Assembly (NCBI GenBank): GCA_011388275.1
Contig: DSAB01000077.1
Span: 1-33,045 of the forward strand
Origin: a bacterium
GTDB taxonomy: Bacteria; Zhuqueibacterota; QNDG01; DSAB01
Length of the DNA: 33,045 nt
Direction of reading: 5' to 3'
Shown one piece after another: positions 1-33,045 of this stretch. Below the pieces are notes generated by a model. It made no database searches and was not told the origin of the DNA. It was given only the letters and a program-made list of their open reading frames with translations. Within the stretch, counting starts at the first letter, position 1; every line of letters begins with the position of its first letter. The position numbers and the translations under genes were made by a program.

Positions 1-10
1 ACCCCTTCGC

Positions 11-50
11 TATTTCGCCTTCGGCGGACAAGTCCGCCTGCGGCGAAATA
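11..50. repeat. 40-base inverted repeat at the left edge
   Basis: Two nested inverted arms are visible: TATTTCGCC (11-19) pairs with GGCGAAATA (42-50), and GGCGGAC (23-29) pairs with GTCCGCC (32-38), separated by TTC/TGC bulges and a 2-base centre. It would form a stable cruciform or RNA hairpin. No T-run follows on the plus strand, so I do not call it a terminator of an off-window gene, although that cannot be excluded because the flanking gene is outside the window. Confidence 0.6.
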
Positions 51-128
51 ATGCCCTCCCCCCAATCCATGGTTGTAACATAAGACTTGTCCATCGCAGG
101 AAAAAGGGAAAAGGCAAACCCATTCTTT

Positions 129-191
129 CCGCTTTGCGCTTTGCGCTCTGCGTCTTTCCGATCCGCAATCCGCAATTCGAAATCCGCAATG
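129..191. repeat. Degenerate 7-bp tandem repeat array (copy 1)
   Basis: The sequence divides exactly into heptads: CCGCTTT, GCGCTTT, GCGCTCT, GCGTCTT, TCCGATC, CGCAATC, CGCAATT, CGAAATC, CGCAATG. Translated in any frame it gives spurious low-complexity peptides, so open reading frames here are not genes. A related array lies at 505-560. In both cases the array is followed by a CGCAATGCTTTT segment, a T-rich stretch and a TTGAC motif, which suggests a duplicated intergenic element. Confidence 0.7.
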
Positions 192-280
192 CTTTTTCTT
201 CCACCGCTGTCGGATTTTTCAGGCTTGACTATACAATCATTTACGGATGCCTCCGGCGGGGTACTTAATGCGGTCCTGCA

Positions 281-428
281 GACCGCGACCATGGACCACA
301 GACCGCGGACCGCAGTCGGCCTTCGGCCGAGACAATAGACCACAGACCATCGACCGTGGTCGACCATCGTCTGTCGTCTATGGTCTATGGTCAGAACATC
401 GTCCGCCATCCATCGTCTATGGTCTAAT
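281..428. repeat. Inverted array of 7-bp repeats (GACCATN / ATGGTCT)
   Basis: From 287 to 314 the units start GACC every 7 bases. After a small GGCC-TTC-GGCC hairpin (318-328) the phase shifts by two, and units start every 7 bases from 331 to 428. The left half reads GACCACA, GACCATC and GACCGTG. The right half reads ATCGTCT, GTCGTCT, ATGGTCT and ATGGTCA, which is the reverse complement consensus. The axis is the palindrome GGTCGACC (358-365). No gene is supported in this stretch. Confidence 0.7.
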
Positions 429-504
429 AACAGGGTGTTCGCTCGGATTGCGTTCACGAGACGGCCATTTTTCTGAGGCCGGAAATAAACAAAACTGTCT
501 TTTT

Positions 505-560
505 CTTACGCTATGCGCTCCGCGCTTCGCATCTTTTCAATCCGAAATCCGCAATGCTTT
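505..560. repeat. Degenerate 7-bp tandem repeat array (copy 2)
   Basis: The heptads are CTTACGC, TATGCGC, TCCGCGC, TTCGCAT, CTTTTCA, ATCCGAA, ATCCGCA and ATGCTTT. It has the same composition and order of unit types as the array at 129-191 (GCGCTTT-type units first, then CCGCAAT-type units), and the same downstream CTTGAC-containing tail. The array ends only 23 bases before the -35 box of the promoter at 584. Confidence 0.65.
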
Positions 561-583
561 TCTCCACTTCATGTCGATTTTAC

Positions 584-612
584 TTGACATTGAATATTAT
601 TATTGGTATATT
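584..612 (+). promoter_or_regulatory. Sigma-70-type promoter for the secreted-peptide operon
   Basis: A perfect -35 box TTGACA (584-589) is separated by 17 bases from TATATT (607-612), one base off the consensus -10. Transcription would start near 619-620. It is the strongest promoter-like sequence I see in the window and points at the peptide operon, whose first start codon is about 340 bases downstream. Confidence 0.7.
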
Positions 613-618
613 TTCGCA

Positions 619-950
619 GGCATTGACGAATAAACTGGGTTGTTAGCCTGTTTCGGTCCTCGCGAAGCCTTCAGGCAGCGATTCAGCCGCAGACCCCGTG
701 ACACATTTCTTCAAATGGATCTCCCTTCGATCCCCGCACGGTGTGATCCTTCGACTCGGACACCTGTGCAGGAGAACCGGCGGGAGCGGGAAAGGGCCTG
801 TTAGAGACGAAGAGCTTTAACAGGTCCATCCCGCCCGCTGATTACAGAACATCATTTATGATACACAAACCAATGGTTTCGTTCAACGCCTTATGTGTTT
901 TCCCTCCGGCCGCAAACGAATGCCGGATCCCCTGAACCCTTTATCAGTAT
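619..950 (+). promoter_or_regulatory. Long structured 5' leader, possible riboregulator
   Basis: No convincing gene lies between the promoter and the first peptide. Several hairpins are visible: GCCTG (646-650) with CAGGC (672-676), with TTCG/CGAA pairing inside; GGATC (717-721) with GATCC (729-733); CCGTG (696-700) with CACGG (737-741) around it; and a large hairpin in which CCTGTTA (797-803) pairs with TAACAGG (818-824), extended by GCGGG/CCCGC. The CCTGTT at 647-652 could also pair with AACAGG at 819-824, so two alternative folds are possible. I do not recognise a known riboswitch class, and no T-run follows the last hairpin. The leader assignment is inference from promoter position and hairpins. 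Confidence 0.4.
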
Positions 951-961
951 GGAGGTGACCC

Positions 962-1204
962 ATGATACAGAAAAAACCGAAATTTCCGCGCTGGAGCGTT
1001 GTTTGGTTCCTTTTGTTTCTTCTCTTGCTGCAACTTCCTGCTTCGGCCGGAGAAGAGGCCGGCGTGAAGGACGAATGCCTGAAGGCTCTTCTGAAATGCG
1101 GCGGGACCACGCTTTTCACAGCCTTTGGGGGATGGATTCCGTTTCTGGTTTCTTCCACTTTCTGTCTGAACGGATATGCCTGGTGCATGATGTATTTTCA
1201 ATAA
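962..1204 (+). CDS. Secreted four-cysteine peptide 1 (unknown family)
   Basis: 80-residue precursor. The start is set by an excellent ribosome binding site, GGAGGTGA (951-958). Residues 1-29 form a signal peptide: basic start, long Leu/Phe core, PASA cleavage motif. That leaves a mature chain of about 51 residues beginning GEE. Four cysteines fall at 39, 46, 68 and 75, as two CX6C pairs; the second is CLNGYAWC followed by MMY. Cysteines seven apart sit on one face of a helix, so a disulfide-stapled two-helix hairpin is plausible (inference). The next gene is a clear paralogue. It is not a known bacteriocin, lipoprotein or toxin family that I can name. The beta-propeller and thioredoxin-like genes downstream suggest a partner and a disulfide-handling enzyme. 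I am confident it is a gene and ignorant of its function. Confidence 0.75.
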   Translation: MIQKKPKFPRWSVVWFLLFLLLLQLPASAGEEAGVKDECLKALLKCGGTTLFTAFGGWIPFLVSSTFCLNGYAWCMMYFQ

Positions 1205-1215
1205 AGGAGCATCAA

Positions 1216-1434
1216 ATGAAAACGATACACAAAGCGCTGATCGGTTTATTTGCCGCCGTCATGATCAGCGGCAGTGCGATTGCCGGTGAAGCGGATAATC
1301 TCGAGCGCTGCAACGCGGCGCTGAAAAGATGTCTGGCCTATCCCCCGCCGAGCACTTCAGTCATACTGGGTGAAACGGACGGATGGTTGTTTTGTTTCGC
1401 GGGTTATGCGTTCTGCATCTCCTACCTCATATAA
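1216..1434 (+). CDS. Secreted four-cysteine peptide 2, paralogue of the preceding gene
   Basis: 72-residue precursor starting 11 bases after the previous stop codon. Its AAGGAG site (1204-1209) overlaps that stop by one base. Residues 1-23 are a signal peptide ending in AIA, and the mature chain starts GEA and is about 49 residues. Cysteines at 32, 39, 60 and 67 repeat the CX6C...CX6C layout with a 20-residue spacer (21 in peptide 1). The second pair, CFAGYAFC followed by ISY, matches peptide 1 over C-x2-GYA-aromatic-C-x2-Y. The spacer differs, with a PPPS stretch instead of GGTT. Paralogy with a conserved cysteine frame and a diverged middle suggests a two-component or diversified peptide pair. 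The family is not recognised. Confidence 0.75.
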   Translation: MKTIHKALIGLFAAVMISGSAIAGEADNLERCNAALKRCLAYPPPSTSVILGETDGWLFCFAGYAFCISYLI

Positions 1435-1596
1435 AACATCGATTTCCGACGAAAATGTGTCGATGGAGAATCCAGGAATGATGCACGCAGCAGCACAACG
1501 TTTTATCATTGTAATGGATCCAAACCCATGCAAGTATGCAGACGGATCCGAAATCGTGCTGCCCGAAAAAACGGATTATTCTGATTGAAGAAAAAC

Positions 1597-1631
1597 AGCC
1601 GGCCGGAGTCTTCATGAATCTCCGGCCGGCT
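1597..1631. terminator. Perfect 12-bp stem-loop between peptides and propeller gene
   Basis: AGCCGGCCGGAG (1597-1608) and CTCCGGCCGGCT (1620-1631) pair perfectly around an 11-base loop. On the plus strand no T-run follows, so it may attenuate transcription or protect the 3' end of an abundant peptide mRNA. On the minus strand it is followed by GTTTTTC, which is a better intrinsic-terminator shape, but no minus-strand gene ends here. The region 1435-1671 otherwise holds no gene I can support. Confidence 0.5.
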
Positions 1632-1671
1632 CAAGCCAAAGCGCACACGATGGACTGGCAAGGAGAAACCC

Positions 1672-2661
1672 ATGTATCGAACGATTCGGCTTTTTATCAT
1701 CATCTGTTTATCGTGTTTCCTTTTCACCGGACCGGAAACCGCGGAATGCCGTGAGCCCTGGCGCATTCACACGGAAGAGATCTGGAATATCGGCGGCGAA
1801 GACTCCGATCTGATTATTCAATGGGTTGGTCTTGCCGTGGATCAGGAAGGTTGTATCTTTCTTACGGACCGTATGGACTATTCACTGAAAAAGTTTTCTC
1901 CCGACGGTGATCTGCTGGCCAGAACCGGCCGCAGGGGTCAGGGGCCGGACGAATTCCTGGATCCATGCCAGGTGTCTTGCCTGGGTGACCGTATTTATGT
2001 TTCGGATATACAGAAACCCGGTCTGAGCGTGTATGACAAACGGCTGAATTATCTCGGTCAAATCATGATTCCCCACGCGGTTTTTTCTTTACAGGTCATG
2101 GATTTCAACACGATCTGGATTTCCAGCATGATGCACACAGACCGGCCGATGATGATGGCCTTCGACAGTCTGGGCACACTGAAACAGTCCCTTTTCCCTC
2201 ACTTTTCCCTGAAAAAGAGTTTTATTGAAATGACATCTTTTCAATGGCAGGATCCGGACACAGTGCACGTTGTTTTCCACTGGTCGGGACGGACATGCCG
2301 CTTTCACCGCGATGGAAGACTGCTGTGGGAAAACCGTGAATTGGAAAAACGAAAACCGGAGACAACGGTCATCAATGATATTCAGGTGCCTGTCGGAATC
2401 GCCCTGAAAAACATTCAAACCGATCCTTACGGACATCTCTTTGTCCTGGGCGGCAGCGAGATGCCGAATCCGGGTCGGGATATATTTGTCATGGATAAAA
2501 ACGGGAAGATATGCGGTCAATTCACCCTTGAGGAATCGAGCCATATGATTCTCATCGATGAAAAGGGTTATCTCTATTCGCGGGGTGACATGGGCATGAG
2601 TCTGATTAAACACCGCCTTGATTATCCTGACGCCATGCTGCCCGCTGAAAGGCGGTATTAA
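1672..2661 (+). CDS. Secreted 6-bladed beta-propeller (NHL-like) protein
   Basis: 329 residues, start supported by AAGGAG seven bases upstream. The N-terminus (about residues 1-25) is a hydrophobic export signal. The rest shows propeller-blade repeats typical of the 6-bladed NHL/TolB-like group: units such as VDQEGCIFLTD, KKFSPDGDLL, IYVSDIQKPGLSVYD and ILIDEKGYLYS. It also has the diagnostic GRRGQGPDEF turn near residue 85. Such proteins act as extracytoplasmic binding scaffolds and no enzyme motif is visible. It lies 237 bases downstream of the paired cysteine peptides and is translationally coupled to the thioredoxin-like gene that follows. A role as receptor or chaperone for the peptides is inference. 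In Bacteroidetes, propeller proteins are likewise found beside small leader-bearing peptides (NVEALA type), but those lack the cysteine pattern seen here. Confidence 0.8.
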   Translation: MYRTIRLFIIICLSCFLFTGPETAECREPWRIHTEEIWNIGGEDSDLIIQWVGLAVDQEGCIFLTDRMDYSLKKFSPDGDLLARTGRRGQGPDEFLDPCQVSCLGDRIYVSDIQKPGLSVYDKRLNYLGQIMIPHAVFSLQVMDFNTIWISSMMHTDRPMMMAFDSLGTLKQSLFPHFSLKKSFIEMTSFQWQDPDTVHVVFHWSGRTCRFHRDGRLLWENRELEKRKPETTVINDIQVPVGIALKNIQTDPYGHLFVLGGSEMPNPGRDIFVMDKNGKICGQFTLEESSHMILIDEKGYLYSRGDMGMSLIKHRLDYPDAMLPAERRY

Positions 2662-3134
2662 TGGACTGCTGGTGGAAATTCTGGTGGCTGCTGACAATGT
2701 GCTGCACACTCCTCGCCGGACAGCCGAAAAAAACATCACGAAAATCGCTTCCGCCTGTCCGAACCGTTTGCGCCGTTCTGCTGCTTTCTTATTCGGATTA
2801 TCTGTGTCCGCTGTGCCTTCAGTCTTTCCTGCAAACAGCCGATTCCCTAAACTCCTGGCCCGGATTGCAGACATGGTGCGTCCTGATTGGTGATTCAGAA
2901 ACTTTTATGGGCATACCCGCTCAGATTGTTCGTGCGCAATTCAAAGGCTGGATAGCCGCATCGGGTTTGAATTTCCAGGCCCTGGTGGATGAAAAAGGAT
3001 TTTTAAATACGATGATCCGAGACGGACCTGTTCTTATTGTATTCAGCAAAGGAAGTTTCATCCGCCATTGGAGCCTGCCCCTGAGCCCGAATGATCTGAA
3101 AACAGTAAAAAAATTTATCAAACAGTCTGGCTGA
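2661..3134 (+). CDS. Membrane-anchored thioredoxin-like protein (CPLC)
   Basis: 157 residues. The start codon overlaps the propeller stop by one base (TAATG), so translation is probably coupled. A Trp/Leu-rich N-terminal segment (about residues 4-20) looks like a membrane anchor or uncleaved signal. A hydrophobic strand VCAVLLLSYSDYLCPLC leads into the active-site-like motif CPLC (residues 49-52), as in the thioredoxin/TlpA/AhpC fold. A later GPVLIVFSKG segment (around residue 120) fits the cis-proline strand, followed by a C-terminal helix. It is short and divergent, so a binding-only role is possible. The expected substrate is extracytoplasmic disulfides, and the four-cysteine peptides in the same operon are the obvious candidates (inference). 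Confidence in the fold is moderate to good. Confidence 0.7.
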   Translation: MDCWWKFWWLLTMCCTLLAGQPKKTSRKSLPPVRTVCAVLLLSYSDYLCPLCLQSFLQTADSLNSWPGLQTWCVLIGDSETFMGIPAQIVRAQFKGWIAASGLNFQALVDEKGFLNTMIRDGPVLIVFSKGSFIRHWSLPLSPNDLKTVKKFIKQSG

Positions 3135-3603
3135 TTTTCAGGCATGGTCCAACAAAAACCGCAAATAGCTGTTTAAAATTCTCGAAACAACGGGAAGAGA
3201 AAATCCACCGGCAGGCAGCGGGCAGCAACTCCCTCACAACCCAACAACCGCCCGATCGAACATGCAATACGGGTGAATCCAATGGCCGGGGCGGAATATT
3301 TTCGAAGGTCTGGATCGGGTTTCGGTCTGAAACGGGGCTCGGATCGAATGCGATAAACCGGCCTTCCGCGTGTTCCGCCCGGCTTTCTCGATCTGTTCCG
3401 CTAAAAACATGGGTTGACTTTCAGCGGATCAGTTTACAGCATCATCTCTGCACAAACACCCGAGCACCTGGATACCGGCCGGATGGGGGGGCTTGCCCCC
3501 CCGTTCTTCCCGTTGCAGCATCGAACCCGATCGATCTATGACGATAAAATACAGACCGGAAATCAGGATTATGAGCGGATCTCGACAATAGTTACATAAC
3601 GGG
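3135..3603. other. Gene-free gap with stem-loop structures
   Basis: No gene is supported here; short frames lack ribosome sites and family features. Visible structure: GCCGGGGCGGAA (3285-3296) pairs, with one bulged G, with TTCCGCCCGGC (3373-3383). A GTTTC/GAAAC hairpin lies inside that 99-base span. A separate 7-bp G/C stem, GGGGGGG-CTTG-CCCCCCC, lies at 3485-3502. The last could stall polymerase between the convergent peptide operon and symporter gene, but it has no T-run. Confidence 0.5.
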
Positions 3604-5073
3604 TTATCGATTATTTCTCTCCGGAACGTCTCCGCGCGGGATCAGAACCGTGACCAGAAAACCGACAAGACCCGCGGCAACGAAAGTCATGAATCGGGCC
3701 GTTATTTGCGCATCCATTCCGGAACCGATCCATATGATGGTGAAAACCATGCCGGTGATCATGGTGACCAGAGCCGCCGTTCCGTGAAACCGTTTCCAGA
3801 AAAGGGTATACAGGATTACCACAGAGAATGTCGAGCCGATGCCCGCCCAGACATAACCCACCAGTGTGTAAATAAGATCCGTGGGTGACAGATACGCTGC
3901 AGCCAGGGCGATGACTGCGAGAACAGCCGTAACCAGACGGGCGCGCCGGAGTCTGATCGTTTCACTTTCATCGAATCTTTTCGATCGACCCAGAAGATTC
4001 TCCGACAATTCCGTGGCCGAAAGAATCAGCAGGGAATCGGCCGTTGAGATCATGGCGGCAATGGCGCCTGTGATGAGCAGAGCGGCCAGAGCCGGTGGAA
4101 AGATGCGAAGCATGACGGCAGGCATCACATATTCAGGATCTTCCAGCCCCTGAGGCCCGAACAGGGCGATGCCGATCCAGCCCAGACACAGGGCTCCTCC
4201 ATAAGCGGCCAGCGTCCAGAGAATACCCACATTGCGCCCCTTTTTCGCCTGTTTGCCATCCCGTATGGCCATAAAACGCATACTGAGCTGCGGCTGCCCC
4301 CCCAGATAACCGAAAAACCACGAGAATCCTCCCATCACCGCCACTCCCGCCGCGAAACCCGAGGCGCCTTCGGTCAGAGAAGAATAAGCAGGTCCTGCTT
4401 GTCCGAGTGCCTGCGGAATGGAGGATGCGAACAATCCCGGTGTTCTGGCTATGAAAAGTATGCCGACTGCAGGGCCGACAACCAGGGCGATGATCATGAC
4501 AATAGCCTGAATTACATCCGTATAGACCACGCTGCGGAACCCGCCATAAACGGTATAAGGTACGATAACAAGGGCGGTGATGAGCATGCCCAGACGCGGA
4601 CCGATCCGGAAGAGAGTGTGCAGGGTTTTTCCTCCCCCAAGAAACTGGGCGCCGACATAAAAGAAAAAAAAGAAAACCAGGATCAGGCTTCCGACCGTGC
4701 GGATCGACTTCTCCGCGTCTCCGTGTTTCCTGGCAATATAATCGGTAAAACTGCCCGCATTCAGAGAATCGGCCTCATCACGAAGCCGCCACGCTATAGC
4801 CGCCCAGGCGGTGATGATCCCGGCCATGCATCCCAGGGCCGTCCAGACACCGGTCAGTCCCGAAGCATAGGCAAAACCGGGCAGGCCGAGCAGGGCCCAG
4901 GAAGACTCACCCGTCGCCCTTTCCGACAGCGCGGCCGCCCATCCGGGGAGGCTCCGTCCGGCGATGTTGAAGTCCGAACTGTTCTTGACTTTTCGCCCCT
5001 GGTACAGACCCCACAGAATGAGAAGGCCAAGATAGGCTGCCATGACGACAAGAATTTGTGTCCGGGTTTCCAT
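3604..5073 (-). CDS. Sodium:solute symporter (SSS/PutP-type)
   Basis: 489 residues with about 13 hydrophobic segments, the usual size for the SSS family (PutP, PanF, SglT relatives). Family hallmarks are the N-terminal FNIAGRSLPGWAAALS region (unwound first core helix), the following ATGESSWALLGLPG, and YGGFRSVVYTDVIQA in the middle. These transporters use the Na+ gradient to import sugars, amino acids, sialic acid or vitamins, and substrate cannot be read from sequence. The start has AGGAG six bases upstream. The gene lies 27 bases after the small Cys-rich gene and in the same direction as the sialidase-like lipoprotein and mannosidases. Import of a sugar released by those enzymes is a reasonable inference. 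No partner subunit is present. Confidence 0.88.
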   Translation of the reverse strand: METRTQILVVMAAYLGLLILWGLYQGRKVKNSSDFNIAGRSLPGWAAALSERATGESSWALLGLPGFAYASGLTGVWTALGCMAGIITAWAAIAWRLRDEADSLNAGSFTDYIARKHGDAEKSIRTVGSLILVFFFFFYVGAQFLGGGKTLHTLFRIGPRLGMLITALVIVPYTVYGGFRSVVYTDVIQAIVMIIALVVGPAVGILFIARTPGLFASSIPQALGQAGPAYSSLTEGASGFAAGVAVMGGFSWFFGYLGGQPQLSMRFMAIRDGKQAKKGRNVGILWTLAAYGGALCLGWIGIALFGPQGLEDPEYVMPAVMLRIFPPALAALLITGAIAAMISTADSLLILSATELSENLLGRSKRFDESETIRLRRARLVTAVLAVIALAAAYLSPTDLIYTLVGYVWAGIGSTFSVVILYTLFWKRFHGTAALVTMITGMVFTIIWIGSGMDAQITARFMTFVAAGLVGFLVTVLIPRGDVPERNNR

Positions 5074-5100
5074 GCAAATCTCCTAAGTCTTTTTTCACGG

Positions 5101-5322
5101 CTACCAGGTCGACTTGGGACGCCGCTTGCCGAACCGCAGCGGACAGGGCGCGTTCTTTGTAACATAAGACTCAAGCTTCTCACACCATACGGCGGAAAAG
5201 GTGCGGCAGCTTCCCGCCCCGTCAATATCCGCATCCCCGGGAAAAGAAGCGTGGGGACAGTGATAATCACAAAACAGAACATGAGAGGAAGTCACGCCTG
5301 CGTTGCCGTCGTCTTTATTCAT
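5101..5322 (-). CDS. Small cysteine-rich protein, unknown function
   Basis: 73 residues. Its start overlaps the stop of the DUF2156 gene in an ATGA arrangement, which supports it as a real coupled gene. There is no signal peptide. Five cysteines are arranged as CDYHC near residues 18-22, then GSC, VWC and APC. This looks like a small metal-binding or iron-sulfur-type cytoplasmic protein rather than a disulfide-rich secreted one (inference). The C-terminus is basic (RFGKRRPKS). I do not recognise a named family. The pairing with a DUF2156 protein, and the symporter 27 bases downstream, make an operon of three genes. Confidence 0.6.
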   Translation of the reverse strand: MNKDDGNAGVTSSHVLFCDYHCPHASFPGDADIDGAGSCRTFSAVWCEKLESYVTKNAPCPLRFGKRRPKSTW

Positions 5323-6233
5323 GATGGATTTCCCTCCCGGATTTCCTGAATCGAATACTTTTCCACCAGGCGAAAGGGAAAATAGGATTCTTTCGCCTTG
5401 CGAAGGCCGGGCTCACCGACGTCCTGTTCCCGGTTGATGAACGCGGTTTGGCTCCACGCGTGCTCGCAGAACTGCTGGTTCATTACGGTAAACATCTGCG
5501 GAATTTCCGGATCCGCTTTTTCAACATGAATCACGGCCGTATCCTCATTGAGCATCTCACCCAGGGAAAACGCGGCCACGGCTCCGGAAACGCGAACCAG
5601 CCCTCCCGTCAATTGCAGCGATTCAAAATTAAAGAGCGCCTTGTGAACCGCCTTGCACTCCGCTTTCATCACGGGATTCTCCCGACACTTTCGATGGTCA
5701 CACCATTTCTTCAGGGCTTTCATGCATTCCCTGATTTCACCGGCCGTTATCGGTTCATATGTAAATGACATTGTTCTTTGGATTTTATTGATATGGTTCC
5801 GTTTGGCATGGTAACGTCTTCCTTCCAGGGTCATCAGGTCTCGAGTCCGATACAGATAATCAAAATAATTCCGCACCTGTGATATTTCGAACGGCGCGCC
5901 GGAAAGCTCCCGGACCAGGCGTTCGTCGGCCCGCTCGATGCGCGGAACTTTTCCCCTCTTCTTCTGCCATTGGAAAAGATCGCCGACCAGGGAGGCGCGG
6001 TTATGATTCCCTACGGGAGGGAAAAAGAATTCTCGCTCGTTTTTCTGACTCAGAATGACAAGACAATCGTCCAGAAGACTCCACTTTAGCCCGAAATACG
6101 GCTGCCATATATACAAATTGGTAAATGTCAGTTCTGATGTTTCAGGTCTGTAACGGCTCAGACGGTCCTGAATAATCTCCCTGTCGCTCAGGCGAACGGG
6201 TTCGAAAACGGGAAAAACCGGAGGAGCGGTCAT
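5319..6233 (-). CDS. DUF2156 / phosphatidylglycerol lysyltransferase-like protein
   Basis: 304 residues from the chosen start at 6233, which has GAGG nine bases upstream; an in-frame ATG at 6248 has no ribosome site. The protein matches the COG4866/DUF2156 layout. An N-terminal half carries TFTNLYIWQPYFG. A GNAT-like C-terminal half carries LEGRRYHAKRNHINK, AAFSLGEML, and a closing GEPGLRKAKESYFPFR near residue 285. Relatives contain the aminoacyl-transfer domain of MprF/FemXAB-type enzymes that use aminoacyl-tRNA. The stand-alone form has no membrane domain and its substrate is unknown. It overlaps the small Cys-rich gene by four bases. It sits 42 bases downstream of the sialidase-like lipoprotein gene and is probably cotranscribed with it. 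Confidence 0.8.
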   Translation of the reverse strand: MTAPPVFPVFEPVRLSDREIIQDRLSRYRPETSELTFTNLYIWQPYFGLKWSLLDDCLVILSQKNEREFFFPPVGNHNRASLVGDLFQWQKKRGKVPRIERADERLVRELSGAPFEISQVRNYFDYLYRTRDLMTLEGRRYHAKRNHINKIQRTMSFTYEPITAGEIRECMKALKKWCDHRKCRENPVMKAECKAVHKALFNFESLQLTGGLVRVSGAVAAFSLGEMLNEDTAVIHVEKADPEIPQMFTVMNQQFCEHAWSQTAFINREQDVGEPGLRKAKESYFPFRLVEKYSIQEIREGNPS

Positions 6234-6275
6234 GAATAAAAACCTCATCGATCTGTTTTCGTTTGCAGGGCTCTC

Positions 6276-7640
6276 TTATTGGACGATCACTTCAACCGCA
6301 TCCGAAGCCGGACTCTCGCCTCCCCGGTTTTCCATCGGAGCGCCCCGCGTGGCCACGGCCGTGATCCGATAATAATACGTCGCACCGCCTTGAACGGATC
6401 TGTCCGTAAACCGGCTTTCAGTCGGCGAGGCGATCGCATTTCCGGTCCGGGGATATCCGCCCTGCGGATTAAAATCCGGTTCCATGCCGCGATAAACCAG
6501 ATAATAGACGGCTCCTTCCACGTGATTCCACCGAATCTGCACCCCTGTTCCTGCAAAGAAAGATGCGTGCACGCCGAAGGGAGCGTGAGGTCTTCCAACG
6601 ACAAAGGCGGTCGAGCGGATATAACTTTTTTGATCCGTCAGTGTCACGGTTTCTTCATAATAGACGGCATGGACCCTGTCACCGGTATCACCAATCAGAG
6701 ACGGATAGGCGCAGTCGCCTGCCGCCGACCAGATTTGGGTCTCCGCCTCCCAGGTAATTCCGTCGTTGTAGCTGATCGAGTAACTCACTCCTCGAGGCCA
6801 GAAATCCCTGTAGGCGCACACCATGATACCGTCCGGGGTGACCAGACAGCCCGGAGCCTGCCCCTGTATGGAGGTGGATGCCGGCGCGTTCCAGGACCGG
6901 CCGCCGTCAGAGCTCTGCACGCGATACAGATAGTCATCGGCACCCGCGGTTCGCATGAGACAGACGATCGATCCCGACGGAGAAAGGACGAAACAGGGCT
7001 CCTGAAAGTCGATCCGCTGACCCGGGTCCCTGGCTACGGTGACAATCTCCGTCCACGTGTCTCCGCCGTCCCGGGAAATAACCGCCATGGCTCTCGATTT
7101 CTCTCCGGCGTTGCCGCCGTATACGGGCATCAGGAGAGTTCCATCGGAATAAGTCAGTATTTTCGCCGACGTCGCAGACCACTCCACACCGGGCATGGTG
7201 ATTCTTCTCGGAGCCGTGAAAGATTTTCCGTTGTCGAAACTCCGCACCACAAAACAGCTCACAGCAGCCGGCGCTTTCCCCGGTTCGTCGTACCTGGACT
7301 GAAAGAAACTGATCAGAATCAATCCATCTTCCAGCTGAATCACGGAAGGATCCCGGCAATCCCATACGGAGTTGACAATGGTGTCGGGTTCGGACCACGT
7401 TTTTCCCTGATCCGTGGATACTGTGCGCATGATCACCCCGTCCGGAGAGACATGGCCGCTTCCCTGGCGGTATACGACCATCCACTCTCCGGTTTTCAGA
7501 CGGACGATATCGGGAAAAGCCGCATGAGTCGAAGATTCCACCACAACGCGGTGGCGCATCTCTCCGTATCTGAGGCTTTCGATCTTCGCGCATCCGGAAA
7601 TCAGCCCGATCAGAGCGAATAAAACGATGCTGCGTTTCAT
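6276..7640 (-). CDS. Sialidase-fold lipoprotein with C-terminal fibronectin III domain
   Basis: 454 residues, start preceded by AGGAGG seven bases away. The N-terminus is a lipoprotein signal with ISGC at residues 14-17, so it is probably anchored outside the cytoplasm. At least five Asp-box turns are visible (STDQGKTW, SFDNGKSF, SRDGGDTW, SSDGGRSW, SYNDGITW), marking a six-bladed sialidase/BNR propeller over about residues 30-345. Residues 350-454 form a fibronectin type III domain with the ATYYYRITAVA strand. Members either hydrolyse sialosides or use the fold for other glycans. I see an early arginine-containing strand (DIVRLKTG) but cannot confirm a full arginine triad. Together with the GH92 and GH38 genes upstream it suggests glycoprotein glycan degradation. 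Confidence 0.8.
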   Translation of the reverse strand: MKRSIVLFALIGLISGCAKIESLRYGEMRHRVVVESSTHAAFPDIVRLKTGEWMVVYRQGSGHVSPDGVIMRTVSTDQGKTWSEPDTIVNSVWDCRDPSVIQLEDGLILISFFQSRYDEPGKAPAAVSCFVVRSFDNGKSFTAPRRITMPGVEWSATSAKILTYSDGTLLMPVYGGNAGEKSRAMAVISRDGGDTWTEIVTVARDPGQRIDFQEPCFVLSPSGSIVCLMRTAGADDYLYRVQSSDGGRSWNAPASTSIQGQAPGCLVTPDGIMVCAYRDFWPRGVSYSISYNDGITWEAETQIWSAAGDCAYPSLIGDTGDRVHAVYYEETVTLTDQKSYIRSTAFVVGRPHAPFGVHASFFAGTGVQIRWNHVEGAVYYLVYRGMEPDFNPQGGYPRTGNAIASPTESRFTDRSVQGGATYYYRITAVATRGAPMENRGGESPASDAVEVIVQ

Positions 7641-7711
7641 GAAACATCCTCCTGCCGTAGATTTCGGCTTTGAGTGTTGATGACAAAAATGTTTATATCT
7701 CCCAAACGCCC

Positions 7712-8041
7712 TCAGAATCCGTTTTCACCGGATTGGGCCATATTCATCAGGACCATGCCTGTCAGTATGATGATCCCCCCCAGCACCAGCCCGATTCCAA
7801 GCACGATTCCGACGAGGGTCAGCCAGTCACGGGCGTTCGATGTGCTCCGCCTTCGAACCCAGCTCATGATGATGGTGTCGAAAAAGAGCTTTCCCGTGAA
7901 TATGAGAAACAGGGTGATACCGGCAACCACCCGAACCGCGTCCCACCGGGTCGCGATCCGCTGAAGCGGCCACAACAGCCAGATCACTACTCCCCATTTC
8001 AGAGTTTCGATGAGTATGCCGACCCATTCGCGCTTTTTCAA
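7712..8041 (-). CDS. Small membrane protein, unknown
   Basis: 109 residues, read from a TTG codon; AGGA lies six bases upstream and no in-frame ATG or GTG precedes it before a stop. Three hydrophobic stretches are visible: about residues 10-26 (WGVVIWLLWPL), 37-58, and 73-100, the last glycine- and isoleucine-rich. A basic RRRS loop lies before the last. This fits a small integral membrane protein with no recognisable domain. It follows yraN by 42 bases in the same direction. The coding potential is supported by the hydrophobic pattern and position, not by family membership. Confidence 0.55.
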   Translation of the reverse strand: MKKREWVGILIETLKWGVVIWLLWPLQRIATRWDAVRVVAGITLFLIFTGKLFFDTIIMSWVRRRSTSNARDWLTLVGIVLGIGLVLGGIIILTGMVLMNMAQSGENGF

Positions 8042-8083
8042 TCCGATTCCTGTAATCTTTAACCCATACTCTCAAAAACTTTT

Positions 8084-8443
8084 TCAAAGCCGGAAAGCAT
8101 CCTTGAAATGGGTTATCTCGACCCGGCTTCCCCACTCGATGGCGAGCACGTCGAAGCGGCAGTCCGGTATCTCTGCATTCCGTCTTTCCAGATAATACAC
8201 CGCGGCCCTTCCCAGCCTGCGTTGTTTAGAGGGTGTAACCCGCTCTTCAGGATGACCGTACTCGTCACTCATCGAGGCTTTCACCTCTACGAAGACCAGT
8301 TCGGAACCGTCTGCGGCCACGATGTCGATCTCCCCGAAAGGCGTGTTGTAATTCCGGCACAGGATATTATAACCCTTTTGGGTCAGATATTGGACGGCCG
8401 TTCTTTCTCCCAGCCGCCCTTTCCTCTGATGTCCTCCTCCCAT
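8084..8443 (-). CDS. yraN: YraN/UPF0102 family nuclease-like protein
   Basis: 119 residues from an ATG at 8443 with a perfect AGGAGG six bases upstream; an earlier in-frame ATG (8473) has no such site. The family is a small PD-(D/E)XK endonuclease-like fold. The signature residues are present: [12 protein letters not shown] at the N-terminus, NYNTPFGEIDIVAADG (catalytic Glu and Asp), and LVFVEVKAS (Glu-x-Lys), then RRLGRAAVYYL. In many bacteria it is beside rnhB, as here. Its first 77 bases overlap the end of rnhB in another frame, a larger overlap than usual. The cellular role is still poorly defined; a function in DNA processing or recombination is assumed from the fold. Confidence 0.9.
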   Translation of the reverse strand: MGGGHQRKGRLGERTAVQYLTQKGYNILCRNYNTPFGEIDIVAADGSELVFVEVKASMSDEYGHPEERVTPSKQRRLGRAAVYYLERRNAEIPDCRFDVLAIEWGSRVEITHFKDAFRL

Positions 8444-9101
8444 CTTTTTCCTCCTTTCTCCACCCGCGGACATGAAATGTTTTTCGATGTATTGGACAAA
8501 ACCCGTGAATACGAATCATTTCCACATGATCCCGGGTTCCATATCCCTTGTGCCGGCCGAATCCGTATGTCGGATAGAGGCGGTCGCATTCCAGCATGAG
8601 CCGGTCGCGGGTGACTTTCGCGACAATGGACGCCGCCGCAATCGAAAAACAGAGGCGATCACCGCCGCAAACAGCCGTCTGAACAAAATGGAAATCCGGC
8701 ACGGACTTTCCGTCGATCAGCACATGGTCGGGCTTCAGTGAAAGCCCCTCCACCGCTCTTGTCATGGCCCGGTGAGTCGCCCGCAGAATATTGATTCGGT
8801 CGATCTCATCATGATCCGCAATTCCTATGGAAACCGCCAGGGCGGTTTGATGAATCCGTTCAAAGAGCGTCTCGCGTCGGCTTGGGGTCAGAGCCTTGGA
8901 ATCGCGGACCCCCTCGAGCTTCGTGTGCGAAGGGAAAATCACGGCCGCCGCCACCACCGGTCCCGCAAGCGGGCCCCGGCCCGCTTCATCCACACCGGCC
9001 ACCAGAAAACCCCGCTGCCAGAGAGGCGTTTCAAACCCGGTGTGAGGAAGGTCCTTATCTAAATTCCGGCTGTTCGTACACTCCCCGTTTCCTGCATTCA
9101 T
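8367..9101 (-). CDS. rnhB: Ribonuclease HII
   Basis: 244 residues. It removes ribonucleotides and RNA primers from DNA-RNA hybrids. The catalytic start motif [13 protein letters not shown] lies near residue 37, with [11 protein letters not shown] following. The later acidic positions fall in VLIDGKSVP and [12 protein letters not shown]. The core normally ends at HRKTF; here about 35 further residues, basic and low in hydrophobicity, extend over the yraN start, so the tail may be a by-product of that overlap. The start has GAGG eight bases upstream and overlaps the stop of the GH38 gene (ATGA). A housekeeping gene coupled to a glycosidase gene is unusual. Confidence 0.95.
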
Positions 9102-12100
9102 CGTATAACCTCGATTAAACGAACCCCGAAAGGTGGAACGGCCCGTTCAATAAAACCTTCTCCCCTTCCATAATAAATATCTCCCCGGGCATTAAAAAGC
9201 CGGACCTGCCAGCCGTCCTTTCCTTCCAGGGGCCGGATCGAAGTAATTAGAATTCCCTCGGGCAGATCCAGGCCTTTCAGGGCCGGATCCGGCTCATAGA
9301 ACAAGAGCAGCAGAGGGGCACCGGATTCCATGCCTCTCTTTTTGGCCTCACGCAGGACAAAGGGTCCGTGAGGAAACAGTCGAAAACGAACCGTTACGGG
9401 ACCCGGCTGGGCGGCCCGGTAATTGGTTTCCCAGTAATTGTTCATGACATAGGCAAAAAGCCGTTTCCGGTCATCCGTTTTTTTAAGCCAGCCCACGGCG
9501 ACCGGATCGGCGGTGATGCGTCCGATCTGCACCATGGGCACATCCGGAGTCACCCAGGTGACTCCTCTTGTCTCGTCGGATATATCCACCCATCTCTGAG
9601 GGGCAAAATAATTCTTGCAGGAACCCGGAAGCTGTTCCGCGTCGGGACGGAACACACTCCAGGCTCCATCGATACGCACTTCGCCCTCAGGAAGATTGAA
9701 AGGAAATTCAAAATAGACGGCTTCAGGGTCGAACACTTCCTTTTTATATATCGTATTGATCATTTCCACACGATTCAGACCGTTTATTATCCGGATCTCA
9801 CGAACCAGTGAATCGCAACCGGGCGCCTCCGATATCATTTTAACCGAACGGATCAGCGGTCCCGATTCCCCGGCACGCATTCGAACCGGTTCCGATGTCC
9901 GGACGTTTGACGGGTCTCTTCCTTTCACATACCGGTACACATTCCAGCCGGATCCTTTCTCGTCCACCAGTGTTCCGTATTTCCGATGAGCCGCTTTGTT
10001 AACGCCTCCCGAAACCGGATCCAGATCGAGGGAAAAGCTGCCCGCTGAAAGGCTGAAATCCATCGAGCTTGTTTCGGTTTCTTCCTGCTCTCCCGGCCGG
10101 ACTCTGTAAAGGCGTGCCGCCAGAGCCGGAACCCGGGCAATAAAAACCAGAGAACCGTCTCTCAGACGCTGGGTAGACACGGAATTGCCTTCATCATCCA
10201 CCACCCGGTCTCCAATACGGACCAGGCCCGCATCGAGAATCACGACATCTTCCCGGGGCCAGGAAAGCGTGTTCATCACCCAGACATGCTCTCCGTCAAA
10301 AGGGGATCCGGCGGCCGCTTCTTCCATAAGCCGGAAGGACTCCTCCCGGGCGGTTTCGGCGAAAGACTTCTTGATCTCCCACTGCTGAAGGGTAAAAGGC
10401 GAATGCGGTTCGCTGATGCTGTTCCAGGATCCCCATGTGTGTTCACTGTAGAGAAAAACCTGACGCCAGGCCCGTCCGAACCGCTCACGGGGATAATCCG
10501 AGGGTTTGAGAAGAGACCAGAGAATTTCGGCCTGAACCAGCCGTTCGGCAGCCTGTCTGTTCATGGCCGTTTCACGGGCCGAAGAAGCGGCTCCGTCTTC
10601 CCAGTACCCGGTAAAATCTCCCCTGAACGCGGGAAGAGTATGACCGTACTTCTCCTCGAACACGGAAAAGGCCTCGTCCACCGTGGAAATGATCATGCGA
10701 GGCGACAGAAATTTCTCGTTCCACTCGCTGACCTGGTTTGAGAGCATGGGATCCGGAGGACCGTTGTCCGAACCGATGTTGTAACGGAAAACACCGATAT
10801 CGTAGGGATACCCTTCCGCGTCCAGTTCTCTCAGATAATCGAGAATGGCTTTCTCATGAAGCCGCTTCTGAATACGATGAAATCCCAGTCTGCTGTGAAA
10901 CCAGGAGTACCCCTTTCCCGCGACCCAGCACAGTATTTTCTCTTCACCGGAAGGAGAGATCCAGTAAAAGGGCCGGTCCGCCCAGGTTTCCAAAACATGA
11001 CCGATGCGGTGTCCCGTATTGGTCCCGATGGAAAGATACCGGATGCCCCTTTGAGCCAAAGCCGTCACCAGCCCCCAGCTGGTTCCGGGAATATCCGTGA
11101 TCATGGCGGAAATCAGGGGAACCCCGCAAAGACGGGAGATCTCCACCGCCGGATCGAGCTGACGGAACAGCTCTTCGGACCGGCACAGGCCGGTGAGAAG
11201 ATTCCCGTACAGGGCGTTCAGCCCGATCGATCCGTCCCGAATGGCCTGAATGAAACGATCACGCTTTTTTGGATCCGCACGGCGCAAATAACTGTCCACG
11301 GCCCACATGACCTCCACGTTCCATTTAAACCGGGACTCGGCCGGAAAATCGCGACTGGCGTCGGCCAGGCCCATGGCCGTCTCCAGATGGGACCATTGCA
11401 TGGCTTCCACTTCGGACTGTATGTGGGTGTATCCGATATCCACATGAGAGTGATGCAGGAGGAAGAGGGTCTTTTCCTTTACCGGCATCACTCGTACGGT
11501 ATCGTGCACAGTCCTCGATCCGGGCAGGCGCACACGAACCGGAACCCAGGACTCCTGCCGGACTCTGGGAATGGCTATCTGAACTTCATTATAGCCGATA
11601 TTCAGAGGGGCCTTCACCGTGCCGCCCCCGGCGCGTATCTCGGCATGTCCGGAAGATTCGAAATGCAGTATTCTTACCCGCAAGGGCTGCCGTTCCCCCC
11701 GCCTGAGAATCGCGGGTTCTGAGTCTATAGTCACGTCCCTGTCGAAACCGTTTCGAAACGTCATATACCAGGTACGGCTGCCAGCCGATTCTCCGGCCAC
11801 GGCGAGTCGAAGTCTTCGTCCCGGAGTCAGCATCGTATTCGGGACTTCCAGAAAAGCGTACCCCATGAAATCGCCGTATTTGTCGATGAGCGTGCTTCGA
11901 AAGCGCAGCGACACGCCATGAAGCCCCTTCACCGTCCAGTCGGGACGGGTGGTATCCTCCGGAGTCCGAAAGGTCAAAACAGGCTGTTCATCGATAAAAA
12001 GCCGGAAATTATGCGCATCGGAATTCACATCGATACCGAAAGCCCACACAAACACGGCCGCATCGCCTCGCCGGTCATGCGGAATTGCCCCGGTCTCCCA

Positions 12101-12301
12101 CTCGATGGTCCGGCTTCGGTCCAGTGAACGAACGAGGAGAGAGGTGGTTTGATCCTGATATGGAGAATGGTAGGTCAGTATTTCTCCGGCTATATCCTTT
12201 TCATAGCCCCGAAGCCATTGAACCGCTCCCGCCCGATTCCAGCATCCCGCGTACAGAAGCAGCATTCCGAACATGAAAAACCGCGGTGACATCCTTTTCA
12301 T
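9098..12301 (-). CDS. Exported GH38-family alpha-mannosidase-like protein
   Basis: 1067 residues. The N-terminal hydrophobic segment with YAGC (about residues 16-20) gives export, possibly as a lipoprotein. A beta-sandwich region precedes the catalytic domain. The GH38 metal site motif HHSHVDIGYTH lies near residue 282. A conserved ITDIPGTSWG near residue 400 is the likely nucleophile-aspartate region, and GSDNGPPDP contributes a later part of the pocket. The C-terminal half holds the GH38 beta-sandwich domains. GH38 enzymes are Zn- or Ca-dependent retaining alpha-mannosidases, and this is a divergent branch, so linkage specificity is open. It lies 18 bases after the GH92 gene, implying stepwise trimming of the same mannose-rich glycan, and overlaps rnhB by four bases. 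Confidence 0.85.
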   Translation of the reverse strand: MKRMSPRFFMFGMLLLYAGCWNRAGAVQWLRGYEKDIAGEILTYHSPYQDQTTSLLVRSLDRSRTIEWETGAIPHDRRGDAAVFVWAFGIDVNSDAHNFRLFIDEQPVLTFRTPEDTTRPDWTVKGLHGVSLRFRSTLIDKYGDFMGYAFLEVPNTMLTPGRRLRLAVAGESAGSRTWYMTFRNGFDRDVTIDSEPAILRRGERQPLRVRILHFESSGHAEIRAGGGTVKAPLNIGYNEVQIAIPRVRQESWVPVRVRLPGSRTVHDTVRVMPVKEKTLFLLHHSHVDIGYTHIQSEVEAMQWSHLETAMGLADASRDFPAESRFKWNVEVMWAVDSYLRRADPKKRDRFIQAIRDGSIGLNALYGNLLTGLCRSEELFRQLDPAVEISRLCGVPLISAMITDIPGTSWGLVTALAQRGIRYLSIGTNTGHRIGHVLETWADRPFYWISPSGEEKILCWVAGKGYSWFHSRLGFHRIQKRLHEKAILDYLRELDAEGYPYDIGVFRYNIGSDNGPPDPMLSNQVSEWNEKFLSPRMIISTVDEAFSVFEEKYGHTLPAFRGDFTGYWEDGAASSARETAMNRQAAERLVQAEILWSLLKPSDYPRERFGRAWRQVFLYSEHTWGSWNSISEPHSPFTLQQWEIKKSFAETAREESFRLMEEAAAGSPFDGEHVWVMNTLSWPREDVVILDAGLVRIGDRVVDDEGNSVSTQRLRDGSLVFIARVPALAARLYRVRPGEQEETETSSMDFSLSAGSFSLDLDPVSGGVNKAAHRKYGTLVDEKGSGWNVYRYVKGRDPSNVRTSEPVRMRAGESGPLIRSVKMISEAPGCDSLVREIRIINGLNRVEMINTIYKKEVFDPEAVYFEFPFNLPEGEVRIDGAWSVFRPDAEQLPGSCKNYFAPQRWVDISDETRGVTWVTPDVPMVQIGRITADPVAVGWLKKTDDRKRLFAYVMNNYWETNYRAAQPGPVTVRFRLFPHGPFVLREAKKRGMESGAPLLLLFYEPDPALKGLDLPEGILITSIRPLEGKDGWQVRLFNARGDIYYGRGEGFIERAVPPFGVRLIEVIR

Positions 12302-12319
12302 TGGTCCTCTCCGTATCCT

Positions 12320-15274
12320 CTATTCGACAAGGATCTCGTCCACGAAAATCCAGGCCTTGCCCCCGGCTCCCACATGCCATTCCGGCACCACGGACCGGTT
12401 ATGCGCGTGAACGCGTATATAACGAACGGACACGTTGGGCAATTCCACCATAAAATCCCCGGAAATGCCTCCCCACGCCGTGTCCGCCACGGTATTGACC
12501 ACCCGGCCCGCTCTGGAAAAATGCACGCCGTCACGGGACACCTCTATGACGACCGAATCGGGCATCCAGATCCACGATCCCGCGTCCTGAAGAAATCCGG
12601 CGCCCGCCCCCCTCACTTCCTGCACGGATCCCAGATCGACCACGGCCTGAAAATCGATTCCCTCATAGCCCTGCCACGCACCGTTTTTAAAATTGTTCCC
12701 GCCGCGGATCAAATCGATGAGGGCCTCGTCTCCACCCCCGGTATATTGCGGACTGTACGGGGTTTCGATCTCGACGCGGCGATGGGGCGGATGCCGTGTG
12801 TATTCCGCGGTCACCACGGCGCTCCACCCGTGCACGGGATGACGGGCCCGCGCCCTGACAAGAGTGTGGTCGTAAATCCAGAACGGCGCGGCGGCCTGTG
12901 CGTCCTGATGACCGGGCTCGCGTCCATCCAGAGTGTAATACACCACCGCATCGTCCATGAGGCCGGACACCGTGACTCGCATGGAATCGCTGAAGGTCCG
13001 CGCGTCGGCCTGAATGACCGGAACAGGCACCAGAACCGGTTCGTCGATCGACGAGCGCGGCCGCCAGGAAGGCGCCCAATTTCGTTTGTCCGGACGCCGG
13101 CTCATCGTGAACTCGAGATCCCCGCCCGCCATAATCGCTTCATGGGCCAGCACCAGAGAAGAATGATTCTTCTGATTCAGCTTCATGGACCGGACATAGG
13201 GCCGGTTTCGACTGTTCCCGGGAGCCTGAATCGTGAAAGTTTTTCCATTGTCCAGATGCAAAACCGCCTTCTCAAACCAGGGCGAGCCCAGGACATATTC
13301 CGGTTTTCCCGGTTGAACGGGATAGAAACCCAGGGCGCTGAGAACCAGCCACGCGCTCATCTGCCCGCAGTCTTCATTACCGCATAAACCTTCAGGCGAA
13401 TCATCGTAAAGCGTGTTCATGATTTGACGGACGCGCTTCTGCGTCTTCCATGGCCGGCCTGCATAAGCATAGAGGTAGGCCATGTGATGGCTGGGTTCAT
13501 TGCCATGGGCGTACTGCCCGATCAGACCGGTGATGTCGGCCTGATCCCGGCCCGTGGTCTCGGAGATTTCGTCGAAGAGGGCGTCGAGTTTCCGGATAAA
13601 AGCCTCCTCCCCTCCCATCAGCGCCATCAGCCCCTCCACATCCTGAGGCGCGAAAAATGAATACTGCCAGGCGTTGGCTTCGGTATAGTTGAAACTGACT
13701 TCTCGCGGGTCGAAAGGACTCAGCCAGCCGCCGTTCAGCCGGGGGCGCATGAAGCCTGTGGACGCGTCATACAGATTCTTGTAAGACTGGGCCCACAGCC
13801 TGTATCTACGGGCCGCGTCCTCCAAACCGAGATCTTCGGCCATTCTGGCGATGCACCAGTCGTCATAAGCATATTCCAGGGTCTTGGACACGGATTCCGA
13901 TTCCGCGTCCATGGAGATAAAACCCTGTTCTTTAAACATGTCCAGCCCCAGATGATCGAGTTCGGCGCTGTGCATCATGGCTTCCAACGCCAGTGGCGTG
14001 TCAAAATCGCGCAATCCCTTAAAATAGGCGTCCGCAATTACGGAAACGGCATGGTATCCGATCATACAGCCCGTGTAATTGGCCGCCAGCTCCCACATGG
14101 GAAGCCGTCCGCCCTGCTTATAGTGGATCAGAAGAGTCCGGATAAAATCAAGAGTTCGGTCCGGCTCCAGAATCGTCAGAAGAGGATGCGCCGCCCGAAA
14201 CGTGTCCCACAGCGAGAATACCGTGTAATGCGTATGCCGGTCCGACTTGTGAACGGCCTGGTCCATACCCCGGTAGCGGCCGTCCACATCCATATACAGA
14301 TTCGGATTGAGCAGGGCGTGATACAACGCGGTATAAAAGACCCGGAACTGAGAGGGTGTGCCTCCGGACACCCGTATCCGGCCCAGAGACCGGGCCCAGA
14401 TTTCCCGGGCCTGGTCATGGACCCGGTCAAAATCCCAGTGCGGGATCTCTGCATCCAGGTTCCGCCTCGCCCCCTCTTCATCCACCGCGGAAAGCCCAAC
14501 CTTGACCAGCAGCTCCGAGTCCGTCCCGTCAAAAGTCATGACGGATTTGACATGCCTGCCCCTGAGATCCACTCCCGGTACCGGCATATCGTGATCATAC
14601 AGACCCAGCGTCTGAAAGGGTCTGGAAAAACGGATCACGAAAAAGACCCATTGATCGCGCGCCCAGGAGGATGAGCGCCTGTATCCGGCCAGTTCCCGGT
14701 CGTTCACCTTTCGAATAAAAGAATCCAGAACCGGGTCGCGGTGAGTCAGATCACAGATAACATGGGCAGACTTTCCGCCCGGAAATCGTATCCTGTGAAA
14801 TCCCGCCCGCTGCGTGACCGTCAACTCCACTTCGATTCCGCTTTTCATACGCACACCGTAATGTCCGGGTGAAGCGGTCTCCTCTTTATGGCTGAAGAAC
14901 TCGCCGTATCCCGAACCGGGTGAGTCCGATCCGTTGTTCAGCCTGACCGGACCGGTCATGGGCATAAGAAGAATGTCGGCGTAATCGGGAATTCCCGTTC
15001 CCGACAGATGGGTATGGCTGAATCCGTAGATGACAGAATCGGAATAATGGTATCCGGAACAGCCGTCCCATCCGGTCAGGCGGGTGTCGGGACTCAGCTG
15101 AACCATGCCAAACGGAAGGCTGGGGCCCGGATAGGTATGGCCGTGAGCGCCCGTTCCGATGAAGGGATCGACCCAGTCCACGGGTTCATGAACTATTTCC
15201 ACTTCCCTGTGGCAGGCTGTAAACAGCACTGGAAGTAAAAGCCAGCCCCTCCACAATGCAAATCGTTTATTCAT
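12320..15274 (-). CDS. GH92 alpha-mannosidase lipoprotein with C-terminal F5/8-type domain
   Basis: 984 residues. The leader has LFTAC near residues 17-21, a probable lipoprotein cleavage site. GH92 hallmarks: VDPFIGTGAHGHTYPG (about residue 36), FSHTHLSGTG, EYAYDDWCIA, GNEPSHHMAYLY (about residue 590), and GNEDCGQMSAW, which carries the Glu expected to be the general acid. GH92 enzymes are Ca-dependent inverting exo-alpha-mannosidases acting on N-glycans and yeast mannan. After the catalytic part, a chitobiase-type beta-sandwich (YYTLDGREPG, about residue 780) and a discoidin/F5-8 type carbohydrate-binding domain (about 840-984) follow. The start has GGAG five bases upstream. It leads a string with GH38 directly downstream. 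Confidence 0.93.
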   Translation of the reverse strand: MNKRFALWRGWLLLPVLFTACHREVEIVHEPVDWVDPFIGTGAHGHTYPGPSLPFGMVQLSPDTRLTGWDGCSGYHYSDSVIYGFSHTHLSGTGIPDYADILLMPMTGPVRLNNGSDSPGSGYGEFFSHKEETASPGHYGVRMKSGIEVELTVTQRAGFHRIRFPGGKSAHVICDLTHRDPVLDSFIRKVNDRELAGYRRSSSWARDQWVFFVIRFSRPFQTLGLYDHDMPVPGVDLRGRHVKSVMTFDGTDSELLVKVGLSAVDEEGARRNLDAEIPHWDFDRVHDQAREIWARSLGRIRVSGGTPSQFRVFYTALYHALLNPNLYMDVDGRYRGMDQAVHKSDRHTHYTVFSLWDTFRAAHPLLTILEPDRTLDFIRTLLIHYKQGGRLPMWELAANYTGCMIGYHAVSVIADAYFKGLRDFDTPLALEAMMHSAELDHLGLDMFKEQGFISMDAESESVSKTLEYAYDDWCIARMAEDLGLEDAARRYRLWAQSYKNLYDASTGFMRPRLNGGWLSPFDPREVSFNYTEANAWQYSFFAPQDVEGLMALMGGEEAFIRKLDALFDEISETTGRDQADITGLIGQYAHGNEPSHHMAYLYAYAGRPWKTQKRVRQIMNTLYDDSPEGLCGNEDCGQMSAWLVLSALGFYPVQPGKPEYVLGSPWFEKAVLHLDNGKTFTIQAPGNSRNRPYVRSMKLNQKNHSSLVLAHEAIMAGGDLEFTMSRRPDKRNWAPSWRPRSSIDEPVLVPVPVIQADARTFSDSMRVTVSGLMDDAVVYYTLDGREPGHQDAQAAAPFWIYDHTLVRARARHPVHGWSAVVTAEYTRHPPHRRVEIETPYSPQYTGGGDEALIDLIRGGNNFKNGAWQGYEGIDFQAVVDLGSVQEVRGAGAGFLQDAGSWIWMPDSVVIEVSRDGVHFSRAGRVVNTVADTAWGGISGDFMVELPNVSVRYIRVHAHNRSVVPEWHVGAGGKAWIFVDEILVE

Positions 15275-15376
15275 GCCTTCTCCAATGAATCATTCCAGAA
15301 ACCGTGACGTGAGTCATGAGCCGATCGATAAAACATGAAAAAATCCATCTGCTGTTCAAACCATAAAACCCGCCTT

Positions 15377-15604
15377 TCAGGAGGATGTTTTGCAGGTTCC
15401 AGAACACGCGGCACATTTGCCGGAACACGACGAAGAACCGACTGCGGGTCTGAACAGATTTCCACCCATATAAAAAGCCGAATACGTCTCCCGAAGGTCG
15501 GCGCTTCCACATTGAGGGCAAAGGGTTTGCGCCTTTCGGGATATGCTGGTAAAAACTTCGAACCGATACCCGCATTTCCGGCAGATGAATTCATACGTCG
15601 GCAT
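15377..15604 (-). CDS. FmdB-family zinc ribbon protein
   Basis: 75 residues, beginning MPTYEFICRKCG, the FmdB/CxxC-CxxC-SSSS signature. Zinc-ribbon cysteines are CRKC (8-11) and CPQC (29-32). The C-terminus has a second cysteine-rich patch, CSGKCAACSGTC, beyond the usual short tail. These small proteins are cytoplasmic and thought to regulate or bind nucleic acid or partner proteins, with function mostly unproven. The start has GGAGGGG upstream and lies inside the last 14 bases of the MFS gene, so the two are coupled. GH92 begins 102 bases downstream. Confidence 0.85.
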   Translation of the reverse strand: MPTYEFICRKCGYRFEVFTSISRKAQTLCPQCGSADLRETYSAFYMGGNLFRPAVGSSSCSGKCAACSGTCKTSS

Positions 15605-16766
15605 CTTTCCCCTCCGGCTTTCGGCCCATCCATCTCAGAGTCAGAACGCTTCCAAAAATACCGGCAGCCCCCGCGAAAATGAAAACCACATTCACACCCC
15701 AGATATCCATGATCCATCCGGCGGCCAGCGGTCCGATGATCATGCCCAAGCTCATGCTCTGATTGAAAAAACCCATCACATTGCCCATGCCGTGATGCCG
15801 CCCGACTTCCGTGGCCACGGCCGACGCCGCGGGAAAGGCCAGTCCCGTTCCCACACCCATGACAACGGCAAGCCCGACCAGATGTCCATAGGTGCCCGCC
15901 ACGGGAGTCAGCAGCAGCGGCAGGGCCGTCATCAGATTGCCCGTCACCATGAGCATGGCCCTGTTCATACGGTCAGCCAGCCTGCCGAAAAAGTGCTGCA
16001 GAACCGCGGCCAGCAGTATATTGAGGCTGACCAGAAAACCGATACGCGCGGCATCCACTTCCAAACGGGCGGCAAACACAGGCAAAAACGCGGTGGTGGA
16101 GCCCCGAACCATGGCATTGCTCAGGCGAAAAACCAGAAGTCCTCTGAACCGGTCAATCCTCCATAAGCGTTTTATGGATGAGCTGTCCGCCCGGTCTTTG
16201 CTGCGGGCGTTGCGTTTTTTCTCCGGCAGAAAAATGAGGATAAGAAGCAGCGACAAGCCGCTCAACCCCCCCATGATATAGAATACCGGAGCCATTCCCA
16301 GCCTGACCATGACCAGCCCGCCTAAAAGAGGACCGATCCCGAATCCCAGGAACAATGCCACGTTGAATGTGCCCATCACAGACCCCTCCCTGCCCCTCGG
16401 TGAAACATCGCCTATCGCCGCGGCCGCGATGGGAACGATCATGGCGGAACCCACTCCGTGAAGAAACCGAATCCAGATCAATTCCAGAGTGGTTCCGGAC
16501 CAGATATACCCCAATGAAGCGAGGGTATAGATCACAAGTCCGGTTACGATAAACTGTTTCCTGCCTTTCCGGTCCGATATCTTTCCGGTCATCGGCATAA
16601 AAATCGCCCGGGATATGGAAAACGATGAATACACCATGCCCAGGCCGAAACCTGAAGCGCCAAGAGTCTCCCCGTACAAAGGCATGACCGGAGCAATGAC
16701 ACCGGCTCCCAGCATTGCAACCAGCATGGTTAAAAAAAGAACGATAAAAACCCGGTTGTTTCTCAT
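15591..16766 (-). CDS. MFS transporter, drug/sugar efflux-like
   Basis: 391 residues with 12 predicted membrane spans. The first spans show MPLYGETLGASG and SRAIFMPMTGKISDRKGRKQ, the loop 2-3 motif of the major facilitator superfamily. The second half repeats it as FFGRLADRMNRA. It is the length of 12-span DHA1/multidrug-type members. Substrate cannot be assigned. The ribosome site is weak (GGTAATGG before the ATG), so coupling to the upstream pentapeptide gene 19 bases away may be important. It overlaps the FmdB gene downstream. Export of a compound or uptake of a sugar are both possible, given the mannosidase genes that follow. Confidence 0.88.
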   Translation of the reverse strand: MRNNRVFIVLFLTMLVAMLGAGVIAPVMPLYGETLGASGFGLGMVYSSFSISRAIFMPMTGKISDRKGRKQFIVTGLVIYTLASLGYIWSGTTLELIWIRFLHGVGSAMIVPIAAAAIGDVSPRGREGSVMGTFNVALFLGFGIGPLLGGLVMVRLGMAPVFYIMGGLSGLSLLLILIFLPEKKRNARSKDRADSSSIKRLWRIDRFRGLLVFRLSNAMVRGSTTAFLPVFAARLEVDAARIGFLVSLNILLAAVLQHFFGRLADRMNRAMLMVTGNLMTALPLLLTPVAGTYGHLVGLAVVMGVGTGLAFPAASAVATEVGRHHGMGNVMGFFNQSMSLGMIIGPLAAGWIMDIWGVNVVFIFAGAAGIFGSVLTLRWMGRKPEGKDADV

Positions 16767-16785
16767 CCATTACCAGTTCTTTGTT

Positions 16786-17283
16786 TCAAATCTCAAAAGC
16801 GTGGTAATCAAAATCCAGCTGCCCCAGTTTCCTCCGTTCTTCGAGCTGGGCCGCCTCGATTTTCGCTCCCTGAAACTTCGTATCCAGAAGCCAGGCTTCT
16901 TTCAGAACGGCGCCGGTCAGATCCGCGCCGCGCAAATCCGCCATAATGAGTTCTGCATGACTCAAATCAGCCCCTGTCAGGCGAGTGCCTCTCAAATCCG
17001 CACGGGGTAGCAGAGCCCAGCTCAAATCAGCGCCGGAAAGATCCTCCCCGGAAAGATCAACACCCGTGCGAGTCCGTCCGGCCGGAGTCGTCTGCCAGGG
17101 ACCCCGCAGATTCTGATGGGACAAGTCGATTCCCCGCAAATCCGGTTCGGTTCCAGACAGCTCCAGGCCGGATGGAACTTTGACATCGCGCAAAACCGGT
17201 TCCAGTGGCAGCGCTTCATTCAGGGCGATCACGATCCGAATAATCAGATCACCGGACCAGCGCTCGCGAAGCATCAAATCCAT
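16786..17283 (-). CDS. Pentapeptide-repeat protein
   Basis: 165 residues from the ATG at 17283, which has AAGGA five bases upstream; ATGs at 17301 and 17307 are in frame with weaker sites. From about residue 40 the sequence runs in A(D/N)LxG-type pentapeptides (DLRGI DLSHQ NLRG, then DLSGE DLSGA DLSWA, then DLRGT RLTGA DLSHA and ADLRG ADLTG AVLKE). This predicts a short right-handed quadrilateral beta-helix of 5-6 coils, interrupted by a PWQTTPAGRTRTG loop. No enzyme domain or export signal is present. Functions of such proteins range from gyrase protection to scaffolding. It starts directly after the helicase gene and is probably cotranscribed with it. Confidence 0.85.
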   Translation of the reverse strand: MDLMLRERWSGDLIIRIVIALNEALPLEPVLRDVKVPSGLELSGTEPDLRGIDLSHQNLRGPWQTTPAGRTRTGVDLSGEDLSGADLSWALLPRADLRGTRLTGADLSHAELIMADLRGADLTGAVLKEAWLLDTKFQGAKIEAAQLEERRKLGQLDFDYHAFEI

Positions 17284-17310
17284 TTCTTTCCTTTCTTTCA
17301 TCCGCATTCT

Positions 17311-20211
17311 TCATGCTTTTGCGGCCGGGCAAACTTCGGCATAAGCGCAGAAACGGCAGATTTGATAGGAGGGTGCCGCCGTGTAGCTGCGTTTCCGGAT
17401 TCCTTCGGCGGCTTTTTCTATCTTTTCACGCGCCTTGTTCATCATCGCGTCATCGACTTCGCTTCTTCCTGTAAGTCCTGACTCCAGAAAGTGCAGTTCC
17501 ACCCAGCGGGGTCTCTTGCCCATGGTTTGTTCATAAGCCATGGCGTAGATCATGAGCTGCAGACTTTCCCTGACCCGTTTAGCCGCCTGTTCCGGTCGGT
17601 GCACCTCCGAGGACTTGAAGTCGATAATCACGACCTCTCCGTTGCGTTCATCCACCCGGTCCCATCGGCCGGCGATGCGATTGTTCCCGACGAGAAAGGA
17701 AAAACGTTCCTCCACCCGGGCGGGCGCGTGACCCGAAGCTTCCTCCTTGTCGAAAAATGAGCGCAATGCCGCTTTGCCTGCTTCAAAACGCCTCTCTTCA
17801 TGTTCACGGGACAGAAACCCCACGTTTTTCCATGCCCTTTTGTAGATCGCGATCAACTGATCGAGCTTGACGGGAATTCCATTGTATTTCTGCCGGTTGT
17901 ACAATTCAACCGCCGCATGCAGCGCCTTCCCATATACAATCGAATGATGGGGCAAAATGGGAACACGCAGAATATGCACATATTTGTACTTCAGCGGGCA
18001 GGTAAGATAATCATCGATCTGGTAATGACTCAAAGTCAATACCACGTCCCGAGAAAGGGGTTCCTCAGCGAGGTCCGTGGTTTCAGGAAGCGGTGCAAAA
18101 CGGTGTATTTTCTCTTCGGCACTCGCGCGTATCTGCACCGCATCGGCTCTCGGACGGTCGAGAGCCTCCAGAACAAAAGGACTGACTTTTCTCTTCCTGA
18201 CTCCGCCGTAGTCTTCGGCACTGGTCAATATGAGGCGGTCTTTGGCACGTGTCATGCCCACATAAAAGAGCCTCCGTTCTTCCTGGGTGTGAAAATCGCC
18301 TGTCGGAAGGATTTCCTGCGTCATTTCCGCGTCCAGTTCGATCAACTCACGGCGCCGGCTGTGCGGGAACCGGTTGTTGATGAGACTGACCATGAACACC
18401 ACAGGCCATTCCAGACCCTTTGCCTTGTGAACGGTCATCACCTGCACCGCGTCCACATCGGGATCGGCTTCAGCGGCCGCTGGATCATCCCCGGCTTCTA
18501 TCAGTAGATCGAGATGCCGTACAAAATGAATGACGCGATCATCGGATGCGATTTGAGAATACGACCAGATCACATCGAAAAACCGGGCGATATTCTGAAC
18601 CCGGGCGCTGTCAAATCCCGAATGACTGCGGGTCAGCCGCTTCAGATATCCCGATGTGGTGAGAAACTGATAGAGCACTACGCCGGCAGGCTGATTTCTT
18701 GACCGGTTGAGGTAATCTTCGATGTCATGAAGTATCTTGGACACGGTCGCTCGGCTTTCACTGCTCATGGACAGATCATCCAACTCGTCCAGACGCTGAA
18801 ATATTCGGTACAGTGACGAATGTTCACGGTATGCTTTGTTGGAACAGCGATGAAGGTCCTGCATGGGCATTTCGTAGATCTCGGAAGATGCCAGCGAATA
18901 GAGGCTCAGAGAATCATCCGAGTCGGCCAGAACACGCAGGAAACTGACAAGCAGTCTGATTTCGGGACGCGTATACAGACCGCGGTTGCCGGTGAACCGC
19001 CATGGCACCTCCCGCATATTGAGTGACCTGAGAAAAGGGTCGGCACTTTGATTGGTCCGCACCAGAATGGCAATATCGCCGGGCCGGTATTGGCCGCTGT
19101 CGATCATGGAACGAATGGTCATGGCGACACGGTCGGACTCCGTGGTCAACGTGTCGCAATGCCAATGCTCGACCGGATGTTCTCCTTCGCGGGAAGCTTC
19201 GAGTCTTTTGTCGATCTGATTGCGTGTTTCCAACCGATCGGGATTGTTGTGGCTGATCAGACGGTAGGCCGTATCCAGAATAATCTGTGTCGAACGATAA
19301 TTATCCGTCATCACAACCTGTTTGGCCCCGGGATAGTGATCGAGAAAGCCCAAAATATTGGAGATGGCAGCGCCTCTGAACTTGTAGATGGACTGATCGT
19401 CATCCCCGACCACGGTAATATTCGCCTGCTTTTCGGCCAGCATTCGAACCAGTTGAAACTGAGCAAAATTGGTATCCTGAAATTCATCGACCAGGATGAA
19501 CCGGTAACGATTCCGGACTCGTTCGAGAACCGACGGATGCTTTCGAAAAAGAGTCAGCACCATGGCCACCTGATCACCGAAATCGAGTTTTCCCTCTCGG
19601 GCCATGGCTTCCTGATAGGCGGCGTAAACAGCGGCGACTTCTTCCTCTTTTTCCGCCTCCTCCATCGCGGCCGTATTTTCGGGACAGGCCTCCGCTTTCC
19701 TGCGTTTGCGTTCCGCGTGGGCTTTGTAGGTCTCGGGCGAAATGTCTTCGTCCTTGCAGCGGGAGATCACGTTGAGCATGGCCTGGATAAAACGCGTGGG
19801 ATCGCCCAGAGGACGATAGTGCCTAAGGGGAAAATCAAAAAGATGATTTCGGAAAAACAGAACCTGCTCCGCCTGCGACAAAACCTGAAAATCGGGATTG
19901 ATTCCCAGTTCCAGGCCGAACTCACGCAAAAGCCGGTCTCCCAGGGCGTGAAACGTGGATATGCTCACATTCGAAAACCCGTAGGGAAGCAGGCAGTCCA
20001 CGCGTTCGGTCATCTCCGCGGCCGCTTTTTCCGTAAAAGTGACGGCCAGGATCTCCTCAGGCCGGGCCAGCTTCTTATTCACCAGCCAGGCCAGGCGATG
20101 CGTAATGACCAGCGTTTTTCCGGTGCCGGCTCCGGCCACGATCAAAAGAGGCCCTGAGCCGTGTTCGACCGCTTCTTTCTGGACCGGTGTCAGATGGATT
20201 TCATTCGCCAT
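17311..20211 (-). CDS. UvrD/PcrA-type ATP-dependent helicase with RecB-like nuclease domain
   Basis: 966 residues from ATG 20211 (AGGA seven bases upstream); a TTG at 20235 is in frame but precedes the predicted transcription start. Superfamily 1A motifs: AGAGTGKT (Walker A, near residue 30), VDEFQDT, VGDDDQSIYKFRGA, DNYRST, VMTVHKAKGLEW and FYVGMTRAKDR. The C-terminal part (about residues 740-960) is a PD-(D/E)XK nuclease domain: YGKALHAAVE, then GRWDRVD and VVIIDFKSS with catalytic Asp and Lys. Four cysteines (DYLTCP and CRFCAYAEVC) match the iron-sulfur staple of AddB/RecB-like nucleases. It is probably a recombinational-repair helicase-nuclease acting alone; no AddB or RecC partner is in view. 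Confidence 0.92.
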   Translation of the reverse strand: MANEIHLTPVQKEAVEHGSGPLLIVAGAGTGKTLVITHRLAWLVNKKLARPEEILAVTFTEKAAAEMTERVDCLLPYGFSNVSISTFHALGDRLLREFGLELGINPDFQVLSQAEQVLFFRNHLFDFPLRHYRPLGDPTRFIQAMLNVISRCKDEDISPETYKAHAERKRRKAEACPENTAAMEEAEKEEEVAAVYAAYQEAMAREGKLDFGDQVAMVLTLFRKHPSVLERVRNRYRFILVDEFQDTNFAQFQLVRMLAEKQANITVVGDDDQSIYKFRGAAISNILGFLDHYPGAKQVVMTDNYRSTQIILDTAYRLISHNNPDRLETRNQIDKRLEASREGEHPVEHWHCDTLTTESDRVAMTIRSMIDSGQYRPGDIAILVRTNQSADPFLRSLNMREVPWRFTGNRGLYTRPEIRLLVSFLRVLADSDDSLSLYSLASSEIYEMPMQDLHRCSNKAYREHSSLYRIFQRLDELDDLSMSSESRATVSKILHDIEDYLNRSRNQPAGVVLYQFLTTSGYLKRLTRSHSGFDSARVQNIARFFDVIWSYSQIASDDRVIHFVRHLDLLIEAGDDPAAAEADPDVDAVQVMTVHKAKGLEWPVVFMVSLINNRFPHSRRRELIELDAEMTQEILPTGDFHTQEERRLFYVGMTRAKDRLILTSAEDYGGVRKRKVSPFVLEALDRPRADAVQIRASAEEKIHRFAPLPETTDLAEEPLSRDVVLTLSHYQIDDYLTCPLKYKYVHILRVPILPHHSIVYGKALHAAVELYNRQKYNGIPVKLDQLIAIYKRAWKNVGFLSREHEERRFEAGKAALRSFFDKEEASGHAPARVEERFSFLVGNNRIAGRWDRVDERNGEVVIIDFKSSEVHRPEQAAKRVRESLQLMIYAMAYEQTMGKRPRWVELHFLESGLTGRSEVDDAMMNKAREKIEKAAEGIRKRSYTAAPSYQICRFCAYAEVCPAAKA

Positions 20212-20236
20212 TCCGCATTCCTGTTTCTTGTTCAAT

Positions 20237-20264
20237 AATATACAAATTTTTCACTCTGATTCAA
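20237..20264 (-). promoter_or_regulatory. Predicted promoter of the helicase gene
   Basis: On the minus strand TTGAAT (20264-20259) and TATATT (20242-20237) are spaced by 16 bases in an AT-rich stretch. The start site would be near 20230, just downstream of the in-frame TTG at 20235, which argues for the ATG at 20211. It separates the helicase-led string from cstA. Confidence 0.5.
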
Positions 20265-20323
20265 AATCCGGCCGCCTTGTTCCGGAATCCGAATCAGGCA
20301 CGACAGATTAAAAAAAACCTCAA

Positions 20324-21943
20324 TCATGAATCGGCGGAAGATGAAAAACGGAGGCTTCGAAGAGCCTGAACAACGAGCACCAGAGCCGTGGACATAAGAA
20401 TAATCCCCATAGAGAAAAGTGTCCAGTTTCGGGCTTTCAGGTTGCCGACGATCAGGCTTGCCAGAGCGGCCAGCGTGACGAGAAACATAAAAACCATCGG
20501 GATGCGCGTAAATGCCGTCTTTTTCTTTAGCCGGGCCAGCCAGACGGTTATGGCCAGCAGAACTATCGCCGCGAGCAGCTGGTTGGCCGATCCGAACAGG
20601 GGCCATAGCGTATCACCGGTTCCTGTCAGAGCCAATCCCGCGGCCGCACCGATTGTCAACAGAGTTGGAATGAATCGGTTCTTTGACAGAAGCCGTGAAG
20701 GCCATCCCGAAAAGCCGTCGAAAAACTCCTGAACGATGAACCGTCCCAGTCTCGTGGCCGTATCCAGAGAGGTCAGGGCAAAAGCCGAAATGGCCAGTGC
20801 CGCAAAAGTCACGGCCGCTCTGGAAGGAATCCCCAGAGTGGCGATGAATCCGCCGACACCCGATGCGAAAATGCCGATGGGACCCCCCCCATGGACAGTC
20901 AGTTTCTGAGCGTAATCTCCCTGAAGCAGAACCGTGGCTGTAATCAAAGCGACAACAGCCAGGACTCCTTCAATCAGCATGCCTCCATAGCCGACCGGAC
21001 GGGCGTCATTTTCATTGTCGAGCTGTTTGGAAGTCGTGCCGGAAGACACCATGGAGTGAAAGCCGGAAATGGCTCCGCATGCCACCGTGACAAAAAGAAT
21101 GGGAAACATCGGGCCCAGGCTGGAATGAAAGGATCCCAGCGCCGGAAACGCGACAACCGGATTCGTGATAAAAATGCCCGCCACGCTGCCCAGCAGCACG
21201 GCATAGAGCAGAAATGAATTGAGAAAATCCCGCGGCTGCAGAAGAATCCATACCGGTGTGACCGAGGCGACAAAGATGTAACCAAACAGAACCGCCATCC
21301 AGGTGTTGTACGAAAGGGTTATCGGGAATCGAAGCCCCAAAATCACGCAGCCGAAGAGCAGGACCACTCCCAGCGCCGTGGCCAATCCCAGACGCAGATT
21401 CAGACGGTACAGACTCAATCCAAATAAAACGGCCAGTACGATGAAAAGAAACGAGGATCCGGCCGATGAAGGCTCGGCGGTGAATGTGCCGGCCACGGCC
21501 TTGCAGAATACGGCCACCACGAGAATCAGCATGAACCAGGCGAATATCAGAAATAGCTGTTTGCCCGACCTGCCGATATACTCCTCAATCACTTCACCGA
21601 TGGAGCGGCCGCCGTGCCGAATGGACGCCACAATGGAAGCAAAATCATGGACGCCTCCGAAAAACAGGCTGCCGATCACGATCCAGATAAAAACCGGCAG
21701 CCATCCGAATACCGCGGCGTAAATCGGCCCGAGAATCGGGCCCGCGCCGGCGATCGAGGCGAAATGATGCCCCAGAAGAACCGGTGACCGGGCCGGTACA
21801 TAATCCACGCCGTCTCGTCGCGTATGAGCCGGCGTGCTTCGATGCGGATCGATATCCAGACGCCGGTTGAGAAAGCGGCCGTAAATACGGTATCCGGCCG
21901 CGAATACGGCGGACGAAAGGATAACCAGCAGTATGGCAGGCAT
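20324..21943 (-). CDS. cstA: CstA-family carbon-starvation / peptide or pyruvate transporter
   Basis: 539 residues with about 14-16 hydrophobic segments. Family motifs are GHHFASIAGAGPILGPI near residue 58, FGGVHDFASIVASIRHGGRSIGE, and SGFHSMVSSGTTSKQLDNE. CstA and BtsT (YjiY) import peptides or pyruvate under carbon limitation. This is a short member (E. coli CstA is about 700 residues), similar to the compact versions of many anaerobes. The ribosome site is weak. LemA starts 37 bases upstream, so it may be the end of the LemA-TPM string. A T8 stretch lies 7 bases after the stop without a convincing stem. Confidence 0.9.
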   Translation of the reverse strand: MPAILLVILSSAVFAAGYRIYGRFLNRRLDIDPHRSTPAHTRRDGVDYVPARSPVLLGHHFASIAGAGPILGPIYAAVFGWLPVFIWIVIGSLFFGGVHDFASIVASIRHGGRSIGEVIEEYIGRSGKQLFLIFAWFMLILVVAVFCKAVAGTFTAEPSSAGSSFLFIVLAVLFGLSLYRLNLRLGLATALGVVLLFGCVILGLRFPITLSYNTWMAVLFGYIFVASVTPVWILLQPRDFLNSFLLYAVLLGSVAGIFITNPVVAFPALGSFHSSLGPMFPILFVTVACGAISGFHSMVSSGTTSKQLDNENDARPVGYGGMLIEGVLAVVALITATVLLQGDYAQKLTVHGGGPIGIFASGVGGFIATLGIPSRAAVTFAALAISAFALTSLDTATRLGRFIVQEFFDGFSGWPSRLLSKNRFIPTLLTIGAAAGLALTGTGDTLWPLFGSANQLLAAIVLLAITVWLARLKKKTAFTRIPMVFMFLVTLAALASLIVGNLKARNWTLFSMGIILMSTALVLVVQALRSLRFSSSADS

Positions 21944-21980
21944 TGTTATCGCTCGTATTCCGGGTGTTCTTTATGTCCCT

Positions 21981-22586
21981 TTAAAACCGGACCTGGGGAG
22001 CCTGATCCGCGCCCTGGGTCGCTTCAAAATAGGGTTTCGGCGTAAATCCGAACATGCCGGCCAGAAGGACCTGTGGAAACCGTCGTATCGTCTGATTGTA
22101 CTGCTGAACGGATTCGTTGAATCGTCTCCGTTCAACGGCGATGCGGTTTTCCGTACCCGCCAGTTCATCCTGAAGCCGAATAAAATTCTGATTGGCTTTC
22201 AGGTCGGGATACCTTTCCACCACAACCATGAGCCGCTGCAGAGCGGAACTGAGTCCGGCCTGGGCTTCCTGAAAGGCCTGCAGTTTTTCAGGAGTGAGAT
22301 TGTCGGCTTTTATTTCAGTCACACCACCGACCCTGGCGCGGGCTTCCGTGACAGCCTGCAGGGTTTCACGCTCATGGGACGCGTATCCTCTGACCGTCTC
22401 CACCAGATTGGGGATCAAATCATACCGTCTCTGATAGACATTTTCCACCTGCGACCATTTTTCATTGACTCCCTCATCCAGCTGAACAAATCCGTTGTAC
22501 ATGTTCTTGATGCTGACGGCAAAGACAATAACCATCAGGACCAGTACGGCAACAATACCCAGACCGATTTTTGCGCCTCGGCTCAT
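21981..22586 (-). CDS. lemA: LemA family protein
   Basis: 201 residues. The start at 22586 is chosen because AGGAGG lies six bases upstream; the longer frame to 22625 lacks a site. One N-terminal membrane span (about residues 5-27) is followed by the LemA signature: MYNGFVQLDEGVNEKWSQVE, then VYQRRYDLIPNLVETVRGYA, and AERY-like VVERYPDLKANQNF. The C-terminal FNESVQQYNQTIRRFP ends the helical bundle. LemA proteins are membrane-anchored helical bundles of uncertain function, frequently paired with TPM-domain proteins. Here the TPM gene is two genes upstream, separated by a nucleotidyltransferase-fold gene. Confidence 0.92.
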   Translation of the reverse strand: MSRGAKIGLGIVAVLVLMVIVFAVSIKNMYNGFVQLDEGVNEKWSQVENVYQRRYDLIPNLVETVRGYASHERETLQAVTEARARVGGVTEIKADNLTPEKLQAFQEAQAGLSSALQRLMVVVERYPDLKANQNFIRLQDELAGTENRIAVERRRFNESVQQYNQTIRRFPQVLLAGMFGFTPKPYFEATQGADQAPQVRF

Positions 22587-22614
22587 ATCCATCCTCCTCT
22601 GATTGAGAGATACA

Positions 22615-23334
22615 CTATAAATCATCCACGATTTTGATCAGTCGGTCGATCTCCCTGATCAGCTCCATGGTCTTCTTTTCCAGCTGATCCTTTTTCAAAC
22701 GTTTCGGTTCAGTCCGGAGAGATAGCAGCATGATAAACAGCGATGTATTCAGACCATACACTTCACCGGTTTTGACAGCCGCCTCGTCCCTGGTTTCAGG
22801 ACAGGGAACATCCTTGATGCTCAGCAGGGCCCTGAAAATGGCAATAAACGCGCTCATTGATTCCAAAAGAAGTTTTCGCAGGTGTTTTGCTTTTCCTCCG
22901 CTGGAAATAAAACCCTGCCGCAGATGGAGCAGTTTGCCTTTCAGCTCCCGTTCACATTGCAGCCTGAGATCCTTTTTTTCTATCTTCAGGTTTTTTAGAA
23001 CATCCTCACCCCGAATCAGCCGGTAGGCCGCCTGCATGTTTAAAAACTCGACGGGAAAACTGTCCAGAGACCGTCCGATATATTCCCGTGTCAGAAAAAG
23101 CGGGTGCCAATTCTTTCTTATCCATTTTGACGCATGTTTCTGGGCTCTTTCGATCTGTTCCATCCCCTCATCGGTCAGAACCACCAGAAAGTTGACATCC
23201 GATTTGCCGGGCACATAATCGGAAGTGGCCGCGCTGCCGTATACCAGGATTGTCTTCACCGTCTCCCCGAACAGGGAATGAATCTCGGCGGCAAATGACT
23301 GCCATGTTTTCTCTATTTTCGAGTCTTCAGCCAT
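22615..23334 (-). CDS. Nucleotidyltransferase-fold protein with helical C-terminus
   Basis: 239 residues from ATG 23334 with AGGAGG seven bases upstream. Near residue 31 comes ILVYGSAATSDYVPGKSD, the polymerase-beta-like nucleotidyltransferase loop (GSA...SD). The next positions read VNFLVVL; the usual second metal-binding Asp of the D-x-D pair is Asn, so catalysis may be reduced or absent (inference). The rest is largely helical and Lys/Leu-rich, like the HEPN-type or kanamycin-nucleotidyltransferase C-terminal bundles. The target is unknown. It is inserted between lemA and the TPM gene with short gaps (28 and 56 bases), suggesting cotranscription. Confidence 0.75.
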   Translation of the reverse strand: MAEDSKIEKTWQSFAAEIHSLFGETVKTILVYGSAATSDYVPGKSDVNFLVVLTDEGMEQIERAQKHASKWIRKNWHPLFLTREYIGRSLDSFPVEFLNMQAAYRLIRGEDVLKNLKIEKKDLRLQCERELKGKLLHLRQGFISSGGKAKHLRKLLLESMSAFIAIFRALLSIKDVPCPETRDEAAVKTGEVYGLNTSLFIMLLSLRTEPKRLKKDQLEKKTMELIREIDRLIKIVDDL

Positions 23335-23390
23335 ATTTAAACCTCCTGTCCGTCTGGAAATCCAACGCGCATTCGTTCCCATTCAGCCTG

Positions 23391-24140
23391 TCAGAACCGG
23401 CCTGACACACCACCGCCGCCGCTCATTCCGCCGCCGAAGCCGCCAAAACCGCCTCCAAAGCCGCCCCCTCCGCTAAAACCGCCCCATCCACCGCCCCGCC
23501 TGCCGCCACCCATCATGGAACCCAGCAGCAGCCAGGGAAGAATACGGCCCCGGGTAATAATCATCAGGAAAATGAGGAACAGAATAAAAAAGAACCCGCC
23601 GCCTTCCCGATCCCGGCTTTCCCCGCGCGTGCGGTCAGGCTCCGTCGCGCCCGTAATGGTCACACCCGCGTCCCTGGCGATGATACCCGCGGCTGCAGCC
23701 ACGGCCCGGTAAAATCCACGTCCGTAGTTGCCGTTTTGCAAATCGGGCACCATGTATCGATCCCGCATTTCTCCGGCCAGGCCGTCGGGAATAATCGGTT
23801 CGAGACCGTATCCCACTTCAATACGCAGACGGCGTTCATCGACCGCGACCAGAAACAGGATTCCGTTGTCCTTTCCTCTCTGTCCGATACCCCACTCTTT
23901 AAAAAGGTCCGCGGCATAGTCTTCGATACCCATGCCGTCCAGAGATCGAACCGTCACCACGGCCAGCTCCGCGCCGGTTTTTTCTTTTACCTCGGCAGCA
24001 AGCGTGCTGATGCGTGTTCGATATTGACTGTCGATCACCCGCGCGTAATCATTGACCCATCCCTGATATTGAGGAAAAGAGACGGCCATCGCACTCAGAG
24101 GGAGCCAGAAAAATGTCCATCGAAACATGAGTCTCTTCAT
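23391..24140 (-). CDS. TPM-domain protein (YgcG family), membrane anchored
   Basis: 249 residues. A signal sequence (about residues 5-20) precedes the TPM domain: GWVNDYARVID, then KEKTGAELAVVTVRSLDG, EWGIGQRGKDNGILFLVA, and RIEVGYGLEPIIPD. After a charged linker comes one strongly hydrophobic segment (FFFILFLIFLMIITRG). The C-terminal tail is almost all Gly/Phe (GGFSGGGGFGGG), typical of the family. TPM proteins have been linked to photosystem repair in plants and to acid-phosphatase-like activity, while bacterial roles are unclear. The start overlaps the stop of the gene before it by four bases (ATGA). Confidence 0.9.
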   Translation of the reverse strand: MKRLMFRWTFFWLPLSAMAVSFPQYQGWVNDYARVIDSQYRTRISTLAAEVKEKTGAELAVVTVRSLDGMGIEDYAADLFKEWGIGQRGKDNGILFLVAVDERRLRIEVGYGLEPIIPDGLAGEMRDRYMVPDLQNGNYGRGFYRAVAAAAGIIARDAGVTITGATEPDRTRGESRDREGGGFFFILFLIFLMIITRGRILPWLLLGSMMGGGRRGGGWGGFSGGGGFGGGFGGFGGGMSGGGGVSGRF

Positions 24141-24616
24141 CTCGCTTCTCCCGCTTCATCATGTTCAGCGTAGTCAAACCGTTTCATCAGGCGGCTTTTT
24201 AATTTTCCCGATTCTACCAGTTTTACAAATCCTTCCAGATCCCGACAGTGTTCGTCCGAAAGAATACGAACCACCCAGTTCGCGTGCATGGGCGTGATGC
24301 TGACGATCATCACGCCGCGATGGGCCGCTTCCCACATCTCAATCGCGCTTCCCAGGCTGGCCTCCGGCAAGAATACGACCAGAACATGGGCGTTCTTAAC
24401 CAGTTCGATGTGATGATAAAAAACCTCTCTGGCCCGCTCATTCTTATACGAGGGTGAACCTGGATGGTTCTCGGCCGGACAGTATATTCGACTGCCTGGG
24501 AATTCCCGCATCAAAGTTTCCCGTATAACCCTTCGATAACTCTGATCATGAACCGACCGGTCTTTACGCGAACCCTGCATGATTCCGGCAATAAAAAATC
24601 GGAAACTTTCCTGCAT
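24137..24616 (-). CDS. Nucleoside 2-deoxyribosyltransferase-like protein
   Basis: 159 residues, no signal peptide. The N-terminal strand FFIAGIMQGSR starts a Rossmann-like fold. FPGSRIYCPAENHPG follows, then VKNAHVLVVFLPEASLGSAIEMWEAAHRG. That last part matches the nucleotide-binding half of the nucleoside deoxyribosyltransferase/TIR-like fold, where a Glu after the loop is the nucleophile (here probably the E of SAIEMWEA). Such proteins cleave or transfer N-glycosidic bonds of nucleosides, or hydrolyse NAD-type molecules. I can support the fold but not the substrate. It overlaps the TPM gene and begins 24 bases after the GxxExxY gene. Confidence 0.6.
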   Translation of the reverse strand: MQESFRFFIAGIMQGSRKDRSVHDQSYRRVIRETLMREFPGSRIYCPAENHPGSPSYKNERAREVFYHHIELVKNAHVLVVFLPEASLGSAIEMWEAAHRGVMIVSITPMHANWVVRILSDEHCRDLEGFVKLVESGKLKSRLMKRFDYAEHDEAGEAR

Positions 24617-24640
24617 CGTAATCCAGACTCACATTCGGTG

Positions 24641-25105
24641 TTAAATGGCGGGATTGCCTTCCCTGGTCCTGCCGATTTCGCGATAATTGGAAAGACGGTA
24701 ATGGTCCTTGCGCACCTCGCGCTGCTGATGCCCGGGCAGAACACGCTTGTACTGAATCTTGATGTTGCCGAAGTTCACCAGAAGACCGATACTGGTTCCG
24801 GTCAGCGAAATATAGCGCAGCATCTGCTGAATCTCAAGATCCCGGAGAGCTTCCTGCGACCGAAGGACCAGGACGACATCATTCATAACCAGAAAATCCA
24901 TTTCCACGGATCCCACGGCCTCGCCCTTGTAGGTTACGTCCACGGTCTTCCCGGATTCGAAAGGAATCTCTTTCTGCGTAAATTCAACTTCCAGTGCACG
25001 GCGGTAAAAATCCGTTGCATATCCCGGGCCCAGAGTCCGGTGCACTTCCATGCAGGCGCCGATGATCTTGTAGATCTTTTCATTCACTTCTTTCATGACT
25101 GTCAT
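24641..25105 (-). CDS. GxxExxY-family protein with altered signature residues
   Basis: 154 residues, GGAGG nine bases before the start. The frame of the family is clear: VHRTLGPGYATDFYRRALEVEF, then KTVDVTYKGEAVGSVEMDFLV, and TGTSIGLLVNFG. In typical members the first motif reads G-x-x-E-x-x-Y and a later strand reads V-E-L-K. Here the Glu position is Thr (GYATDFY) and the E-x-K strand reads VLVLRSQ, so the PD-(D/E)XK-like catalytic pair seems lost. A basic tail of about 35 residues follows the core. These proteins are common and scattered; function is unknown. Confidence 0.8.
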   Translation of the reverse strand: MTVMKEVNEKIYKIIGACMEVHRTLGPGYATDFYRRALEVEFTQKEIPFESGKTVDVTYKGEAVGSVEMDFLVMNDVVLVLRSQEALRDLEIQQMLRYISLTGTSIGLLVNFGNIKIQYKRVLPGHQQREVRKDHYRLSNYREIGRTREGNPAI

Positions 25106-25120
25106 GTATTGGTTCCTCCG

Positions 25121-25891
25121 TCAAGATCGGTTTCGATCATAAATCAACCGCATCCCTTCAAGTGTCAGATCGGGTTCAACCCGATTTACCCTTTTGGTCC
25201 TTTCCGCCACGCAGGCAGCCGCTCCGCCGGTTGCCACGGTTTGAACCCGCTTCCATTTCATTTCATTCTGAATATACTGGATCATGTTGTCCACCATCGC
25301 CACCGCCCCCCACATGATGCCTGACCGCATACTGTCTTCGGTGTTGCGGCCGATCACCGAAGGTGGAAATACCAGTCCCACATGGGGCAATTTGGCGGCC
25401 AGACGGTGCAGTTCATAGGCTGTTCCGCGTAGTCCAAGACTGATGACGCCCCCCGCATACTCTCCTTTTTCGGTGATGATATCAAAAGTCGTGGCCGTCC
25501 CGAAATCGACAACGATCAGCGGACCTCCGAAACGGTGGTATCCTGCCACCGCGTTGCAGATTCGATCGGCTCCGACGGTTCCCGGTGAATCGTAGAGCAG
25601 CACCAGGCCGGTATCAATATCCGCGCCGATCATAAGCGGCTCAATTCCCAGATGCCGATGTGCCATATCACTGAAAACCGACGTCAGAGAGGGTACAACC
25701 GAGGCGATGACAACGCCGCGAATCGAAGCCCCGGATTCCGAAACCTGGTCCATCCACATCTTAAGGAGAATCCAGCATTCATCCGATGTACGCTGGACTT
25801 TGCTCGACATTCTCCAATGGGAGATCAGGGCCTTTTCCCGATACAACCCGAGAACCGTTTCCGTGTTGCCCACATCAATAACCAGAAGCAT
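25121..25891 (-). CDS. coaX: Type III pantothenate kinase
   Basis: 256 residues. CoaX phosphorylates pantothenate, the first step of coenzyme A synthesis, and is not inhibited by CoA. ASKHA-fold motifs are all present: LLVIDVGNTETVLG at the N-terminus, SVVPSLT, DSPGTVGADRICNAVAGYH, IVVDFGTATTFDII and ATGGAA. The length is normal. AGGGG lies upstream of the start. It is cotranscribed with the GxxExxY gene 15 bases downstream. There is no birA gene next to it, which is common elsewhere. Confidence 0.96.
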   Translation of the reverse strand: MLLVIDVGNTETVLGLYREKALISHWRMSSKVQRTSDECWILLKMWMDQVSESGASIRGVVIASVVPSLTSVFSDMAHRHLGIEPLMIGADIDTGLVLLYDSPGTVGADRICNAVAGYHRFGGPLIVVDFGTATTFDIITEKGEYAGGVISLGLRGTAYELHRLAAKLPHVGLVFPPSVIGRNTEDSMRSGIMWGAVAMVDNMIQYIQNEMKWKRVQTVATGGAAACVAERTKRVNRVEPDLTLEGMRLIYDRNRS

Positions 25892-25940
25892 TCCGTGCCC
25901 CTAAAAAAAATATCCGATGAAAGTTCATTCTTCTGCACCC

Positions 25941-26306
25941 TCAACCCAAGCCATTATCTTTCTTTTCCTTTTCGATCTCCCTGACAGCATCCGGCTCGCT
26001 CGTGTACACTTCAAATACCTGCTCCAGCTGAGCGATTCGAATCAGAGACCGGATTCGTTCGCTCAGTTCGCAGAAAACCAGATCTTTGTCGTATCGTTCG
26101 GCCTGTCTCACCCCAAACAGGAAAGCACCCAGTCCGGTGCTGTCCATATGCTCCACATCTTTCAGGTTCAAAATAAAGTATTCGCCCTCGCCCATGAAGA
26201 GTTCCAGCAAGGCGGTTTTCAATTCAGGGGCTTCATGAGAAGTCAGGTTTTTTTCGTTTATCCGGACAATGACGATGTCTCCGATGCTGTTCCGTTCACT
26301 TTTCAT
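25941..26306 (-). CDS. STAS-domain anti-sigma factor antagonist
   Basis: 121 residues forming a single STAS domain: IVIVRINEKNL, FILNLKDVEHMDSTGLGAF, and DLVFCELSERIRSLI. The Ser of HMDSTGLG is the position phosphorylated by an anti-sigma kinase in SpoIIAA/RsbV relatives. No kinase or sigma factor gene lies nearby in the window, so its partner is elsewhere. It lies 11 bases after radC and 49 bases before coaX in the same string. An acidic/basic tail (EIEKEKKDNG) ends it. Confidence 0.88.
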   Translation of the reverse strand: MKSERNSIGDIVIVRINEKNLTSHEAPELKTALLELFMGEGEYFILNLKDVEHMDSTGLGAFLFGVRQAERYDKDLVFCELSERIRSLIRIAQLEQVFEVYTSEPDAVREIEKEKKDNGLG

Positions 26307-26317
26307 AGCTTTCCGCC

Positions 26318-27025
26318 CTATTTAACCAATCCATTTTCCGCGAAAGAATAATACGTGTTTCCTGCCAGGATGACATGATCCAGAACCGGAATCCCCATGA
26401 TTCGGCTGGCATCCATCAGCTGGCGCGTCACACGTTGGTCTTCGGCCGAAGGAGCCGGGTCACCGGACGGATGGTTGTGAATCAGAATAATGCCCGCCGC
26501 CCGATAATCCACCGCGGCTTTGAAGACCTCTCTGGGGTGAACCAGGCTCGCGTTCAGCGTTCCCAGAGTGAGCGCCACGTCCTGAATCAGATTATTGCCG
26601 CTGTCGAGCAGCACCGCGCCGAAACGCTCCTGACTCAAGTCCCGGTATTTGGGTCCCAGAAGCCGGAATACATCGGCAGGCAGCCGAATCCGCTGACGCC
26701 TCTCGGCCGCAACAGCGGCCCGCCGGCCCAGTTCGAAAGCCGCCACCATGCGAGCCGCTCCGGCAGGACCGATGCCCCGAATTCTTGACAATTCGGCCAT
26801 GCCGAGCCCGGCCAGCCGCGCGGGCGATCCGTGCCGGACCATCAATTTTCGAACCACTTCCAGAACCGAAACTCCGCCTCCTCCGGCACCCAGAAGCAGG
26901 ACCAGCAATTCGGCGTCACTCATGGCACCAGGACCGTATCGGTTCAAACGTTCTCTCGGGCGTTCCTGAACCGGCCAGGCCTTAACGGCCCCGGGCCTCC
27001 GGTTTGCTGATCCTCGTGTATTCAT
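26318..27025 (-). CDS. radC: RadC-like JAMM-domain protein
   Basis: 235 residues. The UPF0758 layout is complete: VQERPRERLNRYGPGAMSDA, a helix-hairpin-helix (RIRGIGPAGAARMVAAFELG), and the JAMM/MPN metal site IILIHNHPSGDPAPSAED preceded by HPREVFKAA. The family is annotated as DNA repair but its function is not firmly proven. The start at 27025 has GGGAGG upstream and lies within the last 44 bases of the PHP gene. That is longer than usual coupling overlaps, but the RadC N-terminus cannot be shortened without losing conserved residues. Confidence 0.93.
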   Translation of the reverse strand: MNTRGSANRRPGAVKAWPVQERPRERLNRYGPGAMSDAELLVLLLGAGGGGVSVLEVVRKLMVRHGSPARLAGLGMAELSRIRGIGPAGAARMVAAFELGRRAAVAAERRQRIRLPADVFRLLGPKYRDLSQERFGAVLLDSGNNLIQDVALTLGTLNASLVHPREVFKAAVDYRAAGIILIHNHPSGDPAPSAEDQRVTRQLMDASRIMGIPVLDHVILAGNTYYSFAENGLVK

Positions 27026-27866
27026 ACTCCCCTCCCGTCCGCTCCCTCAATACCTGTTTCATCTCTTCCAGAATGGCATAAGGCAGCCTGTGCTTCCCGA
27101 TGGTGCAGCTGCCGTTCCGGCCTCCGTGACAGTCCGAACCTCCGCTGACCAGAAGCCGGTGCTGCCGTGCTATTTGCTGAAGGTGCCGGGTTCTGGAATC
27201 CGACAGATTCGGGTGAATGATTTCAATACCATCCAGCCCGGCTTTGATCAGCTGAACAATCAATGTGTCGGCAATCTGGTGACCCGCGTGGGCCAAAAAA
27301 GACAGGCCCTGGCTTTCAGCAATCAATCGAATGGCTTTTTCGGGTTTTATCTTATACTTATCGACATAGGCTTTTGATCCGTAACCGATGTAACGATAAA
27401 AGGCCTCCTGAAAAGTCTCCACATAGCCTTTCTCCATCAGAACTTCGGCGAAATGGGGACGGCCGATATTGATCCCTTCGGCCCGTTCTTCGATCTCTTG
27501 AACCGAGATATTCACGCCCTGATCACGGAGATTGCTCACCATCTTGATCGCCCGGTCATATCGGGCTTCTCTGAACCGCTGCAAATAGTCAAGAAGGTGT
27601 TCATCGTTCCTGTCGATAAAATAACCCAGGATATGAATGTCTTTATCTTCATGAAAGGTGCTGAGCTCCAAGCCCGGTACGACTTCCACACCATGCGACG
27701 CACCCGCCTTCTTGGCTTCGGAAAGACCGGCGAGACTGTCATGATCGGTTATGCCGACGGCTTTCAGGCCCGTTCTTTTGGCCTGTTCGACGACCTGAGC
27801 GGGAGTCAGCAATCCATCGGAAAAAACAGTATGAATATGAAGATCAATCCACTGATCCATGATCAT
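26982..27866 (-). CDS. PHP-domain phosphoesterase
   Basis: 294 residues. The N-terminus has DLHIHTVFSDG, with ITDHDSLAGL and GLELST following, the metal ligands of the PHP (polymerase and histidinol phosphatase) superfamily. The later ligands are LAHAGH and SGGSDCHGG. Length and motif order match the COG0613/YciV (RnaseAM, 3',5'-nucleoside bisphosphate phosphatase) group, trimming nucleotides or pAp-like compounds. AAGGG lies upstream of the first ATG (27866); a second ATG two codons later is possible. It is the first gene of a long minus-strand string and overlaps radC. Confidence 0.88.
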   Translation of the reverse strand: MIMDQWIDLHIHTVFSDGLLTPAQVVEQAKRTGLKAVGITDHDSLAGLSEAKKAGASHGVEVVPGLELSTFHEDKDIHILGYFIDRNDEHLLDYLQRFREARYDRAIKMVSNLRDQGVNISVQEIEERAEGINIGRPHFAEVLMEKGYVETFQEAFYRYIGYGSKAYVDKYKIKPEKAIRLIAESQGLSFLAHAGHQIADTLIVQLIKAGLDGIEIIHPNLSDSRTRHLQQIARQHRLLVSGGSDCHGGRNGSCTIGKHRLPYAILEEMKQVLRERTGGEYEYTRISKPEARGR

Positions 27867-27926
27867 GCGTGCCCTTGACTTTCAAACCAGAGCGATTCCC
27901 GGGTTTTTCTTTGTGTTTCCTGCAAA

Positions 27927-27947
27927 CCGAAAAGGAAAAGTTTTCGG
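27927..27947. repeat. Inverted repeat in the divergent intergenic region
   Basis: CCGAAAA (27927-27933) and TTTTCGG (27941-27947) form a perfect 7-bp dyad with a 7-base centre, between the divergent PHP gene and the plus-strand gene at 28024. It could be a regulator-binding site or a small hairpin. A TTGACT motif (27960-27965) points toward the plus-strand gene, but I see no good -10 box for it. Confidence 0.4.
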
Positions 27948-28023
27948 CTGATTTCGGGCTTGACTTTGTCCCCCGGATTTATCAATTTGCGTTCAACAAC
28001 CTATATCGTAAAGGATGGATTCC

Positions 28024-28386
28024 ATGCGGCCGGCCATCATCATCCTGATCGGCATCCTGATCGGTTTTCTGATACGATGCCATCGCTCTGACATATCCCT
28101 TACGGAAGAACAGCTGCGTTTCGTCGACGTGTATACCGAAATCCTGACAATGAAAGACCGCCAGGCCGATGAAGAGATCCAGGCGGATTCAATGCAAATC
28201 ATCCTCCGAAAATATCAATTCACCGAGGAGGAATTCCAAAGACAAATTCAAACTCTCAATGAAGACCCCCGATTCTGGGAAGCCTTCTTTCGGGCTGTGC
28301 TGGATAATATCAGCCAATCAGGCGTCTCCCCTCCCTCGCAATCGAAACCTGATTTCAGCAAATCCGGGGAAGCTGTTCGCCGCTGA
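28024..28386 (+). CDS. Membrane-anchored small protein, unknown function
   Basis: 120 residues from ATG 28024, which has AAGGA eight bases upstream; ATG 28015 overlaps that site. The N-terminus (IIILIGILIGFLIRC) is one membrane span, and the Cys after it may be a weak lipobox. The rest is charged and helical: LTEEQLRFVDVYTEIL, then IILRKYQFTEEEFQRQI. This resembles the small DUF4296-like lipoproteins of Bacteroidetes and related phyla in layout, though I cannot confirm the family. It is the only plus-strand gene right of 3134, and its last 32 bases overlap the 3' end of hypE. Confidence 0.6.
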   Translation: MRPAIIILIGILIGFLIRCHRSDISLTEEQLRFVDVYTEILTMKDRQADEEIQADSMQIILRKYQFTEEEFQRQIQTLNEDPRFWEAFFRAVLDNISQSGVSPPSQSKPDFSKSGEAVRR

Positions 28387-29365
28387 GCATATCGACGATT
28401 CGGTGACTGCCGATCTGTGTCCGCATTACCACCCGTCCCGGGTGTTCCCGGCAGACTCTGCCGATCACGCGGCTGTCACGGCCTCTTGAATCTTTTTTCA
28501 TGGCCTTCAGAAGCGTTTCCGATTCATCCGCAGATACAGATGCCACAACAACGCCTTCATTGGCGATATACAGCGGATCCAGACCCAGGATTTCGCAGGC
28601 CCCGTTGACCGCCTCGGTAACGGGCAGCCATTCTTCGGTCAGTTCGACTCCCAGGGATGCCTGAGAAGCCATCTCATTCAGAACCGCGGCCACTCCCCCC
28701 CGGGTCGCGTCCCGCATGGCGTGAAGACCGGGCGCGGCTTTCATCATGCGGGCCGTCAAATGATTCAGGGGCGCCACATCCGATTCGATACGGCTGGAAA
28801 AACCCAGCTCTTTCCGACTGGTCATCACCGCCATGCCGTGTCTTCCCATGAAACCGTTGATGACCAGCACGTCTCCTTCGTGAACGCGTGACTCCAGCGG
28901 AGGATCCCGCTCAACCACACCGACTCCGGACGTATTGATAAAACACTTGTCGGCCTTTCCATGGGGAATCACCTTCGTATCTCCCGTCACGATGGAGACT
29001 CCGGCTTCGCGAGCCGCAGCCCTGGCCGATTCAACAATGCGTTCCAGATCCGCCAGGGGGAATCCCTCCTCCAGGATGAATCCTGCGCTCAGAAACAGGG
29101 GGCGCGCGCCGGCGACACTTAAATCGTTGACCGTACCGCACACCGCCAGACGCCCGATATCCCCTCCCGGAAAAAACAGCGGATCCACCGTATACGAATC
29201 CGTTGTCAGCGCAATACGCGAAACAGGCAGATCCAGAATGGCGCTGTCATTCAGCAGATCCAGCTGTGGATTGGTGAAAGCCGGCAGAAAGATCTTTTCG
29301 ATAAGCTGCTGCGTGTATCGTCCGCCTCCTCCGTGAGCGAGACGGATTTCCTGAACAGAGCCCAT
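28355..29365 (-). CDS. hypE: Hydrogenase maturation protein HypE
   Basis: 336 residues from the ATG at 29365 (GAGG six bases upstream); upstream in-frame ATGs lack support. HypE dehydrates its own C-terminal thiocarboxamide to thiocyanate, giving the cyanide ligand for the NiFe centre. The protein starts EIRLAHGGGGRYTQQLI. The PurM/AIR-synthase fold is seen in NDSAILDLP, TTDSYTVDPLFFPGGDIG and GDTKVIPHG. The chain ends in PRIC with a terminal cysteine, the residue that is carbamoylated by HypF. The stop codon region overlaps the convergent plus-strand gene by 32 bases. Confidence 0.96.
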   Translation of the reverse strand: MGSVQEIRLAHGGGGRYTQQLIEKIFLPAFTNPQLDLLNDSAILDLPVSRIALTTDSYTVDPLFFPGGDIGRLAVCGTVNDLSVAGARPLFLSAGFILEEGFPLADLERIVESARAAAREAGVSIVTGDTKVIPHGKADKCFINTSGVGVVERDPPLESRVHEGDVLVINGFMGRHGMAVMTSRKELGFSSRIESDVAPLNHLTARMMKAAPGLHAMRDATRGGVAAVLNEMASQASLGVELTEEWLPVTEAVNGACEILGLDPLYIANEGVVVASVSADESETLLKAMKKDSRGRDSRVIGRVCREHPGRVVMRTQIGSHRIVDMLSGEQLPRIC

Positions 29366-29387
29366 GCAAATCCTCATTGAAGTTAGG

Positions 29388-30476
29388 TCAAGCGGGCTGC
29401 CATTGATACTTGTAGTAAGCGGCGCAGCTTCCCTCACTGGACACCATACAGGGTCCTATCGGTTCATCGGGAGTACAGGCCTTGCCGAACAGGGGGCAAT
29501 CCGGCGGTACCGCCAGTCCCTGCAGCACACGGCCGCAGAGACATCCTCGCGTTTCCCGGAAAGGTTCCACGTCCACGGATATGGATTCGGCATCCCGACC
29601 GGCAAAAACATCCCGGATTCTCAGTCCGCTTTCAGGAATGATGCCGATGCCCCGCCACTCCGATTCGCAGGGCTCGAAAACCCGGTCAACAATTTTTAAA
29701 GCCTGCGGGTTTCCTTCAGGCCGCACGGCCCGTGTGTATTGTATTTCGACCGACGGAGTGTCCTGCCTGACCTGTCTGGCCAGCATAAATACGGCCTGGA
29801 CAATGTCCAGAGGTTCGAAACCCGCGATCACGCAGGGCATTTGAAATTCACGCGCCAGAAAGACATACGGTTTCGATCCGATGATCGTGCTGACATGACC
29901 GGGGCACAGAAATCCATCCAGATTCAATTCACCGGCGCACAGGGCGCGCATCGCCGGAGGCATCACCTTGTGGGCGCTGAGAACTTTGTAATTGTCAATA
30001 CCCTGATTCTCCGCTTCCAGAATCGAAGCCGCCACAGTCGGGGCTGTTGTCTCGAACCCGACACCGATAAATACCACGTTTTTGGACGGATTCTGCCTGG
30101 CCAGTTCCAGAGCTTCCAGAGTGGAGGCCACGACCCTCACATCCCGTCCCGCCGCGTGCTCACGATCCAGGCTGGACGTCGAACCCGGCACCTTCATCAT
30201 ATCGCCGAACGTGGCCAGCAGCACGTCCCTCCTTCGGCTCAGAGCCACGGCCCGATCTATAAGCCGATTGGGCGTGACGCAAACGGGACAGCCGGGGCCG
30301 GAAATCAGAGACAGCGTTTCAGGCAGCAGCTGCCGAATACCCGACCGGGCAATGGCCATGGTATGCGTGCCACAGACTTCCATAAACGTCATGAGGCGCG
30401 ATCCGGCCACTTCGTGGATCAGCCCGATGAACTGCTGTACCGCTTCAATCTGCCTGTACTCGTCGATATATTTCAA
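29388..30476 (-). CDS. hypD: Hydrogenase maturation protein HypD
   Basis: 362 residues, an iron-sulfur protein that with HypC assembles the Fe(CN)2CO unit. Motifs: FMEVCGTHT, ISGPGCPVCVTP, GFETTAPT, GFLCPGHVSTIIGS, and the C-terminal cluster ligands RGCLCG, PDCPLFGKACTP and GPCMVSSEGSCAAYY. The only in-frame start before conserved sequence is a TTG at 30476 with GGAG eight bases upstream, and it overlaps the hypC stop by three bases (TTGA). Dependence on that rare codon would favour translational coupling to hypC. Order is hypC-hypD-hypE. Confidence 0.96.
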   Translation of the reverse strand: MKYIDEYRQIEAVQQFIGLIHEVAGSRLMTFMEVCGTHTMAIARSGIRQLLPETLSLISGPGCPVCVTPNRLIDRAVALSRRRDVLLATFGDMMKVPGSTSSLDREHAAGRDVRVVASTLEALELARQNPSKNVVFIGVGFETTAPTVAASILEAENQGIDNYKVLSAHKVMPPAMRALCAGELNLDGFLCPGHVSTIIGSKPYVFLAREFQMPCVIAGFEPLDIVQAVFMLARQVRQDTPSVEIQYTRAVRPEGNPQALKIVDRVFEPCESEWRGIGIIPESGLRIRDVFAGRDAESISVDVEPFRETRGCLCGRVLQGLAVPPDCPLFGKACTPDEPIGPCMVSSEGSCAAYYKYQWQPA

Positions 30477-30691
30477 TCCAGATTCTCCATCTCCTTGAAA
30501 AGCGCCAGAGTCTCCAGAGCCTCCTTCTCGTCAAGAACCTGAATGGCAAACCCGGCGTGCACGATCACATAATCCCCTTCCTGAACATCAGGCACCAGCT
30601 GCAGTCCGACCTCTCTCTCGGTGGTTCCGATCTCAACAAGCCCTCTGTCGCCTTGTATACGAACGATCTTCATGGGTACGGCAATGCACAT
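30473..30691 (-). CDS. hypC: Hydrogenase maturation chaperone HypC
   Basis: 72 residues beginning MCIAVPMKIV, with the essential Cys2 that carries the iron-ligand complex with HypD. GDYVIVHAGFAIQVLDEKEALET completes the family pattern. Start at 30691 has GAGG seven bases upstream. It follows the DUF5658 gene by 10 bases and overlaps hypD. Confidence 0.95.
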   Translation of the reverse strand: MCIAVPMKIVRIQGDRGLVEIGTTEREVGLQLVPDVQEGDYVIVHAGFAIQVLDEKEALETLALFKEMENLD

Positions 30692-30701
30692 GATTTCGCC
30701 T

Positions 30702-31094
30702 CTATCGGATAAAGTGGTAGATGGTAATTTCGTAGATAACCAGCCCCTGGTACAACAGCACCAGGGCTCCGGCGATTTCTTCAAGGGAAAGCAGATTTCT
30801 AAAGACACGCACGCGTCCGTTCCAGAGAAGAAACAACAGTCCGCCGGCCGTCAGAAAGTATTTGACAATGATGAAAAACTCATGACTGACATTCAGAGCG
30901 TAACGCATGACCGGATTGGCTTCCCAGGCTCCGCGCTGCACAAGAAAGATCGTCATGGCCCCGTCAACCAGACACAGCAGCAGAACGATGAAGAGCACAA
31001 ACAGATATTTCAGGCCGAAGACACGTAAAGCGGATTCGGACCAGCCCCCGGGTATCTGCAGGGGCTCAGGATTTTTTTTCTTGTTTCGTACCAT
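30702..31094 (-). CDS. DUF5658-like small membrane protein
   Basis: 130 residues with four hydrophobic segments. The family pattern is visible: FIVLLLCLVDGAMTIFLVQRGAWEANPVMRYAL, then FFIIVKYFLTAGG and VLLYQGLVIYEITIYHF. The DxxxTxxxxxxGxxEANPxM signature is characteristic of DUF5658. Function is unknown. It sits at the head of the hypCDE string with 10 bases to hypC, an unusual partner for hydrogenase maturation. The link may be accidental, or it may act in membrane insertion or sensing. Confidence 0.75.
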   Translation of the reverse strand: MVRNKKKNPEPLQIPGGWSESALRVFGLKYLFVLFIVLLLCLVDGAMTIFLVQRGAWEANPVMRYALNVSHEFFIIVKYFLTAGGLLFLLWNGRVRVFRNLLSLEEIAGALVLLYQGLVIYEITIYHFIR

Positions 31095-31487
31095 CTTCCA
31101 CCCATGCCGCTCGGAAATGAAAGATCTTTTTGCGCTGAAAAGGAATCCGCCGAATCATCGGTTGTCTCCTTTGAATCCCTTTTACCCGCCGGTAAGTGTC
31201 CTGCTGCGTTGACTCCACGGTATTCAAACAATGTCATGCGTTATGATCGCTGTCCGAATGGATCGGTTAAACAGCGTGATCGTCCGGCGGAAAGTTGGGA
31301 TTGCTGCCTGTCGGCTCCTGAATGAAGCAGCCCGAAGATAATCTTGTCAGGCCTTTGAAAGTAAACATTTTTAATGTATTTTCCAATAAAAAACCGCCGG
31401 ACTCCATTTTTATTTTTAACCTGAATAATTCACAAATCTTTGAATGAAAAATGATTTGCTTCTTTTTGATACCGTCTTTATCCCCTC
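31095..31487. other. Gene-free gap before the hypF repeat element
   Basis: About 390 bases between the DUF5658 gene and the MITE-like element. No open frame with a ribosome site or family motif is seen. The right half (31340-31480) is AT-rich and would suit a promoter for the hyp operon on the minus strand, but I could not find a convincing -35/-10 pair. Confidence 0.4.
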
Positions 31488-31592
31488 CATGGATTCCCGA
31501 TAAAAGATTTCGGGAATGACAGCCCCCAAATCGTCATTCCCGCGATTTTCAAACGGGACCGCTCTGCGCAGCAGAGCGGTCTTGAATCCAGG
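31488..31592. repeat. MITE-like palindromic element next to the hypF stop
   Basis: An element of about 100 bases bounded by TGGATTC (31490-31496) and GAATCCA (31584-31590). Inside, ATTCCCGA/TTCGGGAAT form one hairpin and GACCGCTCTGC (31557-31567) pairs perfectly with GCAGAGCGGTC (31571-31581) around a GCA loop. The GGGAATGAC / GTCATTCCCGC segments are typical of dispersed extragenic repeats in many bacteria. It ends at the hypF stop codon and may double as its terminator, although no T-run is seen. Confidence 0.55.
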
Positions 31593-33045
31593 TTAATGGA
31601 TCAGTTGATTGGCCGCCACAACCGCCTGCCCCAGACTCAGACCGCCGTCATTGGCCGGAACCTGAGAGTGGGTCAAACAATCGAAACCATGTTTCTTCAA
31701 CTCAGACTCGAGACGGGCCGATAAAAAGCGGTTTTGAAAACATCCTCCGCTCAGTGCCGCGGTATTGATTCCGGTCTCATCCCGAATCAGGCGGCATGCA
31801 CGCCCGAGCGCGTCGATCAGACCGAGATGAAATCGGAGACTCATCAAAGCCGGAGACACACCCCTGCGAATATCGCGGCACACTTCACGAATCATCGTAT
31901 TGAGCCGAAGGACCCAAATCTTTTCATTCTCCTCAATGGGTATGGTATAGCCGGATTCATCGATAAAAAGACCGTTCCGGGGCATGGCCATCTCCAGTTC
32001 CATGGCGGCCTGTCCTTCAAAGGCCGATACCGGTCGAATGCCGGTCAGGGCTGCCATGCCGTCAAACCATCTTCCCAGACTGGATGTGGGGATTGTTTGA
32101 ATTCCGGTTTCCAGCAGTCTGAGTACGGCCGTCATTTTCTTCTTTTCCGTATGATCAAAGAGAGGCAAATCCCGATGGCTGCGAAGGAACTCAGGCAATT
32201 CTCCGTTTTCATGGTCTTCCCGCCATGCTTCCCAGAGGTAAGCGGCCGTCATTCGCCAGGGCTGCTGAACGGCGACGGACCCTCCGGGCATGGGTGTTTC
32301 CTGCAGACGGCCCACACGGCGGTAACCGTTCTGATCGGCCAGCAGAATCTCTCCTCCCCAGATATGCCCGTCTTCTCCATACCCGGTCCCGTCCATGGCC
32401 AAACCGATAACTGTCTCGTTACGTCCGTTTTCCGCCAGACAGGAAGCAATGTGCGCATGATGATGCTGAACCTTGACCACCGGAAGGTCCTTCTGTTCAT
32501 CCGCCCATTGCGTGGAAAGATAGTCTGGATGCAGGTCACAGGCAACCGCCTGAGGATCGATTTGGAGAACCTGCATGAGATGGCGACGGCATTCGTGAAA
32601 ATATTCAAGCGTTTCCAGATTCTCCAGGTCGCCGATATGCTGGCTGAGAAAGGCCGCGTCACCCCGGGTCAGACACAGCGTGTTTTTTAATTCCCCGCCC
32701 ACGGCTAAAAGCGGAGGAACGGAGTTCGAAAGAAAAACCGGTAAAGGCACGTATCCTCTCGAACGCCGAATGAACCGGGGGATTCGATTGACCACTTGCA
32801 TGACCGAATCATCGGCACGGATATGGATATCCCGATTGGCAATCAGAAAGAAATCGGCGATACCGCACAGCCGTTTCAGGGCCTCACGATTTCCCACGGC
32901 GATCGGTTCATCCGACAGGTTGGCGCTGGTCATGACCAGCGCGTCCAAACCCTTTGACATCAGCAGAACCTGCATCGGCGTACACGGCAGCATGAGTCCA
33001 ATCATTCGATTGTTCGGAGCCACCTGATCGGCCAAAGAAAAGGGG
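31593..33045 (-). CDS. hypF: Hydrogenase maturation carbamoyltransferase HypF, N-terminus outside window
   Basis: 483 residues visible; the frame runs off the right edge, so about 270 N-terminal residues (acylphosphatase, zinc-finger and most of the YrdC part) are missing from view. What remains starts FSLADQVAPNN and continues with the end of the YrdC-like domain (MLPCTPMQVLLM, MTSANLSDEPIA). The Kae1-like carbamoyltransferase domain follows: HHHAHIASCLAENG, GLAMDGTGYGEDGHIWGGEILL, EGQAAMELE, and LSGGCFQNRFL to the end. HypF transfers the carbamoyl group to the HypE terminal cysteine. The gene is separated from DUF5658-hypCDE by about 500 bases, and hypA and hypB are not seen. Confidence 0.95.
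   Translation of the reverse strand, partial: PFSLADQVAPNNRMIGLMLPCTPMQVLLMSKGLDALVMTSANLSDEPIAVGNREALKRLCGIADFFLIANRDIHIRADDSVMQVVNRIPRFIRRSRGYVPLPVFLSNSVPPLLAVGGELKNTLCLTRGDAAFLSQHIGDLENLETLEYFHECRRHLMQVLQIDPQAVACDLHPDYLSTQWADEQKDLPVVKVQHHHAHIASCLAENGRNETVIGLAMDGTGYGEDGHIWGGEILLADQNGYRRVGRLQETPMPGGSVAVQQPWRMTAAYLWEAWREDHENGELPEFLRSHRDLPLFDHTEKKKMTAVLRLLETGIQTIPTSSLGRWFDGMAALTGIRPVSAFEGQAAMELEMAMPRNGLFIDESGYTIPIEENEKIWVLRLNTMIREVCRDIRRGVSPALMSLRFHLGLIDALGRACRLIRDETGINTAALSGGCFQNRFLSARLESELKKHGFDCLTHSQVPANDGGLSLGQAVVAANQLIH

Follow-up and report, generated by a model that had tools for sequence, protein, structure and literature searches.

The 33,045-nucleotide stretch of DNA that we analysed (‘the window’) carries a cassette of four small genes: two encode secreted peptides, PepA and PepB, that each bear a twin CX6C motif, the third a secreted six-bladed propeller, and the last a CPLC protein with a predicted thioredoxin (Trx) fold. 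The genes of this cassette are conserved, occur together and keep their order in other genomes of the phylum, where Cys-rich peptides beside propellers are linked to MauE, Trx and DsbA genes. The explanation that we prefer, and to which we give about an even chance of being right, is a secreted two-peptide system that would have its own branch of oxidative folding, with the propeller as partner. From gene content, the window’s cassette appears to be one member of a phylum-wide family of similar sets. The four open reading frames lie where the original prediction placed them:

584–612, plus strand: predicted sigma-70-like promoter, TTGACA-17-TATATT, with TG before the -10 element
613–961, plus strand: long structured leader before pepA, about 343–350 nt
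962–1204, plus strand: pepA, Sec peptide 1 (80 aa), twin CX6C, hydrophobic linker
1216–1434, plus strand: pepB, Sec peptide 2 (72 aa), twin CX6C, more polar linker
1597–1631, plus strand: perfect GC-rich hairpin between pepB and the propeller gene, with no T-run on its 3' side
1672–2661, plus strand: secreted six-bladed propeller (DUF5128/NHL-like)
2661–3134, plus strand: thioredoxin-fold protein (predicted), CPLC, membrane-anchor-like N terminus

Profile searches covered 82 genomes of the same phylum. A search with the single PepB sequence led to two similar peptides in tandem in a genome from another family of the same order (G004), flanked by the whole set: a CPAC protein and a propeller that, along its length, is 30% identical to that of the window (E 7e-48). 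A four-peptide profile added one locus in G005 (contig C225) and two in G009, bringing all peptide-profile matches to five loci in four genomes (the window’s own, G004, G005, and G009 twice). At each of the five the order is peptide 1, peptide 2, propeller, CxxC thioredoxin-like protein. It had been suggested that a propeller and a CxxC protein should recur beside each match to the peptide pattern; they do so at 5/5 complete cassettes, which upholds the view of the four genes as one conserved unit. With a ten-peptide profile, the ten peptides score from E 1e-15 to 1e-27, with no further match in the 82 genomes passing 1e-3. In the same genomes, the Trx profile returns the same five loci plus one extra, G013 (E 9e-9). 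The propeller profile there gives the five cassette propellers 470–490 bits, followed by G013 with 148; no other match exceeds 76. The original prediction named two arrangements that would count against it: the peptide pair standing alone was not found in the 82 genomes, and a propeller with Trx but no peptides was encountered only at G013, as a MauE-Trx fusion on a 6.3-kb contig.

Because the cassette propellers are merely about 30% identical, and the Trx proteins 18–24%, we consider the linkage to be old. At these scores the peptides, the Trx and the cassette propeller are all absent from eight further genomes of the order, which include the sole other sampled genome of the window’s own family; ordinary propellers are present in one of the eight (G010). 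No extra copies of the peptide pair were found in the window’s own genome (G000). Two narrow propeller patterns, which distant relatives could escape, matched the G009 and G004 loci alone among 84,980 species genomes, and plasmid searches returned a single distant match for the propeller (Chlorohelix) and distant matches only for one sister propeller. Low-scoring peptide matches in other families of the phylum (E > 0.001) were dropped, since they did not reappear in the profile search.

Sec-like N termini and cysteine frames bear out the description of PepA and PepB as secreted paralogues with twin CX6C motifs. The frame is C-x6-C-x21-C-x2-GYAWC in PepA and C-x6-C-x20-C-x2-GYAFC in PepB, and shuffling each mature sequence 20,000 times never produced the motif. 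An AlphaFold model of mature PepB, built from eight sequences, is a helical hairpin (helices 23–41 and 54–71; pLDDT about 91 around the cysteines) in which each helix would carry one CX6C (C32/C39 and C60/C67), the members of each pair being seven residues apart on the same helix face. This modelled placement fits a hairpin stapled C1–C4 and C2–C3, as would be needed. A PDB search with peptide sequence and fold gave no significant match, and no Pfam or NCBIfam model matched PepA, PepB or the scanned sister peptides above cut-off. In their predicted two-helix hairpin with two cysteines per helix, the peptides resemble CHCH proteins (twin CX9C/CX3C) and α-hairpinins, but they differ in their CX6C spacing and bacterial Sec export, and have no sequence relation to either. 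A dedicated oxidase is a further plausible point in common.

Another observation concerns the linkers between the two CX6C motifs: at the five loci, those of the first peptide are 21–29 aa long with GRAVY values of 0.99–1.28, and those of the second 13–23 aa with values of -0.27 to 0.83. At all five, the linker of peptide 1 is at least as long as that of peptide 2, and more hydrophobic. This contrast suggests two different roles. A tree of the ten peptides is weak and does not split peptides 1 and 2 into separate clades.

The propeller, originally described as six-bladed, matches Pfam DUF5128 (PF17170) above the curated cut-off (E 5.4e-7; 29.5 bits against 22.9; residues 48–193), and all five cassette propellers match this family at E ≤ 0.01. 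The companion claim of a coupled CPLC protein with a thioredoxin fold stood in part: the CPLC motif is present and the ATG shares 1 nt with the stop codon of the propeller gene (TAATG), whereas the fold is thioredoxin-like in a low-confidence AlphaFold model (pLDDT 64.6; topology b-a-b..b-b-a, with CPLC at a helix start) and a Pfam scan of the window protein gave no match. Its relatives match Redoxin/AhpC-TSA weakly; their active-site motif is CPLC, CPAC or CSLC, that of the window protein LCPLC. The best Foldseek matches of this low-confidence model are ResA/CcmG/TlpA-type proteins (E 7e-3). ResA/CcmG-type proteins usually reduce, and from a CPxC motif alone an oxidase, an isomerase and a reductase are indistinguishable.

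The ResA and CcmG matches are what would be expected if the four peptide cysteines held a metal or an Fe-S/heme centre, with the Trx-like protein keeping them reduced for loading and the peptides acting as small electron carriers or metal chaperones: ResA, CcmG and TlpA keep cysteines reduced for cytochrome c or oxidase copper sites, and four cysteines in two pairs could bind one metal ion. We nevertheless regard a metal site as unlikely. The mature peptides (ten compared) lack CxxC, CxxCH and an invariant His or Met; MauE, and DsbA in one sister set, accompany the propeller/Cys-peptide sets; and the sister peptides, with about 6–12 cysteines in unrelated frames, resemble disulfide-rich peptides more than a single metal site.

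Several observations back the original proposal that the last gene handles disulfides: G013 has a MauE-Trx fusion, MauE lies beside both G009 cassettes, a sister set contains a DsbA-like protein, and Cys peptides and MauE tend to occur together at propellers. The two fusions are:

L083 (G013:C181), 2021–2995: fusion of MauE and a thioredoxin domain, immediately following the propeller
L034 (G009:C70), 6605–7522: MauE-rhodanese fusion, just after the cassette

In G013, the nearest relative of the cassette propellers is followed by a single protein that joins a MauE domain (PF07291, E 6e-17) to a Trx domain, the latter aligning with the cassette Trx at an HHalign E of 8.7e-8; within the 82 genomes this is the only member of the cassette Trx family outside the five cassettes. 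In G009, where the rhodanese fusion follows one cassette, a MauE gene lies just upstream of the other. MauE is absent beside the cassettes of the window, G004 and G005, and is encoded elsewhere in each of these three genomes. Among the propeller-profile matches, 15 of 83 propellers have MauE within 5 kb, where 0.58 would be expected, and MauE is on the propeller’s strand in 15/15. Association thus gives good support to a disulfide role: MauE stands beside propellers and a sister set contains a DsbA-like protein.

No Cys peptide is recognisable near the G013 propeller on its 6.3-kb contig. This locus, the many propellers that have no peptides, and the coupling of propeller and Trx, tighter than that of any other pair, would all fit a unit like NHLRC2/SOQ1 with a general part in redox or envelope maintenance, the peptides being neighbours with a function of their own. 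NHLRC2 and SOQ1 show how a six-bladed propeller and a Trx domain can join into a single unit, with a conserved cleft (PMC6107167). The cassette propeller profile reaches SOQ1, to which the Trx model also shows a weak match. The cassette differs in that its Trx and propeller are two overlapping genes rather than one fused chain, in having CPLC and not the CC(I/V)NC motif of NHLRC2, and in the added peptides; NHLRC2 homologues have been reported to lack conserved neighbours (PMC6107167). With the peptides present in 5/5 cassettes, and nowhere without a cassette in the 82 genomes, a general unit with incidental peptide neighbours seems to us improbable.

Cys-rich peptides of other kinds also lie beside propellers in what we call sister sets, listed here with the AraC-type proteins that lie upstream of three peptide/propeller sets:

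L035 (G000:C70), 4–2382, minus strand: MauE, a redoxin, a DUF5128 propeller and a Cys-rich Sec peptide in the window’s own genome, near a contig edge
L129 (G035:C29), 329–10722, minus strand: three consecutive sets of propeller and Cys peptide
L084 (G009:C53), 515–13535, minus strand: a Cys-rich Sec peptide, then a run of at least seven propellers
L032, 9417–9896: AraC-type DNA-binding protein (PF12833) upstream of a set
L033, 6887–7252: AraC-type DNA-binding protein (PF12833) upstream of a second set
L132, 266–664: AraC-type DNA-binding protein (PF12833) upstream of a third set

In the own-genome set, the redoxin matches AhpC-TSA (E 2e-13) and the cysteine frame of the Sec peptide differs from twin CX6C. 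A kinship between this redoxin and the cassette Trx was rejected, as comparison showed no real similarity. The G035 row contains two MauE genes, one of them a rhodanese fusion; MauE and the propeller of its first set flank a DsbA-like protein (PF01323, E 2e-15). Tandem propellers are also found in L085 (G017:C78).

We scanned 1.2 kb each way from 61 different propellers for small Sec-like open reading frames with at least four cysteines. The propeller’s strand had 33, at 25 of the 61 propellers, and the opposite strand 4; when three MauE entries and two peptides shared by neighbouring propellers (double counts) are taken out, 28 distinct same-strand peptides remain. In the full count, the density is 0.24 per kb near propellers vs 0.02 per kb at propeller-free loci, some of the scanned loci having been chosen for a nearby MauE; the opposite-strand control is unaffected by locus choice. 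Among 29 propeller-profile loci picked regardless of MauE, which are not phylogenetically independent, a Cys peptide is present at 7/8 propellers with MauE near and at 6/21 without (Fisher p 0.0097). Three of these six loci without MauE are the cassettes of the window, G004 and G005, which have Trx instead. The original prediction knew of no set with this cysteine frame: the twin CX6C version does appear to be new, but, with many sister sets in the same genome and phylum, it is not unique in kind.

The hypervariability of the sister peptides, the invariant order of two unlike peptides in the cassette and the Gly/Ala-rich hydrophobic linkers of peptide 1 also call to mind a two-component antibacterial pair, for which the propeller would be the immunity or neutralising protein. 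Candidate RiPP clusters of Streptomyces (decRiPPter) likewise have MauE/MauD homologues beside their precursor peptides, on which these are proposed to act (PMC7794033); in the portion of that report available to us a propeller is not mentioned, the phylum is another one, and the cassette peptides differ in being Sec peptides. We doubt the antibacterial interpretation: the cassettes have no dedicated transporter, protease or modifying enzyme, PepA, PepB and the sister peptides match no known bacteriocin families, and the propellers are soluble and secreted, unlike usual immunity proteins.

A propeller, a Cys-rich small subunit and a Trx-like protein are also parts of the mau operon. The cassette has such a combination, with MauE adjoining it in G009, and could on that ground encode an amine-dehydrogenase-like enzyme with the propeller as heavy subunit and the peptide as a disulfide-rich cofactor subunit matured by MauE/MauD-like proteins. 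This idea fails, and we give it hardly any credence, because the ten peptides compared have no invariant Trp for TTQ or CTQ. Moreover, the DUF5128 propeller is six-bladed, in contrast to the seven-bladed MauB; no MauA or MauB family match is present in the cassette; MauE is not adjacent to it in the window; and no MauG-like gene was noticed beside the sets.

For the oxidative-folding system that we prefer, we hypothesize the following course. Both peptides would be exported via Sec, lose their signals and fold as short antiparallel helical hairpins, each helix bearing one CX6C, with C1–C4 and C2–C3 as the expected disulfides. The coupled, membrane-anchored CPxC protein would make or proofread these disulfides, acting on the peptides in the oxidising direction, and its electrons would pass to a MauE-type membrane protein. 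The propeller, co-produced with the oxidoreductase, would be the peptides’ partner, either as a holder during folding or as a carrier in the mature complex; that it binds the peptides is suggested by gene linkage and by analogy to NHLRC2/SOQ1. Its basic role may be something else, since many DUF5128 propellers have neither a Cys peptide nor MauE nearby. A broader proposal, which we put forward tentatively, is that throughout the phylum dedicated oxidases, namely MauE together with Trx or DsbA, mature hypervariable disulfide-rich secreted peptides that each have their own six-bladed propeller, and that in the window’s two-peptide version unlike hairpins cooperate. If this is true, the two unlike hairpins might serve contact signalling or competition between cells.

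In Bacteroidetes, small peptides of the NVEALA type are encoded beside propellers. The cassette shares with them small secreted peptides next to DUF5128-type propellers, and differs in the absence of the NVEALA leader, in the twin CX6C frame and in the constant pairing; PF14055 does not match PepA or PepB, and neither in the own genome nor in ten relatives that carry such sets did any protein pass its cut-off. In the literature that we searched, we found no description of the arrangement of peptides, propeller and Trx, and no paper for NVEALA or for MauE together with a six-bladed propeller; articles on DUF5128 or six-bladed propellers, judged by their titles, include none on such a system. 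As far as our tools show, the twin CX6C pair in this gene order is new, and the cassette is a variant of a loosely known peptide-plus-propeller arrangement. Propeller genes beside small peptides have been annotated in large numbers, with to our knowledge no known function. Here, a fusion, gene neighbourhood and statistics tie propeller/peptide genes to disulfide chemistry and offer a testable claim, namely that propeller and oxidoreductase serve a secreted Cys-rich peptide, for which the window’s cassette of four small genes, its peptide pair conserved, is a compact model.

Concerning expression, the near-perfect promoter of the original prediction corresponds to the predicted site at 584–612, which scores 11/12 against a sigma-70-like consensus; about 1% of shuffled versions of the 960-nt upstream region yield an 11/12 promoter on the same strand. 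The leader folds with an MFE of -124.5 kcal/mol (z -3.85), and the window has no match to Rfam families. The hairpin at 1597–1631 has 12-nt arms, AGCCGGCCGGAG/CTCCGGCCGGCT, and forms 14 pairs when folded; it could set the relative expression of the peptide and propeller genes. Ribosome-binding sites are good for each gene but the last, that of the CPLC protein. A single transcript for all four genes is no more than plausible from this layout, because the structured leader precedes pepA and the hairpin separates pepB from the propeller gene. Co-transcription is indirectly supported, as the pepB–propeller gap, 237 nt in the window, is merely 54–81 nt in the four other cassettes.

Elsewhere in the window, positions 1–560 are free of genes and dense in imperfect direct and inverted repeats (GACCATCG..., ATCCGCAAT...). 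A glycan-degradation group lies on the minus strand at 6276–15274 (BNR/sialidase-like, GH38-like and GH92 proteins), and hydrogenase maturation genes lie on the same strand at 28355–33035 (an AIRS-domain protein that is HypE-like, HypD and HypF).

Follow-up and report, generated by a model that had tools for sequence, protein, structure and literature searches.

Tandem exported peptides with two CX6C motifs in a conserved four-gene operon of Zhuqueibacterota: a candidate cell-envelope peptide system

In contig DSAB01000077.1 of a bacterium of the phylum Zhuqueibacterota (assembly GCA_011388275.1), two small open reading frames lie in tandem on the forward strand of the stretch analysed here (33,045 nucleotides, hereafter called the window). 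The first encodes peptide A (962-1204, 80 aa), with the cysteine arrangement CX6C-X21-CX6C, and the second peptide B (1216-1434, 72 aa), with the arrangement CX6C-X20-CX6C; 11 bases separate the two. On this strand, the motifs read CLKALLKC (1076-1099) and CLNGYAWC (1163-1186) in peptide A, and CNAALKRC (1309-1332) and CFAGYAFC (1393-1416) in peptide B. The cysteines at residues 39/46/68/75 of A and 32/39/60/67 of B, from which the initial annotation started, match the open reading frames exactly, and the common end C-x2-GYA-[FW]-C-x2-Y that it described is present in both peptides (CLNGYAWCMMYF and CFAGYAFCISYL). Both chains possess a basic start, a hydrophobic N-terminal stretch and a plausible signal-peptidase site, with cleavage predicted (reading by eye) after ASA29 in A and AIA23 in B, so that each mature chain would comprise about 50 residues. 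Their proposed secretion or export is thus supported by signal-peptide-like N-termini and, in addition, by co-encoded exported partners.

The ribosome binding sites of both genes had been described as exceptionally strong. This holds for peptide A, the Shine-Dalgarno sequence of which (GGAGGTGA, -15.0 kcal/mol) is the strongest among the 25 genes of the window, but the site of peptide B (AAAGGAG, -9.8 kcal/mol) is good but ordinary and, as it ranks only 8th among these genes, the description has to be restricted to peptide A. A candidate sigma-70-type promoter (TTGACA-17-TATATT) is located at 584-612 on the forward strand, about 350 bases 5' of peptide A, with 11 of the 12 consensus bases and a TG preceding the second hexamer; since promoter-like sites in this region are about as numerous as in shuffled sequence, this site is only suggestive. 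Between peptide B and the next gene, which encodes a propeller protein, a stable G+C-rich hairpin of 12 bp, without a T run, is found at 1597-1631 (forward strand). The intergenic stretch containing it folds better than shuffled sequences (z = -3.1), and the hairpin is a possible mRNA processing or attenuation element; no Rfam element was detected in the window. Furthermore, GACCATAGAC-like repeats in both orientations are clustered at 287-424, which holds 8 of the 9 matches in the window compared to 0.14 expected, and contig C13 has a similar stretch at its end (L131 10345-10542).

Peptides A and B belong to a family of ten members, which always occur as tandem pairs and are spread over four genomes of a single order, at five loci in total. 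Besides the window, one pair each is carried by the genomes G004 and G005 and two pairs by G009. A single-sequence search among the relatives mostly returned chance matches, and two adjacent ones in G004 exposed a second tandem pair; a profile built from four, and later from ten, peptides found the pairs of G005 and G009. G004 is the public metagenome-assembled genome Zod_Metabat.86, judging by its name originating from Zodletone spring, a site described in PMC9040765. In a profile search of the phylum (82 genomes), the ten peptides were retrieved with E 4e-27 to 3e-15 and, beyond these, nothing better than E = 0.002; given this gap, the family appears, within the set searched, to be limited to one order, in which four genomes carry it. 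The match at E 0.002 (G030:C316) was discarded, as a propeller was not found beside it.

The initial annotation had made its case dependent on homologues sharing the cysteines, and all four are kept in 10/10 peptides, together with one invariant glycine. The first motif reads C-x2-[AGM]-[hydrophobic]-x2-C and the second C-x2-G-[YW]-x-[FW]-C. Because eight further peptides elsewhere retain the four cysteines and the glycine, the pattern goes beyond chance. The near-identical mid-spacing that had also been pointed out is real in the window (21 and 20 residues), but the distance between the second and third cysteine varies from 13 to 29 residues across the family, so that it is no fixed feature. 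As the open reading frames are short and no database family covers them, one could suspect chance open reading frames or an alignment artefact; this is refuted by the ten homologues, their invariant cysteines and the conserved gene order, and its probability is negligible.

At all five loci the genes are arranged on one strand in the order A, B, an exported six-bladed propeller and a small exported C-x-x-C protein. The propeller encoded in the window (1672-2661, forward strand, 329 aa) is of the NHL/DUF5128 beta-propeller type: it matches PF17170 with E 5.4e-7 and, at 29.5 bits compared to a curated cut-off of 22.9, belongs to DUF5128, and a two-sequence profile matches solved NHL propellers with E 4e-22. 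It possesses 31% identity to the orthologue adjoining the sister peptides and, in a propeller search, the five peptide-linked propellers ranked exactly at the top (E 2e-198 to 4e-72, the best relatives starting at 2e-181), the next hit having E 2e-31. The fourth gene (2661-3134, forward strand) starts within the propeller stop codon (TAATG) and encodes an exported protein of 157 aa with the motif CPLC, which is CPAC in one orthologue and CSLC in that of G009:C11. This protein is probably thioredoxin-like, judging from weak similarity. No Pfam family is matched directly by the window protein itself, one orthologue matches Redoxin (E 1.4e-3), an hhalign comparison with the thioredoxin-like proteins of sister modules gives a probability of 71% (E 3.6e-5), and the PDB yields a weak match (E 0.035); the presence of unambiguous AhpC-TSA thioredoxins in sister modules was counted towards the assignment as well. 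A gene for MauE is located beside two of the five peptide loci, both in G009 (PF07291, 5.6e-17 and 3.2e-6), and is absent from the other three, the window operon included. Beside one of the G009 peptide loci, MauE is fused to a rhodanese domain; such MauE-rhodanese fusions are present at L065 6605-7522 (Pfam) and L107 3844-4704 (sequence reading). Two of the five peptide loci have an AraC-type regulator at their 5' side in the same direction (L063 10417-10896 and L064 5887-6252).

The conserved four-gene set in related genomes points to an undescribed cell-envelope peptide system. The explanation we prefer, to which we assign a probability of roughly 0.45, is a four-gene envelope operon in which the propeller serves as the binding partner of peptides that the C-x-x-C protein, elsewhere together with MauE, has oxidised. 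The operon would yield a pair of small exported peptides in the cell envelope, each with two disulfides that are plausibly nested (C1-C4, C2-C3) in a helical hairpin. The exported C-x-x-C protein, assisted by membrane MauE at two of the five loci, would make or isomerise these disulfides, and the exported propeller would bind the folded peptides as a scaffold or as a receptor. Such a system may serve signalling, antagonism, adhesion or redox work. Points that tell against the scheme are the weakness of the thioredoxin similarity, CSLC in place of CPxC in the G009:C11 orthologue, the three loci without MauE and the low helix propensity of the second CX6C arm.

With respect to the peptides themselves, the two CX6C motifs most likely form two disulfides. 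Of the helical hairpin put forward in the initial annotation, a helix is well supported in the first CX6C arm only: there, helix propensity is high and the mean hydrophobicity over the ten sequences has its power at 90-100 degrees. No amphipathic periodicity and a low helix propensity are seen in the second arm (C-x-x-G-[YW]-x-[FW]-C), although a helix would place its invariant positions 0, 3, 4 and 7 on a common face. A hairpin is a reasonable idea and may plausibly be adopted by the peptides. Plant alpha-hairpinins (CX3C-Xn-CX3C, PMC7191063) and mitochondrial twin CX9C (CHCH) proteins (PMC12114033) likewise carry an equal cysteine pair on each of two arms, and both are disulfide-stapled helical hairpins; we rejected membership of either group, as the spacing is CX6C in 10/10 peptides, the lineage is another one and no sequence match was obtained. 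As small exported peptides they also resemble NVEALA (PF14055) of Bacteroides. NVEALA genes are often found near genes for six-bladed propeller proteins. This assignment was rejected too, since PF14055 gave no match to any of the ten peptides or in the genome to which the window belongs, with a positive Bacteroides ihuae control. Searches of solved structures gave no match for the peptides, and a phage search none for peptide A. A hit of one peptide to Ammonium_transp (2.2e-4), the best among scattered single-member matches, was dismissed as hydrophobic-segment noise.

Four invariant cysteines and a co-encoded exported thiol protein could also be reconciled with binding of Zn, Fe-S, haem or the like as a metal or cofactor, the C-x-x-C protein then reducing the cysteines or delivering the cofactor, and the relative from Zodletone spring likely has an anoxic lifestyle, which would suit this role. 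Cysteine ligands are usually spaced as CxxC or CxxCH, which makes CX6C an unusual ligand spacing, and in the sister modules the cysteines are arranged quite differently. Moreover, MauE has been connected with the formation of disulfides in methylamine dehydrogenase, the product of the mau system (PMC7794033). Taken together, these points leave metal or cofactor binding a low probability.

Another possibility is that the operon encodes a secreted two-peptide antagonist, in which A and B jointly attack competitor membranes, A by way of a hydrophobic Gly/Ala-rich centre, and the propeller or other genes provide self-protection. Two unlike peptides are indeed kept together at 5/5 loci, and A peptides have a hydrophobic centre rich in Gly and Ala (Gly+Ala 0.24-0.62), unlike most B peptides (0.00-0.24). 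On the other hand, the average identity among A peptides (33%) and among B peptides (28%) is hardly above that between A and B (29%), values too close to tell separate orthologous A and B lineages apart. The N-terminus is Sec-like, Pfam, NCBIfam and PHROGs contain no convincing family match for the peptides, and none of a double-glycine leader, an ABC exporter or a small immunity membrane protein occurs in the operon, which makes an antagonist unlikely. For the same reasons, namely a Sec-type N-terminus and an operon in which neither a double-glycine leader nor an ABC exporter or immunity gene was seen, the peptides were not classified as class IIb two-peptide bacteriocins, with which they share the tandem of two small exported peptides.

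The preferred scheme of oxidised, propeller-bound peptides would be loosely like that of methylamine dehydrogenase, in which a propeller and a small disulfide-rich subunit are produced together with MauE and MauD. The cluster for this enzyme encodes the propeller MauB, the small disulfide-rich subunit MauA, MauE and MauD, and the small subunit contains the TTQ tryptophans and six disulfides. The window operon and its relatives are similar in that an exported propeller, a small exported cysteine-rich chain and a probably thioredoxin-like C-x-x-C protein are combined, with MauE at some loci. They differ in having a six-bladed NHL/DUF5128 propeller, two peptides and no catalytic or electron-transfer genes, and the peptides have four cysteines and lack the conserved Trp pair for TTQ. 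Membership of the mau system was consequently rejected, as the TTQ residues are absent, the propeller is different and MauE is not encoded in the window operon.

In the phylum, genes for propellers, cysteine-rich peptides, thioredoxins and MauE are repeatedly encountered together. Propellers often adjoin other cysteine-rich small exported peptides, unrelated in sequence, and many of these modules contain a thioredoxin and/or MauE (several at L107, and further ones at L098, L099, L102, L104, L105, L175, L176, L178, L180 and L182). When propellers were fetched by propeller score only and the four seed loci were left out, a cysteine-rich exported peptide (at least 4 cysteines, same strand, within 1.2 kb) was present near 5 of 25 propellers compared to 2 of the 98 other genes used as reference (p = 0.004, Fisher test). 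A larger count (16/62 propellers compared to 5/221 other genes, p = 4e-8) is biased, because it includes loci picked for their peptides. In addition, 12 MauE hits are located at most 2 kb from a propeller hit, where a rough estimate based on genome sizes expects fewer than one; among plasmid relatives, one distant propeller and no MauE were found. The window's own genome carries a second module on the reverse strand of L130 (G000:C70, 4-2382), consisting of MauE, an AhpC-TSA thioredoxin, a propeller and a cysteine-rich exported peptide of 70 aa. A variant on the reverse strand of L174 (G005:C25, 368-3649) combines MauE with a peptide of 50 aa that contains CDDCVCGC, a radical SAM protein (PF04055, 4e-18) and a propeller of the DUF5128 type.

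The RiPP-like gene order of L174, a sister module from the same order with the radical SAM protein between MauE and the propeller, would fit the view that the peptides are RiPP precursors, with the conserved Tyr/Trp and Cys being crosslinked and the operon acting as a maturation cluster. Clusters of MauE (and MauD) with cysteine-rich precursors in Streptomyces have been proposed as candidate RiPP families (PMC7794033), and these share with the present loci the combination of MauE and a co-encoded small cysteine-rich precursor. The Streptomyces precursors, however, contain at least 8 cysteines (PMC7794033), whereas here four are present in fixed CX6C pairs and a propeller is added. Moreover, the window operon has no modifying enzyme, the peptides possess conserved Sec-type signals instead of a leader and core, and the Tyr is replaced by Trp in one member; all this makes a RiPP origin rather improbable.

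From the recurrence of propeller/peptide/MauE/thioredoxin modules across the phylum, the twin-CX6C operon would be one branch, confined to one order, of a wider peptide/propeller/thiol-oxidase architecture. We tentatively propose, with less confidence than for the operon itself, that this architecture represents an undescribed envelope class in which dedicated pairs of thioredoxin and MauE oxidise diverse exported, cysteine-stapled peptides, and partner six-bladed propellers either display or sense them. The operon context is more informative than the cysteine pattern of the peptides, and the main value of the locus lies in a conserved four-gene module within a recurrent but functionally blank architecture. 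It provides a concrete, testable module for the pairing of DUF5128-type propellers with small cysteine-rich exported peptides: since the family is unusually tidy, with two peptides, fixed cysteines and a C-x-x-C protein encoded alongside them, four genes suffice for testing the disulfide pattern, the oxidase and the binding to the propeller. If the proposed scheme is true, peptide oxidation of the MauE/MauD type would reach beyond methylamine dehydrogenase and the peptides would represent a new stapled-peptide scaffold.

The L130 module adjoins two RND-type efflux genes, and the propellers in L100, L101 and L132 are likewise located beside RND genes. In L102 (G009:C53), about eight propeller genes lie on one strand (515-13100) behind one cysteine-rich exported peptide (13302-13535).
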